Assembly: GCF_026344005.1 (NCBI RefSeq)
Contig: NZ_JAPKNH010000001.1
Location: 186,001-250,000, forward strand
Source: Kaistia terrae
GTDB lineage: Bacteria > Pseudomonadota > Alphaproteobacteria > Rhizobiales > Kaistiaceae
DNA: 64,000 bases
Direction: 5' to 3'
Below the pieces are notes generated by a model, which did not search any database, had not been told where the DNA came from, and was given only the letters and a program-made list of their open reading frames with translations. Positions 1 through 64,000 of the stretch are shown here, piece by piece. The position numbers were made by a program, and so were the translations under genes. The stretch's first letter is position 1; each line of letters begins with the position of its first letter.

Positions 1-81
1 TGCGGGCATTGCCGGAAGGTCCTGCGCGTTGCCTTCGCAGCGGGCCGGAAGGCCGGAACGAGCGTCATTGGTGTGTTGTGT

Positions 82-1854
82 ATGACGGTTTCATTCGAGC
101 CTTTGCGGCGAATCATCGACGGGCTGGTCCACAGCTCGGCGGCTGACGATTCGCTGATTGCCGCGCGCCATCGCGCCTTCATCGCGGCGCATCTGGCGGT
201 CGGGCTCGGCGTTCTCCTGCTGTTCCCGATCTGGCTGGCGCTGGCCGGTCGGCCTTCCTTCGTGTCCGCGCTCGCCTTTGCCTGGCTCGCCGCGCCGCTG
301 CCGATCGCCGCGTTCCTGTCGCGCACCGGCCGCTATGGCGAGGCGCATCTCCTTTCGGCCCTGGCGCTCGCCGGTCTCGTCGTCTGGGGCGGCGCGCTGA
401 CCGGTGGTCTTGGCTCGCCGGCGCTGGTGCTGCTGGCGATCGTGCCGGCCGAGGCTGCCTTGTCTGGTTCGCGCCGCATCACGCTGGCGTCGATCGCGAT
501 TGCCGCCTTCGCACTCATTGGTTTGGCCCTCGTGGCACTCACCGGCTTGATGCCCGCGCCGCTGGTTGGATCCGCCTCCTTCGCGCCGATATTGATCGCC
601 GCCGCCATCCTTTATGGCTGCGGTCTTGCGCTGCGCATCGAACTGGTCCAGCGCGTCGCGGAAGGGGCCGCTCGCGATGGCGAGGCGCGCTACCGGATGC
701 TGGCCGACAACACGATCGATCTCGTCACCCGCCACAATAGCGTCGGTGCGGTCGAATTCGCCTCGCCTGCCACCCGCTCGATGCTCGGCTGTTCTTCGGC
801 GGAATTGATCGACCATGGCCTGTTCGACCGGGTCCATGTCGCCGACCGCCCCAGCTATCTCCATGCGCTTTCGGAAGCCGACCGCACCCACGAACCGCGC
901 ACCGTCGAGTTCCGTCTGCGTCGAGCCGGAAGCGAGGGGACGGCAGGCTTCATCTGGGTCGAAATGCGCTGTCGTCCGGCGCTGGATGCCTCGACCGGCA
1001 CACGCACGGTCGTCGCGGTGATGCGCGACATCACGGCGACCCGCAGCCAGCAATCCGCATTTGCCGAGGTTCAGTCCTCCGTCGACCAGGCCAACCAGTC
1101 GAAGGTCGCGTTCCTGGCCCATATGAGCCATGAACTGCGTACGCCGCTCAACGCCATCATCGGCTTCTCGGAGCTGTTGCAGCGTGAGCTGTTCGGCAAG
1201 TTCGAAATGGCGCGCCACCGCGATTACATCCGGTTGATCCATTCCTCCGGCGAGCATCTGCTGCAGGTGGTCAACAGCGTCCTCGACATGTCGAAGATCG
1301 AGGCCGGCAAGTTCGATGTCGTGGCGGTGCCGTTCCCGGTCGTGCCGGTGATCGACAGCGCGCTCGACATGGTTGCGCAGCAGATCGCCAGCCGGGGCGT
1401 CAGGCTCGTGCGTCGGATCGATCGCGACCTGCCGGACATCGTCGCCGACCGGCGCGCCTGCCGGCAGATCCTGCTCAACCTGCTGTCCAATGCCGCCAAG
1501 TTCACGGAGGCCGGCGGCACCGTGACGGTCACGGCCTCACTGGAGCACGGCGATCTGGTGATCGAAGTCCGCGATACCGGCATCGGCATCGCCGCCAACG
1601 ACCTGCCGCACATTGGCACGCCGTTCGTCCAGGCAGACGCCTGCGCCGATCGGCGCGGCGAAGGCACGGGCCTTGGCATCTCCGTCGTCAAGGGCCTGGT
1701 GGCGCTGCAGGGCGGCACGTTCAGGCTCGAAAGCGAAGCCGGACGCGGCACGGTCGCGACTGTACGTCTGCCGGTGCGCCCGGAGCGCGCAATGATCCCG
1801 CGTGCCGATTCCGCCGATATGGTCCTCCAGCAGAGGGAGCGCAGGCGTGCGTGA
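82..1854 (+). CDS. Membrane-bound PAS-domain sensor histidine kinase
   Basis: Two-component sensor kinase at the inner membrane. About 170 N-terminal residues hold several hydrophobic segments, then comes a PAS domain (about 205-325), a HisKA domain with the H-box HMSHELRTPLNAI (phospho-acceptor His near residue 350), and a HATPase domain with N-box (LLSNAAKF, Asn near 470), G1 (DTGIGIA) and G2 (GEGTGLG). No receiver domain, so the partner regulator lies elsewhere. ATG at 82 is preferred; GTG at 73 and TTG at 76 are in frame. Overlaps the next gene by 8 bases, so the two are probably translated together. The layout resembles DivJ/PleC-type cell-cycle kinases of alphaproteobacteria, but that assignment is inference. 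Confidence 0.9.
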   Translation: MTVSFEPLRRIIDGLVHSSAADDSLIAARHRAFIAAHLAVGLGVLLLFPIWLALAGRPSFVSALAFAWLAAPLPIAAFLSRTGRYGEAHLLSALALAGLVVWGGALTGGLGSPALVLLAIVPAEAALSGSRRITLASIAIAAFALIGLALVALTGLMPAPLVGSASFAPILIAAAILYGCGLALRIELVQRVAEGAARDGEARYRMLADNTIDLVTRHNSVGAVEFASPATRSMLGCSSAELIDHGLFDRVHVADRPSYLHALSEADRTHEPRTVEFRLRRAGSEGTAGFIWVEMRCRPALDASTGTRTVVAVMRDITATRSQQSAFAEVQSSVDQANQSKVAFLAHMSHELRTPLNAIIGFSELLQRELFGKFEMARHRDYIRLIHSSGEHLLQVVNSVLDMSKIEAGKFDVVAVPFPVVPVIDSALDMVAQQIASRGVRLVRRIDRDLPDIVADRRACRQILLNLLSNAAKFTEAGGTVTVTASLEHGDLVIEVRDTGIGIAANDLPHIGTPFVQADACADRRGEGTGLGISVVKGLVALQGGTFRLESEAGRGTVATVRLPVRPERAMIPRADSADMVLQQRERRRA

Positions 1855-2671
1855 GCGTCAGGCGCCAGCCAAGCGGAAGCGTCCCTCGGCCGCCCGGTCT
1901 CGTCCGGTCGTGCAGGAGAGCGAAAGCCTGCTTGGACGGCTGGCCGACAAGGTCATTGAGAATCCGGGGCGCGCGGGCGGTTTCACCCTGATTACGATCG
2001 CCGTGACGGCGATCGTCTCCAACGCCGCTTTCCTGCAGACCAAGCATCATCCTGACCCGCTCTTCGTCACGCGCGAAGTCGCCGAGAGACCCATACTCGA
2101 CATCGGCCCGGCCACGGCTTCCGTGCCGCTGCCGAAGAGCCGCCAGACCGCGACGGTGCGGTTGCCGGGAGCCGCCAATCCGGCGCAGCCACTGCCGCAG
2201 GCGATTTCCGCCTCGTCCAGCAGTGCCGCCCCGGTGGTCAATCTCGTCGCCGCCACGCAGAAGGCGCTCGCGGATGCGCGGCTCTATGATGGTGCCGTCG
2301 ATGGCGTCATGGGTCCGCAGACAAAGGCAGCCATCTCCGCCTTCGAGAAGAAGATCGGCCTGATCCCGACCGGACAGCCAAGCGCCCGGCTGCTTGGCCA
2401 GATGCGCAAGGGCACGCCGCGCGCCCAGATCGCCGATCCGATTTCGACCGGCTCGATCGACGATTCAGCCGAGCGCGAGCGGATGACGCGGGTCCAGGCC
2501 GCGCTGAACGAGATCGGCTATGGTCCGATCGAGACCGACGGCCATGGCGGCGGCAAGACAGCCACGGCCATTCGCCGCTTCGAACTCGACAACGGCCTGC
2601 CACTGACTGGCGCTGCCGGTGACGCCGTCATCGCCAAGCTGGTGATGATCGGCGCCATGAATACGCTGTGA
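1847..2671 (+). CDS. Membrane-anchored protein with two peptidoglycan-binding domains
   Basis: Starts at GTG 1847 behind an AGGGAG ribosome binding site and overlaps the end of the kinase gene; a GTG at 1802 is a less likely start. A basic N-terminus is followed by one membrane segment (about residues 43-63), a Pro/Ala-rich linker and two PG_binding_1-type repeats: one with DGVMGPQTKAAISAFE, one with the degenerate form ETDGHGGGKTATAIRRFE. No catalytic domain, so it probably tethers the envelope or senses cell wall. Coupling to the kinase suggests a shared envelope or cell-cycle role (inference). Confidence 0.8.
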   Translation: MRERQAPAKRKRPSAARSRPVVQESESLLGRLADKVIENPGRAGGFTLITIAVTAIVSNAAFLQTKHHPDPLFVTREVAERPILDIGPATASVPLPKSRQTATVRLPGAANPAQPLPQAISASSSSAAPVVNLVAATQKALADARLYDGAVDGVMGPQTKAAISAFEKKIGLIPTGQPSARLLGQMRKGTPRAQIADPISTGSIDDSAERERMTRVQAALNEIGYGPIETDGHGGGKTATAIRRFELDNGLPLTGAAGDAVIAKLVMIGAMNTL

Positions 2672-2687
2672 AGATTCCGAGGCAGCC

Positions 2688-3029
2688 ATGCGCGTGACAT
2701 CCGGCCTCTGGGTCGCGGCCTATATCCGCCGTGCCTTCGTCGAAGGAGCGTTCGCGGCCGTGGTGCGGCGCGGGTCGGAAGAAGCGGGCGCCATTTTCGT
2801 GGTCGTGGACTGGCTGGATGGTACCGTCGACCTGTACGGCCCCGCGCCGCAGACCGCCTTCGATGATGGCAAGCCAACAGACCGGTTGTTCAACCGGATC
2901 GGCGATCGGATCGATCGGCTCGCGATGCAGGAGCGGATCGCGTCGGAAACGCGGTTCGATTCCGATATCTGGGTAGTCGAGATCGAGGATCGCCAGGGGC
3001 GGTCCTTTCTCGAGATCGCCGCCGACTGA
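2688..3029 (+). CDS. DUF1491 family protein
   Basis: A 113-residue protein that begins MRVTSGLWVAAYIRRAF and continues with GAIFVVVDWLDGTVDLYGPAP, the usual opening of DUF1491 proteins of alphaproteobacteria. Function unknown; no signal peptide or membrane segment. It sits 16 bases after the peptidoglycan-binding gene on the same strand, so it probably belongs to that transcript. Confidence 0.8.
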   Translation: MRVTSGLWVAAYIRRAFVEGAFAAVVRRGSEEAGAIFVVVDWLDGTVDLYGPAPQTAFDDGKPTDRLFNRIGDRIDRLAMQERIASETRFDSDIWVVEIEDRQGRSFLEIAAD

Positions 3030-3036
3030 CGTCGCC

Positions 3037-4578
3037 TCAGGCGATCTTTTCCGCCCATTTCACGCGCTCGTTTACGCCTTGGCGTTCTGTCGCGACAGGG
3101 CGAGAATCCTTGCGCGGAACGTCCGCGAAATGAGGCTGGTGCACGGGTTCGGCCTCGGCATCGCCGCGCCAATAGCCCACCAGCTGGTTCGCAGCGGGCT
3201 GAGCGACGCCCGACAGCAATTCCGTCAGCCGGAAGAAGGCTTCGACCGCGTCGCGCATCACCGGATTGGCGAAAAGCAGCACCTGCTGCGCCTCGGTGTC
3301 GGACAGGCCGATGGCCTTCAGCAAGACGACAAGCGCCTCGCCGGACGGATCATCCAGCAGTGTCGTGACCTGGTCGATGTCGAGCCGGAGCCCTTCGGAA
3401 AGCGCCGCGATCAGCGCTTCGCGCTGGCGTTGGCGCGCCAGCATGGGAAGGCGGGCTCGACTCAGCGCCGCGCGAAACGCGTGGTCGACCTGCATCGAGG
3501 AGGGCTTTGGGATTGAGATCTGCCCCGGCGACAGCGCAGCGATCAGTGCCAGCCGATCGGCGCGGTCGAGGTGCAGGAAGGCAACTGCCGGATCGCCGGC
3601 AACCACATCGTCTGCCTCGGAGGACTGTGCGTCAGCGACAACCGGAGTGTCTTCGAGAAAGGCCATTTCCGGCACCGCCGGAGCGGGCTCGGTCGTAACC
3701 TCGGTCGGCGTGCCGGCTGCAACTTTGGCGGCAAGATGCGGAGTCTGGGCGGGTATCTCGACGGCTGCCTGAGCTTCAACAGGCGGTGGCGGCGTGGCAG
3801 CAGTCGGGCCGGCAACCGGCTTCAGCGTCGGCCGCAAATGGCCGGGCTGTCCGATTTCGGAGGCAAGCGCGCTCATTTCCGCGCTCAGGCTCGCGGTCAG
3901 GACGCGGGCTGCGGCGAGCGCCGAAAGCGGTTCCGACGCCGTTTTCAATGGCGGGTGATTCGTTTGTTCCGAAACGGGCTGGACAACATCTGGCGCGATT
4001 GCGGGTGTTTCGGCCTCGAACTCGGTCGGCAATTGCAGAATAGGCTCGGCGATTTCGACGGCCGGAATCTCGGCTGTCTCTATCTCGAATGGCGGAATCG
4101 TTGGCGCGAGCGGCGCCTCTTCGGCAACCGCCGGCAGCAGAGCGATGGTCTCGGCGTCGCCAGTCATCCGCAGGGCGCCGATGATATCCGGCGCGAGGTC
4201 GTGGCGCGATGCGATCATCCGGTAATGCGCCGGGCCGGTGGCGGCCATGATCGCCAGCAGATCAAACGAATTCAGGTCCGGCGCGTGACGCAGGATCGGG
4301 GAGGCGATCTCGGGCAAGTCCTTGCCGAGCAACCGTAAAATCGCGCCGGGCGTGTCCGGGTGACGCGCCAGCCGCTCGGCCACGAAGGCGCGATCGGCAG
4401 ACGTTACCTTGGTTAGGAAATGCGCCGCCAGTTCCTCGAAGCGGCGAATGCCCGTCTGGTCGTGCGTCTTGTCGAGCACGAACAATTCCGTCGTCGCCCG
4501 AAGCAACGCGGCATCGCGGCTTTGCTGGCTCGATACGGCCATGGCCATGAGTCCATCCGAAAAATGCGAGGGATGCAT
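3037..4578 (-). CDS. DUF2336 domain protein
   Basis: A 513-residue cytoplasmic-looking protein. The N-terminal 190 residues have the helical-repeat character of DUF2336 (for example AERLARHPDTPGAILRLLGKDL and SPILRHAPDLNSFDLLAIM stretches, each part of longer repeats). The middle (about 190-340) is a low-complexity Pro/Ala/Glu linker, and a second helical block resumes at about 345-480. Convergent with DUF1491, with only 7 bases between the stops. An internal ATG at residue 11 could also serve as start. Members occur widely in Hyphomicrobiales without an assigned function. Confidence 0.75.
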   Translation of the reverse strand: MHPSHFSDGLMAMAVSSQQSRDAALLRATTELFVLDKTHDQTGIRRFEELAAHFLTKVTSADRAFVAERLARHPDTPGAILRLLGKDLPEIASPILRHAPDLNSFDLLAIMAATGPAHYRMIASRHDLAPDIIGALRMTGDAETIALLPAVAEEAPLAPTIPPFEIETAEIPAVEIAEPILQLPTEFEAETPAIAPDVVQPVSEQTNHPPLKTASEPLSALAAARVLTASLSAEMSALASEIGQPGHLRPTLKPVAGPTAATPPPPVEAQAAVEIPAQTPHLAAKVAAGTPTEVTTEPAPAVPEMAFLEDTPVVADAQSSEADDVVAGDPAVAFLHLDRADRLALIAALSPGQISIPKPSSMQVDHAFRAALSRARLPMLARQRQREALIAALSEGLRLDIDQVTTLLDDPSGEALVVLLKAIGLSDTEAQQVLLFANPVMRDAVEAFFRLTELLSGVAQPAANQLVGYWRGDAEAEPVHQPHFADVPRKDSRPVATERQGVNERVKWAEKIA

Positions 4579-4780
4579 GATGACGCGTTACCCGAAGAGC
4601 AGTCGACGCGATCGCAAATTCCGTCCGGGTGCCCCGATCGCCAAGCCCTGGCCGATCATGACGAAAAGTTGTTAGCGATCCGTTAACCTTGCCGGTTGGT
4701 AAATGATGCTATTGTTGATGAGAGCGTCCGCCGGGCTAATGGGGCGACGATGCAGCCGGACGGACCTCCAAGGAGGTCAC

Positions 4781-4963
4781 ATGGGCACCATCCTGAGCTA
4801 CTCGGGCGATCGGCGTAGACGCGTCCGGTCCACCCTGCCGCGACAGGGAACTTGCGAGATCATCATTTTCACGGGCGTACGGATTGAGCGGTCGCGTCCT
4901 GACCGTCCCCCCTTGCCGCAACTCCCGCTTGCACAGCAGCCGAAGCCCGGCCGCGGCGCTTGA
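4781..4963 (+). CDS. Small protein with CEIIIFTGVR motif
   Basis: A 60-residue frame starting at an ATG placed 7 bases after a strong AGGAGG ribosome binding site. The protein is basic at both ends with a short hydrophobic core CEIIIFTGVRIER, then a Pro/Gln-rich tail. Short proteins with an EIIIFTGVR(Y)ER core are, from memory, recurrent in Hyphomicrobiales and usually left as hypothetical. A longer frame from 4703 has no comparable ribosome binding site. Function unknown; ends 5 bases before the convergent DUF1254 gene. Confidence 0.65.
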   Translation: MGTILSYSGDRRRRVRSTLPRQGTCEIIIFTGVRIERSRPDRPPLPQLPLAQQPKPGRGA

Positions 4964-4967
4964 TCGA

Positions 4968-5567
4968 CTATTGTTTCTCGTCGCCGGGATCGGCGGGGGG
5001 AGGGGCATCGGCCGATGGCAGCTCGGCCGAGCAACTGGCGGCGCGCAACATCGTTTCCGCCCGGCCGACCAGCGTCGGGTCGGCGACAAAACTGCGGATC
5101 AGCGCAAAGCCGCGCGTGATCGGCACCTCGATGACGATCGACTGGTCGAGCGCCGCGATCGGGTTCTCGCGCAGTTGCGCCATCTGCACCGGCGTCGCGA
5201 TCACCAGGTCGATGTCGGCGCGTTCGGCCGAGCGGTCGTTCAGGCTGTAGACATTGCTGCCGCGCCGGTTGAACACCGCGATTGACCAGAAATCCTCCGG
5301 CATCGCCGCCTTGATGCGGATCGGCCCGTCCTCGAGCGAAAAGCGGCAGGCGGCATAGGCCATTTGCGGATCGAGATAGGGCAGCGGTTCCGTGCCCGGC
5401 TCCGACATCGGCAGAAGATGAAACGCGCCGTCCTGGCCGAAGCGACCAAGCGAGGTCCAGGCGTCGCGATTGGCGAAATCGGGCATCAGCAGGATCACGG
5501 CGATGTGGATGATACCGCCGAGCAGCAGGCCGCCTATGACATAGAGCAGGGTGCGGATCACGGACAT
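4968..5567 (-). CDS. DUF1254 domain protein, membrane-anchored
   Basis: A 199-residue protein with one N-terminal membrane segment (about residues 5-28, LLYVIGGLLLGGIIHIAVILL region) followed by a DUF1254-type domain (AACRFSLEDGPIRIKAAMPE, SIAVFNRRGSNVYSLNDR parts). It is second in a two-gene operon, overlapping the end of the DUF1214 gene by 10 bases. DUF1254 and DUF1214 often occur fused in one larger protein; here they are two small anchored proteins. Biochemical role unknown. Confidence 0.8.
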   Translation of the reverse strand: MSVIRTLLYVIGGLLLGGIIHIAVILLMPDFANRDAWTSLGRFGQDGAFHLLPMSEPGTEPLPYLDPQMAYAACRFSLEDGPIRIKAAMPEDFWSIAVFNRRGSNVYSLNDRSAERADIDLVIATPVQMAQLRENPIAALDQSIVIEVPITRGFALIRSFVADPTLVGRAETMLRAASCSAELPSADAPPPADPGDEKQ

Positions 5568-6133
5568 CCGACCCTCTCGATCGCCGGCACGACGATGGCG
5601 CCGATGGTCGCGCCGCCGGCCAGCGGCGTGTCGTAGAGGCGCAGGATCAGCCGGAACCGGTCTTCCGTCGTCACCGGCAACCAGTTGCCCGGCTGTGCCG
5701 AGCGCGACACGGCGATGGTGAAGCTGCCGTTTTCGTGGCGCAAAACCTCGCGCGAATGAAACACCGTGCGCTGGGCCGGGTTCTCCATCAGGTGCCCGTC
5801 GCCGTCATAGACGGTCAGCGTCCAGAGCCGCGCCGGCGGCGTCTGGCCGGTGATGCGATAGGTGCAGCCGCCATTCAACCGCGAGCCCTGGTCGTCGGCA
5901 TCGGCCGAGAAGGCGAGGCCTTCGCCGGCGCCGAGCGGCACTTCGCCGGTGCGCGCCAGCATCGCCGCCGTATAGGGGTCGGCGTCCGCGCTGCCGGTAT
6001 CGGGCCATGCCGTCCAGGCGCCGCGCGTCACCGCCCCGAACATCCGTTCGCGGTCGAGCACGAGCGCGGCCGAGCCGAATCCGACGATCACGGCGATGGC
6101 AATGGCGATGGCGAGGTTGATGAGAAGTCGCAA
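5558..6133 (-). CDS. DUF1214 domain protein, membrane-anchored
   Basis: The open frame extends far upstream with no ribosome binding site and with a compositionally odd, Arg/Gln-rich translation, so the start is placed at TTG 6133, 7 bases after GAGG; the protein then begins MRLLINLAIAIAIAV with a membrane segment. The rest (about 60-190) is a DUF1214 domain, with GGCTYRITGQTPPARLWTLT and NPAQRTVFHSRE regions. First gene of the DUF1214-DUF1254 operon, transcribed divergently from the DMT exporter gene. Function unknown. Confidence 0.75.
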   Translation of the reverse strand: MRLLINLAIAIAIAVIVGFGSAALVLDRERMFGAVTRGAWTAWPDTGSADADPYTAAMLARTGEVPLGAGEGLAFSADADDQGSRLNGGCTYRITGQTPPARLWTLTVYDGDGHLMENPAQRTVFHSREVLRHENGSFTIAVSRSAQPGNWLPVTTEDRFRLILRLYDTPLAGGATIGAIVVPAIERVGCP

Positions 6134-6310
6134 GAACAGGCCTCGAAGCGGAGTGTGGCGAAGATAGCGTGGCCGAACGCCGGGCGATAGCACGGTTGAT
6201 GCAAACCATCGGCGGATGCACGCCGCTTTGCATGACCGCCGCAAGAAACGGGTTGCCACCGAAGGGCAAGGCGGGCAGAGCAGGCGGGTGTTCCGCAACC
6301 TCCCGAGGCG

Positions 6311-7252
6311 ATGATGACGACGGCGATCCGCCAGACGATGACGCGCGGCGACTGGGCCCTGCTGGCGACCCTCTCGGCGCTCTGGGGCGGTTCGTTCTTC
6401 TTCAATTCGGTCGCCGGCAAGGCGTTGCCGCCCTTCACAATCGTGTCGCTGCGTGTCGGCATCGCGGCGTTGATTCTGATCGCGCTGATCCGCCTGACGG
6501 GCAAGACGCTGCCGGAAGGCTGGCGGGTCTGGCGCGTGCTGTTCGGCATGGGCCTGATCAACAACGTCATCCCGTTTTCGCTGATCGTCTGGGGCCAGAC
6601 CCAGGTGCCGAGCGGGCTCGCCTCCGTGCTCAATGCCACCACGCCGTTCTGGACGGCGCTGGTCGTCAACTTCCTCACTGCGGACGAGAAGCTGACGGCG
6701 GCAAAGCTCACCGGCATCGCCATCGGCGTCGTCGGCGTCGCGGTGCTGATCGGCCCCGCCGTCTTCCTCAATCTCGGTTCGCATGGGCTTGGCGAATTCG
6801 CGATTCTGCTGGCAACCCTCAGCTACGGCTTTTCCGGCGCACTTGCGCGGCATCTGCCGCGCCTCGGCGTCGCGCCGATGACGGCCGCGACCGGGCAGAT
6901 GATCGCCGCGACGACGATGATGGTGCCGCTGGCGCTGATCTTCGATCGCCCCTGGCAGCTGGACATGCCGGGCTGGCATGTCTGGGCGGCCATCCTCGGC
7001 CTCGCCGCGCTCTCGACCGCGCTCGGCTACCTGATCTTCTTCCGCCTGCTCGCCCGCGCCGGCGCGACCAACACCTCGCTGGTGACGCTGCTGGTCCCCG
7101 TCTCGGCGATCCTGCTCGGCACGCTGGTGCTGAACGAGACGCTGGAGCCAAAGCATTTTGCCGGCATGGCGCTGATCGGCCTGGGGCTGCTGGCGTTCGA
7201 CGGCAGGGCGTGGCGCACGCTGCGGGCGCGCCGCGCCGTCGAAGCCACGTGA
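6311..7252 (+). CDS. DMT superfamily transporter (EamA family)
   Basis: A 313-residue inner-membrane protein with about ten hydrophobic helices in two EamA repeats (about 20-145 and 160-295). The first repeat opens with LSALWGGSFFFNSVAGKALPP, typical of the family, and the second closes with PVSAILLGTLVLNETLEPKHFAG. Likely exports a metabolite or amino acid; substrate not predictable. The ATG at 6311 follows a CGAGG sequence. No operon partner. Confidence 0.9.
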   Translation: MMTTAIRQTMTRGDWALLATLSALWGGSFFFNSVAGKALPPFTIVSLRVGIAALILIALIRLTGKTLPEGWRVWRVLFGMGLINNVIPFSLIVWGQTQVPSGLASVLNATTPFWTALVVNFLTADEKLTAAKLTGIAIGVVGVAVLIGPAVFLNLGSHGLGEFAILLATLSYGFSGALARHLPRLGVAPMTAATGQMIAATTMMVPLALIFDRPWQLDMPGWHVWAAILGLAALSTALGYLIFFRLLARAGATNTSLVTLLVPVSAILLGTLVLNETLEPKHFAGMALIGLGLLAFDGRAWRTLRARRAVEAT

Positions 7253-7280
7253 CATCAAGAGTGGCGGCACGCTCCGTCGG

Positions 7281-7320
7281 CTCCCTCGCCCACGCAGTGG
7301 GAGAGGGCGGGGGTGAGGGT
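7281..7320. repeat. Palindromic intergenic repeat, GGGAGAGGGC type
   Basis: An inverted repeat with arms around CCCTCGCCC and GGGAGAGGGC followed by GGTGAGGGT. The same type recurs at 40632-40670, 41050-41090 and twice within 46190-46345. It follows the stop of the exporter gene and may act as a REP-like mRNA end signal. Confidence 0.7.
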
Positions 7321-7371
7321 CTTGCTTTCCTCTAGAAGGCCTGCGTGCAACCCGGCGCCGCCGCGTCGCCT

Positions 7372-8262
7372 TCAGCCCAGCACGGCGCGCACGAAAGCGC
7401 CCATCTCGGCCAGCGAGCGACGCCCATCGGCAAGCTGCGGATAGAACAGGTGCCAGGCGTGGATCATCTGCGGCCAGACCTGCAGGCTGGTTCGCACATC
7501 GGCGGAAGCCGCGACGCCGGCCAGCCGGATCGCATCCTCGAGCAGCGTCTCGTCGGACCCGACCTGGATCAGCAGCGGCGGCAAGCCCTTGAGATCCGCA
7601 TGGATCGGCGAAACCAGCGGATTGCGGGGATCGGCGCCATGCAGATAGGCCGTCGCCAGTTCCTGCAGATACGGACGCTGGATCAACGGATCGACCGCCG
7701 CCTTGCTCTCCATCGTGGCAGCAGACATTTCGAGATCCACCCAGGGCGAGGCGCACCACGCGCAGGCGGGCAGGGGCGTGCCCGCATCGCGCAGCGAAAC
7801 CAGCGTCGAGATCGCCAGCCCGCCGCCGGCGCTCTCGCCTGCCAGCACGATGTTTTCCGGCAGAAACCCTTGCGCCAGCAGGAAGCGATAGCCTGTCAGC
7901 GCATCCTCGAGCGCCGCCGGAAAGGGGTTTTCCGGCGCCAGCCGATAATCTAGCGCCAGCGTGCGCGTCCCGGCTTCCCGCCCGGCCTGCGCCAGCATGT
8001 GCCGGTGGCTCCGGATCGACCCGGCGGCATAGCCGCCGCCATGCAGGAACAGGATTGCGCGCTTCGGATCGGCATCGGGCGTCAACGTCCATTCCGCCTT
8101 AACGCCATCCGCATCCACCGGCTTGACGACGACATCCGCCGGCATGTCGTAGCGCGCCGTCAGTCCATCCAGCCGCTTCCGCCGCCCCGCCAGATCCGCC
8201 GGCCGCTCCCCCGCCGCCAGCAGGGCGCGAACGGCTGCGATTTCTGTGGCTGTGTCGGTCAT
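7372..8262 (-). CDS. Alpha/beta hydrolase, hormone-sensitive lipase family
   Basis: A 296-residue esterase/lipase. The oxyanion motif HGGG is at 74-77, the nucleophile elbow GESAGG puts the catalytic Ser at about 144, the acid is Asp about 237 in GSDETL and the catalytic His about 268 in MIHAWH. No signal peptide, so it is cytoplasmic. The ATG at 8262 follows GGGGGAGG, which sets the start; an upstream ATG at 8370 has no such site. Substrate unknown, probably short-chain acyl esters. Confidence 0.9.
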   Translation of the reverse strand: MTDTATEIAAVRALLAAGERPADLAGRRKRLDGLTARYDMPADVVVKPVDADGVKAEWTLTPDADPKRAILFLHGGGYAAGSIRSHRHMLAQAGREAGTRTLALDYRLAPENPFPAALEDALTGYRFLLAQGFLPENIVLAGESAGGGLAISTLVSLRDAGTPLPACAWCASPWVDLEMSAATMESKAAVDPLIQRPYLQELATAYLHGADPRNPLVSPIHADLKGLPPLLIQVGSDETLLEDAIRLAGVAASADVRTSLQVWPQMIHAWHLFYPQLADGRRSLAEMGAFVRAVLG

Positions 8263-8864
8263 TTTTGCCTCCCCCGGTTTGAGTTCGATCCCTCGACCGC
8301 CCGGACGCGGATGTCCCAGCGGAGCCGATCGTTCGCCCAAGATTTGCGCGCGCCGTTCCGGTAGCGTCAATACGGGATGCGGAAACGGCAGTTGGAAGGA
8401 TTGGGGCGCGTCGAAGGACGGATTCAGTTTGACAGCGGGGCGCTGCCTCCTTGGAGCCGAACCATGTTCGCCGGCATGGCGCTGATCGGCGGCAGGGTAA
8501 GCAGACGGTGACGGCGTGACGACGTCGCGGGTGAAAGTTGTGAGGGCTGTGTTGCAAAGCGTTGACAGGGGTCCCGCATGGCCGCTTTAGGACTAGTAAC
8601 TGTCATTTGGCTGTCGACCCCATTCCCGCCATTCACGATCAAACTCGGGTAACGTGAAAGCCGTCGTCTCCCCACCCCTGATCGTCATCTGAAACGGGCG
8701 GATTCATAAGCTCGCCGAAGTCGCGAAAGATTCCCAATGTGTCACCGCAAGCGGATGCTCACTCCAGGTTCCCATTTTACCGGTTTTCAGCGATCAGCGT
8801 TACGGTTAGATATGCGGTCGCAAGCACGCGGCCGCCGATATTTTTGCAGAAAGAGATTTAGACC
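8263..8864. other. Gene-free stretch, left flank of the defence island
   Basis: No convincing gene in 602 bases. The hydrolase promoter must lie at the left end. Bases 8471-8490 repeat exactly 20 bases of the 3' end of the DMT exporter gene (7161-7180), a possible relic. From about 8590 on the sequence becomes A+T-richer, matching the island that follows; 8800-8860 probably carries the island promoter, though no clear -35/-10 pair was identified. Confidence 0.5.
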
Positions 8865-9674
8865 GTGGCGATTTCCTCTTTCCAGCTGAAATCAGCGCAG
8901 TTCCTTATGAATGGGGGTGTTCCACAGGTCATTGATTTCCTCGGACCCAATGCACACGCCGACAGGTCGCATATAACACTGATTACAGGAGCCAATGGCA
9001 GTAGTAAGAGCCGGATATTGGCAAGCGTTGTGGATCGCTTCTGCGAACTCCACGATGAGAGTTCCGAAAAAAAGGTATCAAAACGGTACAGCACGTCTGG
9101 AACTCACGGACTTATTTGTGAGAGAATCGACAGTCGAGGAGACCGGGCCAGAGATACTCACAATAACTTACATCGCACCGTTCTGCCGACAAAGATCTTA
9201 GTGCTGTCCAATCTTGTTATGGACCGATTTCGCTTTGTATCAAACGACCCCAACGATGATCAGTTTTACCAGTATCTCGGTGTAAGGCAGGCAACAAACC
9301 TGATGACAACGGGCTCAATGCAACGCTCCGTTGCTGAGGCTGTTATGCGGCTCTATGCAGATGAAGCCAAACGCGATCTGTTCCAAGGTTGGGCCGAGTT
9401 GGTGTTTGGTAGCACCCGTGAAATTGCCCTCACTTTTGATCGCGTCTCAATTTCGCAGATCGAGAAGTTTCTGTCAGAGGCAGATCCTGTGAACGCCTTG
9501 GTCGAGCGGATGGCCCGCGTGCGGGGTAGCGCTAGGCCCAGCGATGAACGGCTGCTTGAGGGCGCCAGCAAGTCAGCTCCGCAACTCATCCATTTTTTCA
9601 GTATCTCCTCAGCCGAACTGAAAATGTTGAAAGCCTCGGGGGTAGAGGACTTAGCCGCCCTGGCCTTAGGTTAA
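8865..9674 (+). CDS. ptuA: Septu-like PtuA ATPase, N-terminal part (split gene)
   Basis: A 269-residue reading frame holding the N-terminal half of an ABC/AAA-type ATPase related to RecF/OLD-like proteins. The P-loop GANGSSKS lies at about 42-49; the family form is GxNGxGKS, so a Ser replaces the last Gly. No signature motif or Walker B is present; they lie in the next frame (9686-10345). The two frames overlap between 9560 and 9674, and a net shift of -1 or +2 there would join them into one protein of about 490 residues, the usual PtuA size. Starts at GTG 8865 with only a weak AGAGA site. Read with the downstream HNH gene as a Septu antiphage system (inference from architecture). Confidence 0.7.
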   Translation: MAISSFQLKSAQFLMNGGVPQVIDFLGPNAHADRSHITLITGANGSSKSRILASVVDRFCELHDESSEKKVSKRYSTSGTHGLICERIDSRGDRARDTHNNLHRTVLPTKILVLSNLVMDRFRFVSNDPNDDQFYQYLGVRQATNLMTTGSMQRSVAEAVMRLYADEAKRDLFQGWAELVFGSTREIALTFDRVSISQIEKFLSEADPVNALVERMARVRGSARPSDERLLEGASKSAPQLIHFFSISSAELKMLKASGVEDLAALALG

Positions 9675-9685
9675 GGTTAGATGCG

Positions 9686-10345
9686 TTGAGCCACACCGCT
9701 CTGCTTGAGTTGGCAGAACTACAGCCGGCGGTTGCGACAGCCATTAGAGGTCGGTTTTTTTCTTGGCCGACTGTAGCGATTGAAGGAGACGCCTGGCAGG
9801 GCTGGACGGAATTCGGACAGTTAAGCTCAGGGGAGCAGAATATTCTATCTACCGGGGCAAAACTCATCGCACACGCCGAGCCTGGCTGTTTGATCGCGGT
9901 CGACGAACCTGAAGTAAGTCTCAATACCGCGTGGCAACAACACTACACCGACCTCGTCTCTCGATCTCTGTCAGAGGCTCCGGGAAGCCACGTATTAATC
10001 GCCACCCATTCGCCGCATCTGATATCCAGCCTGCCATTCGGCGAGTCCAGTATTGTACAGATAGAGCGAAACAAAGAGCGGCTAAAAGCTTCAACCATCG
10101 ATGCCGAATTTGAAGGTTGGGGGTCTGAATCAGTGCTGTATCAAGTTTTGGATATTCCATCTGCTTCAAGCTTTGGATTCCAAAGGGAGTTGGCATCTAT
10201 ACTTTTGCACATTCAAGAAAATGGAGCAGACCGAGACCGTCTCGATGAATTCTTGGAAAAGGCGAATCGTCTGAATTTCGAAGGCGCAGACGCACTGGCA
10301 CAGGTTATCGCGTCAATAAGAGATTACCGAGACGATTTGGTATGA
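9686..10345 (+). CDS. ptuA: Septu-like PtuA ATPase, C-terminal part (split gene)
   Basis: A frame of at least 219 residues, open from 9560. It carries the ABC signature QLSSGEQN (about 45-52), Walker B LIAVDEPEVSLN (about 69-80) and H-loop IATHSPHL (His about 108), which complete the ATPase begun at 8865. TTG 9686 is only the first possible start in this frame. The match of order and size argues for one ancestral gene broken near 9660-9680, where the 6-mer AGGTTA occurs twice in tandem (9668-9679), or at the G5 run 9638-9642. Its stop overlaps the ATG of the HNH gene, showing tight coupling. Whether it is expressed by frameshifting, is broken, or reflects a sequence error is open. Confidence 0.7.
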   Translation: MSHTALLELAELQPAVATAIRGRFFSWPTVAIEGDAWQGWTEFGQLSSGEQNILSTGAKLIAHAEPGCLIAVDEPEVSLNTAWQQHYTDLVSRSLSEAPGSHVLIATHSPHLISSLPFGESSIVQIERNKERLKASTIDAEFEGWGSESVLYQVLDIPSASSFGFQRELASILLHIQENGADRDRLDEFLEKANRLNFEGADALAQVIASIRDYRDDLV

Positions 10346-10971
10346 AAAAGTTGAGCGTTCCGCAAATCCAATGGAGTACTGTCCGTTTCTTGCGCTGTAA
10401 GCTCTTGGATATTCCGACTGCCCAGGTTTTATGGAAGCGTAGGGATGGAAGATACAAGATTTTTAAAGATAGCATAACGACAACAATGTTGGCCGCGCAA
10501 TCAAAGCGGTGTGCATATTGCGGCACCCGTCTATTCGAGAAGAGGCCCCACAGAGATCATATCGCCCCCAAGAGCCCCCATTACCGCTGGACATTTTGGC
10601 CAGCCAACCTAGTCTTGGCCTGCTATTGTTGTAACGTTGATTGTAAGGGTGAGACCGATACAGTCGCGGCGGCAGCGTCTAGTTATCGGCGCACCACCTT
10701 TTCCATCGTACATCCGTTCTTTGACGATCCTGCTGACCACCTGAACTTTGGAGTGGCTGATAGGGCCATACTGATCAGTCCAAAGAACGGTTCGGCGAAA
10801 GGGGCCGAGACGATCAGGCTTTTCAATTTGATGGACCCTGAACGTGCCAAGGAACGAGCTAAAGATGTTCTCTTGGATGACGATATCCAGCATCTCCAAG
10901 GCGTCACTCGGGATTTGTTTATTGCCGCAACCGAAGAGTTGCGTAGCAATAGAATTGTCATGAAGACATGA
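10342..10971 (+). CDS. ptuB: Septu-like PtuB HNH endonuclease
   Basis: A 209-residue nuclease. A central HNH domain (about 55-105) has a zinc-type CxxC (Cys57, Cys60), RDHIAPKS with His about 73, the Asn of PANLVLA about 89 and a second Cys cluster ACYCCN followed by Lys. The ATG overlaps the stop of the ATPase frame. In Septu systems an ABC-type ATPase (PtuA) is paired with an HNH protein (PtuB) of about this size, and the pair restricts phage. No reverse transcriptase lies nearby, so this is not a retron-linked version. Codon and base use are A+T-richer than the flanking genes, suggesting transfer. Confidence 0.75.
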   Translation: MKKLSVPQIQWSTVRFLRCKLLDIPTAQVLWKRRDGRYKIFKDSITTTMLAAQSKRCAYCGTRLFEKRPHRDHIAPKSPHYRWTFWPANLVLACYCCNVDCKGETDTVAAAASSYRRTTFSIVHPFFDDPADHLNFGVADRAILISPKNGSAKGAETIRLFNLMDPERAKERAKDVLLDDDIQHLQGVTRDLFIAATEELRSNRIVMKT

Positions 10972-11422
10972 CGCGATAGAAATATTTCTCGCATTGTACG
11001 CAAGAACTCGGGCCAAATTTATATAGGGGTGTGGTGCTTGGAGCAGTATGAACTGCCAGCTTGGGGACGAATTATCGCAGGTTGGCGCCGGAGCGGAGGT
11101 CTGCTCGGGGCCGGTTAGAACTGTGATTGCCATAAATGGCCGTCCGCTTCGATTACTCGGAACCGTAAGCAGACTGTCTCCTATCTGCCCCAGCTTTGCC
11201 AACCGCAGCGTCCGCTTTCCCTCGAAACCGCTGGAAACCCGCTAGCCCGCTTCCCACCCCATCTCGGACATTGCCGGCAGGTGGGCGGTCGACATCTTCC
11301 TCGATCCTTTCGCGGTCACGCCGCGCCGAGCCGAGCTCTAGTGCCCCCGCGTCGTAAGGCCCGGCCGGCCGGGGCGCGCCCTCTTTGTGCGAACCGGCAT
11401 CCGCTTCGTTGAAAAAGAATGC
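10972..11422. other. Gene-free stretch, right flank of the defence island
   Basis: No gene supported in 451 bases. A+T-rich sequence ends near 11050 and the rest returns to the chromosomal base use. Contains a possible gene relic at 11285-11341 (separate entry). No attachment-site-like direct repeat was found between this flank and the left flank by eye. Confidence 0.5.
11285..11341 (+). pseudogene. Possible relic of a DUF2161 gene
   Basis: The frame reads AVDIFLDPFAVTPRRAEL then stop. The intact DUF2161 gene at 13154 has AVDVILEPFVATPRRDPK, so 10 of the first 15 residues agree. Nothing upstream in frame continues the similarity. Most simply a remnant left by rearrangement near the defence island; chance similarity is possible but the run is long. 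Confidence 0.45.
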
Positions 11423-12145
11423 CTAGCCGGATGTCGGCGCGGACCGGTTGTCCAGCGCTTGCCTGAGGTTTGCGCGCGCCGTTTCGTTGCGGCTCATCAT
11501 CAGCGCGATCGCGGCTTCCGAAGCCTTGTCCGGGTGGCCGGCATCGAAGGGCGGGGCGGGGTCGTATTCGATCGCCAGCTGGATCGCCTTGGCGACTTCC
11601 GCACCGGCAAGCTCCGCGACGATGGCGAAGGCGAAATCGATGCCCGAGGTAACGCCGCCCGAGGTGAAGACATTTCCGTCGCGCACGACGCGCGCTTTCT
11701 CATGCCGGGCGCCGACCCGCGGCAGCAGGTCGACATAGGCCCAGTGTGTCGTGGCGCGACGTCCCCGGAGCAGGCCGGCCGCGCCGAGCAGGAAGGCGCC
11801 GACGCAGACGGACGTCACATAGTCGGCGCGCTCGCCCTCGCGGCGGATGAAATCGATCGTCTCGTCATCGGCCAGCGCATCGACGACGCCCGCGCCGCCG
11901 GGCAGGCAGATAAGGTTCAGCGGCGGACAATCCTGGAAGGTGCAGCTCGGCAGGATGCCGAGCCCGCGATCGCTCATAACCGGCAGCCGCGTTTTCGCGA
12001 TGACATGGGTTTTCGCGTCCGGGAACGGGCTGGGCGCGGAAAGCGACGGCGGCGTTCCCAGCCGGCTCAAAACCTCGAACGGCCCGGTGAAGTCGAGCTG
12101 GGTCATGCCGGGGAAGATCACGAAGCCGACGTTGAAGTCCGACAT
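11423..12145 (-). CDS. inhA: DJ-1/PfpI family protein, isonitrile hydratase-like
   Basis: A 240-residue cytoplasmic enzyme-like protein. The nucleophile elbow TSVCVGAFLLGAAGLL gives Cys about 114, followed by GRRATTHWAY; Asp18 (QLDFTGP) lies where isonitrile hydratases use an acidic residue. Other shared blocks are DCPPLNLICLPGG, VVRDGNVFTSGG and AIEYDPAPPF. These agree with Pseudomonas InhA, which hydrates isonitriles to N-substituted formamides. The ATG at 12145 follows GGAGGGGG. A broader DJ-1/PfpI role cannot be excluded. Confidence 0.75.
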   Translation of the reverse strand: MSDFNVGFVIFPGMTQLDFTGPFEVLSRLGTPPSLSAPSPFPDAKTHVIAKTRLPVMSDRGLGILPSCTFQDCPPLNLICLPGGAGVVDALADDETIDFIRREGERADYVTSVCVGAFLLGAAGLLRGRRATTHWAYVDLLPRVGARHEKARVVRDGNVFTSGGVTSGIDFAFAIVAELAGAEVAKAIQLAIEYDPAPPFDAGHPDKASEAAIALMMSRNETARANLRQALDNRSAPTSG

Positions 12146-12185
12146 CCAAACCCCCTCCGGATGCGCCGCGATCCGGTCCCGCTGC

Positions 12186-12884
12186 CTAGGCCGGCAGGAC
12201 GAGCACCTTCGTGTCGACGGGCGTGCGCGCATAGAGGTCGAGCATGTCCTGCGTCAGCAGGCCGGTGCAGCCGCTGGTCACGCCGGTTCCGATCGAGCGC
12301 GCCACGCGCGTGCTGTAGATCGTGTAAAGCGTGTATTTGCCGTCCTGGTAGAGGTAGAGCGTGCGGGCGCCGAGCGGATTGTCGGGGCCTCCGGGCATGC
12401 CGGCGGCATATTTGGCCGCCTCGGGCTGGCGCGCGATCATCTCCTTGGGCGGCGTCCAGGTCGGCCATTCGGCCTTGCGGCCGACATAGGCCTCGCCGCT
12501 CCACAGGAAGCCCTCGCGGCCGACATTGGCGCCGTAGCGCGTGGCGTTGTCGTTGCCCTCGATGCGGTAGACATAGTGCTTGGCGGGATCGATGATGATC
12601 GTGCCCGGCGCTTCCTTGCTGGGATAGCGCACGGTGCGGCGGTAATATTTCGGGTCGACCTTGCTGATATCCACCGCGGCAATCGGGAATTTGGCGTCGG
12701 CCACCGGTCCGTAGGCCCGGACGGCCTCCGAATAGCTCATGCCGCCCGAAGACGCGCAACCGGCGAGGCTCAGCGCGCCGAGGCCGGCAGCGGAGCCGAT
12801 CAGAAACGAGCGGCGGTTGAGCGCTGCAGGCGCAGCCGCCTCCGGCATCGGGCCACCCTCGGCCACCATGTTGTCCATATCCAT
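12186..12884 (-). CDS. L,D-transpeptidase-like lipoprotein with altered active site
   Basis: About 232 residues. A twin-arginine type signal (RRSFLIG, about 24-30) runs into a lipobox LAGC (Cys about 43), so it is probably exported by Tat and lipidated. The rest resembles the YkuD/ErfK L,D-transpeptidase domain of rhizobial proteins (GTIIIDPAKHYVYRIEG; LYLYQDGKYTLY). At the active site the usual HGTN is here YSTR, and the usual SSGCIRM is TSGCTGL: Cys206 is kept but the catalytic His and following Arg are not. It may be inactive or act by a changed mechanism. Start taken at the MDMDNM methionine; the ribosome binding site is weak. Confidence 0.75.
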   Translation of the reverse strand: MDMDNMVAEGGPMPEAAAPAALNRRSFLIGSAAGLGALSLAGCASSGGMSYSEAVRAYGPVADAKFPIAAVDISKVDPKYYRRTVRYPSKEAPGTIIIDPAKHYVYRIEGNDNATRYGANVGREGFLWSGEAYVGRKAEWPTWTPPKEMIARQPEAAKYAAGMPGGPDNPLGARTLYLYQDGKYTLYTIYSTRVARSIGTGVTSGCTGLLTQDMLDLYARTPVDTKVLVLPA

Positions 12885-13153
12885 GATCTCGGCGTTTCCC
12901 GTATCTGCTGCCCGACCAGCGACTTGCCGAACTGAGATTGCCGTCAAAACGCTCGATTGGCAAACCCGGGCCTTCGCTGCGCTGAAGGTGATCGAGGATG
13001 ACGGCATGATTGTGTCTGTCGGGTTGTTGTTCGCCAGGCTGCAACTGGGCCCTCTCACGATCAATCCAGAGGGCGGCAACGCGTCAATGCGCTGTGCAAG
13101 CCGCGAGACTCAGCTAAAGCAGGCGGGTGTGCATTGGGACCCAAGCGAAGTTG

Positions 13154-13798
13154 ATGGCGGAGACGGATCTCTATCTTCCACTGAAGGCCTTCATGGAAGG
13201 CGCCGGCTATTCCGTCAAAGGCGAGGTCAATGGCTGCGACCTGGTCGGCGTGAAAGACGGCGACCCGCCCGTGCTCATCGTTTGCGAGATGAAGCTGAGC
13301 TTCAATCTTGAACTGGTCATGCAGGGCGTCAACCGGGCGGCAGCCTGCGACGAAGTCTGGCTTGCAGCGCGATCCTCCAAGACCGGGAAAGGTCGGGAGC
13401 ACGATGCGCGGTTCCGCAATCTGTGCCGGCGGCTTGGTTTCGGGCTCATCGCCGTCTCGGCATCCGGCGCTGTGGACGTCATCCTCGAACCCTTCGTCGC
13501 GACGCCGCGCCGAGATCCCAAGCGACGCTCCCGGCTGCTCGCGGAGCACAAGCTCCGGGTCGGCGATCCCCAGATCGGCGGCGGGCGCGGCAAGCCGATC
13601 ATGACTGCCTACCGGCAGGACTGCATTTTGTGCGCGACGTCGTTGCTGACCGGCCCCCAAAGCCCGAAGCAGTTGAAGACGCTGGTTGCGAGAGCTCCGA
13701 CAATCCTGCGGAGCAATGTCTATGGCTGGTTTGTCCGGGAGAGCAGGGGAGTCTACGGGCTGACGGAGCTTGGCCGGGCCGCCGTCCAGCCGGCGTAG
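13154..13798 (+). CDS. DUF2161 family protein, PD-(D/E)XK-like nuclease fold
   Basis: A 214-residue protein starting MAETDLYLPLKAFMEG, a typical DUF2161 beginning. The block GCDLVGVK...VLIVCEMKLSF holds the Asp and Glu-x-Lys expected for a PD-(D/E)XK fold, and a C-terminal region (about 150-210) looks like a winged helix (SPKQLKTLVARAPTILRSNVYGWF). ATG 13154 is chosen over GTG 13127 because an AAGCGAAG site precedes it. Cellular role unknown; DNA binding or cleavage is inferred from the fold. Confidence 0.8.
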   Translation: MAETDLYLPLKAFMEGAGYSVKGEVNGCDLVGVKDGDPPVLIVCEMKLSFNLELVMQGVNRAAACDEVWLAARSSKTGKGREHDARFRNLCRRLGFGLIAVSASGAVDVILEPFVATPRRDPKRRSRLLAEHKLRVGDPQIGGGRGKPIMTAYRQDCILCATSLLTGPQSPKQLKTLVARAPTILRSNVYGWFVRESRGVYGLTELGRAAVQPA

Positions 13799-13878
13799 AG
13801 CGCAAGCGGCTTCACCGTGTGGATCGCCGTTGCCCGGTTTTGGCGCGGGCGATCCACGGGTTTCAGGGGCGAGGGCGC

Positions 13879-14319
13879 TTACTTGACGGTGATTGCCAGG
13901 CCGCTGAGATCGGCATTGACCTGAAGGCCGACCTGCTTGCCGGTCAGTTCGAGCCGCGCGCCCTTTTCGTTCGTCATGACGATGACCTGGGCGCCCTTGC
14001 CGACCGCGCCGCCGCCGCCAACCGCGGCATAGGCGCCGGTCACGTCGCTGGCGCGGCGGATATTGCGCACGGTGCCCTGGAAATAGGTCTTGGAGGCGCC
14101 GAAGGCGAGGCCGCCCGAAATGCCGGCGATCGAGACGGGATAGCGGCGTCCCTTGAAGGTCAGCGTCCCGTCGCCGCCGGAACCGCCGACGAAGAAGGCA
14201 GCCTTGAAGACGGAGAAGCGGATCGTCCCGCTGTCGGCATGCGCGGCGGTGGCCATGCTGACAGCCCCGGCGGCGATGACGGCAACCGCGACCGAACGAA
14301 TTCTGGACGAAATCATCAT
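13879..14319 (-). CDS. Secreted protein of unknown function
   Basis: A 146-residue protein with a clear Sec signal peptide ending AHA-DS (about residue 28). The mature part is Gly/Val-rich with beta-strand character: GTLTFKGRRYPVSIAGISGG, then SDVTGAYAAVGGGGAVGKGA. It resembles small periplasmic proteins annotated only as hypothetical in Hyphomicrobiales; I do not recognise a named domain with confidence. Stands alone, convergent with DUF2161. Confidence 0.65.
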   Translation of the reverse strand: MMISSRIRSVAVAVIAAGAVSMATAAHADSGTIRFSVFKAAFFVGGSGGDGTLTFKGRRYPVSIAGISGGLAFGASKTYFQGTVRNIRRASDVTGAYAAVGGGGAVGKGAQVIVMTNEKGARLELTGKQVGLQVNADLSGLAITVK

Positions 14320-14462
14320 GATGGGAGGTTCCTCAAGGTTACCGCTTCCCCAGCGGCAGGGTTTTTCAGCATCGTATCCAATTCAACAATTGAACAGTCT
14401 CGTCCGTCATTGGTTCCACGCAAGCGGCTGGAATCTGGCCCTAAAACGCCGGTCGCGCATAG

Positions 14463-14478
14463 TAAGGCAGTTGCCTTA
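14463..14478. promoter_or_regulatory. Likely ArsR-family operator 1
   Basis: TAAGGCAGTTGCCTTA, a 7-base inverted repeat with 2-base centre, just upstream of the -35 box of the ArsR-SRPBCC promoter. It shares both arms with the second site at 14511-14526, 48 bases downstream, which points to one regulator binding both. Confidence 0.75.
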
Positions 14479-14484
14479 GTTTTC

Positions 14485-14513
14485 TTGACCGACGCGCTTT
14501 TCCGGTTTACTAA
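14485..14513 (+). promoter_or_regulatory. Sigma-70-type promoter of the ArsR-SRPBCC operon
   Basis: TTGACC (14485-14490) and TACTAA (14508-14513) are separated by 17 bases. Transcription would start about 7 bases on, at or next to the ATG at 14519, so the mRNA would be leaderless. Both operators flank or overlap it, giving a simple autorepression layout. Confidence 0.65.
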
Positions 14514-14526
14514 GGCATATGCCTTA
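14511..14526. promoter_or_regulatory. Likely ArsR-family operator 2, over -10 and start codon
   Basis: TAAGGCATATGCCTTA, a perfect 16-base palindrome. It overlaps the last bases of the -10 hexamer and contains the ATG start codon of the regulator gene, so bound repressor would block polymerase directly. Confidence 0.8.
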
Positions 14527-14875
14527 CCATTTAGCCCCCCTCGACCTTGCCTTTCACGCGCTCAGCGACCCGACCCGCCGCGCGGTGGTGTCGCGGCTGG
14601 CGGAAGGGGAGGTGGCGGTGAGCGCCCTGGCCGAGCCTTTCGACATGGCGCTGCCCTCCTTCGCCCAGCATTTGAAGGTGCTGGAGGATTGCGGGCTGAT
14701 CGTCAGCGAGAAGCGCGGGCGCAGTCGCTGGTGCCGGTTGGTGCCGGCGCGCTTCGACGAGGCGGCCGACTGGATGGAGGCGGAGCGCCGGCGCTGGACG
14801 GAGCGGATGGATCGCCTGGAAATCTACCTGGACAAGAAGGGAGAGGACGATGAAGGACATGGCCAACCCGTTTGA
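14519..14875 (+). CDS. ArsR-family transcriptional regulator
   Basis: A 118-residue winged-helix protein of the ArsR type: LDLAFHALSDPTRRAVVSRL at the N-terminus, then the recognition helix region (LPSFAQHLKVLEDCGLI) and wing (SEKRGRSRWCRL). No obvious metal-binding Cys motif beyond single cysteines, so it fits the ArsR subgroup coupled to SRPBCC genes rather than metal sensors. The ATG lies within a palindromic operator and has no ribosome binding site, consistent with a leaderless transcript and autoregulation. Overlaps the SRPBCC gene by 26 bases. Confidence 0.9.
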   Translation: MPYHLAPLDLAFHALSDPTRRAVVSRLAEGEVAVSALAEPFDMALPSFAQHLKVLEDCGLIVSEKRGRSRWCRLVPARFDEAADWMEAERRRWTERMDRLEIYLDKKGEDDEGHGQPV

Positions 14876-15338
14876 GACCTGGTCGCTCGATCGTGAGATC
14901 GTGGTGGTGAAGCTGCTCAACCACCCTCGCGAAAAAGTCTTTGCCGCCTGGATGGACCCGAAGGCCCTGGCCGAATGGTATGGCCCGGCCGGCCTCGCCA
15001 TCGAGAGCCACGAGGCCGATATCCGCGAGGGCGGGGTTTGGCGGTTCGATATGGTGGGCGTGTTCGAGGGCCGGGAACAGCGCTTCCCGAACCTGATGCG
15101 CTTTCTGGAGATCGTGCCGAACGAGCGGATCGTGATGGACTATGGCACGCCCGACCCCGACGATCCCGACCGGTTTCGCGCCACGGTGACCTTCGACGAG
15201 CAGGCCGACGGCAAGACGGTGCTGACCCTGCGCCAGCTCCATCCCAGTCCCGAGCGCCGCAAGGTGGTCATCGGCTTCGGCGCCGTGGAATACGGATTGC
15301 AGACCCTGGACGGGCTCGCAGCCTGGCTGGACGGCTGA
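14850..15338 (+). CDS. SRPBCC (AHSA1-like) domain protein
   Basis: A 162-residue single-domain protein of the START/Bet v1-like fold (AHSA1 subgroup): VVKLLNHPREKVFAAWMDPKALAEWYGP near the start (written in two parts of the motif: HPREKVFAAW and AEWYGP), then GGVWRFDM and FLEIVPNERIVMDY. These form a hydrophobic ligand pocket. Its own ribosome binding site GGAGAGG precedes ATG 14850. ArsR-SRPBCC pairs are common; the regulator is thought to control the pocket protein in response to a small molecule. Ligand unknown. Confidence 0.9.
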   Translation: MKDMANPFETWSLDREIVVVKLLNHPREKVFAAWMDPKALAEWYGPAGLAIESHEADIREGGVWRFDMVGVFEGREQRFPNLMRFLEIVPNERIVMDYGTPDPDDPDRFRATVTFDEQADGKTVLTLRQLHPSPERRKVVIGFGAVEYGLQTLDGLAAWLDG

Positions 15339-15395
15339 TCCTTGCGCCGATCAGATCGCGCGGCCTGCGGGTGATGGCAGCCTCTCCTCGCAGCT

Positions 15396-16286
15396 TCACC
15401 CTGCCTTCAGCAGCGAGAGAAATTCCTGGGCCGCCTTGCCCAGCGGGGTCTGTTTCATCCAGCGGGCGTAGAGCGGCAGTTTCAGGCCGTTCGTCACATT
15501 GGTGAAGGGCAGGATCCGGATGCTGCCGTCTCGGCGCAGCGGCTCGGCGATGGCCAGCGGCAGGTTGGCCCAGCCGAGGCCCGCCTTCACCATGTTGACC
15601 GCCATGGCCTGATTGTCGGTGCGCCAGTAGGTCGGCGCAATCAGCTGGCGGAAATTGGAAAGCGGAAGCTCGCCGCTGGCGATGACAATCTGGCGATGCT
15701 GAAACAGATCATCGAGCCTCAGCGTCTCGGCCGTCAGTAATTCCGAATCGTGTTGTGCCGAGACGACCGCGACCAGCGTCTCCGTGCCGACAAACTGGAA
15801 ATCTTCCTGAAGGCTGGTCTCCAACTCGCCATAGGCGACGCAGAGATTGATCTCCGAATTGCGCATTCGGCGAAGAATGTCGTCATGCGGCGCCGCCACC
15901 ACCTCGATCGTCAGCAGCGGATAGTGGCCGGCGACGACCGAGATCGCCTTCATCAGCCTGGAACTGTCTATCTCCGCGCCGACACCGATTGACAGCCGCG
16001 TCTCCAGCCCATCGGACAAGCCGGCGGCGTGGGCGTCGAGTTGCTTCAGCTGTTCGGCGATCAGGCGGGCCTGCGGCAGCAGGGCCTGCGCTGCCTGCGT
16101 GGGAAATACCTGCCGGGCGCGACGGTCGAACAGCGCATAGCCAAGCTCGGCCTCCAGATTGCCGATGCCCATGCTGACGGCGGACGGAACCCGGTGCAAA
16201 GCGCGGGCGGCGGCCGAAAACGAGCCGTGATCGATCACCGCCAGGAAGAGTTCGATGCTGTCGCTGGAGAACATGATGTCCATCAT
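15396..16286 (-). CDS. LysR-family transcriptional regulator
   Basis: A 296-residue regulator with an N-terminal winged helix (about 10-70: LFLAVIDHGSFSAAARALH, then VSMGIGNLEAELGYALFDRR) and a LysR substrate-binding domain (about 95-290). Divergent from the PACE exporter gene across about 100 bases that hold a long palindrome, the layout known for AceR/AceI. It probably activates the exporter in response to a substrate. The start may be the ATG at 16286 or the fifth codon Met (16274); neither has a strong ribosome binding site. Confidence 0.9.
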   Translation of the reverse strand: MMDIMFSSDSIELFLAVIDHGSFSAAARALHRVPSAVSMGIGNLEAELGYALFDRRARQVFPTQAAQALLPQARLIAEQLKQLDAHAAGLSDGLETRLSIGVGAEIDSSRLMKAISVVAGHYPLLTIEVVAAPHDDILRRMRNSEINLCVAYGELETSLQEDFQFVGTETLVAVVSAQHDSELLTAETLRLDDLFQHRQIVIASGELPLSNFRQLIAPTYWRTDNQAMAVNMVKAGLGWANLPLAIAEPLRRDGSIRILPFTNVTNGLKLPLYARWMKQTPLGKAAQEFLSLLKAG

Positions 16287-16307
16287 CTATCAATCGAATT
16301 GATAGAT
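16285..16307. promoter_or_regulatory. Palindrome in the LysR-PACE intergenic region
   Basis: Arms ATCTATCAAT and ATTGATAGAT, perfect 10-base inverted repeat around CGA. It touches the first codon of the LysR gene and lies about 80 bases before the exporter start. Contains a T-N11-A pattern as expected of LysR-type sites. Most likely the LysR binding site and autoregulatory operator. Confidence 0.75.
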
Positions 16308-16387
16308 AGCAACTTTTTCTATCTCGAAAAGCGTCTATAAGCCGCCAACTCCAGCCGGGTTCCGGCGTGTTGCAAGAGGATTTTTCG

Positions 16388-16840
16388 GTGCAGGGTGTTC
16401 TACGCAGAGTGGTCTATATCTCGACGTTCGAGGTTACCGGGATCATCATATCCGCGCTCATACTGGCGTATCTTTCCGGCACCGCGCCCTCGCATACCGG
16501 TCCGCTCGCCGTCATGACCTCGGCGCTCGCCGTCACGGTGAACCTTGCCTATACGAGCTTGTTCGAGCGCTGGGAGGCGAGCCGCCCGGTTCGGTCGCGC
16601 TCGCTAGGCCGCCGCGTCCTGCACGCACTCGGCTTCCAGATCACGCTGCTGGTGTTCCTCATTCCGCTGATGGCGTGGTGGATGGATATGTCGCTCGTCG
16701 AGGCGCTGATCCTCGATACAGCGCTGATCGTGTTTTTCCCGGTCTACATGTTCGTCTTCAACTGGGTGTTCGACACGATCTTCGGCCTGCCCGACGCCGT
16801 CACCAAGGGTTTTGATCAGGAAGCAGGCGAGGCGGCCTGA
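16388..16840 (+). CDS. PACE-family multidrug/biocide exporter
   Basis: A 150-residue inner-membrane protein with four hydrophobic helices forming two tandem bacterial transmembrane pair (BTP) units: FEVTGIIISALILAY and NLAYTSLFERWE in the first, FQITLLVFLIPLMAWW and YMFVFNWVFD in the second. These match the proteobacterial antimicrobial compound efflux family (AceI type). GTG 16388 follows AAGAGGA by 7 bases and gives the typical length; TTG 16367 would add 7 residues. Divergent LysR partner supports induced export. Confidence 0.88.
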   Translation: MQGVLRRVVYISTFEVTGIIISALILAYLSGTAPSHTGPLAVMTSALAVTVNLAYTSLFERWEASRPVRSRSLGRRVLHALGFQITLLVFLIPLMAWWMDMSLVEALILDTALIVFFPVYMFVFNWVFDTIFGLPDAVTKGFDQEAGEAA

Positions 16841-16900
16841 GCGTCGGGCCCGTCATTCGATACGCGAGCCCGATTTCCACACCCGACCCGCGCTGCTCCT

Positions 16901-17026
16901 TACCTCTCCCCGAGGGAGAGGTCGGAGCGAAGCTCCGGGCGAGCGTTTAGGAAACCATCCGGTGAGGCCGTAAACCCTCACCCGCCGGCCTTCGGCCGTC
17001 GACCTCTCCCTCAGGGAGAGGTGAAG
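16901..17026. repeat. Double-hairpin intergenic repeat, CTCTCCCTNAGGGAGAG type, copy 1
   Basis: Two hairpins (ACCTCTCCCCGAGGGAGAGG at the left; CCTCTCCCTCAGGGAGAGG at the right) enclose a conserved core with GGAAACCATCCGGTGAGGCC. The same composite occurs at 24250-24375, and in inverted orientation inside a gene at 44222-44350. Located between the PACE exporter gene and the convergent beta-lactamase-fold gene. Confidence 0.8.
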
Positions 17027-17066
17027 GGATGGTGGCGCCCCCCCCCTTGGCGGACCCGAAAAAAAA

Positions 17067-18203
17067 CTATCCGTAGACGGCAGCCTTGATGGCGTCGGGG
17101 TAGGGGCCGTTGACGCCGGCCAGCGCCGTGTTCGAGAACGACACCACCGACAGCTTGCGGACCGGATCGACGAACCAGGAATGGCCGTAGACGCCGCCCC
17201 ATTGCCAGGTGCCGGGCGAGAACGGCGAGGCGCTGGCGGCCGGATCCCAGGTGATCGACCAGCCGAGGCTGAAGCCGCGTCCGGGAACCGTGGTGTCGAA
17301 TTTGCCGATCGCATTGGTCGACAGCAGCGCCAGGCTTTCGGCGGAAAGAACCGGGCCGCCGCCCCGCCGCATCGCTTCCAGGAAGGCCAGGATGTCGCCG
17401 GCCGTGCCGAACATGCCCGCGCCGCCTGAAGGGAACGAATTCGGATCGAAATTGCGGTTCGGCGCGAAAGTGACGGTGCCCATCTTGCCGGTGACGGGCT
17501 GATGCTCCGCCATCACCACCGGGCGGGGATCGCCATCGGCATAGGCGGCGGCGAGGCGGCTCCGGTCGGTCGGCAGGAACGCGGTGTCGGTCATGCCGAG
17601 CGGTTTCGTCACGCGGTTGGCGACGATATCGGGCAGGCTTTCGCCGGTCGCCTTTTCGAGCACACCACCCAGCACGTCGATGCCGACCGAATAGTACCAG
17701 GCCGTGCCCGGCGCAAAGGCCAGCGGATGCGCGGCGATCTTGGCGAGGTTTTCTTCCATGCCGCGTCCCGGCTGGTCGAGCCCCTCCGAGATGCCGGCTG
17801 ATTTGTCATAGCCGTAGATCAGCCCGCTCGTATGGGTAAGCAGGTGGCGCAGCGTGATGACGGGTTCGCTGCCATCGGCAAGCTTTGGCCGGAAATCCGG
17901 CAGGAAGCGCGTCACCGGATCGTCAAGGCCGATCACACCCGCTTCCGCCAGCGAAAGCGCGGCGGCGGCGACCAGCGGCTTGGTGACGGAAGCGAGGCGG
18001 AAGATGGTGTCCTCGGTGGTGCGGCGACCGCTCTCGCGATCGGCATGGCCGGCTGTGCGCCGATAGACCAGTTCGCCATCTTCCGCGACCAGCACGACGG
18101 CGCCGACGATCACTTCGTCCCGGATCGCCGCGTCGATGACTGCATCGAGCCGCGCGGCGCGCTTGTCCTGGGCAGCGGTTAGGGCGGTATCGACGGCGGC
18201 CAT
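17067..18203 (-). CDS. Serine hydrolase, beta-lactamase (class C) fold
   Basis: A 378-residue protein of the beta-lactamase/EstB family. SVTK (Ser72, Lys75) is the SxxK motif, YSV at about 171-173 stands in for YxN, and YGHSW near the C-terminus stands in for KTG. No signal peptide is visible, so it is more likely a cytoplasmic esterase or peptidase than a secreted beta-lactamase. Monocistronic on the minus strand; its stop is followed (in its own direction) by a run of eight T. Substrate unknown. Confidence 0.85.
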   Translation of the reverse strand: MAAVDTALTAAQDKRAARLDAVIDAAIRDEVIVGAVVLVAEDGELVYRRTAGHADRESGRRTTEDTIFRLASVTKPLVAAAALSLAEAGVIGLDDPVTRFLPDFRPKLADGSEPVITLRHLLTHTSGLIYGYDKSAGISEGLDQPGRGMEENLAKIAAHPLAFAPGTAWYYSVGIDVLGGVLEKATGESLPDIVANRVTKPLGMTDTAFLPTDRSRLAAAYADGDPRPVVMAEHQPVTGKMGTVTFAPNRNFDPNSFPSGGAGMFGTAGDILAFLEAMRRGGGPVLSAESLALLSTNAIGKFDTTVPGRGFSLGWSITWDPAASASPFSPGTWQWGGVYGHSWFVDPVRKLSVVSFSNTALAGVNGPYPDAIKAAVYG

Positions 18204-18344
18204 GGAAAACTCCGAGACGAGAAACGGGGCGACAGAATGATCAGGAAGACGGCGCGATGCAACCCAGCGTCAAAGACGGAACGGTTGCATCCGGACTGAG
18301 CGCGCAGGGGCGCGGCGGACAGCCCGTTCGGGGGCTGGACGAGA

Positions 18345-18374
18345 AAGTCCCCGCGCTGGTCTGCACGGGGACTT
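18345..18374 (-). terminator. Possible terminator after first barrel gene
   Basis: AAGTCCCCG and CGGGGACTT form a 9-base stem with a 12-base loop, 27 bases past the stop of the barrel gene at 18401. In the minus direction it is followed by TCTCG, so there is no good T tract; call is tentative. Confidence 0.45.
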
Positions 18375-18400
18375 CGGGAGCATAGCGCGCGAGGCGTCGA

Positions 18401-19117
18401 TCAGAACTTGTAGTTCAGGCCGAACTTGACCGTCTGCAGCGAGGAGAGGTCGGCGTTCAGCCGGCTCCCTGGTCCAAACACCTCGACGTTGTATTCTTTC
18501 GAGCCGAGATCGGCATAGAGATACTCGACCTTGGCGGTGACGTTGTCGGTGACGGCATATTCGACGCCGGCGCCGACCGTCCAGCCGGTGTGCATCTGGC
18601 TGTCGCCAACGCCAAAGTTCGGAAGGCCCGGATAGCCACTGACGTCCAGGCCGGATTTGGCATTGGCCCAGGCGAAGCCGCCCGTGACATAGGGCAGGAA
18701 GCGGTCGATGGCATAGCCGGCGCGGGCGCGAACCGTGCCGAGCGCGGTGATCTTCGTATAGGCGGTAAACAGGCCGCCATCGGGACCCGGGGCCGCGAAG
18801 TCATCCTTGAAGTCGGCAAAAGCGGCGTCCGCTTCGAGGCCGAGAACGATCTGGTTCGAGAGCTGGTAATTGTAGCCGATCTGGCCACCGCCGAAGAAGC
18901 CATCCGGCTTGTTGCCCGCGCCTGCGGCATCGGTCAAATCATTGTCGAGGTCGGCCCAGCCATAGCCGGCATGGACGCCGGCGTAGAAGCCGGTCCAGCT
19001 GAAGACCGGAGCGGCGATGACGACGTCCTCGGTGACCACTGTCAGGTCCGCCGCATGGGCAGTCGATCCGAGCCCGAATGCGGCGACGAAAGCCAGGCCG
19101 AGTGCGTGCTTGATCAT
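18401..19117 (-). CDS. Outer-membrane beta-barrel protein, Omp25/Omp31 type (copy 1)
   Basis: A 238-residue protein with a signal peptide ending AHA-AD (about 22), then SWTGFYAGVHAGYGW, alternating strands, GTVRARAGYAIDRFLPYVTGGFAWA and the terminal FGLNYKF ending in Phe, the BAM recognition signal. This is the eight-stranded Omp25/Omp31 porin-like family of Hyphomicrobiales. The ATG at 19117 follows GGGGGA. Closely similar to the next two genes, showing tandem duplication. Confidence 0.9.
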   Translation of the reverse strand: MIKHALGLAFVAAFGLGSTAHAADLTVVTEDVVIAAPVFSWTGFYAGVHAGYGWADLDNDLTDAAGAGNKPDGFFGGGQIGYNYQLSNQIVLGLEADAAFADFKDDFAAPGPDGGLFTAYTKITALGTVRARAGYAIDRFLPYVTGGFAWANAKSGLDVSGYPGLPNFGVGDSQMHTGWTVGAGVEYAVTDNVTAKVEYLYADLGSKEYNVEVFGPGSRLNADLSSLQTVKFGLNYKF

Positions 19118-19250
19118 GATGTTTCCCCCAAGAGTTGAGAGAACGTAGCTGGAATGACGTGCGCCGTCCGTGCCCGACGAGCAACACCCTATATTATTGG
19201 TCCGAAATCAAAATGACCGCCAATACGACGGTTGCCACAGTGTTTCGCCA

Positions 19251-19283
19251 TAAAAATGGCGGCGCTGCCGTGGCAACGCCGCC
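19251..19283 (-). terminator. Intrinsic terminator after second barrel gene
   Basis: In the minus direction GGCGGCG, a 12-base loop and CGCCGCC are followed directly by ATTTTTA. It lies about 20 bases past the stop of the gene at 19302. The almost identical hairpin at 20177-20202 shows that the terminator was copied with the gene. Confidence 0.75.
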
Positions 19284-19301
19284 GTCTCGAAGGAGCTCTG
19301 A

Positions 19302-20036
19302 TCAGAACTTGTAGTTCAGGCCAAACTTGACCGTCTGGAGCGAGGAGAGGTCGGCGTTGTACTGGCCGCTTCCGCCCAAAACATTCGCGGTGAAATCATT
19401 CGAGCCGAGGTCGGCATAGAGATATTCGACTTTGGCGGTGATGTTGTTGGTGACGGCATATTCGAGGCCGGCGCCGATCGTCCAGCCGGTGAAGACCTGG
19501 CTGTCGCTGGAGCTGACGTTTGAAGCGTTCGGGATGTTGCTGGCGATGTAGACCTCAGACTCTGCGTTGGCCCAGGCAAAACCACCCGTCACATAGGGGA
19601 GAAAGCGATCGACGGCATAGCCGGCGCGCGCGCGAACCGTGCCAAGCGCCGTGATTTTGCTGCGGGTGCCAACTTCGAAGTACTGGTCTCTGTCGCCTAT
19701 GCGCAGGGCGCCGTTGTCCTTCAGGTCGGCGAAAGCGGCGTCTGCCTCGATACCGAGCACGATGTTGTTGGAGAACTGGTAGTTGTAGCCGAGCTGGCCG
19801 CCGCCGAAGAAGCCATCCGGCTTGTTGCCATTGCCCTCGCCGTACGTATCGGTCATTTCGCTATCGAGTGTGGCCTTGCCGTAGCCCGCGTGGACACCGG
19901 CGTAGAAGCCGGTCCAGTTGAAGGACGGGGCCGCGATGACGACGTCCTCGGGGACGACTGTCAGGTCCGCCGCATGGGCCGTCGAACCGAGGCTGAAGGC
20001 GGTCGCGAAAGCGAGGCCGAATGCTTGCTTGATCAT
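19302..20036 (-). CDS. Outer-membrane beta-barrel protein, Omp25/Omp31 type (copy 2)
   Basis: A 244-residue paralogue of copy 1: same signal peptide pattern, NWTGFYAGVHAGYGK after it, NKPDGFFGGGQLGYNYQFSN in the body, and a terminal FGLNYKF. ATG 20036 is chosen because TTGGGGA precedes it by the right distance; the in-frame ATG at 20048 would sit inside that site. Extracellular loops differ most from copy 1 (for example the DRDQYFEVGTRSK stretch), as expected for surface variation. Confidence 0.9.
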   Translation of the reverse strand: MIKQAFGLAFATAFSLGSTAHAADLTVVPEDVVIAAPSFNWTGFYAGVHAGYGKATLDSEMTDTYGEGNGNKPDGFFGGGQLGYNYQFSNNIVLGIEADAAFADLKDNGALRIGDRDQYFEVGTRSKITALGTVRARAGYAVDRFLPYVTGGFAWANAESEVYIASNIPNASNVSSSDSQVFTGWTIGAGLEYAVTNNITAKVEYLYADLGSNDFTANVLGGSGQYNADLSSLQTVKFGLNYKF

Positions 20037-20169
20037 AATGTTCCCCAAGAGTTGGAGGAACGTCTAGCCGGAATGAAGCGCACCGTCCGTGGCCGACAAG
20101 CAACATATTAAATTATTGAACTGAAATTGAAATTTCTGACAATGCGAAGGGAGACAAAGTGTTTCGCCA

Positions 20170-20202
20170 TAGAAACGGCGGCGCTGCCATGGCAACGCCG
20201 CC
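20170..20202 (-). terminator. Intrinsic terminator after third barrel gene
   Basis: The same hairpin as at 19258-19283 (GGCGGCG and CGCCGCC arms), about 20 bases past the stop at 20221. The T tract is poorer here (GTTTCT in the minus direction). Confidence 0.6.
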
Positions 20203-20220
20203 GTCTCGAAGGAGCTCTGA

Positions 20221-20922
20221 TCAGAACTTGTAGTTCAGGCCGAACTTGACCGTCTGCAGGGTGAGGTCGGCGGAGACCGGCGTTCCGAGGTCGAAATCCG
20301 TCGAGCCGAGATCGGCATAGAGATATTCGACCTTCGCCGTGATGTTGTTGGTGACGGCGTATTCGAGGCCGGCGCCGACGGTCCAGCCGGTGGAGGTCTG
20401 CTTGTCGGACGCGCTGTTGTCGATCGCGACTACCCCGTCCGCCGTCACGACCCGACGAAAGTCGAATTCGGTCTTCGCCCAGGCAAGGCCGCCTGTGACA
20501 TAGGGCAGGAAGCGGTCGAAGGCATAGCCGGCGCGGGCGCGCACCGTGCCGAAGGCGTCGATCTTGGTGTTGTAGTCGAGGGCAAAGGATGTGTCCGCCG
20601 GGTCGCCGAGCAGGACGGAGATATCGTCCTTCTGGTCGCCGAAGGAAGCGTCCGCCTCGATGCCCAGGACGATGTTGTTCGAGAATTGATAATTGTAGCC
20701 GGCCTGGGCGCCACCGAAGAAGCCGTCCGGCTTCTGGCCGCCATAGGCGTCGGTCGGCTCAGACTTGAAGTCGCCCCAAGCATAGCCGCCATGGACGCCG
20801 ATATAGACGCCGGTCCAGGTGAATATCGGCTCCGGCGCGGGCAAGGGCGCTGGCGCCAGGTCTGCGGCGTGGGCCGTGCCGGCCAGCCCGAGCGCGATGG
20901 CGAGCGCGATTGCGGTCTTCAT
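20221..20922 (-). CDS. Outer-membrane beta-barrel protein, Omp25/Omp31 type (copy 3)
   Basis: A 233-residue paralogue. MKTAIALAIALGLAGTAHA is the signal peptide; ATG 20922 follows GGAGG by 7 bases, so the longer frame from 20943 is not used. The mature part begins with a Pro-rich spacer (APAPLPAPEP), then FTWTGVYIGVHGGYAW and the shared barrel blocks up to FGLNYKF. More distant from copies 1 and 2 than they are from each other, so it is probably the older copy. Confidence 0.9.
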   Translation of the reverse strand: MKTAIALAIALGLAGTAHAADLAPAPLPAPEPIFTWTGVYIGVHGGYAWGDFKSEPTDAYGGQKPDGFFGGAQAGYNYQFSNNIVLGIEADASFGDQKDDISVLLGDPADTSFALDYNTKIDAFGTVRARAGYAFDRFLPYVTGGLAWAKTEFDFRRVVTADGVVAIDNSASDKQTSTGWTVGAGLEYAVTNNITAKVEYLYADLGSTDFDLGTPVSADLTLQTVKFGLNYKF

Positions 20923-21223
20923 CCAATAGCCTCCGTGATCCATTCTCGTCTAAAGGAACGATAGTGGATCTAGCCATGACGAAAGGGTGAACGTCGAGCG
21001 ATAAACGAACCCTTCCCCGTTATAGTTGTGGTCCTGTTGCAATATTACATAGTTAGTTAAACTATACGTAAGTATATATTTGGAATATAGTTTTGATCTG
21101 ATTTTTTAATGGCGACAAATTGTTCTGAAAATCGGTCGAAGTTCAGAGGGCGTCCGCCGTCCGGCTATGACCATGCCGGTGGCTTTGCGCGGTCGGGCCG
21201 GAAAATGGCCACCCCGACTGATG
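20923..21223. other. A+T-rich intergenic region upstream of barrel copy 3
   Basis: No gene seen. Bases 21000-21110 are markedly A+T-rich for this genome and should contain the promoter of the barrel gene at 20221. An inverted repeat ATAGTT-N5-AACTAT lies at 21049-21065 and could be a regulator site; no clear -35/-10 pair was assigned. Confidence 0.5.
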
Positions 21224-23482
21224 TCAGGGCTGCGCCGTCTCCGCGCCGAGCTGGGCGGCGCGGATGTTCGGCTCGGACTCGAAGTAAACCGCCTGCAGCG
21301 GCTTCAGCGGCGGCGCTGTCTGGAACAGCTTTTCGAGCGCAAGCAGTCGCTCGGTCGTTCGGGCCGAAAGCGAAAGCGGGCGCTGGTTCGCGTCGGTGCT
21401 GGCGATGGCGGGCGCCGGGCGCGGGCCGTCGGATGCCGGTTCGTCGATAAAGGGGATCGGCTTCAGCTCGATGCCGTTATGGGCATAGGTCATGACGCGC
21501 TTCCACGTCTGCGCCGGCAGCGAGCCGCCGGTCATCTTGTTCGACGAGGTGAAGTCGTCATTGCCGAACCAGACGCCGCCGACATAATTGCCGGTGAAGC
21601 CCATGAACCAGGCGTCGCGATAGGCGTTGGTCGTGCCGGTCTTGCCGGCCGTCTTGATGCCTTCCAGCTTGGCGCCGCGGCCGGTGCCGCGTTCGGGAAC
21701 CTGGCCCAGCATCTCGTTCATCATGCCGACGACCTTTTCGTCGAGCACGCGCTCGGGCGGGGCGACGTCGCGCTTGCGGTCGAAGACCACCTTGCCCTGG
21801 CTGTTGACGATCTGGGTGAAGGGATAGGGCGTCGCCTTGAGGCCGCCATTGGCGAACACGGCATAGGCGCCCGTCATGTCGACGACGCGCACATCGGTTG
21901 CGCCCAGCGGCAGCGACTTCGAATTGATGATGTTGGTGGTGATGCCCATCTTGTGGGCCAATTCGATGATCGCCGGCCGGCCGACAGCGCCGGCAAGACG
22001 CACGGCGACGGTATTGAGCGAATGCACCAGCGCGGTGGTGAGCGGGATCGAACCCATGAAGCGGCCGCCATAGTTCTTCGGCGACCAGTTGCCGATCGAG
22101 ATCGGCGCGTCGACGACGATGCTCTTCGGCGTGTAGCCGTGCTGGATCGCCGCCGTATAGACGAAGGGCTTGAACGAGGAGCCCGGCTGGCGCAGCGCAT
22201 CGGTGGCGCGGTTGAACTGGCTGTCGCCATAGTCGCGGCCGCCGACCATCGCGCGGACGGCGCCATCCGGCTCCGCCACCACCATGGCCGCTTGGCTGAC
22301 GCGGTAACGCTCGCCGGAATCGCGCAAGGCCCCCTCGATGGCTTCATCAGCGGCGGTCTGCAGGTTCATATCGACGGTCGAGCGGACGATCAGGCTGCGA
22401 TCGCCATTCGGCACCTGTTTCTTGGTCTCCTCGAACGCCCAGTCGAGGAAATAGTCGGGCGAGGCGTCGGCGGCGCGGCGGACCACGTCGGCGGGCTTGC
22501 GGCGAGCCCCCATCACCTGGCCCTCGGTCATGAAGCCAGCCTGCACCATGTTGGTGAGCACGTCATTGGCGCGGGCGCGCGCCGCCGGCAAATTGACATG
22601 CGGCGCCCAGCGCGAGGGCGCCTTGTAGAGGCCGGCGAGCATGGCGGACTCGGCCAGGTTGATATCGCCGACCTTCTTGCCGAAATAGAATTCCGCCGCC
22701 GCGGCTGCTCCCGAATTGCCGCCGCCCATATAGGCGCGGTCGAGGTAGAGCTGCAGGATATCGTGCTTGGAAAGGTTGCTCTCCAGATAGAGCGCGAGGA
22801 AGGCTTCCTTGATCTTGCGGTCGAGCGAGCGCTCGTTGGTCAGGAACAGGTTCTTCGCTAGTTGCTGGGTGATCGACGATCCGCCCTGGCGCACGGCGTC
22901 GTTGCGCAGATTCTCGACCAGCGCGCGCGCGGTGCCGATGATGTCGATGCCGAAATGGGTGTAGAAGCGCCGGTCCTCGGTCGCCAGCGTCGCCTTGATC
23001 AGGCTGTCCGGCATGTCTTCCAGCGGCACGGCGTCGGAATGGCGCGCGCCGCGCTTGCCGATCTCGGCGCCGTAGCGGTCGAGGAAGGTGACGGAATAAT
23101 CCGATTGCGCCAGCCAGTCCTGCTTGGTCGCGTCGAAGGCGGGCAGGGCCAGCGTCAGCATCACGATAGCGCCGCCGGTCGCCATGGTCAGGCCGTCGCC
23201 CAAGAGCTCGAACGGCGCGCGGCGCCAGCCGGTCATGCGGAAGCGCCGGGTGAAGCGCGACAGCGCCTCGGCTCCGTCCTTCAGCCCGGTCCAGATCCGA
23301 TAGAGCGTGGAATCGATATAGGCATCGATCTCGATCAGCCGCAGCGGCCGCTTCGGCTCAGCGGGTGTATCGGAGGGAGCGTTCGGGGCGCCGGAGGCAG
23401 AGTTCGGACGACCCGCGCCTGGCAGGCGGGAGTGGATCCAATCTGAAATGCGATCCCAAAGCTTGCGCAAGGCCTGTTCCAA
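21224..23482 (-). CDS. Penicillin-binding protein 1A, bifunctional
   Basis: A class A PBP that polymerises and cross-links peptidoglycan in the periplasm. After a cytoplasmic stretch and one membrane segment ([16 protein letters not shown]) comes a GT51 domain with [12 protein letters not shown] and [13 protein letters not shown]. The transpeptidase domain has GSSFKPF (SxxK), SLN (HSLNTVA) and KTGTT. The frame stays open to 23875 but that part reads over the divergent gene, so the start is placed near 23482 (TTG after GAGGG) and is uncertain; TTG 23470 is an alternative. Length about 750 residues is normal. Confidence 0.9.
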
Positions 23483-23618
23483 TAACCCTCGAATGGTTCT
23501 AAAAGGCGGTCGAACATTGCATTCCCAGCGCTTGGCCGCGCCATTCGGAATGCCCGGTGATCGGACCGCCTCAAGCCCAGGCTGGTTTTCGCCGATTGAC
23601 AGAGGATACGCAATCTCC

Positions 23619-24230
23619 ATGCCCGTGCAAGGAAAGGACGCACCCGATGCTGCGACCTCCGCGCCACAGGATGCCGCAACGGTAGTCTTGCCATCGAGCT
23701 CCCCCCTGCCGTCGAGCGACCCGCTTTTGTCAGTCGGCGACCAAGCTTTGCCTGCAAGCGACGAAACGCCGTTCTGGAAGCGGCTGACGCTGGAGGAGAT
23801 GAGTTCGACGCAGTGGGAATCGCTCTGCGACGGCTGCGCGCGTTGCTGTTTGAACAAGCTCGAGGATTGGGACACGGGTGAGATCGTCTGGACGGCGATC
23901 GCCTGCGAACTGCTCGACGATGAAACCTGCCGTTGCCGCGATTATCCGAACCGGCATGATTTTGTTCCCGATTGCATCCCGCTCGATCCCGAGACGGTGC
24001 GCACGCTGACCTGGCTGCCGCCGACCTGCGGCTATCGCCTGATCGCCGAGGGACGCGACCTCTACTGGTGGCACCCGCTGGTTTCAGGCGATCCGGAAAC
24101 GGTGCACGAAGCCGGCATTTCAGCGGCTGGCCGGACGGTGAGCGAGAGCGACATTCCGGTCGAGGAATATGAAGAGTTCATCGTCGCCTGGCCGGGCGAG
24201 ATCCCCGAGACGGAAGCGCCGAAGGGGTAG
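23619..24230 (+). CDS. YcgN-family cysteine cluster protein (UPF0260)
   Basis: About 203 residues. After a low-complexity N-terminus comes [10 protein letters not shown], the cluster [14 protein letters not shown], then [15 protein letters not shown] and LPPTCGYRL, the pattern of UPF0260/YcgN proteins thought to bind a metal or iron-sulfur centre. ATG 23619 is the first Met before the conserved part with an AGAGGA sequence upstream, although the spacing is long. Divergent from the PBP1A gene. Function unknown. Confidence 0.8.
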
Positions 24231-24249
24231 GGCACACTCATCCGTCCTT

Positions 24250-24375
24250 TACCTCTCCCTGAGGGAGAGGTCGGAGCGAAGCTCCGGGTGAGGGTTTAGG
24301 AAACCATCCGGTGAGGCCGTAAACCCTCACCCGCCGCACTGCGTGCGTCGACCTCTCCCTCAGGGAGAGGTGAAG
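24250..24375. repeat. Double-hairpin intergenic repeat, CTCTCCCTNAGGGAGAG type, copy 2
   Basis: Two hairpins around the same core as copy 1 at 16901-17026 (GGAAACCATCCGGTGAGGCC shared). Sits just after the YcgN gene. Confidence 0.8.
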
Positions 24376-24427
24376 TTCGCGCCTGTTGCCGGGTTCTTCC
24401 CGGCGAACCTCCCGATGTTTCGGCTGT

Positions 24428-24455
24428 ATGGATCCCTGCTTTCGCAGGGATGACG
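24428..24455. repeat. Short palindromic repeat, ATGGATCCCTGC...GATGACG type
   Basis: ATGGATCCCTGC, TTTC, GCAGGGATGACG: a hairpin ending in GATGACG. Single copy here; paired, facing copies occur at 34866-34967, 40738-40868, 48746-48847 and 53564-53682. Confidence 0.75.
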
Positions 24456-24513
24456 GGGAGGGTGTCATGGCCTTGGCGAGGACGCCGCCGGAGGATGCGT
24501 CACCGGGGGGCGC

Positions 24514-25383
24514 CTACCCACCCATCCGAAACCTCTGCCGATACTGGCGCGGTGTCACGGAACGTTGCGCCTTGAACTGGCGATTGAAATTGGCCAGCGA
24601 GTCATAGCCGACATCGTCGGCAATCATTGCGATCGGCCGGGTTCCGCCAGAGAGCAGCGCGCAGGCGGCGCCGATGCGCAATCTTGCCAGGTAGCTAGTC
24701 ACACTTTGGCCGGTGTGACGCAGGAACAGCCGGTGCAGGCCGGAAGGGCTCAGCGCCGCGATGTCGGCCAGCGCTTCGATCGTCAGTTTCTCGGCATAGT
24801 GACGATGCACATGATCAAGAACCCGGTCGATGCGGCCGCGATCGACGGGCTTGTCCGGCGCAGGCAAAGCGAGCGGCGAGGCCAGCGGTTCGGCTTCCGC
24901 ATCGCGCGAAAGCAGCGTCAGCACTAGCAGAAGCTGGATCAACCGCTCGTCCGGCGGCAGCGTGAACAGTTCCTCGATCAAGGGGCGCGCACTTGAGGCG
25001 GTGGCGGCCGAGAACTGCAGCCCCGTCTGGGCCCGCGCCAGCATGGCGGCTACGGCGCGCAGTTCGGTGAACACGCCGCCGAGCGGCGCCGTCCATTGCG
25101 GCAAAAACCACATCACCAGCGCCACATGCGGTTTGGCAGCCTCGACCTTCTCGGCCGAGCACCAGCTATGCGGCAGATTGGGCCCGACCAGCACGAGGTC
25201 GCCGTCGTCATAGCTGCCGATATGGTCGCCGATGAAGCGCTGGCCGCGCGAGTTCAGCGTCATCGTCAATTCGAACTCGGGATGATGATGCCACTGGAAC
25301 GGGATTTCGCCGTCGAGACGGCGGTTCAGCGTCGCCCAGGAGGCGTCTTCCGGCAGCGCCAATCTCTCAAGAAACGGCCTCAT
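24514..25383 (-). CDS. AraC-family transcriptional regulator
   Basis: A 289-residue protein with an N-terminal cupin-like sensor (FQWHHHPEFELTMTL, then GDLVLVGPNLPHSW) and a C-terminal pair of helix-turn-helix motifs (about 190-285: LTIEALADIAALSPSGLHRLF and IAMIADDVGYDSLANFNRQF, given as separate pieces). Divergent from the PhyH dioxygenase gene 130 bases away, which is the likely target. The effector is not known. Confidence 0.9.
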   Translation of the reverse strand: MRPFLERLALPEDASWATLNRRLDGEIPFQWHHHPEFELTMTLNSRGQRFIGDHIGSYDDGDLVLVGPNLPHSWCSAEKVEAAKPHVALVMWFLPQWTAPLGGVFTELRAVAAMLARAQTGLQFSAATASSARPLIEELFTLPPDERLIQLLLVLTLLSRDAEAEPLASPLALPAPDKPVDRGRIDRVLDHVHRHYAEKLTIEALADIAALSPSGLHRLFLRHTGQSVTSYLARLRIGAACALLSGGTRPIAMIADDVGYDSLANFNRQFKAQRSVTPRQYRQRFRMGG

Positions 25384-25513
25384 CTGGATCTCGCTGGCTC
25401 GTTGACGCTGGAATCGTATCAGTTTTCGCCGGGATCCGCGAACACGCGCGCCGCCGTCTCGCTAATCTTGCGTCAGAAGCATCCGAGAGGGATGCGGGAG
25501 ATCAGGGAGAGAA

Positions 25514-26455
25514 ATGATGTCCATGGCCGCCAAGCGCGACAGCCACCCGACGACGCACCAGGAAACGCAGCTGAAGGACATCGTGAAGACGCTGCCTTTG
25601 CGCGTCCTGAGCGAAGCCGACTGGCAGCACTGGACCACCAAGGGCTATGTCATTCTCCGCCAGGCCGTGCCGAAGGAGAATGTCGAGCGGCTGGTCGAGC
25701 TGCTCTGGCAGTTCGACGAGAAGGACCCCGCCGATCCGGCCACCTGGTATGCGCCGCAGCGCCGCGATCACCTGATGAAGGAGCTGAATGGCACAGGCAT
25801 GCTGGAGATCTACAATCACCAGTATCTCTGGGACAATCGCCAGCAGCAGCGGGTCTATGATGCCTTCGTCGACATCTGGGACCGCGAGGACCTATGGGTG
25901 ACGATCGACCGCGCCAATCTCAATCCGCCGAAGAAGGTGAAGGGCAATCCGAACGGCTTCATCCATTGGGATGCCGACACCTCGCTGGTTCCAGCTCCGA
26001 TCGGCGTGCAGGGCGTTTTGAGCCTGAAGAAGCAGGACGGCGACGTCGGCGGCTTCCAGTGCATCCCGGAACTGTTTGCCAATTTCGATGCATGGGTGAA
26101 GACGCAGCCTGAAGACCGCGACCCGATGCATCCCGACACGACGGGGCTCACGATCACCAATATCGAGATGGAAGCCGGCGACTTGCTGATCTTCAATTCG
26201 CTGCTGGCCCATGGCGTCCGGCCCAACCATTCGGACGACCGCGTCCGCATGGCGCAGTACATTTCCATGCATCCCGCCGAAGAGGCGAATGTCGCCGAGC
26301 GAGCCGAGCGCATCCGCCTCTGGCGCGAGCATGACCATCCGCAGCGCGAAGCCTTCCCGGGCGACCCGCGCGAATGGGAAAAGCATAATGCCGAAACGGC
26401 GACGCTCTCGCCGCTGGGCGAGAAGTTGCTGGGCCTGAAGAGCTGGAACGAGTAG
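25514..26455 (+). CDS. Phytanoyl-CoA dioxygenase (PhyH) family oxygenase
   Basis: A 313-residue Fe(II)/2-oxoglutarate oxygenase. The HxD iron ligands are in HWDAD (His151, Asp153) with distal His233 in LAHGVRP and a likely 2-oxoglutarate-binding Arg near 243-245. ATG 25514 follows GGGAGAG; a second ATG is the next codon. The divergent AraC gene probably controls it. Substrate unknown; family members hydroxylate lipids and secondary metabolites. Confidence 0.85.
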   Translation: MMSMAAKRDSHPTTHQETQLKDIVKTLPLRVLSEADWQHWTTKGYVILRQAVPKENVERLVELLWQFDEKDPADPATWYAPQRRDHLMKELNGTGMLEIYNHQYLWDNRQQQRVYDAFVDIWDREDLWVTIDRANLNPPKKVKGNPNGFIHWDADTSLVPAPIGVQGVLSLKKQDGDVGGFQCIPELFANFDAWVKTQPEDRDPMHPDTTGLTITNIEMEAGDLLIFNSLLAHGVRPNHSDDRVRMAQYISMHPAEEANVAERAERIRLWREHDHPQREAFPGDPREWEKHNAETATLSPLGEKLLGLKSWNE

Positions 26456-26519
26456 GGGGCGACCCGCAGGGTTGCCGCGCACTACGCGAGACGCCCGCTC
26501 GATGGGCGTCTCTAGCTCG

Positions 26520-27410
26520 CTAGCCGAACCGGGCATCCTGTCCGCGCAGCCGGGCGACGTCGCGCTTGGGCGAGAGCTGGTGGATGCGGACATAGTCGCG
26601 CGAGAATTGCGACGGGCTTTCATAGCCGACCGCAAAGCCGGCCTCGGCCGCCGTCAGGCCGTCCATGACCATCATCCGGCGCGCTTCCTGCAGCCGGATA
26701 TGGTTGCGGAACTGCAGCGGCGTCATGGTCGTGACAGCGCGAAAATGCTCGTGAAAGCTCGACAAACTCATGCCCGCCATGGCAGCGAGATCGTCGACGG
26801 CGAATGCCTCCCGATACGACCCGCGCAGGAAGCGGACAACGCGCTCGATCTGGCCCAGCCGGCCTTCGCCGCTGGCGATCTGGCGCAGCAGCGCGCCATG
26901 CGGGCCGGACAGGATCCGGTGCAGGATTTCCCGTTCGGCGAGCGGGGCGAGATGCTTCGCCTCGGCTTGATCTTCCGTCAGAGCCAGCAATCGAACCGCC
27001 GCATCGATCAGGCCGGGCGTCGCGGCGCTGGTTGCCAGCGGTGAAGCTTGCTCCGCTGCCGGCATGTCCGCCCGCGTCGTGACGATCTCGGAAAGCAAAG
27101 CGCGGTCGAGTTCCAGCCGCAGGCAGAGGAAGGGCGCCTCGGGGCTCGCCGATACCACGGCGCCGATGACGGGCAGGTCGATGCCGACGATGAGAAAGCT
27201 CGATGGATCGTAGAGAAACGGCCGGCCGCTGATCGTTACCTGCTTCCGGCCCTGGGCGACGAGGCAGATGGACGGAGGGTACAGCGTGTGCACCGGCTCG
27301 GTCCGCGACGATGATCGGACAAGGCTCACCCGTTCCAGCGTCGTCTCGACGATGCCGTCTTCCGGCGCAAGGCGGCCGATCAGATCCGCCAGATCATTGC
27401 AATTTTGCAT
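26520..27410 (-). CDS. AraC-family regulator with AraC_N (CupA-like) domain
   Basis: A 296-residue regulator. The N-terminal half fits the AraC_N type (TLYPPSICLVAQGRKQVTI, then FLIVGIDLPV), the C-terminal part (about 195-290) has two helix-turn-helix motifs (AVDDLAAMAGMSLSSFHEHF; AGFAVGYESPSQFSRDY). The frame runs open to 28478 but overlaps the divergent SDR gene, so the start is set at ATG 27410 (MQNCNDLADLIGRL), typical of this subgroup. Members often sit next to, and control, SDR and aldo/keto reductase genes, as here. Confidence 0.88.
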   Translation of the reverse strand: MQNCNDLADLIGRLAPEDGIVETTLERVSLVRSSSRTEPVHTLYPPSICLVAQGRKQVTISGRPFLYDPSSFLIVGIDLPVIGAVVSASPEAPFLCLRLELDRALLSEIVTTRADMPAAEQASPLATSAATPGLIDAAVRLLALTEDQAEAKHLAPLAEREILHRILSGPHGALLRQIASGEGRLGQIERVVRFLRGSYREAFAVDDLAAMAGMSLSSFHEHFRAVTTMTPLQFRNHIRLQEARRMMVMDGLTAAEAGFAVGYESPSQFSRDYVRIHQLSPKRDVARLRGQDARFG

Positions 27411-27551
27411 GCGGGCATCATCGATTGCGCGGCCGCGCAAGGCAACCTGATTTCGACCGGTTCGGACGATCGTGCAAGAGTCTCGGAGTTCCGTTCTACC
27501 GCCCGGCGGGCGGGATGGGCGATGTCGGTGTGTCTTCAAAAGGAGCACGAC

Positions 27552-28283
27552 ATGACGGATATCCGGAACAAGGTTGTTTTGATCACGGGCGCCAGCAGCG
27601 GTATCGGTGCCGCCCTGGCCCGCGAACTGGCAGCGGCCGACGCGAAGCTGGTGATCGGCGCGCGGCGCACCGATCGCATCGAGGCGCTGGCAGCCGAACT
27701 GGAAGGGGCGGGCGGAACCGTGCTGGCGAAGTCGCTCGATGTCACCGATCGCGACAGCATGAACCAGTTTGCCCAAGCGGCGCTCGATGCCTTCGGACGC
27801 ATCGACGTGATTGTCAACAATGCGGGCATCATGCCGCTGTCGCCGATGGCATCGCTCAAAGTTGACGAATGGGACCGCATGATCGACGTCAACATCCGCG
27901 GCGTGCTGCATGGCATCGCGGCGGTGTTGCCCGTGATGAACCGGCAGGGCGCGGGCCAGATCATCAATGTCTCGTCGATCGGCGGGCTTGGCGTGGTGCC
28001 GACCGCCGCTGTCTATTGCGCCACCAAATATGCCGTGCGGGCGATCTCGGATGGCCTGCGGCAGGAGAACGACAGGATCCGCGTCACCTGCGTCTATCCG
28101 GGCGTCGTGGAATCGGAGCTCGCCGGCACGATCACCGATCCGGTCGCGGCGGCGGCGATGGTCGCCTATCGCAGCATCGCCCTGAAGCCGGCGGCGATCG
28201 CGGCCGCCATTGCCCATGTCATCGGCCAGCCGGCCGATGTCGACACCAGCGAAATCGTCATCCGTCCGACGGCGAGCGCCTAG
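27552..28283 (+). CDS. Short-chain dehydrogenase/reductase (SDR)
   Basis: A 243-residue classical SDR: cofactor motif TGASSGIG (12-19), NNAG (89-92), catalytic Ser about 141-142, Tyr155 and Lys159 (YCATK). An Arg-Arg after the second strand (GARRTDR) favours NADP(H). ATG 27552 follows AAAAGGAG. Divergent from the AraC regulator and upstream of an aldo/keto reductase, suggesting a regulated carbonyl-reducing set. Substrate unknown. Confidence 0.9.
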   Translation: MTDIRNKVVLITGASSGIGAALARELAAADAKLVIGARRTDRIEALAAELEGAGGTVLAKSLDVTDRDSMNQFAQAALDAFGRIDVIVNNAGIMPLSPMASLKVDEWDRMIDVNIRGVLHGIAAVLPVMNRQGAGQIINVSSIGGLGVVPTAAVYCATKYAVRAISDGLRQENDRIRVTCVYPGVVESELAGTITDPVAAAAMVAYRSIALKPAAIAAAIAHVIGQPADVDTSEIVIRPTASA

Positions 28284-28517
28284 GGAAGAGCCGAGGGCGG
28301 CGTCGTTCACGCGTCCGTGATCGGCGTCGCCCTTTGATATCGCCCGCCGCGCGCCCATTTCTGGGAGGCCCCTCCCGGGGGCATCCATTGCGAGACGAGC
28401 GGGTGTCATGGCCAGGGTGCCTTGCCTGCTTTCCGTCGCACAGCGGATTTCGATTCCGGCTGGATGCGCGTGCCGCAAAGGGCGTCGCTTCCGGCCTCCT
28501 CATCGAAGGACGACACC

Positions 28518-29390
28518 ATGCCAAACGACATCAACGCCGCAGCGTCCGGTCAGTTTTTGATCGGCGGTGATTTGCCCGTCAACCGGCTCGGCTTCGGCGC
28601 CATGCGCATCACCGGCGACGGCATCTGGGGCGACCCCAAGGATATCGCCGAGGCCAAGCGCACGCTGAAGCGCGTCCCGGAACTCGGCATCGACCTGATC
28701 GACACCGCCGACAGCTACGGCCCCTATGTCAGCGAGGATCTGATCGCCGACGTCCTGCATCCTTACAAGAACCTCGTCATCGCCACCAAGGGCGCGCTGA
28801 CCCGGCATGGTCCCAATATCTGGCAGGTGGTCGGCCGGCCGGAATATCTGCGCCAGGCCGTGCTGATGAGCCTGCGCCGGCTCAAGATCGAGCGCATCGA
28901 TCTCTGGCAGTTGCACCGGATCGATCCGCGCGTGCCGCAGGACGAGCAGTTCCAGGTGATCGCCGACATGCGTCGGGAAGGCCTGATCCGCCATGTCGGC
29001 CTTTCGGAAGTCTCGGTTGCCGAGATCAAGGCGGCGCAGAAGTTCTTCCCGGTCACGACGGTGCAGAACCAGTACAACCTGGTCGATCGCAAGAGCGAGG
29101 CGGTGCTCGATTTCGCCGAGGCCAACGATATCGGCTTCATCCCCTGGGCGCCGCTCGCCTCCGGCAATCTTGCGCGTCCGGGCTCGGCCCTGACCTCGAT
29201 TGCCGAAAAGCTCGGCGCGACGCCGGGTCAGGTGGCGCTCGCCTGGCTGCTGAAGCGCTCGAAGGTGATGCTGCCGATCCCCGGTACGGGCAGCGTCAAG
29301 CACCTTGAGGAAAACACCGCCGCCGCATCGCTCAAGCTGTCCGACGAGGATTTTGCCGCCCTCGACACGGAAGCCCGCCGCGCCGCCTAG
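28518..29390 (+). CDS. Aldo/keto reductase (first of three)
   Basis: A 290-residue (beta/alpha)8 reductase with tetrad Asp62, Tyr67 (DTADSYG), Lys91 (ATKGA) and His133 (LHRID). The C-terminal NADPH-binding part has [17 protein letters not shown] 28518 follows GAAGGA; the frame is open from 28422 but without a ribosome binding site. Probably under the AraC regulator at 26520 together with the SDR, though 234 bases separate them. Confidence 0.9.
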
Positions 29391-29438
29391 GCCGTCCGTT
29401 CCCTCCTGCCGGTCGCGGGTTTCCCGCGGCCGGCGCGA

Positions 29439-29969
29439 TCAGGCCGGCACATAGGTCAGCCGGATCACGCCCTCGTCGAGAGGGTCTGTTGAAACCAGCT
29501 TGAGCGGCGGGCAAGGCCCGGCGAAGAAGGGCGTACCGCTGCCGAGCACGACGGGATGCAGATAGAGCCGGTATTCATCGACAAGGCCTAGTTCGGTCAG
29601 GCCCTGCGCCAGCTTCGGTCCCGCGACGGCGATCTCGCCGGAAATCTTCTCCTTCAGGCCGCGTATCGCCGCCTCGAAATCCTCGCCGAGCAGGGTCGCA
29701 TTGGCGCCGACCGATTTCAGCGAGCGTGACACGACCCATTTGGGCTGGCGCCGCCAGGCGGTCGCGAACGCCCGCTCGGCCGCGCTCCATTCCGGCCGAT
29801 CCTCATCCCAATAGCGCATGATCTCGTAGATGCGCCGGCCATAGATGCTGCCTGCGAGGCCGTCGACATGCTCGGTCCAGTGGCGAAAAAGGGCTGGGCC
29901 CGTCGCCATCGCCTCATGGTCGACATAGCCGTCGAGCGACTGGTTCATTCCAAAGACGAGCTTCGCCAT
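29439..29969 (-). CDS. Dihydrofolate reductase-like (RibD C-terminal) protein
   Basis: A 176-residue single-domain protein of the DHFR/RibD-C fold: begins KLVFGMNQSLDGYVD, contains YGRRIYEIMRYW, KWVVSRSL, GEIAVAGPKLAQGL and ends with LYLHPVVLGSGTPFF. Such small paralogues are common accessory reductases, not the folate enzyme. Convergent with the preceding aldo/keto reductase gene. Confidence 0.85.
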   Translation of the reverse strand: MAKLVFGMNQSLDGYVDHEAMATGPALFRHWTEHVDGLAGSIYGRRIYEIMRYWDEDRPEWSAAERAFATAWRRQPKWVVSRSLKSVGANATLLGEDFEAAIRGLKEKISGEIAVAGPKLAQGLTELGLVDEYRLYLHPVVLGSGTPFFAGPCPPLKLVSTDPLDEGVIRLTYVPA

Positions 29970-30148
29970 GCCGGGCCACTCCTGACGTTAGGTCACCAGA
30001 CTAGCCCGGGACTGTGCCCGCATGAAATGGAAACGATCGGGTGGCGCGCGCGGGGCTTTTGGGTCCAGAGTGCAGGGATGGGTGATCCCCGGCCGGCGCA
30101 CCGGCCGCCCCCCGGATCGCGCCCGCCCGACTGCCTCAGGAGCCCGCC

Positions 30149-31129
30149 ATGGAATATACCCGTCTCGGTCGCACCGGCCTTGAAGTTTCCCGACTTTGCC
30201 TCGGCTGCATGAGCTATGGCGACCCGGCGCGCGGCAACCATGCCTGGACGCTGCCGGAGGCGGAAAGCCGGCCCTTCATCAAGAAGGCGCTCGATCTCGG
30301 CATCAATTTCTTCGACACCGCGAACGTCTATTCCGACGGCTCGAGCGAGGAGATCGTCGGCAAGGCGCTGCACGATTTCGCTAAACGTGAAGAGGTGGTG
30401 ATCGCCACCAAGGTGCATGGCCGCATGCGCCCCGGTCCGAATGGCGCCGGCCTGTCGCGAAAAGCGATCCTGCACGAGATCGACGAGAGTTTGCGCCGCC
30501 TCGGCACCGATTATGTCGACCTCTACCAGATCCACCGTTTCGACTATCAGACGCCGATCGAGGAGACGATCGAGGCGCTCGACGAGGTCGTGAAGATGGG
30601 CAAGGCCCGCTATATCGGCGCGTCGTCGATGTATGCGTGGCAGTTCGCCAAGATGCTGGCAATGCAGGAAAATCGCGGTCTCGCCCGCTTCGTCTCGATG
30701 CAGGATTACGTCAACCTGCTCTATCGCGAGGAGGAGCGCGAGATGCTGCCGCTCTGCGCCTCGGAGGGGATCGGCGTCATTCCCTGGAGCCCGCTCGCGC
30801 GAGGCCGGCTGACGCGCCCATGGGACGAAAAGACGGCCCGCGCCGAGACGGACGAATTCGGCAAGGGGCTCTACTCCCGCACCGCCGACGCCGACAAGCT
30901 GGTGGTCGAGGCGGTCGCGCGTGTCGCGGCGCAGCGCGACCTTCCGCGCGCCCAGATCGCGCTCGCCTGGGTCTTGTCGAAATCGGTCATCTCCGCGCCG
31001 ATCGTCGGCGCGACCAAGATGCAGCATCTCGACGACGCGGCGGCGGCGCTGTCGATCCGCCTCGACGAATTCGAGATCGCCGCGCTGGAAGCCGCCTATA
31101 TTCCGCATTCGGTGGCGGGGTTCGTCTGA
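30149..31129 (+). CDS. Aldo/keto reductase (second of three)
   Basis: A 326-residue reductase of the YajO/IolS-like branch: MEYTRLGRTGLEVSRLCLG start, Asp56 and Tyr61 (DTANVYSDG), Lys88 (ATKVH), His129 (YQIHRFD), NADPH region near SAPIVGATKMQHL. ATG follows CAGGAG. Stand-alone transcript; substrate unknown. Confidence 0.9.
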   Translation: MEYTRLGRTGLEVSRLCLGCMSYGDPARGNHAWTLPEAESRPFIKKALDLGINFFDTANVYSDGSSEEIVGKALHDFAKREEVVIATKVHGRMRPGPNGAGLSRKAILHEIDESLRRLGTDYVDLYQIHRFDYQTPIEETIEALDEVVKMGKARYIGASSMYAWQFAKMLAMQENRGLARFVSMQDYVNLLYREEEREMLPLCASEGIGVIPWSPLARGRLTRPWDEKTARAETDEFGKGLYSRTADADKLVVEAVARVAAQRDLPRAQIALAWVLSKSVISAPIVGATKMQHLDDAAAALSIRLDEFEIAALEAAYIPHSVAGFV

Positions 31130-31322
31130 GGGACGGGCTTGTCTGAGGAGGCAGGTCCACAACGTCCGGACGCGTCAGAACCTGTCCTCGCTCGAAGGCC
31201 GTCAAGCGAGGCCGGATGGTGGTGCCATCGGGTGTCGCGTGCGTCGGCGGGCGGGCATGGAGGAAGCCGTCCGGACCTGCTAGACGTGCCGGAAATTCCA
31301 GCGCCATCCAGAGGATTTCACA

Positions 31323-31652
31323 GTGATCCAGCCCACGGCTACCTTCAAAGAGAACCTGCGATTGCTGCCCTCGACCGACGGTCTTGCCCGTATCGACCTC
31401 ATCGATCCGGCTGGCGCGGTCGTGGCAACGATCGAAAACCAGCCGGGCAAGCAGGGTTCGCTGGCTGTCTATCAGTATCTCCAGCAGAGTTTTGGCGCGC
31501 TCCATGCCGAAGCCGCTGCCCATGGCCTAGACGTCTTTGCCGAGCACACGACCGATGCCAGGAACCGGCCGGGCGCTCATCCCAATGTCGACCGCCTGCT
31601 GGAAATTGTTGGCGGGGCCGCCCCGCTCAGCATCGGGCTTGTCGCTGCCTGA
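31323..31652 (+). CDS. DUF2322 family protein
   Basis: A 109-residue protein. The sequence blocks LARIDLIDPAGAVVATIENQ, GSLAVYQYL, FAEHTTDARNRPGAHPNVDR and the ending GGAAPLSIGL match my recollection of DUF2322. GTG 31323 follows AGAGGA by 7 bases. Soluble, no signal; function unknown. Confidence 0.7.
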   Translation: MIQPTATFKENLRLLPSTDGLARIDLIDPAGAVVATIENQPGKQGSLAVYQYLQQSFGALHAEAAAHGLDVFAEHTTDARNRPGAHPNVDRLLEIVGGAAPLSIGLVAA

Positions 31653-31799
31653 TGCAGGCACCCCCGGCCTCATGGGCCAGGCGGTGACCCTGGGACCATG
31701 AACGGAAACGCCTTCGCAAAATGCCTGCGTTCGGACGTCCGGTCATGACGGATGGCAACGACCGGCACGGCCGCCATTGCCATCCGCATCGTGGTCGGG

Positions 31800-32899
<1,100 letters not shown>

Positions 32900-32950
32900 T
32901 TACCGCGGATTCCGATCGGCCGAGTATCCGGCTGTTCAGGAAGCGCGCCA

Positions 32951-33818
32951 ATGGATGCGATTGCCGCCGCGAGATCTGCCTTTGCCGAGAGTTTGCGACG
33001 GCTCGTGCCGCTGCGCTCCGCCGCTGTTGTCGAGGCCTTCGGTCGCGTCCCGCGCGAGCGTTTCGTCGGGCCGCCACCATGGCGGATCAAGGATCCGTTC
33101 GCGGCGTACGACTATTGGACCGTGACCGGCGCAGATCCGAGCGCGCTCTACCAGGATGTGCTGGTGGCGCTGGATCGTGCGCGCGGCATCAACAACGGAC
33201 AGCCGAGCCTCTGGGCGCTGGTGTTTGATAGGCTCGCGATCCGCCCGGGCATGAGCATCATCCATCTGGGCTGTGGGACCGGCTATTACACCGCCATTCT
33301 CGCGGAGCTGGCGGGGGCCGAGGCTGCGATACTCGCCATCGAGATTGATACCGACCTCGCCGGACGGGCGCGGGAGGCGCTGCGACCCTGGCCGCTGGTG
33401 CGCGTCGAACTCGCCGATGGCGCGCGGATGAAATTGTCGCCGGCCGACTGCATCGTCGCCAGCGCCGGCGCGACGCATCCGCTCGCCGGCTGGCTCGACG
33501 CACTGAAGCCCGGTGGCCAACTGCTGTTCCCGATGACGTCGGCGCGGGGGCCGGGCGGGATGCTGCTGGTCTCTCGCCGGGATGGCGGGGGCCATGCGGC
33601 CGAATTCCTCTGCGGCGCGGCGTTCATTCCCTTTCTGGGCGCGCGCGACGAATGGGTCGGCGATCGCCTCGGCCGGGCGCTGGCGATCGACCGGGGGAAC
33701 GCCGGTCCGCTCGCTCCGCCGCGATCGTCACGCCGAGGGTTCCAGCTGCTGGCTGCATGGAAACGGCTGGTGCCTGTCGCGGCAGGAGCCGGCTGGGCGC
33801 CCCGATTCCAACCGTTGA
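32951..33818 (+). pseudogene. PIMT-like SAM methyltransferase with C-terminal frame break
   Basis: Residues 1-250 form a protein-L-isoaspartate methyltransferase-like domain: RVPRERFVGPP, then SAM motif IHLGCGTGYYTAIL, AIEIDTDLAGRARE and ADCIVASAGATHPL. In the starting frame the reading continues to 34156 over the antisense SDR gene with an odd composition. From about 33695 the sequence makes sense in the +1 frame: RSLRRDRHAEGSSCWLHGNGWCLS with a stop at 33818 (given in halves RSLRRDRHAEGSS and CWLHGNGWCLS), which looks like the family C-terminus. The run GGGGG at 33692-33696 is the likely slip point. It may be a true lesion or a sequencing error. Confidence 0.65.
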
Positions 33819-33861
33819 GTTGGAACCGGGGCGCAAGTGTTGGAAGCGGGCAGGCCTGGAC

Positions 33862-34632
33862 CTACCTCGCCGTCCACCCGCCATCGACCAGAAGGGTCTG
33901 GCCGGTGATCATCGAGGCGGCGTCGGAGGCGAGGAAGACGACGACGCCCGACACTTCCTTCGGCTGGCCGATCCGGTGCAGGGCGGCGATGCGTTCCAGC
34001 ACGTCGGCGTGGAAAGCCGGGTCAGAGAGCATGTCGGCCGTGCCGTCGGTACGGATGAAGGTCGGCGCCACGCAGTTGACGCGGACATTGTGCTTGCCCC
34101 ATTCGACCGCGAAGCACTTGGTCATATGGCTGACGGCGGCCTTGCTCAGGCAATAGATCGCCTCGCCCGGCAAGGCGATCGCGCCGGCCTGCGAGCCCAT
34201 GTTGACGATCGCGCCGGATTTTCGCGCGATCATGTGGCGGCCGACATATTGCGACAGGAAGAAGGTCGATTTCACATTCAGGTTGATGGTGAAATCGAAC
34301 TCGTCCTCCGGAAAGTCCTCGATCGGCCCCTCCGTGCCGCCGCCGACATTGTTGACGAGGATGTCGATATGGCCGAGCGCGGCGATGGCGCTGTCCACGG
34401 CGCCATAGGCCTGCTTCAGGTCGAGAACGTCCATCTGCAGCGGGATCGCCTTGCGTCCCATCGCCTCGATTTCCGCGACAAGCCCGGCATCGGCCTTTTC
34501 GTCGCGCAACCCCAGCGCGATATCCGCGCCGGCGGCAGCCAGCGCCAGCGCGGTGGCGCGTCCCAGTCCGCGCGCGGCGCCGGTGACAAGGGCCGTTCGG
34601 CCGGTGAGATCAAAACTCGGCAGTTCGCTCAT
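33862..34632 (-). CDS. Short-chain dehydrogenase/reductase, 3-oxoacyl-reductase-like
   Basis: A 256-residue SDR: cofactor motif TGAARGLG near 17-24, NNVGG near 95, catalytic Ser in NMGSQAG, Tyr and Lys in YCLSKAA, and the terminal block FLASDAASMITGQTLLVDGG. ATG 34632 follows GGGAGGGG. It is of the FabG/glucose-dehydrogenase type; NADP or NAD preference and substrate are not clear. Confidence 0.9.
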   Translation of the reverse strand: MSELPSFDLTGRTALVTGAARGLGRATALALAAAGADIALGLRDEKADAGLVAEIEAMGRKAIPLQMDVLDLKQAYGAVDSAIAALGHIDILVNNVGGGTEGPIEDFPEDEFDFTINLNVKSTFFLSQYVGRHMIARKSGAIVNMGSQAGAIALPGEAIYCLSKAAVSHMTKCFAVEWGKHNVRVNCVAPTFIRTDGTADMLSDPAFHADVLERIAALHRIGQPKEVSGVVVFLASDAASMITGQTLLVDGGWTAR

Positions 34633-34752
34633 CAGGTTCCCCTCCCAGGAATGCTTGATTGGCGGGAAGGATAGAGCAGGGGGAAGCGCTTGTCTGGAGC
34701 CGGTTTGGGTGAGGGGGCATTGTCTTTGCAAGATGAGATAGGAAAATAATCC

Positions 34753-34781
34753 TTGACACCGTGGCGCTGCTCCGGTAGGGT
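34753..34781 (+). promoter_or_regulatory. Putative sigma-70 promoter upstream of the GTA cluster
   Basis: TTGACA at 34753-34758, a 17-base spacer, and TAGGGT at 34776-34781. A full -35 match in the only long region upstream of the terminase genes on this strand. The -10 is imperfect, and GTA clusters often depend on extra activators. Confidence 0.45.
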
Positions 34782-34865
34782 TCAGGCATAGTCGAAGAGT
34801 TGCGTTCAGCGGTTGCTGGCAGCGATAGGCTTTCTAATTCTCTCCCCACCATTCCCACACTCGCC

Positions 34866-34967
34866 GTCATCCCGGGCTTGACCCGGGATCCATGCAGCCG
34901 GGTTGATGGTCGCGCGAACCTGCCGAATGCGCGGCTGGATGGATCCCTGCTTTCGCAGGGATGACGG
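34866..34967. repeat. Facing pair of palindromic repeats (GTCATCCC...GGGATCCAT)
   Basis: Left hairpin GTCATCCCGGG...CCCGGGATCCAT (34866-34892 region), right hairpin ATGGATCCCTGC...GATGACG (34939-34967) in inverse orientation. Same composite as at 40738, 48746 and 53564. Confidence 0.75.
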
Positions 34968-35052
34968 CGAGCGTGGGGTAGAGGTTGCGCTCCATTCGGC
35001 GCCCACGGCCGCGAACTTGCCACACCGCCACAGCCTGTCGAGGCAAAAAAGA

Positions 35053-35547
35053 ATGCCTGAACTGAGCCTCGACCAATGGGCGGCGATCCGTGTTGCCTAT
35101 GAGACGACGGCTGTCGGGCTTCGGGATATCGCCGCGACTTATGGCGTCAGCCATGTCTCGGTTGCCAAACATGCCGAGCGTGAAAGCTGGCTGCGGCCGG
35201 GCGAGGCGCCGCCGCTGCCGGATGGCGCGGCCGAAGAGAAGCTGGTGGCGCGGCTCTATCGAACCTTTGAACGACAGGTCGCCGAACTCGAACTGCGCTT
35301 CGCCAATGGCGAGGGCGGCGTCGAGGAGAAGGACGCCCGCACGCTTTCGGTGCTGGCCCGGACGTTGGAAACCTTGGCAAAGCTGCGGGAGGGGACGGAC
35401 GATGCCGGTGCCGCCGCTCCCGTCGATATCGAAGCCCTCCGGGCGCGACTTCAGAAGCGCCTGGAACAGCTCGATGCGGAAGGGGAGCCGGCCGGATCGC
35501 CTGCTGGCGGAACTGCGGCCGGAGGAGATCGAGGCGTTCCAGTTTGA
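35053..35547 (+). CDS. GTA small terminase-like protein (g1)
   Basis: A 164-residue protein at the head of the GTA cluster. N-terminal helix-turn-helix (VAYETTAVGLRDIAATYGVS, VSVAKHAERESW) then a helical, charged C-terminus (LSVLARTLETLAKL; ALRARLQKRLEQL). This fits a small terminase subunit that positions the packaging motor on DNA. ATG 35053 is preceded by an A-rich stretch without a clear ribosome binding site. Overlaps the large terminase by 74 bases. Confidence 0.75.
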   Translation: MPELSLDQWAAIRVAYETTAVGLRDIAATYGVSHVSVAKHAERESWLRPGEAPPLPDGAAEEKLVARLYRTFERQVAELELRFANGEGGVEEKDARTLSVLARTLETLAKLREGTDDAGAAAPVDIEALRARLQKRLEQLDAEGEPAGSPAGGTAAGGDRGVPV

Positions 35548-36766
35548 TTGGGAATTTTGGGCCCGCGACGACCAGCTTCCGCCGCAGGGCGATTGGCTGA
35601 GCTGGCTGATGATCGGCGGGCGCGGCGCGGGCAAGACGCGCGCCGGGGCCGAATGGATCCGTGGCCTTGCCACCGGTCGTCCAGGTTTTGCCTCGGTACC
35701 TGTCGAGCGGATCGCCCTGATCGGCGAGACGCTGGCCGATGTGCGCGACGTGATGATCGAAGGCGTCTCGGGGCTGCTCTCCGTCCATCGCCGGCATGAA
35801 CGGCCGAACTGGCAGCCGTCGCGCCGCCGGCTCGAATGGCCGAACGGCGCGGTGGCGCTGTGCTTTTCGTCGGAAGACCCGGAAAGTCTGCGCGGGCCGC
35901 AATTCGAGGCGGCCTGGGCCGACGAACTGGGCAAATGGCGCTATCCAGAGGCCTGCTGGGACATGCTGCAATTCGGCCTCCGGCTGGGCTCGTTGCCGCG
36001 CCAGCTCGTCACGACGACGCCGCGCCCGATCCCGCTTTTGAAGCGGCTGCTTGCGGCTGAGCGGACGGTGATCACCCGCGCCGGCACCAGCGCCAACCTC
36101 GCCAATTTGGCGCCGGGCTTTCTGGATCGCGTCGTCGGGCGCTATCGCGGCACGCGGCTTGGCCGGCAGGAGATCGACGGCGAGTGGATCGAGGATCGCG
36201 CCGATGCGCTGTGGAGCCGCGACGACATCGAGCGGGCGCGTGTCGATCAAGCGCCGGCGCTGATGCGGATCGCGGTGGCGATCGACCCGCCTGCCTCGAG
36301 GCGGAAGGGGGCCGATGCCTGCGGGATCGTCGCCTGCGGCCTGGCCGAGGACGGCACTGCCTATGTGCTGGCAGATCGCAGCCTGGCCGAAGTGAAGCCG
36401 GCGGCCTGGGCGGCGGTGGCTGTCGGGCTGTATCGGGCGCTGGATGCGGATCTGCTCGTCGCCGAGGTCAACCAGGGCGGCGACATGGTGGCGAGCGTGA
36501 TCAACGAGGTGGATCCGGCCGTGCCGGTCACCTCCGTGCGGGCGACGCGCGGAAAATATCTGCGGGCCGAGCCGGTGGCGGCGCTCTATGCGCAAGGCCG
36601 GGTGCGCCATGCCGGAACGTTTCCGGCGCTGGAGGATGAAATGGCCGATTTCGGCCCGGAAGGTCTCGCCAATGGCCGTTCGCCGGACCGGCTCGATGCG
36701 TTGGTATGGGCGTTGACGGCGCTGATGCTGCGCGCGCCGGGCGAGCCCAGGATCCGAACGATGTGA
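35474..36766 (+). CDS. GTA large terminase (g2)
   Basis: A 430-residue DNA-packaging motor. ATPase Walker A GGRGAGKT at about 48-55, Walker B in FEAAWADELGKW; the nuclease domain in the second half has VAIDPPASRRKGADACG and VAEVNQGGDMV, with acidic residues for metal binding. This is the DNA-packaging family of RcGTA-like clusters (Terminase_6 type). ATG 35474 lies within the small terminase gene; no better start exists. In RcGTA the enzyme packages host DNA headful-wise without sequence specificity. Confidence 0.92.
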   Translation: MRKGSRPDRLLAELRPEEIEAFQFDWEFWARDDQLPPQGDWLSWLMIGGRGAGKTRAGAEWIRGLATGRPGFASVPVERIALIGETLADVRDVMIEGVSGLLSVHRRHERPNWQPSRRRLEWPNGAVALCFSSEDPESLRGPQFEAAWADELGKWRYPEACWDMLQFGLRLGSLPRQLVTTTPRPIPLLKRLLAAERTVITRAGTSANLANLAPGFLDRVVGRYRGTRLGRQEIDGEWIEDRADALWSRDDIERARVDQAPALMRIAVAIDPPASRRKGADACGIVACGLAEDGTAYVLADRSLAEVKPAAWAAVAVGLYRALDADLLVAEVNQGGDMVASVINEVDPAVPVTSVRATRGKYLRAEPVAALYAQGRVRHAGTFPALEDEMADFGPEGLANGRSPDRLDALVWALTALMLRAPGEPRIRTM

Positions 36767-36904
36767 GGGGTCTGGCGGCGCCTCTCGATGGAAGACGGTT
36801 GTCTTGGCGCGCGAATCCCCGGATGCATCGGATGGAAGCTCGGCCGATGGCGCTGTTGTCGCGCGGCTTGGCCATGTCGTTCAGAATGGGGTGGGACGCA
36901 GCCG

Positions 36905-37690
36905 ATGGAACTGCTGAGTCAATTGTCGTCGCCGATGCAGTCTCTCTTGTTCGCTGGCCTCGGGCTGGTTTTCTATCTGTTCGGCCGGCTCGCGCTGCGG
37001 CTCATGGCGTGGCACGCCGGCCGTGACGGGCTCTCGATCCCGCAGCCGGCCTTTCTGGGAACCATCGCCACCGCCTGGGCGCTGTCGCTCGGCTTCATTG
37101 CCGCCGACATCTGGGCGGTCAACGCCAGGGCCGACCAGGCGACGAGCATGGAGCGCTCGGCAATTGTCCACATGCTGCGCAGCAGCGAACCGGATGTGCT
37201 CAATTCCAGCAAGCTGACCGAGGGCATCAGCGCCTACCGCCGGCAGGTTGCGGCGAAGGAGTGGCTGCAGGGCAAGAACGTGTCGCCGGACGAGGCGGTG
37301 GAGGCGGCGCTGCATGACATCAGCGGCGAGATCGCGCGGCTCGCACGCAGCGATGCGCCGTCCTCGCTCATCGGGCAATTGATTCACGACTTCAACGACT
37401 TGCAGGAAGCGCGCAACCTGCGTCTTTCGGTCGGCAATACCTCGGTCGACTATTACAAGTGGTATCTCGTCATCTTCCTGACGCTGCTGACCGCGATTAC
37501 CATCGCCTCGACACATGCCGACAGACCGCGCGCCGGCAGGCGGGCGCTGGCGATCTATGCGATCACGGCTTCGATGAGCCTCTGGATCCTGGCCATCCAC
37601 GCCAATCCGTATTCGGGGGTGGAGGAACTGCACCCGTCCTTGCTCTTCGCCAACCAGAAGAACGCCCATGGCGCGCTCGACGGTCTCTAG
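36905..37690 (+). CDS. DUF4239-like (bestrophin-like) membrane protein, GTA passenger
   Basis: A 261-residue protein with two N-terminal membrane segments (LLFAGLGLVFYLFGRLALRL; FLGTIATAWALSLGFIAADI) and two near the C-terminus, the 2+2 layout of DUF4239. The central part is soluble and helical. ATG 36905 (MELLSQLSS) is the likely start; the frame from 36788 begins with a Cys/Trp-rich unlikely peptide. It is not part of the usual GTA gene set, and sits between terminase and portal together with an antisense diguanylate cyclase. Role unknown. Confidence 0.7.
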   Translation: MELLSQLSSPMQSLLFAGLGLVFYLFGRLALRLMAWHAGRDGLSIPQPAFLGTIATAWALSLGFIAADIWAVNARADQATSMERSAIVHMLRSSEPDVLNSSKLTEGISAYRRQVAAKEWLQGKNVSPDEAVEAALHDISGEIARLARSDAPSSLIGQLIHDFNDLQEARNLRLSVGNTSVDYYKWYLVIFLTLLTAITIASTHADRPRAGRRALAIYAITASMSLWILAIHANPYSGVEELHPSLLFANQKNAHGALDGL

Positions 37691-37697
37691 CCGGGAG

Positions 37698-38855
37698 TCA
37701 GCCCGCCGTGGACGCTGAAAGTTCCATCGACTGGCGGGCGACGATAACCCGGTCGCGGCCGGAGCGCTTGGCTTCGTAGAGCGCGCGGTCGGCCTCCGCC
37801 AGAACGCGGTCCGTGCTGGCGGCGCCCGGCCCGGTGGCCGCGAGCCCCGCGCTGACGGTGCAGTTGAGGCGCTCTTCGGCGTGGACAAGGGCCACGAACC
37901 GGGAGCGCACGTCTTCGGCATGGCGCAGGGCGGCGTCCGGCGCGGTATCCCGGAGGATCAGGGCAAATTCCTCGCCGCCGATCCGGGCGGCCGAAGCCGA
38001 GGCGGGAAGATTCGCCTGCAGGGCGAGCGCGAACAGGACGATCACTCGGTCGCCCATCGCATGGCCATGCGCGTCATTGATCGACTTGAACTCATCGATA
38101 TCGAACAGCACGGCGATGCTCGAAGGCGGCAATTCACTCTCATGCGCCTCGAACAGGGCGCGGCGGTTCAGGAGACCCGTCAAGGGGTCGGTAAGAGCCT
38201 CCTGCCGGTGGGTTCGGACTGTCCGAATCTGGCTCAGCGCCATTGTCATGGCGCCCAGCGCCGGGATTGCTCCGATCACCAGCAGGATCGAGAGATCCTG
38301 TGCCCAGTTTCGCGGCGGGCCGAGGACCACCATGCCGTCGCGCGTCAGCACCAGCACCGCGCGGGGCAGGAACGATAGGCCGACGAGCAGATAGAGGGCA
38401 GCGATGGCGAGCGTTGTCATCGGGGCTTGCTCGCGCGCCTGCCAGAACTGATGCGATATCAGGAAAAGCAACGCCGCCGAGGCCATGAAGCCGACGGCAT
38501 AGACGACGCCGTTATAGCCGAGAACAAACGGCAGGAGCGTCAGGGCTACCGAAACGAAGGTTGCTATCGCGATCCGTCGCCAGGGCGACGTTCCGAGCCG
38601 GAACTGCGCCGCGCTGCCATAGAGACTGGCCTCTCCCGCCAGCAGCAGGACGAAGGCGATGCCGAGCACCCAGGACGAGGGACGGAAGCTGTCGAGGGTC
38701 GAAAACCCGACGCTGATGGCGATCAACAAGGCGCCGAGGGCACAGGTGAACAGGAAGCCGTCCCGCCGCGAGGTCTTCCAGGCAGCGAGCAGAATGACGG
38801 CCAGGAAAGCCGCGGAAAAGCCGATAGCGACGAGGAGCGAGGCGAAGTCGAGCAC
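37698..38855 (-). CDS. Membrane diguanylate cyclase (GGDEF), GTA passenger
   Basis: A 385-residue protein with about seven membrane helices (1-215) and a C-terminal GGDEF domain (about 220-380): LTDPLTGLLNRRALFE, DIDEFKSINDAHGHAMGD and active site GGEEF. No RxxD inhibitory site is seen ahead of GGEEF. It should make cyclic di-GMP from GTP at the membrane. GTG 38855 follows AAGAGGA. It lies antisense within the GTA cluster, between terminase and portal, so expression is independent of the structural genes. Confidence 0.9.
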   Translation of the reverse strand: MLDFASLLVAIGFSAAFLAVILLAAWKTSRRDGFLFTCALGALLIAISVGFSTLDSFRPSSWVLGIAFVLLLAGEASLYGSAAQFRLGTSPWRRIAIATFVSVALTLLPFVLGYNGVVYAVGFMASAALLFLISHQFWQAREQAPMTTLAIAALYLLVGLSFLPRAVLVLTRDGMVVLGPPRNWAQDLSILLVIGAIPALGAMTMALSQIRTVRTHRQEALTDPLTGLLNRRALFEAHESELPPSSIAVLFDIDEFKSINDAHGHAMGDRVIVLFALALQANLPASASAARIGGEEFALILRDTAPDAALRHAEDVRSRFVALVHAEERLNCTVSAGLAATGPGAASTDRVLAEADRALYEAKRSGRDRVIVARQSMELSASTAG

Positions 38856-39218
38856 CGGTGAGTCCTCTTGGGCCGGATGGTCTTGAGGCGGGGATACTGG
38901 CGCCGGGATGCTTTGGCGAGCGCTCTGGAAGAGGCAGGTTCCCAGGCAGCGCCTTCAACTCCGACTCGACGTCGAGTTTACGGCCGGAACGTAAGGCGAA
39001 GTGACGCCCACGTCGATAGGTTGTCTGTTCCAGCATGAACGCAAAGCGGTTGTAGGGCCAGTCCCTTACCCAACCCTCTTCGGAAAGCTCGCAATTGTAA
39101 CTTTTGGCCAAGGCGCGCGGGCGCTCGAGGCCGGTGAAATCGGCTCCTTCTTCGAAAAGGGGGGGCCTTGGTGGGGAGGCCTCGGCATCTCCCGACAAGC
39201 TGTTCGATCGGAGACGCC
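38856..39218. other. Unassigned stretch between diguanylate cyclase and portal
   Basis: About 360 bases with no confident gene. One plus-strand frame (39001-39222, GTG start, 73 residues) overlaps the portal ATG in ATGA fashion, and a minus-strand frame covers the same bases; neither has a recognisable domain. The portal ribosome binding site (CGGAG) lies at the right end. Contains the promoter of the cyclase gene. Confidence 0.4.
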
Positions 39219-40430
39219 ATGAAACCGAACCTTCTTACCCGCCTGTTCGGCGGAAGCGTTGCCGCGCCCGAGGCAAAGGCGTCGCGCGCCGGACCGCTGA
39301 TCGCGCTGCAAGGGCAGGGCCGTGCGGTCTGGACCTCGCGCGACCTCGCCAGCCTCGCCCGCGAAGGCTTTATGAAAAACGCCATCGTCTATCGCGCCAT
39401 CTCGATGATCGCGGAAGCCGCGGCTTCCGTACCGTGGCTCGCCTATGAGGGCGAGGCGGAGAGACCGGATCATCCGTTGCTGGCGCTGCTGTCGCGTCCG
39501 AACGGTCGCCAGTCGGGAAAAGCCTGGCTGGAGGCGCTTTATGGCAATTTGCTCGTTTCCGGCAACGCTTATGCCGAGTTGGTCCAGCTTGGCGGCTCGC
39601 CTGCCGAACTGCACGCGCTGCGGCCGGACCGGATGAAGGTTGTGCCGGGGGGCGATGGTTGGCCGGAGGCCTATGAATATTCCGTCGCCGGGCGGACGGT
39701 GCGCTTTCCCGTCGAGGACGGGCTGTCGCCGATCCTGCATCTGCGACTGTTTCATCCGCTCGATGATCACTATGGCTTTGCCCCGCTGGAAGCGGCGGCG
39801 ATCGCGCTCGATCTGCACAACGCCGCCGGCGCCTGGAACAAGGCGTTGCTCGACAATGCGGCGCGGCCTTCCGGCGCGTTGGTCTATCGCGGCGAGGGCG
39901 GCGCCAATCTGAGCCAGGAACAATTCGAACGGCTGAAGCGCGAGCTGGAAGCGAATTATACCGGCGCGGTCAATGCCGGTCGCCCGCTATTGCTCGAAGG
40001 CGGGCTCGACTGGACGTCGATGGCGCTGACGCCGCACGACATGGATTTCATCGAGGCGAAGAATGGCGCGGCGCGCGAGATCGCGCTCGCCTTTGGTGTG
40101 CCGCCCATGCTGCTCGGCATTCCCGGCGACAACACGTTTGCGAACTATGCCGAAGCCAACCGCGTGTTCTGGCGGCAGACGATCTTGCCGCTGCTTGGCC
40201 GCACCGCCGATGCGTTGACCAACTGGCTTGGACCGCATTTTCCCGGCGCGATCCGGCTGGGTTTCGACGTCGATGCCATCGAGGCGCTGTCGGTCGAACG
40301 GTCGGCTCTCTGGAGCCGGGTCGGTGCGGCGGACTTTTTGTCGAAGGACGAAAAACGCCAGGCAGTCGGCTATGGCGCGGCGAGGCCGGGGGATGGCGAA
40401 GGAGAAGGAGACGAGGGGTGGACGACTTGA
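39219..40430 (+). CDS. GTA portal protein (g3), HK97 family
   Basis: A 403-residue phage portal: FMKNAIVYRAISMIAEAAAS, NLLVSGNAYAELV, the GLSPILHLRLF and FEAAAIALDLHNAAGAWNKAL-like block (HPLDDHYGFAPLEAAA, then ALDLHNAAGAW), and FGVPPMLLGIPGDNTFANYAEA. The protein forms the dodecameric ring through which DNA enters the head. ATG 39219 follows GGAG. Separated from the terminase gene by 2.4 kb of passenger genes, which is unusual. Confidence 0.93.
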   Translation: MKPNLLTRLFGGSVAAPEAKASRAGPLIALQGQGRAVWTSRDLASLAREGFMKNAIVYRAISMIAEAAASVPWLAYEGEAERPDHPLLALLSRPNGRQSGKAWLEALYGNLLVSGNAYAELVQLGGSPAELHALRPDRMKVVPGGDGWPEAYEYSVAGRTVRFPVEDGLSPILHLRLFHPLDDHYGFAPLEAAAIALDLHNAAGAWNKALLDNAARPSGALVYRGEGGANLSQEQFERLKRELEANYTGAVNAGRPLLLEGGLDWTSMALTPHDMDFIEAKNGAAREIALAFGVPPMLLGIPGDNTFANYAEANRVFWRQTILPLLGRTADALTNWLGPHFPGAIRLGFDVDAIEALSVERSALWSRVGAADFLSKDEKRQAVGYGAARPGDGEGEGDEGWTT

Positions 40431-40606
40431 CCCGCGCCTTTGCCAGCCGCGGCGACCTCGCGCATCTGGCGCTGTTCCTCTGGGCTTCTGGCGCCAGCGG
40501 TTTGCTGGTCTGGGCGCTGCGCGAGCTGGCGAGTTCGAACCGCCGCTTCAACGACTTCGTTGCCGAGATCGCACGGCTGAATCGGTTTTTTAATGATCGG
40601 CGGTAA
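40418..40606 (+). CDS. Small GTA-associated membrane protein (g3.5 position)
   Basis: A 62-residue protein with one membrane segment (LALFLWASGASGLLVWALREL) and a charged helix. GTG 40418 overlaps the portal gene by 13 bases. RcGTA-like clusters often carry a small gene at this point between portal and protease; the role is not known. Confidence 0.6.
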   Translation: MDDLTRAFASRGDLAHLALFLWASGASGLLVWALRELASSNRRFNDFVAEIARLNRFFNDRR

Positions 40607-40631
40607 GGGACTGCGTTGACTCGGTTTTCTT

Positions 40632-40670
40632 CTCCCTCTCCCGCGAAGTGGGAGAGGGCTGGGCGAGGGT
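40632..40670. repeat. Palindromic repeat, GGGAGAGGGC type
   Basis: CTCCCTCTCCC...GGGAGAGGGC followed by GGCGAGGGT; same family as 7281-7320. Confidence 0.7.
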
Positions 40671-40737
40671 TCTTTGGAGGTGGAACGACGGCGGGACGCG
40701 CATCGGATTAAGCTCAACGCGTCCCTACGCCCACCGC

Positions 40738-40868
40738 CGTCATCCTCGCGCAGGCGAGCATCCATGCAGCCGAAGCCTCGGGAGGTTCAGGCGGTCCAAT
40801 GCCGCCGGCCTTCGCACTGCGATCCGTGAACCCGGCTGCATGGATCCTCGCTTTCGCGAGGATGACGG
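40738..40868. repeat. Facing pair of palindromic repeats within the GTA cluster
   Basis: Left hairpin CGTCATCCTCGCG...CGAGCATCCATGC, right hairpin ATGGATCCTCGC...GCGAGGATGACG, with CAGCCGAAGCC and CCCGGCTGC next to them. About 130 bases, same build as the elements at 48746-48847 and 53564-53682. Confidence 0.8.
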
Positions 40869-40913
40869 CGAGTTAGGGGCAGGCGCCGAGCGTCAATTTG
40901 ATGGAGTGAACGA

Positions 40914-41018
40914 ATGGCCGCCATGCTGAACCGCATCCTGCAACGCCTGGCACCGGACCACAGAAAGGTTTTCCGCGATTTTGCTGGCGCGTTGGAAAAG
41001 CTGCTGGCGCGCCCCTGA
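40914..41018 (+). CDS. Possible 34-residue protein
   Basis: ATG 40914 lies 7 bases after GGAG; the peptide MAAMLNRILQRLAPDHRKVF... is an amphipathic, basic helix ending in LEKLLARP. Position between the g3.5-like gene and the protease is where small accessory GTA genes may occur. No homologue recognised; coding status is uncertain. Confidence 0.35.
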   Translation: MAAMLNRILQRLAPDHRKVFRDFAGALEKLLARP

Positions 41019-41049
41019 CCGACAACGCCCCGATTTTAAGCCGGCCGGA

Positions 41050-41090
41050 CTCCCTCGCCCGCAAGGCGGGAGAGGGCTGGGGTGAGGGGC
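41050..41090. repeat. Palindromic repeat, GGGAGAGGGC type
   Basis: CTCCCTCGCCCGCAAGGCGG followed by GAGAGGGCTGGGGTGAGGG; between the possible 34-residue gene and the protease gene. Confidence 0.7.
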
Positions 41091-41183
41091 CTTCCTTCGC
41101 CTGAATCAGCCTCTGAACCGAAGCCGCCAAACCTTTGATCCGACTCCCCCTTCCACGCGGAACATTTCCGCGAAGGAGACCGC

Positions 41184-41750
41184 ATGGCCTTTTCATCTCC
41201 GTCCGCGCTCGAAACCAAATTCGCCGCCGCCGACCTCTCCGGCATCGATGGCGAGGGCGTCTTCTCTGGCTATGCCAGCCTGTTCGGCACGGCTGATCTT
41301 TCCGGCGATCTCGTCCTGCCCGGCGCGTTCAGGCGCTCGATCGCTGCCAGAGGCGCGGCCGGTATCCGCATGCTCTACCAGCACGATCCGGCCGAGCCGA
41401 TCGGCGTCTGGATGGAGATTCGCGAGGATCCGCGCGGCCTGTTCGTCAAGGGTCGGCTGATGGCCGACGTGGCGCGGGGACGCGAGGTGGCGAGCCTGAT
41501 GCGGGCCGGCGCGCTGGACGGGCTCTCGATTGGCTTCAAGACCGTCAAGGCCCGCGCCGACCGCACGGCGGGCGTCCGCAAACTGATCGAGATCGACCTT
41601 TGGGAGATCTCGGTCGTCACCTTCCCGATGCAGCCCGACGCCCGCGTCTCGAGCGTCAAGACCACAGGCCTGGCGGCGCGGATGCGCCGGGCGGCCCGCT
41701 CCCTCCACCCGACCAGCCTTTCCCTCCACCCCACAAGGACAAATCGATGA
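41184..41750 (+). CDS. GTA prohead protease (g4), HK97 family
   Basis: A 188-residue serine protease of the HK97 prohead type: GVFSGYASLFGTADLSGDLV, MLYQHDPAEPIGVW (catalytic His) and GALDGLSIGFKTV (catalytic Ser region). It cleaves the scaffold part of the capsid protein during head maturation. A Ser/His/Pro-rich tail (about 165-188) is encoded where the frame overlaps the capsid gene start by 4 bases. Ribosome binding site AAGGAG upstream of ATG 41184. Confidence 0.92.
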   Translation: MAFSSPSALETKFAAADLSGIDGEGVFSGYASLFGTADLSGDLVLPGAFRRSIAARGAAGIRMLYQHDPAEPIGVWMEIREDPRGLFVKGRLMADVARGREVASLMRAGALDGLSIGFKTVKARADRTAGVRKLIEIDLWEISVVTFPMQPDARVSSVKTTGLAARMRRAARSLHPTSLSLHPTRTNR

Positions 41751-42976
41751 CCGAGATTTCCGGCTCTGCTCCCGAGGCGAAGGCAGCCGAGAGCGGCGAC
41801 GTTTCCGCCGCCTTCGACGATTTCATGCGCGCCTTCGAGGCGTTCAAGGACACCAATGACGAGCGGCTCTCCGAGATCGAGACCAAGTTGACCGCCGACG
41901 TCGTCACCACCGACAAGCTCGACCGCATCAACAAGGCGCTGGACGAGCTGACGCTGAAGGGGCGCCGTCCGCCGCTTTCGGCCGAGCGCGGCACGGCGCG
42001 GCCTTCCGAGCACAAGCAGGCGTTTGAAAGCTATGTGCGCGGCGGCGACGAGGACGGTTTTCGAAAGCTGGAGCAGAAGGCGCTTTCGGCCGGGACCAAT
42101 GCCGATGGCGGCTATCTCGTGCCGATCGAGACCGAGACGGAGATTGGAAAACGCCTCGCCGCGATCTCGCCGATCCGCGCCATCGCCGATGTGCGCCAGG
42201 TCTCGACCGGCACCTATCGCAAGCCGTTCATGACGGCGGGGCCGGCCGTTGGCTGGGCCGGCGAGACAGACAGCCGCTCCCAGACCACCTCGCAGACCAT
42301 CGCGGCGCTCGATTTCCCGGCGATGGAGCTCTACGCCATGCCGGCGGCCACCGCCGCGTTGCTCGACGATAGCGCCGTCAACATCGACGACTGGATCGCC
42401 GCCGAGGTGGAAAGCGCCTTCGCGGCCCAGGAGGGCACGGCCTTCGTCTCCGGCGATGGCAGCAACAAGCCGAAGGGCTTCCTCTCCTACACCACCGCCG
42501 CCGAAGCGAGCTGGGTCTGGGGCAAGCTCGGTTATGTCGCGACCGGCACGTCCGCAGCACTTCCTTCCAGCAATCCGTCCGATGTGCTGGTCGACCTGAT
42601 CTACACGCTGAAGGCCGGTTACCGCGCCAATGCCCGTTTCGTTCTCAACCGCCGGACGCAGGCGACAATCCGCAAGCTGAAGGACGCTGACGGCCATTAT
42701 CTCTGGCAGCCGGCGGCGGTGGCGGGCGGCGAGGCGTCGCTGATGGGCTTCCCGGTGACGGAAGCCGAGGACATGCCCGACATCGGCGCCAATTCGCTGT
42801 CGCTCGCCTTCGGTGATTTTCGCCGCGGCTACTTGGTGGTGGACCGCCTCGGCGTCCGCGTCCTGCGCGATCCCTATTCCGCCAAGCCCTACGTCCTCTT
42901 CTACACCACCAAGCGCGTCGGCGGCGGCGTCCAGGACTTTGACGCGATCAAGCTGCTGAAATTCGGCACGAGCTAG
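41747..42976 (+). CDS. GTA major capsid protein (g5), HK97 fold
   Basis: A 409-residue capsid subunit. Residues 1-100 are a helical delta domain for scaffolding (FMRAFEAFKDTNDERLSEIE; LDRINKALDEL), removed by the protease; the mature part starts near KALSAGTNADGGYLVP. Other HK97 landmarks are the A-domain blocks VSGDGSNKPKGFLSY and LYTTKRVGGGV-like ending (LFYTTKRVGGGVQDF). ATG 41747 follows AAGGAC and overlaps the protease stop. This should be the most abundant GTA product. Confidence 0.94.
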   Translation: MTEISGSAPEAKAAESGDVSAAFDDFMRAFEAFKDTNDERLSEIETKLTADVVTTDKLDRINKALDELTLKGRRPPLSAERGTARPSEHKQAFESYVRGGDEDGFRKLEQKALSAGTNADGGYLVPIETETEIGKRLAAISPIRAIADVRQVSTGTYRKPFMTAGPAVGWAGETDSRSQTTSQTIAALDFPAMELYAMPAATAALLDDSAVNIDDWIAAEVESAFAAQEGTAFVSGDGSNKPKGFLSYTTAAEASWVWGKLGYVATGTSAALPSSNPSDVLVDLIYTLKAGYRANARFVLNRRTQATIRKLKDADGHYLWQPAAVAGGEASLMGFPVTEAEDMPDIGANSLSLAFGDFRRGYLVVDRLGVRVLRDPYSAKPYVLFYTTKRVGGGVQDFDAIKLLKFGTS

Positions 42977-43062
42977 GGGCCGACAACACCCTTGCTGCAG
43001 GCGGGCGAGTGGCCGCGCAGCTTTTCTCCCGGCGAGCGTCCACCATTTTTCGTTTCATCTCG

Positions 43063-43089
43063 CCGTCATCCCCGCGCAGGCGGGGAAAC
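43063..43089. repeat. Single palindromic repeat between capsid and connector genes
   Basis: CGTCATCCCCGCGCAGGCGG then GGAAACC; one arm of the element seen as pairs at 40738 and 48746. Lies just downstream of the capsid gene, where it could stop decay from the 3' side. Confidence 0.65.
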
Positions 43090-43196
43090 CAAAGGCCGGC
43101 CCCGGTTCCCTCCCATCGGGGTTGGCCCGGAGCGGCGCCTGCCGGTTGCGGGCGCCGCTCCACCTCACGATTTCGCATTCCATCCAAGGAGCCATC

Positions 43197-43766
43197 ATGA
43201 CCGCAGCGCTTGTATCCGCGCCGGCGACCGAGCCGGTGTCGCTAGCCGATGTGAAGGCGCATCTGCGCGTCGACGGCACGGCGGAGGATAGCCTGCTGCA
43301 AGCGGCGATCCTGGCGGCGCGCACCCATGTCGAAAGCGAGACGCGGCGAAAACTGATTGCCCAGGGCTGGCGGATCTATTTCGATGAATGGCCTTCCGGC
43401 CGCACCATCGACCTCCCCATCGCGCCGCTGATCTCCGTCGATGCGATTACGCTCTACGACATTGTCGGCGTGGCGCAGATCCTTGACCCGGACGCCTATC
43501 GCGTCGACGCCGCGCGCCTGCCGCCGCGCATCGTGGCAAGGCTCCGGCCACAGGCGGGCCTCTACGACAACGGCATCGAGATCGACGTCACCGCCGGCTA
43601 TGGCGTTTCCAGCCTCGCCGTGCCGGCAGCGCTCCGGCAGGCAATTCTGATGCTGGTGGCGCATTGGTACGAGCATCGCGGGGCGGTTGGTTTTGATCGC
43701 GCCGGCGATGTCGCGCCCCTCGGCTTCGAGGCGATGGTTGCGCCCTATCGGGTCCGTTCGCTGTGA
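43197..43766 (+). CDS. GTA head-tail connector protein (g6)
   Basis: A 189-residue protein of the phage DNA-packaging/gp6 connector family: PVSLADVKAHLRVDGTAEDS at the N-terminus, LLQAAILAARTHVESETRR, then LRQAILMLVAHWYEHRGAV and the C-terminal FEAMVAPYR. It sits below the portal in the neck. ATG 43197 follows AAGGAG. Overlaps the next gene by 4 bases. Confidence 0.88.
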   Translation: MTAALVSAPATEPVSLADVKAHLRVDGTAEDSLLQAAILAARTHVESETRRKLIAQGWRIYFDEWPSGRTIDLPIAPLISVDAITLYDIVGVAQILDPDAYRVDAARLPPRIVARLRPQAGLYDNGIEIDVTAGYGVSSLAVPAALRQAILMLVAHWYEHRGAVGFDRAGDVAPLGFEAMVAPYRVRSL

Positions 43767-44092
43767 ACGGTTTTGACCCCGGCCAACTTTCGAGCCGCGT
43801 AACTCTGGAGCGGCAAATCCGGGTGCCCGACGGCGTCGGCGGCGCGACAACCGACTGGGAGGAAGTCGCGACAGTTTGGGCGGCGATCGAGCCGGTCGCG
43901 GCCGGCGAGACTTTTTCGTCAGATCGGCTCGCGACCCGGATCACGCACCAGATCACGCTGCGCTTTCGCGCGGATGTCGAAGGCGGCATGCGTGTGCGGC
44001 ATCGGGAACGGATCCTGCGGATCGCGTCCTGGCGCGACCCGGACGAAACCAGGCGCTTTCTCATCCTTGATGCGGTGGAGGAGCGGTCATGA
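43763..44092 (+). CDS. GTA head closure (head-tail adaptor) protein (g7)
   Basis: A 109-residue protein typical of phage head closure proteins: LSSRVTLERQIRVPDGVGGA, EEVATVWAAIEPV, RITHQITLRFRADV and RILRIASWRDPDETRRFL. Start GTG 43763 overlaps the stop of the connector gene, and its own stop overlaps the next start, so the three are translated in series. Confidence 0.88.
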   Translation: MNGFDPGQLSSRVTLERQIRVPDGVGGATTDWEEVATVWAAIEPVAAGETFSSDRLATRITHQITLRFRADVEGGMRVRHRERILRIASWRDPDETRRFLILDAVEERS

Positions 44093-44514
44093 ACGCTCGC
44101 AGCCTGACCGGATCGGCGCTGACGGCGGCGTTGAGGAAGGCAGTCGATCCGGCCATCTCCGCCGCGCTCCAGCGCAACGCCGAACGGTTTCGGGCGGTGT
44201 TGGAAGAGGATCGAGATGCACCTTCACCTCTCCCTGAGGGAGAGGTCGGCCCCCAGGGCCGGGCGAGGGTTTATGGCCTTGCCGGAGAGTTCCCTAAACC
44301 CTCACCCGCCGCACTTCGTGCGTCGACCTCTCCCTCAGGGAGAGGTGAGGGTCGAACTCGGTCGTCGGGCTTCGCTGCGCCTCGATCGGTTCTCTCCGTT
44401 GGTGTCGCCGTGAGCGGCGAAAACCTCTTCGCCCGCGAATTTGGCGCGCTCGATGCTGCAGCCGATCCCGTCATCGTGCCCGCCATTGATCGCCTGAAAA
44501 GGAGACCGCGATGA
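44089..44514 (+). CDS. GTA neck/tail protein interrupted in frame by a palindromic element
   Basis: A 141-residue frame in the place of an HK97-gp10-like gene. The N-terminus (LTAALRKAVDPAISAALQRN, RFRAVLEED) and C-terminus (SGENLFAREFGALDAAADPV, IDRLKRR) look like GTA protein. The middle 43 residues (about 43-88) are the translation of the double-hairpin repeat at 44222-44350, with SPLPEGE and STSPSGRGEG stretches. The insertion keeps the frame open. The start overlaps head closure and the stop overlaps DUF3168. The product may be an altered but working protein or inactive. Confidence 0.65.
   Translation: MNARSLTGSALTAALRKAVDPAISAALQRNAERFRAVLEEDRDAPSPLPEGEVGPQGRARVYGLAGEFPKPSPAALRASTSPSGRGEGRTRSSGFAAPRSVLSVGVAVSGENLFAREFGALDAAADPVIVPAIDRLKRRPR
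44222..44350. repeat. Double-hairpin repeat inside a GTA gene
   Basis: Hairpins CACCTCTCCCTGAGGGAGAGG and CCTCTCCCTCAGGGAGAGG (each about 19-21 bases) bracket an inverted copy of the core found at 16901-17026 and 24250-24375 (the core here reads GCGAGGGTTTATGGCC and CCCTAAACCCTCACCCGCC). It lies wholly inside the frame 44089-44514. Confidence 0.85.
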
Positions 44515-44909
44515 TCGCCGCGCTCGATTTGCAGGCGGCGCTGGTCGCCTGTCTCCTGGCCGATACCGATCTCGCCGAGATTGTCGGCGACCACATCCAT
44601 GACGGCGCGCCGCGCGCCACGGCCTTTCCCTCGGTGACGTTGGGCGAAACCGGGCAAGCCGACTGGTCTAGCGACAAGGAGCCGGGTGGCGAGGTTCGGC
44701 TCGCCCTGCATGTCTGGTCGCGGGAGATCGGCAAGCGCGAGGCCTGGACGATCATCGGTCATCTGATGCGGTTGCTGCATGACGCACCACTGTCGCTGGA
44801 CGCGCACGCGCTGGTGACGATCCGCGTCACCTTTGCCGAAGTTCGGCTCGACCCGGACGGGATGACCGAGCATGGCGTGGTGCGGATCGCGGCCCTTATC
44901 GAGGACTAG
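44511..44909 (+). CDS. GTA tail completion protein, DUF3168 (g8)
   Basis: A 132-residue DUF3168 protein: LQAALVACLLADTDLAEIVG, IHDGAPRATAFPSVTLGE, HVWSREIGKREAWTIIGHL and VTFAEVRLDPDGMTEHGVVR. Tail terminator/completion proteins cap the tail top. ATG 44511 overlaps the previous stop. The gene ends where the antisense GNAT gene also ends. Confidence 0.88.
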   Translation: MIAALDLQAALVACLLADTDLAEIVGDHIHDGAPRATAFPSVTLGETGQADWSSDKEPGGEVRLALHVWSREIGKREAWTIIGHLMRLLHDAPLSLDAHALVTIRVTFAEVRLDPDGMTEHGVVRIAALIED

Positions 44910-45400
44910 GTTTTTCGCGCCAGCCAGTCGGGCCGCAGGATCGCCATCACCAGTTCGTCATGATGCTCGCCGCCGACAAAGGCGCTGCCGCGCGAAATGC
45001 CTTCGGCCTGGAAGCCGACCGATTCATAGGCGCGGCGGGCGCGCAGATTGTGTGGAAACAGGCCGAGCGAAAAGCGATGCGCCTGCGTCTCGCCGAAGAC
45101 GCGCTCGATCACGCCGCGCAGCAGCGCCGTACCAAAACCCTTGCCGGGCTCGGCAACCGCGATCCGCCTCAGAAGCGTCGACCGTTCCGGCGCATTCCAG
45201 TCGCGCAGCAGCGCGAAGCCGACCGGTTCCGCCGTGCGCGCGACGAAATAGGCATAGCGCGGCTCGGCCATCGCCTGAGCGTGCTGCTCCGGTTCCCATC
45301 GCCCGACAAGGTTTTCGAAACCCGGCCGCCGCTCGGTCGCGACGATGAACGGAATGTCGCTTTCCGTGGCGCGGACAATTTCGACATGGGGCATCGGCAC
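44906..45400 (-). CDS. GNAT acetyltransferase, antisense passenger in the GTA cluster
   Basis: A 164-residue GNAT of the RimJ/RimL-like kind: acetyl-CoA loop region VAEPGKGFGTALLRGVIERV with the Q/RxxGxG/A-like EPGKGFG, then ARRAYESVGFQAEG near the C-terminus. It is placed on the opposite strand between the DUF3168 and major tail protein genes, overlapping the former's stop by 4 bases. Start at the first or second Met (MPMP). Substrate unknown. Not part of the GTA particle. Confidence 0.85.
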   Translation of the reverse strand: MPMPHVEIVRATESDIPFIVATERRPGFENLVGRWEPEQHAQAMAEPRYAYFVARTAEPVGFALLRDWNAPERSTLLRRIAVAEPGKGFGTALLRGVIERVFGETQAHRFSLGLFPHNLRARRAYESVGFQAEGISRGSAFVGGEHHDELVMAILRPDWLARKT

Positions 45401-45450
45401 AGGCTCCGGCAGCGCGAAACACGATCAAACGCAGGATAAGGGGATAGAGG

Positions 45451-45864
45451 ATGACCGCGCAGAAGGGCAAGGATCTGCTCCTAAAGATCGACACCACCGG
45501 CTCCGGCGACTTTTCGACGGTGGCCGGCATGCGGACCCGCCGCTTCGCGCTCAATGCCGAGACGGTCGATATCACCGACACGGATTCCGCCGGCCGCTGG
45601 CGCGAGCTTCTGGCCGGCGCTGGCGTGCGCCGCGCCAGCGTTTCCGGCTCCGGCATTTTTCGCGATGCCGCGACAGACGCCGCCATCCGCACGCTGTTCT
45701 TTGACGGTGCGATCCGCGATTTTCAGCTGATCGTGCCGGATTTCGGCACGCTGGAGGGGCCGTTCCAGCTGACTGCGCTCGATTATTCCGGCGAGCATGA
45801 CGGCGCCGTCACCTATGAGATCGCGCTGGAATCGGCCGGTCTCGTCAGCTTCACGGCGGCCTGA
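45451..45864 (+). CDS. GTA major tail protein (g9)
   Basis: A 137-residue tail tube subunit of the TP901-1 type: KGKDLLLKIDTTGSGDFSTV, MRTRRFALNAETVDITDTDS, SGSGIFRDAATDAAIRTLFF and ALDYSGEHDGAVTYEIALES. ATG 45451 has GGGGA upstream. Separated from DUF3168 by the antisense GNAT gene, so it may need its own promoter or read-through. Confidence 0.9.
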   Translation: MTAQKGKDLLLKIDTTGSGDFSTVAGMRTRRFALNAETVDITDTDSAGRWRELLAGAGVRRASVSGSGIFRDAATDAAIRTLFFDGAIRDFQLIVPDFGTLEGPFQLTALDYSGEHDGAVTYEIALESAGLVSFTAA

Positions 45865-45866
45865 TC

Positions 45867-46184
45867 ATGGCAAACCGGCATCGCGGCGAGATCGACGCTC
45901 AACTGGACGGCAAACCGCATGTGCTCTGCCTGACGCTTGGTGCGCTGGCGGAACTGGAAGCGGCCTTCGGCGCGGAGGATCTTTCGGCGCTGGCCGCCCG
46001 CTTTGGCGAGGGCAGGCTTTCGGCCCGCGACGCGATCCGCGTCATCGGGGCTGGCCTGCGCGGCGCTGGGGCGACGATTGACGATCACCAGGTCGCGGCA
46101 ATGCGGACCGAGCATGGCGCCGCAGGGTTCGCGGCGATCGTCTCCGAACTGCTCGGCGCGACGTTTGGCGGGCGGGGGGCGTGA
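45867..46184 (+). CDS. GTA gp10-like protein (gene transfer agent family)
   Basis: A 105-residue protein: NRHRGEIDAQLDGKPHVLCL, LTLGALAELEAAFGAEDLSA and GEGRLSARDAIRVIGAGLRG, the pattern of the GTA_gp10 family, small helical tail assembly proteins. Begins 2 bases after the tail protein stop and overlaps the chaperone frame. Confidence 0.88.
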   Translation: MANRHRGEIDAQLDGKPHVLCLTLGALAELEAAFGAEDLSALAARFGEGRLSARDAIRVIGAGLRGAGATIDDHQVAAMRTEHGAAGFAAIVSELLGATFGGRGA

Positions 46185-46570
46185 AGCAAGACCCTCACCC
46201 CAGCCCTCTCCCGCAAGCGGGCGAGGGAGTCTACGGCGGGCTCCCTTCTGGTATCAGCACGGCTTTCGAAGAAGGCCCGGCCGCATCTGCCGAAGCTCGA
46301 CCAACTCCCTCTCCCGAGAACCGGGAGAGGGCTGGGGTGAGGGCCTTGCTTCCTTCTTATCCCTCGACAGACGTTCCGCCCTTTCCCTGGCGCGAGGCGA
46401 TGGCGATCGGGTTTGGCGTGCTGAAGCTTTCTAGCCGCGATTTCTGGGCGCTGACGCCGCGCGAGCTGGCTGCCGCTGTCGAGGGGCTGACTGGCCATGT
46501 TGGGGCGTCGATGGATCGGGAGACGTTCGAGGATCTGGCGCGGCGGTTCCCGGACGGGGGCGCCTCCTGA
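46181..46570 (+). CDS. GTA tail assembly chaperone (rcc01693-like) with repeat-encoded N-terminus
   Basis: A 129-residue frame. The last 65 residues are the real domain: FPWREAMAIGFGVLKLSSRD, FWALTPRELAAAVEGL and ETFEDLARRFP, matching small GTA chaperones placed after gp10. The first 55 or so residues are encoded by two GGGAGAGGGC-type palindromic repeats (46190-46345) with products such as PHPSPLPQAGEG and PSPENRERAGVR. GTG 46181 overlaps the gp10 stop as the original start should; TTG 46345 or ATG 46399 could restart translation past the insert. Confidence 0.7.
   Translation: MKQDPHPSPLPQAGEGVYGGLPSGISTAFEEGPAASAEARPTPSPENRERAGVRALLPSYPSTDVPPFPWREAMAIGFGVLKLSSRDFWALTPRELAAAVEGLTGHVGASMDRETFEDLARRFPDGGAS
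46190..46345. repeat. Pair of palindromic repeats inside the chaperone gene
   Basis: Left unit CCCTCACCCCAGCCCTCTCC with GCGGGCGAGGGAG; right unit CTCCCTCTCCCGAGAACCGG with GAGAGGGCTGGGGTGAGGG. The two face each other around about 80 bases. Same family as 7281, 40632 and 41050. Confidence 0.85.
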
Positions 46571-46646
46571 CGGCCCTTCGGGCTCCTCAGGATGTTGAGG
46601 CTCAGGGCTGCCCTTTTAAGGAAGAAAGCTGGAACAAGGAGTCCCC

Positions 46647-47198
46647 ATGCCGACACCGATCGACGAACTCTCCGTCCGGATCACCACCGACACCTCCGCC
46701 TTCACCGCCTCGCTGGATGGCCTTGCCAAGCAGGCGGACGGCTTCTCCGGCACGATCTGCCGGGCATTTCGCGATGCCGTTATCGGCGGCAAGGAATTTG
46801 ACGACATCCTCAAAAACCTGGCGCTGCGCTTCTCGACGATCGCCTTGAACGCAGCGCTCAAGCCGATCGAGAGCGGGATCGGCGGCTTGCTTTCCGGCCT
46901 GGTCGGGTCGCTCGTTTCGCTCGGCGGTGCAAAGCCCTTTGCCAAGGGCGGGGTGGTCGCGAGCCCGACCTATTTTCCGCTTTCCGGCGGGCTGGGGCTG
47001 ATGGGCGAGGCGGGCGCGGAAGCGATCATGCCGCTTTCGCGCGGGCCGGATGGGCGGCTTGGCGTTTCGGGCGGTGGCGCGCCGGTGACAGTCAACATCG
47101 CCATCCAGACACCGGACGCCAAGAGCTTCCGAAAATCCGAGGCGCATGTCGCCGCGACGCTGGCGCGCGCCGTCGGGCGCGGCCGAAGGGGGCTTTGA
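46647..47198 (+). CDS. GTA tail tape measure protein (g11)
   Basis: A 183-residue protein with MPTPIDELSVRITTDTSAFT, DILKNLALRFSTIALNAALK, Gly-rich GIGGLLSGLVGSLVS, and the block FAKGGVVASPTYFPLSGGLG and LMGEAGAEAIMPLSRGPDG seen at tape measure C-termini. Short, as GTA tape measures are. ATG 46647 follows AAGGAG. Its stop overlaps the next start (TGATG). Confidence 0.88.
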   Translation: MPTPIDELSVRITTDTSAFTASLDGLAKQADGFSGTICRAFRDAVIGGKEFDDILKNLALRFSTIALNAALKPIESGIGGLLSGLVGSLVSLGGAKPFAKGGVVASPTYFPLSGGLGLMGEAGAEAIMPLSRGPDGRLGVSGGGAPVTVNIAIQTPDAKSFRKSEAHVAATLARAVGRGRRGL

Positions 47199-47833
47199 TG
47201 CCGCTGATCCCTGCTTTTCACGAGATCCGCTTTCCGACCAACATCGCCTTTGGATCCTCCGGCGGGCCAGAGCGGCGCACCGAGGTGGTGACGCTCGGTT
47301 CCGGGGGCGAACGGCGCAATGCCCGCTGGGCGGAATCGCGCCGACGCTATGATGCCGGCTATGGCGTGCGGTCGCTCGCCGACCTGCATCAGGTGATCGC
47401 GTTCTTCGAGGAGCGTCGCGGAAAGCTGTTCGGGTTTCGCTGGCGCGATCGTGCCGACGATTCCTCCACTCTGCCAGGCTCGGAACCGTCCGCGACCGAT
47501 CAGACGCTTGGCGTTGGCGACGATGCGAAGATGGTCTTTGCGCTGAAGAAGACCTATGGCGCGCTGCATGCGCCCTATGAGCGGGCGATCGCGAAACCGG
47601 TCGAGGGCAGTGTGGTGCTCGCGGTTGACGGTGTCGCTACCGAGGATTTTGCCGTCGATCCGGCGACCGGGCTCGTGACGCTCGCCGAGGCCCCGGCCGA
47701 CGGCGCGATCGTTTCCGCCGGCTTCCGCTTCGACGTGCCGGTGCGTTTCGACTCTGACCAGCTCGTCATCAATCTCGCCGCCTTCGAGGCCGGCGAAATC
47801 CCGTCGATCCCGATCGTGGAGATCCAACCATGA
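47198..47833 (+). CDS. GTA distal tail protein, DUF2460 (g12)
   Basis: A 211-residue DUF2460 protein: FHEIRFPTNIAFGSSGGPER, SLADLHQVIAFFEERRGKLF, GFRWRDRADDSS and FDVPVRFDSDQLVINLAAFE. Builds the distal end of the tail. ATG 47198 is preferred to TTG 47195. Ends overlapping DUF2163 by 4 bases. Confidence 0.92.
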   Translation: MPLIPAFHEIRFPTNIAFGSSGGPERRTEVVTLGSGGERRNARWAESRRRYDAGYGVRSLADLHQVIAFFEERRGKLFGFRWRDRADDSSTLPGSEPSATDQTLGVGDDAKMVFALKKTYGALHAPYERAIAKPVEGSVVLAVDGVATEDFAVDPATGLVTLAEAPADGAIVSAGFRFDVPVRFDSDQLVINLAAFEAGEIPSIPIVEIQP

Positions 47834-48705
47834 GGTCGATCCCGGAGGGTCTCGCCGCGCACATTGCCGGTGACGCTTCGACGCTCTGCCATGGCTGGCG
47901 GTTGACGCGAAAAGACGGTGTTGTGCTGGGCTTCACCGATCACGACCGCGATCTGGTCTTCGACGGCGTCATCTTCGAGGCGGCGACCGGGCTTTTGGCC
48001 AGCGAGGCCAGCGCCGAGACCGGCATGGTGACGGGCGGCATGGAGGTCGCCGGCGCGCTGATCTCCGACCGGTTGTCGGAAACCGAGCTTGCCGCCGGCG
48101 CCTTCGACCACGCGAAGATCGAGACGTTCCTGGTCAACTGGCAATCGCCGGATGAACGGCTGCTGCTGCGCGTCGGCCATATCGGTGAGGTGCTGCGGGA
48201 GGACGGCGCGTTTCGGGTCGAGATCCGAGGCCTTGCCGCCGGGCTGGACGAGCCGCAGGGCCGCGTGTTTCGGGCTGCGTGCGACGCCGATCTCGGCGAT
48301 CAACGCTGCAAGGTCGATCTCGACGATCCGGTTTTTCGCGGTAGCGGAACAGCTGTCGCGGCTTTTGACGGGCGGCGCTTCACCGTCTCGGGGCTTGATG
48401 CGTTTGCAAGCGGCTGGTTCGAACGCGGCACGCTTGTCTGGACCAGCGGCGCCAATGAAGGCCGTCGCGCCGTTATCAAGATGCAACGTCTCGCCGCCGG
48501 AGCGCTGACGATCGAGCTTTGGAACGCGATGACGGAGGCAATCCTGCCCGGCGACGGGTTCACCATCACGGCGGGCTGCGACAAGCGTTTCGAGACCTGT
48601 CGAGAGAAATTCGCCAACGCGCTGAATTTTCGTGGCTTTCCCCACATGCCCGGTAACGATTTTGCTCTCGGCTACGCCAGGAACGGGGGGCGCAATACAG
48701 GCTGA
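47830..48705 (+). CDS. GTA baseplate hub protein, DUF2163 (g13)
   Basis: A 291-residue DUF2163 protein with C-terminal phage_BR0599 part: TLCHGWRLTRKDGVVLGFTD, ATGLLASEASAETGMVTGGM, then four cysteines (AACDADLGDQRCKV; AGCDKRFETCREKF) and NFRGFPHMPGND. In RcGTA the equivalent hub binds an iron-sulfur cluster through four Cys; all four are here. Confidence 0.93.
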   Translation: MRSIPEGLAAHIAGDASTLCHGWRLTRKDGVVLGFTDHDRDLVFDGVIFEAATGLLASEASAETGMVTGGMEVAGALISDRLSETELAAGAFDHAKIETFLVNWQSPDERLLLRVGHIGEVLREDGAFRVEIRGLAAGLDEPQGRVFRAACDADLGDQRCKVDLDDPVFRGSGTAVAAFDGRRFTVSGLDAFASGWFERGTLVWTSGANEGRRAVIKMQRLAAGALTIELWNAMTEAILPGDGFTITAGCDKRFETCREKFANALNFRGFPHMPGNDFALGYARNGGRNTG

Positions 48706-48745
48706 GCCAGGCTGACAGCGTCTGCATCTCCTCCACCCAACTCTC

Positions 48746-48847
48746 CGTCATCCCCGCGAAAGCGGGGATCCATACAGCCGAGGCGCAGGCATCCGAAGCG
48801 CCCCTGAACCCGGCTGAATGGATCCCGGGTCTCCGCCCGGGATGACG
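48746..48847. repeat. Facing pair of palindromic repeats between g13 and g14
   Basis: Left hairpin CGTCATCCCCGCG...CGGGGATCCATAC, right hairpin ATGGATCCCGGG...CCCGGGATGACG, with CAGCCGAGGC and CCCGGCTG beside them. Breaks up genes that in other GTA clusters are adjacent. Confidence 0.8.
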
Positions 48848-48882
48848 CCGGAGGGTGAAAGACGGCGCACCGCGAGGTCCCC

Positions 48883-49323
48883 ATGACCGAAATATCCCGC
48901 CAAGCCATCGTCGCCACGGCCATGGCCTGGCTCGGCACGCCTTATCGGCATCAGGCTTCGCTGAAGGGCGTTGGCTGCGACTGCCTCGGTCTCGTGCGCG
49001 GCGTCTGGCGCGAGCTCTATGGCGACGAGCCCGAGGCGATGCCGGCCTACACTGCCGATTGGGCCGAGGCGCGCGGCGTCGACACCTTGGCCGAGGCGGC
49101 CGGGCGGCACATGCCACCTGTCCCTCTTGATGAGGCCAGGACCGGCGACCTGCTGCTGTTTCGCTGGCGAACGGGACTGCCGGCCAAGCATGCGGCGATC
49201 CTGATTGCGCCGGATAGCTTCCTTCATGCCCATGACGGCGCTTCCGTCGCCACCGCTGCCCTGTCGCCCTGGTGGCGGCGGCGCGCCGCCTTCACCTTCC
49301 GCTTTCCCGGAGTGACCGACTGA
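48883..49323 (+). CDS. GTA NlpC/P60 peptidase (g14)
   Basis: A 146-residue cell-wall peptidase of the phage-type NlpC/P60 family: catalytic Cys in GVGCDCLGLVRGVW, His in LPAKHAAILIA, and polar residue in FLHAHDG. Probably opens peptidoglycan for DNA delivery. ATG 48883 lies after the repeat pair with GAGGTCCC upstream. Ends with TGATG overlap to the tail-tip gene. Confidence 0.92.
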   Translation: MTEISRQAIVATAMAWLGTPYRHQASLKGVGCDCLGLVRGVWRELYGDEPEAMPAYTADWAEARGVDTLAEAAGRHMPPVPLDEARTGDLLLFRWRTGLPAKHAAILIAPDSFLHAHDGASVATAALSPWWRRRAAFTFRFPGVTD

Positions 49324-52300
49324 TGGCAACGCTCGTTCTGCAGGCGGCCGGCGCCGCGATTGGCGGTCTGTTCGGGCCGGTCGGCGCGATCCTCGGCGGC
49401 GCCGTCGGCGCCATGGCCGGCTATGCCGTCGACCAGACCCTGTTTGGCCAGAACATAGAGGGGCCACGCCTTTCCGATCTCTCGGTACAGCGCTCGGAGG
49501 AAGGCACGCCGATCCCCCGCGTCTATGGCCGCGCCCGGCTGGCGGGGCAGGTGATCTGGGCGACGCGGTTTCAGGAAGTGAAGGAAGAGGAGGGCGGCAA
49601 GGGCGGGCCGACGGTCACCACCTATTCCTACTATGCCAATTTCGCGGTCGGGATCTGCGAGGGGCCGATTGCCCGCATCGGCCGTGTCTGGGCCGATGGC
49701 GAATTGATCAATCTCGCCGACCTGCATCATCGCGTGCACCTCGGCCATGACGACCAGCCGGCCGACAGCCTGATCGAGGCGAGGCAGGGCGCGGCCGGAA
49801 CTCCCGCCTATCGCGGCACGGCGATGGTGGTGTTCGAGCGCCTGCCGATCGGCGATTTCGGCAACCGGCTGCCGCAGCTTGCCTTTGAAGTGTTCCGGCC
49901 GGTTGGCGGCGTCGAGGACGAGATCCGCGCGGTCGTCATCATCCCCGGCGCGTCGGAATTCGCCTATGACCCGCTGCCCGTCTACACCTCGAAGGGGCCG
50001 GGCCGCCGGGTCACGATCAACCGCCATGTCGACGGCGCGCGCACCGATTGGGAAGCCTCGATCGACGAATTGCAGGCGCTTTGCCCCAATCTCGAGCGAG
50101 CAGCGCTCGCCGTCTCCTGGTTCGGTGACGATCTTCGCGCCGGCCATTGCACGGTCGCGCCCCGCATCGAAGATTTTTCGACTGTTACGAGCCCGACCTC
50201 GTGGCATGTCGCCGGCCTTTCACGCGCCGGGGCGAGGGCGGTCAGCCGCATCGACGACCGCCCGGCTTTTGGCGGCACGCCATCCGACGCCAGCGTCATT
50301 CGTGCCATCCTGGACCTGAAGGCGCGCGGCATCGCCGTCACCTTTTATCCGTTCCTGATGATGGACATCCCGGCCGATAACGACCTGCCGCATCCCTACT
50401 GGGATGCGACCCAGCCCGCCTATCCTTGGCGCGGCGAGATCACCGCTTCAATCGCGCCGGGTCGGCCGGGGACGCCGGACCAGACCTCTGTGGCCGCAAC
50501 CGAGATTGCCGCTTTTGTCGGCACGGCGGCGCGGACGGATTTTTCCGTCTCGGGCGGCGCTGTGCATTATTCCGGCCCGGATGAATGGACCTACCGGCGG
50601 ATGGTCCTGCACGCGGCAAACCTCTGCAAGGCGGCCGGCGGCGTTGATGCCTTCCTCATCGGTTCGGAATTGCGCGGGCTGACCACGCTGCGCTCCGACG
50701 CCTCGACCTATCCGTTTGTCGCAGCACTCCGCGCGCTGGCGGCCGATGTCCGGGTCATCCTGCCGGCGGCGAAGATCACTTATGCCGCCGATTGGAGCGA
50801 GTATTTTGGCCACCAGCCGGGCGACGGCTCCGGTGACGTAAACTTCCATCTCGACCCGCTCTGGGCCGATGCGGCCATCGACGCGATCGGCATCGACAGC
50901 TATGTGCCCTTGTCCGACTGGCGCGACGGCTACGATCATCTCGATGCGGCGACGGCCGAAAGCGGTCGCGATGTCGATTATCTGCGCGCCAACATCGCCG
51001 GCAGCGAGGGCTTCGACTGGTATTATGCCAGCGACGCCGACCGGCTCGCGCAGGTTCGCTCGCCCATCACCGACGGCGGAGCCGGAAAACCCTGGGTGTT
51101 TCGCTACAAGGATCTCGTCGGCTGGTGGTCGAACGAACATTTCGACCGTCCGGGCGGCGTCGAGGCGGCGACTGCCACAGACTGGACGCCGCGATCAAAG
51201 CCGATCTGGTTCACCGAGATCGGCTGCGCCGCGATCGACAAGGGCGCCAACGAGCCGAACGTCTTTCCCGATCCAAAGGTCGGCGGCTCTCTGCTGCCGC
51301 ATTTTTCCAATGGCAGCCGCGATGCACTGATGCAGGAGCGCTTTCTCGCCGCCGTGCTCGGCTATTGGGATCCTGCTTCGCCCGATTTTTCCTCGAGCCA
51401 CAATCCGGTTTCGCCCATCTATGGCGGACGCATGGTCGACGCCACCCGGACCTATGTTTGGTCCTGGGATGCGCGACCGTTTCCGGCCTTCCCGCAGCGA
51501 ACCGATGTCTGGTCGGATGGCGGCAACTGGCAGACCGGCCATTGGCTGAACGGCCGGCTCGGCAATCTGACGACGATCCGGCTGATCGAGCGCATCCTAG
51601 GGGACTATGGTTTCGAGCCCTATCGCATCGGCGATCTCGAGGGGCTGGTCGATGGCTTTGTCATCGCCCGTCTCGGTTCGGCTCGGCAGGCTTTGCAGGG
51701 ACTGGCTGAGGCGCTCGGTTTCGAGGCGGCGGAATCGGGCGAGGTCGTTCGCTTCGTCAGGCGCGGATTGCCAAGGCTGGCGCTGACGAGCGCCGATCTC
51801 GTCGAGGAAGGCGAGCAGCCGCTTCTCGCCATTCGCCGGGCGCAGGAGACGGAGTTGCCGGCCGAGCTTGCCTTCGGCTTCATCGACGGCGCGAGCGATT
51901 ATCGCGACCGGGTCATCGCCTCGCGTCGGCTGGAAGCGGCGAGACGCCGGCAGGCTGCGCTTTCGACCGGCATTGTCACGGACGACGCGCTCGCCGTGGC
52001 GCTGGCCGATCAACGCCTGCAGGAAATCTGGGATGGCCGCGAGACGGTGTCGCTGGCGTTGACGGATCGCAGGCTGGCGATCGAGCCGGCCGATGTCGTG
52101 ACGCTGGTCCGGCCCGAAGGACAGATCAGCTTTCGCGTCACCAAGGTAGAAGATGGGCTGGCGCGGCGCATCGAGGGCAGGACGGTCGATCCGTTCGGCT
52201 CCGGCGTCCCGACCGCGGGCCTGGTCGGCGGCATGCCGGACGCGTCGGCCGATCCCGGTCCGCCAGACGTCGTCATCCTCGATCTGCCGTCGCTGGTGGC

Positions 52301-53195
52301 GACCGAGAGCGGCGCGGCGGCGCGGATCGCCCTGTTCGCCGATCCCTGGCCGGGCGCGTTTGGCATCTCGATCGGTTCGGCGAGTTCCGGCTTTCCGCTG
52401 CGCCAGATCCTTCCGCAACGCGCGGTGATGGGCAGAATTGCGGCCAGCGTGCCGCCCGGGCCGGTTGGACGCTGGGACACCGCGACCATTTTTGACGTCG
52501 CTCTCCCGGCCGGAGCGCTGGCGAGCCTGCCGGAAGAGGCGGTCCTGAACGGTCGCAACATCGCGGCAATTGGCAGCGAGGCGGATGGGTTTGAAGTCAT
52601 TCAGTTCCGTTCCGCGGAGCTTGTTGGGGATGGGCGCTGGCGGGTCTGGGGGCTGCTGCGCGGGCAGGGCGGCACGTCGGATCTTGCGGCGCTGGGTCAT
52701 CCGGCCGGCGCGCGCTTTGTCCTGATCAATGCGGCGACGCCCTTGCTGGATCTCAATCCGGCAGAAATCGGTCTCGCCCGCACGCTTCGGGCCGGGCCGC
52801 TGGCAATTGCCTATGATCCCGACCGCTTTTCGTCGCAGGAGTTTGTCATCGCCGGCCGGGCGTTGCTGCCCTTTGCGCCGGCGCATCTTCGCGGTCGCCG
52901 CGATGCGGCCGGCGATGTTGCGCTCAGCTGGATCCGTCAGACGCGGATCGGGGGCGATGGCTGGGAGGCGGTCGAAGTCCCGCTCGGCGAGGTTTCGGAG
53001 GCCTACCGGATTGAACTTTGGGAGGGCACGACGCTCCGGGCCAGCTTCGACACGACGACACCCACACTGACGCTTTCCGCCGTGGATCTCGCCGCGAGAC
53101 TGAGCGCGCCGGACGCCGATTTTACCGCCCGCGTGGCGCAACGGAGCGCAACGGCGGGGCCAGGAATTGCAACGGAGGTCCTCGTCCATGGCTGA
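49323..53195 (+). CDS. GTA tail-tip/host specificity protein (g15), GTA TIM-barrel
   Basis: A 1290-residue protein. Begins with a Gly-rich hydrophobic segment (GAAIGGLFGPVGAILGGAVG), then a tail-protein fold (PRVYGRARLAGQVIWATRFQ), a TIM-barrel glycosidase-like domain (about 430-760; YAADWSEYFGHQPGDGSG, DAIGIDSYVPLSDW, IWFTEIGCAAIDKG) and a C-terminal phage-tail_3 part with GRWRVWGLLRGQGGTSDLA. In RcGTA this megatron binds and penetrates the host surface. Overlaps both neighbours (TGATG before, 8 bases after). Confidence 0.94.
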   Translation: MATLVLQAAGAAIGGLFGPVGAILGGAVGAMAGYAVDQTLFGQNIEGPRLSDLSVQRSEEGTPIPRVYGRARLAGQVIWATRFQEVKEEEGGKGGPTVTTYSYYANFAVGICEGPIARIGRVWADGELINLADLHHRVHLGHDDQPADSLIEARQGAAGTPAYRGTAMVVFERLPIGDFGNRLPQLAFEVFRPVGGVEDEIRAVVIIPGASEFAYDPLPVYTSKGPGRRVTINRHVDGARTDWEASIDELQALCPNLERAALAVSWFGDDLRAGHCTVAPRIEDFSTVTSPTSWHVAGLSRAGARAVSRIDDRPAFGGTPSDASVIRAILDLKARGIAVTFYPFLMMDIPADNDLPHPYWDATQPAYPWRGEITASIAPGRPGTPDQTSVAATEIAAFVGTAARTDFSVSGGAVHYSGPDEWTYRRMVLHAANLCKAAGGVDAFLIGSELRGLTTLRSDASTYPFVAALRALAADVRVILPAAKITYAADWSEYFGHQPGDGSGDVNFHLDPLWADAAIDAIGIDSYVPLSDWRDGYDHLDAATAESGRDVDYLRANIAGSEGFDWYYASDADRLAQVRSPITDGGAGKPWVFRYKDLVGWWSNEHFDRPGGVEAATATDWTPRSKPIWFTEIGCAAIDKGANEPNVFPDPKVGGSLLPHFSNGSRDALMQERFLAAVLGYWDPASPDFSSSHNPVSPIYGGRMVDATRTYVWSWDARPFPAFPQRTDVWSDGGNWQTGHWLNGRLGNLTTIRLIERILGDYGFEPYRIGDLEGLVDGFVIARLGSARQALQGLAEALGFEAAESGEVVRFVRRGLPRLALTSADLVEEGEQPLLAIRRAQETELPAELAFGFIDGASDYRDRVIASRRLEAARRRQAALSTGIVTDDALAVALADQRLQEIWDGRETVSLALTDRRLAIEPADVVTLVRPEGQISFRVTKVEDGLARRIEGRTVDPFGSGVPTAGLVGGMPDASADPGPPDVVILDLPSLVATESGAAARIALFADPWPGAFGISIGSASSGFPLRQILPQRAVMGRIAASVPPGPVGRWDTATIFDVALPAGALASLPEEAVLNGRNIAAIGSEADGFEVIQFRSAELVGDGRWRVWGLLRGQGGTSDLAALGHPAGARFVLINAATPLLDLNPAEIGLARTLRAGPLAIAYDPDRFSSQEFVIAGRALLPFAPAHLRGRRDAAGDVALSWIRQTRIGGDGWEAVEVPLGEVSEAYRIELWEGTTLRASFDTTTPTLTLSAVDLAARLSAPDADFTARVAQRSATAGPGIATEVLVHG

Positions 53196-53526
53196 TCAGT
53201 CCGCGCATCTGGCGCTTCCCTTTCTGGCGCCGTCGCAGGCCCAAAAGCACGTCACCCATAATGGGGCGCTGCGTCGCCTCGACGGGCTCGTGCACCTCGC
53301 TGTCGAGTCGGTTGCTGCGATTGCACCACCCGGTTCGCCGGTCCAGGGCGAGCGCCACTTGTTAGGGGCCAGCCCGACAGGCGATTGGACCGGGCGGGGC
53401 GGCGATCTCGCCGTCTTCGCCGATGGCGCCTGGTGGTTCGCGACACCGCAGATCGGCTGGCTGGCTTATGACAAGGCGAGCGAGACGCTACTGGTGCTGA
53501 AAGCGGCGGGTTGGACGAGCGTTTGA
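53188..53526 (+). CDS. DUF2793 protein, tail-associated
   Basis: A 112-residue DUF2793 protein: HLALPFLAPSQAQKHVTHNG, ALRRLDGLVHLAV, GDWTGRGGDLAVFADGAWWF and PQIGWLAYDKASETLLVL. This carbohydrate/tail fibre-like domain commonly follows g15 in Hyphomicrobiales. ATG 53188 lies after CGGAGG at a slightly long distance. Probably a receptor-binding or fibre part. Confidence 0.88.
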   Translation: MADQSAHLALPFLAPSQAQKHVTHNGALRRLDGLVHLAVESVAAIAPPGSPVQGERHLLGASPTGDWTGRGGDLAVFADGAWWFATPQIGWLAYDKASETLLVLKAAGWTSV

Positions 53527-53563
53527 CCCCAGATCCGCCGTCTCGTTCTCGCTCCCGGCTCGG

Positions 53564-53682
53564 CGTCATCCTCGCGAAAGCGAGGATCCATTCATCCGAA
53601 GCCTTGGGAGTTTCGAAGGACTCTCGGCGGCCGACCTCCCGTAAGCCCGGCTGCATGGATCCTCGCTTTCGCGAGGATGACG
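53564..53682. repeat. Facing pair of palindromic repeats after DUF2793
   Basis: Left hairpin CGTCATCCTCGCG...CGAGGATCCATTC, right hairpin ATGGATCCTCGC...GCGAGGATGACGG, with CCGAAGCC and CCCGGCTGC beside them. Lies at the boundary between the GTA core and the spike/lysis genes. Confidence 0.8.
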
Positions 53683-53766
53683 GCGAGAGTGGGCTTGGGG
53701 ATGGAGCGCGGCGTGGGTGGCGCACGCGGCCAAACAAACGAAACCACCAACCTCACGGAGATCATC

Positions 53767-54024
53767 ATGAGCGATCCCTTTGCTGGGGCGGCGTCGGGCC
53801 TTTCGGGTCCGGCGACGCGCCATTTCGCCATCACCCCGTCGAACAGCGCCGATCTCGCCATCCGGCCGCGCGCGCTGGTGTTCCAGACCGATGGCGATGC
53901 TGTCCTGCGCGACGAGGCGGGGACGGACGTCACCTACAGCCGCTATGCCGGCGATATCCTGCCGATCCGCGCCGTCCGCGTGCTGGCGACCGGCACGACG
54001 GCGACCGTTGTCGGGTGGATCTGA
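53767..54024 (+). CDS. Small phage-like protein upstream of the spike gene
   Basis: An 85-residue protein: SGLSGPATRHFAITPSNSAD, LAIRPRALVFQTDGDAVLRD, TYSRYAGDILPIRAVRVLAT and TTATVVGWI. Such short beta-rich proteins accompany tail and spike genes in phages of alphaproteobacteria. ATG 53767 follows GGAG. Overlaps the spike gene (TGATG). Confidence 0.65.
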   Translation: MSDPFAGAASGLSGPATRHFAITPSNSADLAIRPRALVFQTDGDAVLRDEAGTDVTYSRYAGDILPIRAVRVLATGTTATVVGWI

Positions 54025-55382
54025 TGCGGATGCCCGGTCTTGGCTTGTCCGGCGCGGGAAGCGCCGGGCGACGGGTGGCGCCGCCTTCCGGCCTCGGCTT
54101 TCCCTTCGCGGATTATCCGCTGGCTGTCCGTCGGCGCGGCGGCCGCTTCGTGACCGACTTCAAGCCGGAGACCCATGCGGCGGCGGCGCTCGCCGGTCCG
54201 GAATATTTCGTCGATATCGCCACCGGCAATGACGGCAATCCCGGCACCAGTTGGGGCGCGGCGGTCAAGTCGATCTTCGTCGCCACCCAGCTCGGCAATG
54301 CCGGCGGCGTGCCGTTTCATGTGTCGGTGAGGGCCGGCGTCTATTCCCGCGCCAACAGCTTTACCAATAGCGGCCCGATGGTGATCCCGACGCAACCGGC
54401 GGCCTATCGCGCTGTCGGCGGTCGCGTCACCTGCTGGGCCGGAGGCGATCTCGGCTGGTCCGGCTCGCCAGACGCCACCTACGGCAATTGCTATGCGGTC
54501 GCCCGCTCCAATGTCACCGCCGTGCTCGATCTGGCCCATGCCAACGGATTCGGCGAGCCGGCGGAACTGGTCCGCGTGACAGATGCCTCCGCCTGCAACG
54601 CGACGGCGGGCTCGTGGGCGCAGGTCGGCGGTACGCTCTACGTCCATCGCGCCGATGGCGTCGCGCCGACCAATGCCACGACGCGCGTGCTGCTGGTCGT
54701 CGATGCCTTCGTGCTCGATGGCACGGCAAAGTCCGCCTACCTGGAGGGCTTCGATTTCCAGGGCGGAGCGAATGGCGGCGTCTTTGTTCAGGGCGTGGCG
54801 ACGCGGTCGCTCGTCTTCGTCGATTGCTCGGCCCGCTATGCCGGCGGCCCCAGCCACCTCTATGACGGGTTTCGCGTGTTCGACACCACTGGGCTCGTCG
54901 CCTTCGTGCGCTGTGTCGCGGCCTCGAATGCCAAGGACGGCTTCAACCTTCATTGGGGGCAGGGCGGCACGCCGTCGCTGTATCACCTGACGATCGATTG
55001 CCGTGCCTATGGCAATGGCCGCTACGAGAGCCAGTCCAACAACGGGCTGACCAGCCATGACGGCCTGACCGGCATCGATGTCGGCGGGCGCTATCACGAC
55101 AATTTCGGCGCGAATGTCGTTTCCAATAGCGCCTCGCGGCTCTGGTGCCTTGGCACCGAGGCACACGACAGCCTGGGGGATGGGCCACGCGGCGGAGTGG
55201 TGGAACCCGTCGATTTCAACACGCAGGAAACGACCCGTTTCTGGCTGGAGCGGACGAAAACATCGGGATCCGCGAGGTCGCTGGTCGCCGGCGATACGTC
55301 AACGATCCGCTTGCGGCAGCATCGCGCCGAGACGGGGCAGGCACAGCTTGCCGATGTCGGCGCAACGATCGCCACGTACTGA
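54024..55382 (+). CDS. Right-handed beta-helix spike-like protein
   Basis: A 452-residue protein. After a short Gly/Pro-rich N-terminus it has EYFVDIATGNDGNPGTSWGA, typical of the entry to pectate-lyase-like parallel beta-helices, then repeats such as DGFRVFDTTGLVAFVRCVAA, GFNLHWGQGG and NGLTSHDGLTGIDVGGRYHD. Tail spikes of this fold bind or cleave polysaccharide. ATG 54024 overlaps the previous stop; the frame is open from 53511 only through the repeat element. Its place after g15 and DUF2793 suggests a surface recognition module added to the GTA (inference). Confidence 0.75.
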   Translation: MRMPGLGLSGAGSAGRRVAPPSGLGFPFADYPLAVRRRGGRFVTDFKPETHAAAALAGPEYFVDIATGNDGNPGTSWGAAVKSIFVATQLGNAGGVPFHVSVRAGVYSRANSFTNSGPMVIPTQPAAYRAVGGRVTCWAGGDLGWSGSPDATYGNCYAVARSNVTAVLDLAHANGFGEPAELVRVTDASACNATAGSWAQVGGTLYVHRADGVAPTNATTRVLLVVDAFVLDGTAKSAYLEGFDFQGGANGGVFVQGVATRSLVFVDCSARYAGGPSHLYDGFRVFDTTGLVAFVRCVAASNAKDGFNLHWGQGGTPSLYHLTIDCRAYGNGRYESQSNNGLTSHDGLTGIDVGGRYHDNFGANVVSNSASRLWCLGTEAHDSLGDGPRGGVVEPVDFNTQETTRFWLERTKTSGSARSLVAGDTSTIRLRQHRAETGQAQLADVGATIATY

Positions 55383-55407
55383 CCAAGAAAGTCGTCGGGG
55401 AAAAAAT

Positions 55408-55442
55408 GAGCCCGCCGCTGGGGGGGGATAAGCGGCGGGCTC
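55408..55442. terminator. Strong hairpin between spike and endolysin genes
   Basis: GAGCCCGCCGCT and AGCGGCGGGCTC form a perfect 12-base stem with an 11-base G-rich loop. In the minus direction it is followed by ATTTTTT, a textbook intrinsic terminator; in the plus direction it is followed by CTTCC only. It sits 26 bases past the spike stop and likely stops or tempers transcription before the lysis genes. Confidence 0.65.
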
Positions 55443-55572
55443 CTTCCGGCTTTGGGGCCGGGAGCGAGGTGCCTGGGCATCTCGAGACATCAACCCGGCC
55501 GTGTGGACTTGGTTCCCGACAATTCGGTGCGTTTCAGGAATTATTTGCATCAGTTCGGCGCGAGGTATCGGC

Positions 55573-56460
55573 ATGGCGGAAATCAGTCCGGCGGGGCTCG
55601 AACAGCTCATCGCCGAAGAAGGAGATGTGCTGCGCGCCTATCGCGACGTGGCGGGTGTCTGGACCATCGGCGTCGGCCTGACGGCGGCATCCGGCGTCGT
55701 CGTGCCCAAGGCGGGAATGACGCTCACCAAGGCGGAGAGCCGGAAGCTTCTCGTCCGCGCCCTGGCCAGCGGCTATGAGCCCGCCGTCGCCAAGGTCATG
55801 CCCGGAGCGCCGGCGCATGCCTTCGATGGCGCGGTGTCGTTTCATTTCAACACCGGCGCCATCGAACGCGCCTCGTGGGTGAAAGCCTGGCGTAGCGGCG
55901 ACAAGGGCGCAGCGCGAAGTGGTCTCGCTGCCTGGAACAAGGCCGGCGGCCGCGTGATCGCGGGCCTGACCCGCCGCCGCGCGCGCGAGGCGGACCTGAT
56001 CCTCGACGGTCGACGCACCGTGCCGGGCCAGGCGTTCGGCGGGCTTCGGCGGGGCGATGAAGGCGAAGCGGTTCGCGCCCTGCAGGACGATCTCGTCCGT
56101 GCCGGACTGTGGGGTGGCCCGGTTGATGGCGTCTTCGGCGCCTCGACGGAGAAGGCTGTTCGCGCGTTCCAGGCTTCCCATCCGAACCTGACCGTCGACG
56201 GGATCGTCGGCCCCGCGACGTTGGCGCAAATCGCGCGGGTGCTTGCGGCGCGCAAGGGGCTCGCCGCCACGGCCGCCGGCGGAACGCTGGCAACCGGCGG
56301 CGCGGTCGCGGTTCAGGTCGAGGGCTCCATCCCCGATCCGTCGTTGCTGCCGAACGGGATTGTTCTCGCGGTGGTGTTCGTCGCCATCGCGGCGCTGAAC
56401 CTTGTTGCCTGGCGATATCGCGACGAGATCCGCTCCCTCATCCGTCTCAGGAGGTCATGA
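55573..56460 (+). CDS. Endolysin: GH24 lysozyme with peptidoglycan-binding domain and C-terminal membrane segment
   Basis: A 295-residue protein. A T4-like lysozyme domain (1-150) has the catalytic triad Glu16, Asp25, Thr31 in E-8-D-5-T spacing, then SFHFNTGAIERASW. A PG_binding_1 domain (about 165-225) has VDGVFGASTEKAVRAF, and a membrane segment (about 258-282, GIVLAVVFVAIAALNLVAW) anchors the C-terminus. ATG 55573 (MAEISPAG) is the family start. Probably releases particles by cell lysis. Overlaps the holin-like gene by 4 bases. Confidence 0.9.
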   Translation: MAEISPAGLEQLIAEEGDVLRAYRDVAGVWTIGVGLTAASGVVVPKAGMTLTKAESRKLLVRALASGYEPAVAKVMPGAPAHAFDGAVSFHFNTGAIERASWVKAWRSGDKGAARSGLAAWNKAGGRVIAGLTRRRAREADLILDGRRTVPGQAFGGLRRGDEGEAVRALQDDLVRAGLWGGPVDGVFGASTEKAVRAFQASHPNLTVDGIVGPATLAQIARVLAARKGLAATAAGGTLATGGAVAVQVEGSIPDPSLLPNGIVLAVVFVAIAALNLVAWRYRDEIRSLIRLRRS

Positions 56461-56843
56461 TGATCCGGCTGCCCACGCTCAATCCAGTCGATATCGTGCT
56501 TGGCGCGCTGGAAGGCGCTGTGAACCGGATGGTCGGTCGCGCCGACAATCCGCTGAGCCGGGACATGGCGCCGCGCATCACCAAGGCGATCGTCGAGGAG
56601 ATCATCGCCGATCCCGCCGTGATCCATGTCGCGAACGCGGAGCCGTGGTACGCTTCCCGCGTCACCTGGGGCGCAATCATCGCAGCGCTGGCACCGATTC
56701 TGGGATTTGGTCTTGGCCATGCGATCTCGGCCGAGGATCAGGCGTCGCTGGGAGAGGTCGCGGTGGCGATCGGTACGCTGGCGGGCGCGGGACTGACACT
56801 TTACGGCCGCTGGCGGGCCCGCGCGATTCTGCTTGGAAAGTGA
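56457..56843 (+). CDS. Holin-like membrane protein
   Basis: A 128-residue protein with a soluble helical N-terminal half and two hydrophobic segments in the C-terminal half (VTWGAIIAALAPILGFGLGH; LGEVAVAIGTLAGAGLTLYG) and a basic tail WRARAILLGK. Position directly after the endolysin, with overlap, suggests a holin or lysis accessory. Two successive ATG codons (56457, 56460) can start it. No named family recognised. Confidence 0.65.
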   Translation: MMIRLPTLNPVDIVLGALEGAVNRMVGRADNPLSRDMAPRITKAIVEEIIADPAVIHVANAEPWYASRVTWGAIIAALAPILGFGLGHAISAEDQASLGEVAVAIGTLAGAGLTLYGRWRARAILLGK

Positions 56844-56908
56844 TAGAGTTCGCGCAAAAGTTGTCAGCATTCAGGTCGTGTTCATATCAAGGCGCTTAGG
56901 AAAGGCGC

Positions 56909-57226
56909 ATGTCGAAGAACTTCATCGTAATCATCTTCCTGGCGGCCATCTTCGTCTGGTTCGGATCCCCCCAATATGGTCCGACAGCAGCGTATGGCGA
57001 CTCATGCCTGTCGCAGGGCGAGGCGCGGCAGGCTGTGCAGAAGGGTGACGCCATATCTTTGAGCGAAATCCGTGGTTCATTGGCGGGCGATGGTGGTGAA
57101 GTGGTTTCGGCCCAGCTCTGCAAAGCCGGCAATCGCCTCGTCTATGTCGTCAATGTCTTGGGCAATGGCGGCGAAGTGAAGCGCGTGCGCGTCGATGCCC
57201 GCACCGGTTCGATCATGGGGCGCTGA
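56909..57226 (+). CDS. Small periplasmic PepSY-like protein upstream of two-component genes
   Basis: A 105-residue protein with an N-terminal signal/anchor (FIVIIFLAAIFVWFG), then a single PepSY-like unit: SCLSQGEARQAVQKGDAISL, VVSAQLCKAGNRLVYVVNVL and VKRVRVDARTGSIMG. Two cysteines could pair. ATG 56909 follows AGGAAAGG. Just before the response regulator gene, the place of the FeuN inhibitor in Sinorhizobium as I recall it, so it may inhibit the kinase from the periplasm (inference). Confidence 0.75.
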   Translation: MSKNFIVIIFLAAIFVWFGSPQYGPTAAYGDSCLSQGEARQAVQKGDAISLSEIRGSLAGDGGEVVSAQLCKAGNRLVYVVNVLGNGGEVKRVRVDARTGSIMGR

Positions 57227-57265
57227 AACAGCACCCGCCGCGAATGGATGATTGGCTCCAAAGCA

Positions 57266-57952
57266 ATGCGAATTCTCGTCGTTGAAGACGATCCGGATCT
57301 GAGCCGCCAGCTCACCGAGGCCCTGAAGACGGCGGGCTATGTCGTCGATTCGGCCAAGGATGGCGAGGACGGTCATTTCCTGGGCGATACCGAACCCTAT
57401 GACGCGGTCGTGCTCGATATCGGCCTGCCGCGCATGGATGGCATCAGCGTGCTGGAAGCCTGGCGCCGCGCCGGCCGGAAGATGCCTGTGCTGATCCTCA
57501 CGGCGCGTGACCGCTGGAGCGACAAGGTGCAGGGCATCGATGCCGGCGCCGACGACTATGTCGCCAAGCCTTTCCACATCGAAGAAGTGCTGGCCCGCAT
57601 CCGCGCGCTGGTGCGCCGCGCCGCCGGCCATGCCACCAACGAGATCGAATGCGGCCCCGTCCGCATCGATACCAAATCCGGCCGCGTCACCGTCGATGGC
57701 AACCCGGTGAAACTCACCGCGCATGAATACAAGGTGCTCGAATATCTGATGCACCATCGCGACCGTGTCGTGTCGCGCACCGAGTTGATCGAGCATCTCT
57801 ACGATCAGGATTTCGATCGCGATTCCAATACGATCGAAGTGTTTGTTGGTCGCTTGCGCAAGAAGGTTTCCGGCGATCTGATCGAAACCGTGCGCGGCCT
57901 CGGCTACCGGATCGTCTCGCCAGGAACGGCCTCGGCCGGCGGCGCCGACTGA
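57266..57952 (+). CDS. feuP: OmpR-family response regulator (FeuP/PhoP-like)
   Basis: A 228-residue regulator: receiver domain with acidic pair EDD (8-9), phospho-acceptor Asp51 (VVLDIGLP), Thr in LTARD and Lys in VAKPF, then an OmpR-type winged helix (about 125-220: LTAHEYKVLEYLMHHRDRVV; DRDSNTIEVFVGRLRKKV). ATG 57266 is chosen; the frame is open from 57248. One base separates it from the kinase gene. The FeuP name follows its resemblance to the rhizobial regulator and is tentative. Confidence 0.88.
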   Translation: MRILVVEDDPDLSRQLTEALKTAGYVVDSAKDGEDGHFLGDTEPYDAVVLDIGLPRMDGISVLEAWRRAGRKMPVLILTARDRWSDKVQGIDAGADDYVAKPFHIEEVLARIRALVRRAAGHATNEIECGPVRIDTKSGRVTVDGNPVKLTAHEYKVLEYLMHHRDRVVSRTELIEHLYDQDFDRDSNTIEVFVGRLRKKVSGDLIETVRGLGYRIVSPGTASAGGAD

Positions 57953-57953
57953 C

Positions 57954-59315
57954 ATGCGGGTCCATTCGCTCGCGTTTCGGCTGATCGCCGGCGCGTCGCT
58001 CTGGAGCGCCGTGGCGCTGGTCGTGGCCGGCGTGATCCTGACCTCGCTTTACCGCGACACGGTCGAGCGCGCCTTTGACGAGCGACTTTCCGTCTATCTG
58101 AAAACGCTGGTCGGCAACCTCGCGACCCAGCCGCCTGGCCAACTGGGCGACCCCGGCAATCTAGGCGAACAGCGTTTCGAGCTGATCTATTCCGGTTGGT
58201 ACTGGCAGATACGTCAGGCCAACGGCGCCGTGCTGCTCGCCTCGCGCTCGCTGTCCACCGATACGCTGGACCTCGCCAATGCGACGTCCCGCAGCTCCGT
58301 CGACGGCGTCGAACGCGCGACGATGGAAGGGCCGGACAAGCAGCAGCTGCGCGTCTTGCAGCGGACGATCACCTTCGATGTCGACCATCGCTACGACGTG
58401 CTGGTCGCCGGCAATGCGTCGGAGTTGCAGGAGGAGATCGCCGACTTCCGAACCAGCGTGGCGCTGACGCTGGCGGTCTTCGGCATCGGCCTCGTCGCCT
58501 CGACGGCGTTCCAGATCCGCTGGGGATTACGACCGCTCGATCAGGTCCGGCGCGGACTGGCGGCGCTTCGAAGCGGCAAGGAGCAGAGCCTTGATGGTCC
58601 GTTCCCGGCCGAGATCGAGCCGCTCGCCAAGGAACTCAACGCGCTGATGCACTCCAACCAGCAGATCATCGAGCGGGCGCGCACCCATGTCGGCAATCTG
58701 GCGCATGCGTTGAAAACGCCGCTTTCCGTCATCACCAACGAGGCGCGTTCGGATCAGGGCAAGCTGGCCTCGAAGGTCGGCGAGCAGGCCGAGATCATGC
58801 GGATGCAGATCAACCACCATCTCGATCGTGCCCGTATCGCGGCGCGCTCGCAGGTGATCGGCGCCGTGACGGAGGTCGAGCCTGTGCTCACGCGTCTCGT
58901 CCGCGCCATGCGCCGGATCCATGAAGATCGCGGCCTGACCATCGACCTCCATGTTGCCGAGGCCGCCCGCTTCCGGGGCGAGCAGCAGGATCTCGAGGAG
59001 ATGATCGGCAATCTGGTCGATAATGCCTGCAAATGGGCAAGCTCGAAGGTCGCCATCGAGGTCGCTTACATTCCCGCTGCCGAGGATTTGGACGGCTCGC
59101 TGATCGTCCGCGTCGACGATGATGGGCAGGGCCTGACGGCGGAAGAAATGCTGGAGGCGACCCGACGCGGCAAGCGCCTCGACGAGAGCAAGCCGGGCTC
59201 GGGCCTAGGCCTCTCGATCGTCACCGATCTGGCGGCGCTTTATGACGGCGCGTTCGAGATGGATCGCTCGCCGCTCGGGGGATTGCGCGCCGAAGTCCGA
59301 CTGCCGGCGGCATAA
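57954..59315 (+). CDS. feuQ: Sensor histidine kinase (FeuQ/PhoQ-like)
   Basis: A 453-residue membrane kinase: first membrane segment (ASLWSAVALVVAGVILTSLY), a periplasmic domain (about 40-165), second segment (VALTLAVFGIGLVASTAF), HAMP-like linker, H-box NLAHALKTPLSVI with His about 251, N-box NLVDNACKWA, G1 VDDDGQG and G2 GSGLGLSIV. In rhizobia FeuQ-FeuP controls cyclic glucan export and envelope functions; here the target genes are unknown. Partner of the adjacent regulator. Confidence 0.9.
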   Translation: MRVHSLAFRLIAGASLWSAVALVVAGVILTSLYRDTVERAFDERLSVYLKTLVGNLATQPPGQLGDPGNLGEQRFELIYSGWYWQIRQANGAVLLASRSLSTDTLDLANATSRSSVDGVERATMEGPDKQQLRVLQRTITFDVDHRYDVLVAGNASELQEEIADFRTSVALTLAVFGIGLVASTAFQIRWGLRPLDQVRRGLAALRSGKEQSLDGPFPAEIEPLAKELNALMHSNQQIIERARTHVGNLAHALKTPLSVITNEARSDQGKLASKVGEQAEIMRMQINHHLDRARIAARSQVIGAVTEVEPVLTRLVRAMRRIHEDRGLTIDLHVAEAARFRGEQQDLEEMIGNLVDNACKWASSKVAIEVAYIPAAEDLDGSLIVRVDDDGQGLTAEEMLEATRRGKRLDESKPGSGLGLSIVTDLAALYDGAFEMDRSPLGGLRAEVRLPAA

Positions 59316-59446
59316 TTGGCAGGACGTCCGTCGGCATGAGCTGAGTTGGCGTGGGTCCGTATTTCCGCCATGCTGGTGTTGGATGTGCGATCCCGTGTTT
59401 GGGGTGCTGTCCGTGCGAATCGTGCGGGCATACGAGGTATTTGAAC

Positions 59447-59869
59447 ATGCGGCTTGGTGGTTTGTTTGTCTTGGGCGCGATGGGCGCCACCCTGGCCGGC
59501 TGTGTCAGCACGGGTCCGAATGAGGGCGTTGGCACGATGGGCGGCGGTCGTGTTGCCCCGACGGCGGCAGGCGCGCTGGTCGGCGGTGTTGCCGGCCAGT
59601 CGATCGGCCGCGGACTCGATGACCGCGATCGCCAGCGTGCCGAAGAGGCCGAATTCCATGCGCTCGATTCGGGGCGGCCTGGTTCGCCCGTTGTCTGGAG
59701 CGGTGGCCGCGAAGGGTATCGCGGCGAGGTTGTTCCGGGGCCACGCTATCGCGTGAACAACTATGATTGCCGCGATTATACGCACCGGATCTGGACCGGT
59801 GGCGAGCCGCAGGTCGCCCGAGGCACGGCCTGCCGTCAGGATAATGGCGCCTGGCGACCGATAAGCTGA
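59447..59869 (+). CDS. Outer-membrane lipoprotein, 17-kDa surface antigen-like
   Basis: A 140-residue lipoprotein: signal peptide with lipobox LAGC (Cys19), then a Gly-rich 2TM-glycine-zipper stretch (APTAAGALVGGVAGQSIGRG) and a C-terminal part with PVVWSGG, GEVVPGPRYR and NYDCRDYTHRIW. It matches the Rickettsia 17-kDa antigen type of envelope proteins. ATG 59447 is the one that gives the signal peptide; the open frame from 59351 is Cys-rich upstream and unlikely. Confidence 0.82.
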   Translation: MRLGGLFVLGAMGATLAGCVSTGPNEGVGTMGGGRVAPTAAGALVGGVAGQSIGRGLDDRDRQRAEEAEFHALDSGRPGSPVVWSGGREGYRGEVVPGPRYRVNNYDCRDYTHRIWTGGEPQVARGTACRQDNGAWRPIS

Positions 59870-59960
59870 CCCCACCGCTGGGAGACTCGGGTTCCCGCCG
59901 CGACAGAATGCGTCGTGCGCCGTCGCGGCTGACAGGCTAGAACGCGTCCAGGAACAGATC

Positions 59961-61100
59961 ATGCTTCTTTGGATCGCCATGGCCGTGTTGACGGTCGCCG
60001 CCTCGCTTGCCGTGCTCATTCCCCTGGGCAGGCCGACCCGTGCCACCTCGGCCAATGCGGGCGCCGCGCGCTCGATCTATCGCGATCAGCTCGATGAACT
60101 GGCACGCGACCGCGAGCGCGGCCTGATCGGCGAGGGCGAAGCCGAGGCCGCGCGCATCGAGATCTCCCGTCGGTTGCTCAACAGCGATGCCGCAGGCTCT
60201 GGTACTCCTTCCGCGCCGCAGGCCTACCGCATCGAGCGCCTCATCGCCGTCGTCGCCATCCCCTTGATCGCCATCGGCGCCTATCTCTATGTCGGCTCGC
60301 CGCTATTGCCCGACAGCCCGTTCGCCAGCCGGCAGGCCCAGGAGAGCGGGCAGGGCGGCGTTGACGAACTGATCGCCAAGGTTGAGGCGCACCTCGCCGC
60401 CAATCCCGAGGACGGGCGCGGCTGGGAAATCCTCTCGCCGATCTACATGCGGCTCGGACGCTATGATGACGCCGTGCGCGCGCTGGGCAATGCCAAGCGA
60501 CTGCTCGGGTCCACCGCCGAGCGCGAATCGCTTTACGGCGAGGCGCTGACGCGGGCGAGCGGCGATGTCGTTACCGAGGATGCCCGCGCCGCCTTCGACA
60601 AGGCGCTGAAATTCGACCCGGACGAGCCTCGCGCCCGCTTCTACCTCGCCTTGTCGCTCGGCCAGTCCGGCAGCAAGGACGAGGCCATCGCCGCCTGGAA
60701 CGCGCTGATCGCGACGACGCCGGCCGATGCGCCGTGGCTTGCGTCCGCCCGCGCCGAGCTGGCGAAGCTGCAACCGACATCGACCGTTCCGCCGGACGCG
60801 CCCGGCGCCCCTGCCGCTCCGGGTCCGACTGCCGAAGATGTCGCCGCCGCTGCCGAGCAAAGCCCGGTCGAGCGTGAGCAGATGATCAACGGCATGGTCG
60901 CCGGGCTCGCCGCGAAGCTCGAGGCCGATCCGACGGATACGACTGGATGGGAGCGCCTTTTCCGCGCCTACATGGTCTTGGGTCGGACGGATGACGCCAA
61001 GGCGTCGCTCGCGCGGGCGAGGAACCAGCTGATCGAAAAGCCGGACCTTCTCGCGGTGGTCGAGAAGTCGGCGCACGATATTGGCATTGGCAAGGATTGA
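59961..61100 (+). CDS. ccmI: Cytochrome c maturation protein CcmI
   Basis: A 379-residue protein that chaperones apocytochrome c to the haem ligation machinery. N-terminal membrane segment (LWIAMAVLTVAASLAVLIPL), the cytoplasmic coiled loop (SIYRDQLDELARDRERGLIG), a second membrane segment (about 90-112), then a periplasmic TPR domain (about 135-375). First of four ccm genes in order I-E-F-H (cycHJKL in older rhizobial naming). Confidence 0.92.
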   Translation: MLLWIAMAVLTVAASLAVLIPLGRPTRATSANAGAARSIYRDQLDELARDRERGLIGEGEAEAARIEISRRLLNSDAAGSGTPSAPQAYRIERLIAVVAIPLIAIGAYLYVGSPLLPDSPFASRQAQESGQGGVDELIAKVEAHLAANPEDGRGWEILSPIYMRLGRYDDAVRALGNAKRLLGSTAERESLYGEALTRASGDVVTEDARAAFDKALKFDPDEPRARFYLALSLGQSGSKDEAIAAWNALIATTPADAPWLASARAELAKLQPTSTVPPDAPGAPAAPGPTAEDVAAAAEQSPVEREQMINGMVAGLAAKLEADPTDTTGWERLFRAYMVLGRTDDAKASLARARNQLIEKPDLLAVVEKSAHDIGIGKD

Positions 61101-61109
61101 TCGTTCGAC

Positions 61110-61574
61110 ATGACGCGTAAGCAGCGCCGCCTGACCCTCATCAGCCTTGCCGGAATCGTGCTGGCGAGCGCGGTCGGGCTCGTGCTCTTCGCTCTATCGG
61201 ACGGCATCACCTTCTTCACATCGCCCTCGGACGTGCTGGCCAACCGGCCGTCGCCCGAACAGCGCGTGCGACTTGGCGGCCTGGTCGAGGTCGGCAGCGT
61301 CGTCAAGGAGGCCGATGGGCTCGTCCGCTTCGCGGTGACCGATGGCAAGTCGAGCCTGCAGGCGCGGTACGTCGGCATCGTGCCGGACCTGTTCCGCGAG
61401 GGGCAGGGCGTCGTGGCAGAGGGCAAGGTCGATGCCAATGGCGTCTTCATTGCAGATACCGTTCTCGCCAAGCATGACGAAACCTATATGCCGAAGGAAG
61501 TCGTCGAGGCTCTGAAGCAGAGTGGCGAATGGCGTCCGGAAGACGGCGCTGCGCCGCAGGCGGGGAACCCATGA
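61110..61574 (+). CDS. ccmE: Haem chaperone CcmE
   Basis: A 154-residue protein with one N-terminal membrane anchor (LISLAGIVLASAVGLVLFAL) and an OB-fold periplasmic domain. The haem-binding motif KHDETYMP has covalent ligand His122 and axial Tyr126. It carries haem to CcmF/CcmH. Starts 9 bases after ccmI and overlaps ccmF by 4 bases. Confidence 0.95.
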   Translation: MTRKQRRLTLISLAGIVLASAVGLVLFALSDGITFFTSPSDVLANRPSPEQRVRLGGLVEVGSVVKEADGLVRFAVTDGKSSLQARYVGIVPDLFREGQGVVAEGKVDANGVFIADTVLAKHDETYMPKEVVEALKQSGEWRPEDGAAPQAGNP

Positions 61575-63550
61575 TCGTCGAACTCGGACACTACGCACTC
61601 GTTCTGGCGCTGATCCTGGCGCTTGCGGGCGGCACCTTGCCGTTTTGGGGTGCGCTGCGCGGCGACGAGCGGCTGATGACGATCGCCTCGACCACCTCGA
61701 TCGCCCAGTTTGTCTTCGTCGCCATGAGTTTCGGCGCGCTGACTTACGCCTATGTCGTCTCCGACTTTTCCGTCCAGAACGTCGTCGAGAATTCGCACAC
61801 CCTGAAGCCGCTGCTCTACAAGATCTCAGGCGTCTGGGGGAACCACGAGGGCTCGATGCTGCTCTGGGCTCTCATCCTGGTGCTGTTTGGCGGCCTGGTC
61901 GCGCTCTTCAGTGACAATCTTCCTTTGAAGCTGAAGGCGCTCGTGCTGGCGGTCCAGTCGTGGATCAGCGCCGCCTTTCTGCTGTTTATCCTCGTCGCTT
62001 CCAATCCGTTCCTGCGGCTCAATCCAGCGCCGTTCCAGGGGCGGGATCTCAATCCCGTCCTGCAGGATGTCGGCCTCGCGATCCATCCGCCGCTGCTCTA
62101 TCTCGGCTATGTTGGCTGCTCGATCTCCTTCGCCTTTGCCATCGCCGCCCTCATCGATGGCCGCATTGACGCGGCATGGGCGCGCTGGGTCCGGCCGTGG
62201 ACACTGGCAGCCTGGTGCTTCCTGACGCTCGGCATCGCCATGGGCTCCTACTGGGCCTATTACGAGCTCGGCTGGGGCGGCTGGTGGTTCTGGGATCCGG
62301 TCGAGAATGCCAGCTTCATGCCGTGGCTCGCCGCCACCGCGCTGCTGCATTCGGCGATCGTTATGGAGAAGCGCGAGGCGCTGAAGATCTGGACGATCCT
62401 GCTCGCCATCCTGACCTTCTCGCTGTCGCTGCTCGGTACGTTCCTGGTGCGGTCCGGTGTGCTGACCTCGGTGCATGCCTTCGCCACCGACCCGACGCGC
62501 GGCATCTTCATTCTCTGCATCCTGTGCGTCTTCATCGGCGGCGCCTTCTCGTTGTTCGCCGCTCGCGCCGGCACGCTCAGCCAGGGCGGCCTGTTCGCGC
62601 CGATCAGCCGCGAGGGTGCTCTGGTCCTGAACAACCTGCTCCTTACGGCCGCCTGCGCCACCGTGCTGGTCGGCACGCTCTATCCGCTCGCGCTTGAAGC
62701 GATCACCGGCGAGAAAATCTCGGTCGGCGCACCGTTCTTCGACATGACTTTCGGCCCGATGATGGTGCCGCTCCTGATTGCCGTGCCGTTCGGGCCGATG
62801 CTGGCGTGGAAGCGCGGCGATATCGTCGCTGCCGGCCAGCGCCTGCTGTTTGCCTTTGGCGCTGCGATGGCGGTGATGATCGTCGGCCTCGCGCTGATGG
62901 GCACGCCTTCGGCGCTGGCGTTGTTCGGCGTCGCGCTTGCCGTCTGGCTGATGGTCGGAGCGCTGTCGGAAATCGCCTTCCGCATCAAGCTCGGCCGCGC
63001 CAGTCTGGCCGAAAGCTGGCGTCGTGGCGCAGGCCTGCCACGCTCGGCCTGGGGCACGATGGTGGCCCATTTCGGCGTCGGCGTTACCGTGCTTGGCGTC
63101 ATCGGCGCCACGGCCTGGCAAAGCGAGACGATCGCCTCGTTGAAGCCCGGCCAGTCGATGACGATCGATGGGCGCACACTGACCATGGACGGCTTCGTGC
63201 CGATTAGCGGCGGCACCTTTACCGGTACCGGCGTCCGCTTCTCGGTACGCGAGGGCGGCAATCTGGTCGCCGTCCTCGAGCCGGAGAAGCGGATCTACAC
63301 CGTGCAGAACATGCCGACGACGGAATCGGCGATCAAGACGTTCGGCTTCTCGCAGCTTTACGTCTCCGTTGGCGATATCGCAGCCGACGGCTCGACCGTG
63401 GTGCGCGTCTACTGGAAGACGCTGGTCGCGTTGATCTGGCTCGGTTCACTGATCATGACGGCCGGCGGCGTGCTGTCGCTCTCCGACCGGCGGTTGCGCG
63501 TCGGGGCGCCGAAGCCTGCCCGGCGCTCGCTCGCCATTCCGGCGGAGTAG
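61571..63550 (+). CDS. ccmF: Haem lyase subunit CcmF
   Basis: A 659-residue polytopic membrane protein with the tryptophan-rich WWD motif (GWGGWWFWDPVENASFMPWL) that docks haem, conserved periplasmic histidines, and a soluble C-terminal loop (about 525-610). With CcmH and CcmI it attaches haem to apocytochrome c. ATG 61571 overlaps the ccmE stop. Confidence 0.95.
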   Translation: MIVELGHYALVLALILALAGGTLPFWGALRGDERLMTIASTTSIAQFVFVAMSFGALTYAYVVSDFSVQNVVENSHTLKPLLYKISGVWGNHEGSMLLWALILVLFGGLVALFSDNLPLKLKALVLAVQSWISAAFLLFILVASNPFLRLNPAPFQGRDLNPVLQDVGLAIHPPLLYLGYVGCSISFAFAIAALIDGRIDAAWARWVRPWTLAAWCFLTLGIAMGSYWAYYELGWGGWWFWDPVENASFMPWLAATALLHSAIVMEKREALKIWTILLAILTFSLSLLGTFLVRSGVLTSVHAFATDPTRGIFILCILCVFIGGAFSLFAARAGTLSQGGLFAPISREGALVLNNLLLTAACATVLVGTLYPLALEAITGEKISVGAPFFDMTFGPMMVPLLIAVPFGPMLAWKRGDIVAAGQRLLFAFGAAMAVMIVGLALMGTPSALALFGVALAVWLMVGALSEIAFRIKLGRASLAESWRRGAGLPRSAWGTMVAHFGVGVTVLGVIGATAWQSETIASLKPGQSMTIDGRTLTMDGFVPISGGTFTGTGVRFSVREGGNLVAVLEPEKRIYTVQNMPTTESAIKTFGFSQLYVSVGDIAADGSTVVRVYWKTLVALIWLGSLIMTAGGVLSLSDRRLRVGAPKPARRSLAIPAE

Positions 63551-63554
63551 CCCC

Positions 63555-64000
63555 ATGCGTCGCCTCCTGCTTGCCCTCGTCCTGATCGTTTCAGCGCTGC
63601 CGGCCTTCGCCGTACGGCCGGACGAGATCCTCAAGGATCCGGCGTTGGAGGCGCGGGCTCGTGCGCTTTCGGTTGAGCTGCGCTGCCTGGTCTGCCAGAG
63701 CCAGTCGATCGACGATTCCGACGCCACCATCGCGCACGACCTGCGGGTGCTGGTGCGCGAGCGGCTGGTGGCGGGCGACAGCGACGACCAGATCAAGTCG
63801 TTCCTGGTCGACCGCTACGGCGAATATGTGCTGCTGAAGCCCCGCCTGACCTGGCATACGATCGTGCTTTGGGGCGCGGCGCCGACGCTGCTGGTCATCG
63901 GCGGCGTGCTGTCCTTCGGCCTGTTCCGTCGCCGTCGCGCGGCATTGCCCGCGACCAGCCTGACGCGGGACGAAGAGGCCCGGGTCGAAGCGCTCCTGGC
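63555..64000 (+). CDS. ccmH: Cytochrome c maturation protein CcmH, partial at window end
   Basis: The frame is open to the end of the window (at least 148 residues). Signal peptide (LLLALVLIVSALPAFA), then the redox motif LRCLVCQSQSIDDSDA (Cys44, Cys47), ERLVAGDSDDQIKSFLVDRY and one membrane segment (HTIVLWGAAPTLLVIGGVLS). It reduces apocytochrome cysteines for haem attachment. Starts 4 bases after ccmF. The stop lies beyond the window. Confidence 0.93.
   Translation, partial: MRRLLLALVLIVSALPAFAVRPDEILKDPALEARARALSVELRCLVCQSQSIDDSDATIAHDLRVLVRERLVAGDSDDQIKSFLVDRYGEYVLLKPRLTWHTIVLWGAAPTLLVIGGVLSFGLFRRRRAALPATSLTRDEEARVEALL

What the first reader, a model, noticed from the sequence alone, without database searches (positions are those of the whole stretch)
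8865..10971. Septu-like (PtuA/PtuB) antiphage module on an A+T-richer island
An ABC/AAA-type ATPase (P-loop, LSSGE signature, Walker B LIAVDEP, H-loop) overlaps an HNH endonuclease gene in an ATGA junction. This ATPase-HNH architecture and the sizes fit Septu. The stretch is visibly richer in A+T than its surroundings and sits between possible gene relics, consistent with acquisition. No reverse transcriptase or other defence gene is next to it.
Basis: partly seen in the sequence, partly recalled or inferred. Interest (0 to 1): 0.75.

Follow-up and report, generated by a model that had tools for sequence, protein, structure and literature searches.

The report
Broken Septu phage-defence gene pair
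A bacterium carries an imported Septu phage-defence gene pair at a chromosomal spot where some sister species keep other defence-type genes, but one of the two genes is interrupted by a shift of the reading frame, so it is probably switched off here.

Summary
The finding is a Septu locus. Both pieces of the ATPase match PtuA models (9.2e-20, 5.3e-46) and the HNH gene matches PtuB (1.1e-28). No RVT_1 match exists in the genome, so it is no retron. But ptuA is not one gene: the frame changes, most likely at a T-run (9593-9598), while 11 of 12 relatives have one uninterrupted PtuA of 480-556 aa and the twelfth is cut by its contig end. As sequenced it is probably off, unless the shift is a sequencing error or is recoded.

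Acquisition is supported: no PtuB match in 13 other genomes of the genus or 396 sampled from the order; 50.7% G+C in a 65% window; scraps of EamA and DUF2161 genes at its edges, the genes that bound other cargo in four sister genomes, defence-type in three.

One oddity is not decay: the P-loop glycine is Ser, Asn or Tyr in 7 of 47 PtuA sequences, all in one 13-row clade, with at least three changes.

Verdict: ordinary Septu member, broken, in a variable site, with a curious P-loop.

The parts
8865..9674 (+). ptuA, N-terminal half (269 aa ORF, GTG start); P-loop GANGSSKS at 8988-9011
   Evidence: PADLOC PtuA PDLC00265 9.2e-20; 41% identical to Ideonella PtuA over 249 aligned columns
9593..9598 (+). 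run of six T at which the ptuA reading frame most likely changes
   Evidence: N-half homology to L093 ends at residue 245 (nt 9599), C-frame homology begins at nt 9593; HMM score best for a switch at 9587-9599 (456.2-456.8 bits), but 9638-9656 (453.5-454.1) and 9662-9671 (451.6-452.7) are only a few bits lower
9686..10345 (+). ptuA, C-terminal half (219 aa ORF; frame open from 9560): LSSGE, Walker B, H-loop
   Evidence: PADLOC PtuA PDLC00265 5.3e-46; frame from 9560 is 53% identical to Ideonella PtuA over 249 aligned columns
10342..10971 (+). ptuB, HNH endonuclease, 209 aa, intact; overlaps ptuA by ATGA
   Evidence: PADLOC PtuB PDLC00312 1.1e-28; C57, C60, H73, N89, C94, C97 and N98 invariant in 6 PtuB sequences; no internal stop
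8449..8492 (+). relic of the 3' end of an EamA gene at the left edge of the cargo
   Evidence: score 55 to the window's own EamA, 45 to that of G004, 51 to that of G001, no dinucleotide shuffle of 200 as high; not significant to that of G011 (25; 27 of 200 as high)
11259..11330 (+). relic of an internal piece of a DUF2161 gene at the right edge of the cargo
   Evidence: scores 47 (own), 54 (G005), 48 (G004), 38 (G001), no dinucleotide shuffle of 200 as high; 34 to G011 (1 of 200 as high)
6311..7252 (+). EamA transporter gene, left neighbour of the site
   Evidence: PF00892 1.7e-40; long DNA matches in six sister genomes G001, G004, G005, G007, G009, G011
7372..8265 (-). alpha/beta hydrolase, left neighbour shared with G004
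   Evidence: PF07859 1.1e-50; 86.7% identical DNA over 5031-8300
13154..13798 (+). intact DUF2161 gene, right-hand boundary of the site in sister genomes
   Evidence: PF09929 2.8e-32; found in 10 of 14 genus genomes, own included

Best explanation
This is a stand-alone Septu (ptuA-ptuB) locus that came in by horizontal transfer. It sits at a variable cargo site between an EamA transporter gene and a DUF2161 gene, with scraps of both at its edges. An intact relative would work as known Septu systems do: PtuA, an ABC/Rad50-type ATPase, oligomerises, binds ATP and holds or positions the HNH nuclease PtuB; phage infection unleashes PtuB on a nucleic acid, and the infected cell stops making phage. 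In this genome ptuA has suffered a frame change, most likely at a T-run between its two ATPase lobes, with no other lesion seen, so the break looks recent and the system is most likely off. PtuB alone is expected to be harmless and idle. Shown here: family identity, gene order, acquisition, site, frame change in the sequence as given. Inferred: mechanism, target, how the cargo arrived, and the off state.
For: HMM matches of all three ORFs. The model of the intact Ideonella relative (pLDDT 82.5) has retron I-A/Septu PtuA structures as top matches (the 13 rows with Z 16.0 or more are all PtuA, rmsd 4.0-9.1). PtuA is one ORF in 11 of 12 relatives, the twelfth being cut by its contig end. The 4-bp ptuA/ptuB overlap occurs in 5 of 5 relatives tested. 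Absence from relatives. Composition. Relics. Three of the four sister genomes with the linked site carry A+T-rich defence-type cargo. Walker A/B mutants of PtuA and H/N mutants of PtuB in E. coli Septu lose immunity (PMC13096335, passages); PtuA or PtuB alone of retron-Eco7 did not arrest growth (PMC11555353, passages).
Against: A homopolymer is also where a sequencing or assembly error would fall, and no reads were available. PtuB shows no damage, and neither ptuA half has an internal stop up to the switch, as in a working gene. The switch point is favoured by only a few bits. Foldseek TM-scores to PtuA structures are low (0.30-0.42) with large rmsd, and by sequence profile AriA ranks above PtuA in the PDB. 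No other strain of the species was available.
Confidence: 0.6

Rival explanations
1. The frame change is a sequencing or assembly error in a T homopolymer; the cell has an intact, working Septu locus.
For: The break most likely lies at a homopolymer and is the only lesion seen in about 2.1 kb; PtuB and both ptuA halves keep the motifs of their relatives.
Against: Two longer runs in the same gene (A7 at 9067, T7 at 9755) are read in frame, and the window holds 21 runs of six or more. The flanking genes I identified (EamA, hydrolase, DUF2161, YkuD, DJ-1/PfpI) are open and match their Pfam families. The sequencing method is unknown to me.
Confidence: 0.22
2. Programmed recoding: the T-run, read as T TTT TTC in the upstream frame, is a -1 slip site that yields full-length PtuA at low level, which would tune a potentially toxic system.
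For: The T-run is in the right phase for an X XXY YYZ heptamer (motif recalled) and the direction of the change (-1) fits.
Against: No unusually stable RNA downstream (93 nt, z -0.47; 59 of 200 shuffles fold as well). All 11 complete relatives have PtuA in one frame and the nearest, L093, lacks the run. I saw no upstream Shine-Dalgarno-like stretch by eye.
Confidence: 0.06
3. Split or phase-variable PtuA: the two ATPase lobes are made as separate proteins (re-initiation at TTG 9686, 11 nt after the upstream stop), or the T-run length flips the gene on and off.
For: The split lies between the P-loop lobe and the signature/Walker B lobe, as in Rad50/SMC heads (recalled); Rad50 and SMC heads align to the relative's model.
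Against: The C-half ORF from TTG 9686 starts about 29 codons after the T-run, so the residues between would be lost. Six T is short for phase variation (recalled). None of the 11 complete relatives is split.
Confidence: 0.07
4. Not Septu but a retron I-A effector pair, a PARIS-type ATPase, or a housekeeping RecF/SMC protein.
For: Cross-matches: HNH_I-A 1.3e-11, AriA 5.5e-10; TIGR02646 45.6 bits against a cut-off of 52.15; AriA ranks above PtuA in the PDB sequence searches.
Against: No RVT_1 match in the genome. The best PtuA model scores far above the best AriA model (155.7 against 37.2 bits for the C half), and the partner is an HNH protein with PtuB models on top. SMC_N and AAA_23 are below cut-off.
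Confidence: 0.03

Closest known systems
Septu, PtuA-PtuB (E. coli; structures 8ee4, 8eea, 8sux)
   Same: ABC-type ATPase followed by an HNH nuclease, no reverse transcriptase. The relative's model aligns to 8ee4/8eea/8sux with Z 16.0-16.3, rmsd 4.1-4.4. Catalytic H and N of PtuB kept.
   Different: Only 17-19% identity in structural alignment. ptuA is frame-broken here. The P-loop glycine is replaced by Ser, and SLHP after Walker B reads SLNT.
PtuA/PtuB of retron I-A (Ec78/Eco7, Ec83)
   Same: Same ATPase and HNH families; top structural matches of the relative.
   Different: No RVT_1 match in the genome; NCBIfam PtuA and PtuB (retron Ec78) models far below cut-off (26.9 of 500 for the C half, 41.3 of 150 bits).
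Septu clade of Ideonella, Pseudomonas, Casimicrobiaceae (L093-L097)
   Same: Nearest relatives: PtuB 44-52% identical, PtuA 36-43% (N half) and 47-53% (C half); same 4-bp overlap; one 6-row clade with the window at 100/100.
   Different: All five have ptuA in one frame; the two Pseudomonas keep the canonical P-loop glycine.
PARIS AriA
   Same: Related ABC ATPase.
   Different: Partner is an HNH/PtuB protein, not an AriB-type nuclease; PADLOC AriA scores far below PtuA.

Membership tests
Septu | ATPase homologous to PtuA | tested here: met
   PDLC00265 9.2e-20 and 5.3e-46 for the two halves; clade tree; fold of the intact relative
Septu | HNH nuclease homologous to PtuB with catalytic H and N | tested here: met
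   PDLC00312 1.1e-28; H73 and N89 invariant in 6 sequences; solved PtuB 22bv 2.2e-5
Septu | ptuA and ptuB adjacent, same strand | tested here: met
   ATGA overlap at 10342-10345; 4-bp overlap (ATGA or TTGA) in 5 of 5 relatives tested
Septu, as a working system | one uninterrupted ptuA frame | tested here: not met
   frame change between 9560 and 9674, most likely at 9593-9598. A member by descent; function is therefore not claimed
Septu, as a working system | canonical Walker A in PtuA | tested here: not met
   GANGSSKS; but 6 PtuA relatives with one full-length frame also lack this glycine, so it does not mark decay
Septu | protects against phage | not testable with these tools
   needs a plaque assay
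Retron I-A | reverse transcriptase and msr-msd beside ptuAB | tested here: not met
   0 of 1 genome with an RVT_1 match, while 3 of 14 control genomes ring; no Rfam match reaching a gathering score in 7300-12200. The msr-msd itself was not otherwise sought
PARIS | AriA ATPase with AriB nuclease partner | tested here: not met
   the partner is HNH/PtuB

The most novel reading that the evidence does not exclude
One Septu clade has rewired its nucleotide switch. In PtuA of the window, Ideonella, two metagenome-assembled proteobacteria and three alphaproteobacteria the P-loop glycine next to the catalytic lysine is Ser, Asn or Tyr (at least three changes on the tree), while Lys and Ser stay. Such a PtuA could sense ATP without the usual hydrolysis cycle. 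In this genome the two ATPase lobes are additionally separated at a T-run, which might gate expression by recoding or re-initiation instead of destroying it.
Probability: 0.12. Interest if true: 0.6.

Novelty: new member of a known kind. Interest (0 to 1): 0.3.

Why it matters
As a Septu locus it is ordinary. Two by-products are useful. The EamA-DUF2161 interval holds different defence-type cargo in some sister genomes, so it is a place to look for new defence genes (for example the pair in G001 whose second gene matched nothing in Pfam, PADLOC or NCBIfam). The PtuA clade with a substituted P-loop glycine offers natural variants for asking what ATP binding and hydrolysis do in Septu, where the point mutants I saw reported only show that the motifs are needed (PMC13096335, passages).

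Tried and rejected
First idea rejected: that the P-loop G-to-S and the SLHP-to-SLNT changes are decay. With 9 distant PtuA sequences they looked like lesions; the nearer relatives share them in full-length genes.

Second idea rejected: that the frame change lies near 9660-9675, just before the upstream stop, as distant homologs seemed to suggest. Nearer relatives favour the T-run: among 38 switch points scored, 9587-9599 is best, by about 4-5 bits over 9662-9671 and 2-3 bits over 9638-9656. The margin is small; the local alignment with L093 is the clearer evidence, since the other relatives' N-half local alignments stop short of the junction.

Programmed frameshifting: no downstream RNA structure. 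Known RNA elements: two matches far below gathering score. Phage records: no PtuB match. Plasmids: PtuA in 42 records, all under 60% identity; two with the Ideonella query at 1e-12. The first genome-contig scan with the C half found no relative. The AlphaFold model of PtuB was poor (pLDDT 45.2) and was not used. Literature listings for Septu with frameshift and pseudogene (two papers, not opened) and PtuA with degenerate and P-loop (none) gave nothing that I used.

Rows dropped before the 47-sequence P-loop count: L103 (cut by its contig end), L078 (265-aa fragment), L072, L089, L090 and L091 (no PtuA ORF found), L036 (taken as the same record as L101: equal contig length and proteins). L066 and L074 are weak matches without the Walker B pattern and were kept. 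For L093 the script printed an earlier chance match; its P-loop is taken. Only 7 of the 26 viral rows went into the tree, and the P-loop columns were not taken out of it.

Full report
What is there. ORF 8865-9674 carries a P-loop (GANGSSKS, 8988-9011). ORF 9686-10345, in another frame, carries LSSGE (9821-9835), LIAVDEP (9890-9910) and ATHSP (10001-10015). ORF 10342-10971 is an HNH protein that overlaps it by ATGA. PADLOC gives PtuA as the best model for both ATPase pieces, matching successive parts of the same profile (positions 21-193 and 299-476 of 479; 9.2e-20 and 5.3e-46), and PtuB for the third (1.1e-28). Pfam gives AAA_21 above its cut-off for the C half; AAA_23, SMC_N, AAA_15 and HNH are below theirs. 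NCBIfam's retron Ec78 PtuA and PtuB models are far below cut-off.

Relatives. A scan of genome contigs with a two-row PtuB alignment found 12 relatives: Ideonella (48% identity), two Pseudomonas (45 and 44%), a Casimicrobiaceae MAG and a gammaproteobacterial MAG (52% over residues 30-187 each), and seven at 35-38%. In 11 of the 12, PtuA is one ORF of 480-556 aa (the listing was cut). The twelfth, L103, shows a C-terminal ORF whose frame is open to the contig start. The window's N half is 41% and its C frame 53% identical to Ideonella PtuA. The predicted structure of Ideonella PtuA (pLDDT 82.5, 17 rows) has retron I-A and E. coli Septu PtuA chains as its best matches by Foldseek E-value (TM-scores are low, 0.30-0.42, and rmsd 12-17 or so for those rows) and by VIA-align (the 13 rows with Z 16.0-17.2 are all PtuA, 265-334 residues, rmsd 4.0-9.1). 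Rad50 and SMC heads follow at Z up to 14.5, PARIS AriA up to 14.3. In PDB sequence searches AriA ranks above PtuA, so the ATPase sequence alone does not cleanly separate these cousins there; the PADLOC scores and the HNH partner do.

The frame change. The C frame is open from 9560 and the N frame ends at 9674, so the switch lies in between. Homology of the N frame to Ideonella ends at nt 9599 and that of the C frame begins at nt 9593. Among 38 possible switch points, a profile of 12 relatives' PtuA sequences (11 full-length) scores 9587-9599 best (456.2-456.8 bits); 9638-9656 give 453.5-454.1 and 9662-9671 451.6-452.7. The favoured interval holds TTTTTT at 9593-9598. There is no stop in the N frame up to 9596, in the C frame from 9593, or inside ptuB. 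A homopolymer is where real slips and sequencing errors both happen, and I cannot tell them apart without reads. Recoding is possible in principle, but there is no downstream structure (z -0.47), and the nearest relative, L093, lacks the run.

The P-loop. In 40 of 47 PtuA sequences the residue before the P-loop lysine is glycine; in 7 it is not: window S, Ideonella S, Casimicrobiaceae and gammaproteobacterial MAGs Y, Yoonia N, Sphingomonadales EhC05 S, Roseinatronobacter N. In the 28-row tree all seven lie in one 13-row clade (support 100/98; the other six rows have glycine) and at least three changes are needed; 1 of 500 label shuffles is as low (LG+G4, several long branches outside this clade, P-loop columns left in). 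The window, Ideonella, the two Pseudomonas and the two MAGs (a 6-row clade, 100/100) also share SLN in place of SLH after Walker B. So these changes belong to the clade and are not damage in the window. In E. coli Septu, mutation of Walker A K43 or Walker B D316 of PtuA, or of PtuB H75 or N91, abolished immunity (PMC13096335, passages). What replacement of the glycine does is untested.

The site. PtuB was found in 1 of 14 genomes of the genus (own; E<=0.001) and 1 of 397 sampled from the order at E<=1e-15; its model in 1 of 385 sampled from the class at E<=1e-20. The PtuA C half was in 1 of 28 of the family at E<=1e-20, and the PtuA model in 9 of 398 sampled from the phylum at E<=1e-25, own included. 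The cargo has 50.7% G+C in a 65.0% window. In 4 of the 13 sister genomes (G001, G004, G005, G011) the EamA gene and DUF2161 lie on one contig within about 8 kb. Between them G011 has a PifA-like KAP NTPase (6.2e-90), and G004 has a GHKL ATPase (no PADLOC match; PF13589 2.5e-7) followed by a PD-Lambda-3_A-like protein (4.7e-12). G001 has a DGQHR protein (DpdB 1.2e-18) followed by a gene without any match, and nearer to its DUF2161 a gene pair that by eye resembles the DUF1254 pair of G005. G005 has a DUF1254/DUF1214 pair and a Crp-type regulator and no A+T-rich cargo. Cargo G+C is 0.55 (G011), 0.50 (G004), 0.467 (G001) and 0.62 (the G005 pair). The window's cargo is bounded by an EamA fragment and a DUF2161 fragment: of nine comparisons with own and sister copies, seven exceed all 200 dinucleotide shuffles, and the two with G011 do not (EamA 27 of 200 as high, DUF2161 1 of 200). 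G001 also has a DUF2161 fragment beside its cargo. In the window DJ-1/PfpI and YkuD genes now lie between the cargo and the intact DUF2161. I infer that the Septu cassette came with pieces of the neighbours of the same site in a related strain; how it was exchanged is not shown.

Mechanism. From the literature: PtuAB of E. coli B88 Septu cleaves tRNA-Tyr and impairs infected cells in a way the authors call typical of abortive infection, and that of retron-Eco7 degrades tRNA-Tyr (PMC13096335 and PMC11555353, abstract starts and passages). PtuAB of another E. coli Septu was reported to act on nicked DNA (cited in PMC11555353). Release of the effector when the complex comes apart on infection is reported for retron I-A (cited in PMC12887533, passages); for stand-alone Septu it is inference. 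That ATP binds PtuA and inhibits PtuAB, and the 6:2 assembly, I recall from Li et al. 2024, which is not held here. For this locus the target cannot be predicted. With ptuA broken, PtuB should lack its scaffold; single effectors of Eco7 did not arrest growth (PMC11555353, passages).

Known or new. A Septu locus in a variable site is a known kind; defence hotspots are described for E. coli and P. aeruginosa (PMC10121019 and PMC10250203, search listing only). I did not see the P-loop substitution in print in the held library: searches (four papers listed, two of them opened at passages; none listed), a narrow search.

Noticed in passing
L034:2266-4467 (G011), L032:3380-5908 (G004), L056:6860-8723 (G001): Different A+T-rich defence-type genes at the same EamA-DUF2161 address in sister genomes: a PifA-like KAP NTPase; a GHKL ATPase with a PD-Lambda-3_A-like protein; a DGQHR (DpdB-like) protein with a 267-aa partner that matched nothing in Pfam, PADLOC or NCBIfam.
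   Followed up: partly
L056:6249-6454: A second, partial DUF2161 copy beside the cargo of G001, like the DUF2161 relic at window 11259-11330.
   Followed up: partly
window 39168-56460 (+): A run of phage-like structural genes: portal, head maturation protease, major head protein, head-tail adaptor, tape measure, tail proteins (1,307 aa, phrog_4271), endolysin, in DNA of the window's usual G+C. It looks like a gene transfer agent cluster (recalled, not tested).
   Followed up: partly
window 18401-20943 (-): Three tandem outer-membrane-like paralogs sharing the stretch WTG[FV]Y[AI]GVH[AG]GY; the family was not tested.
   Followed up: no
L096:269-2445, L097:101-2068, L100:4952-6865: Septu relatives sit beside other defence-type genes: a type I specificity subunit and Abi_C, AAA_13, an OLD-type nuclease.
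   Followed up: no
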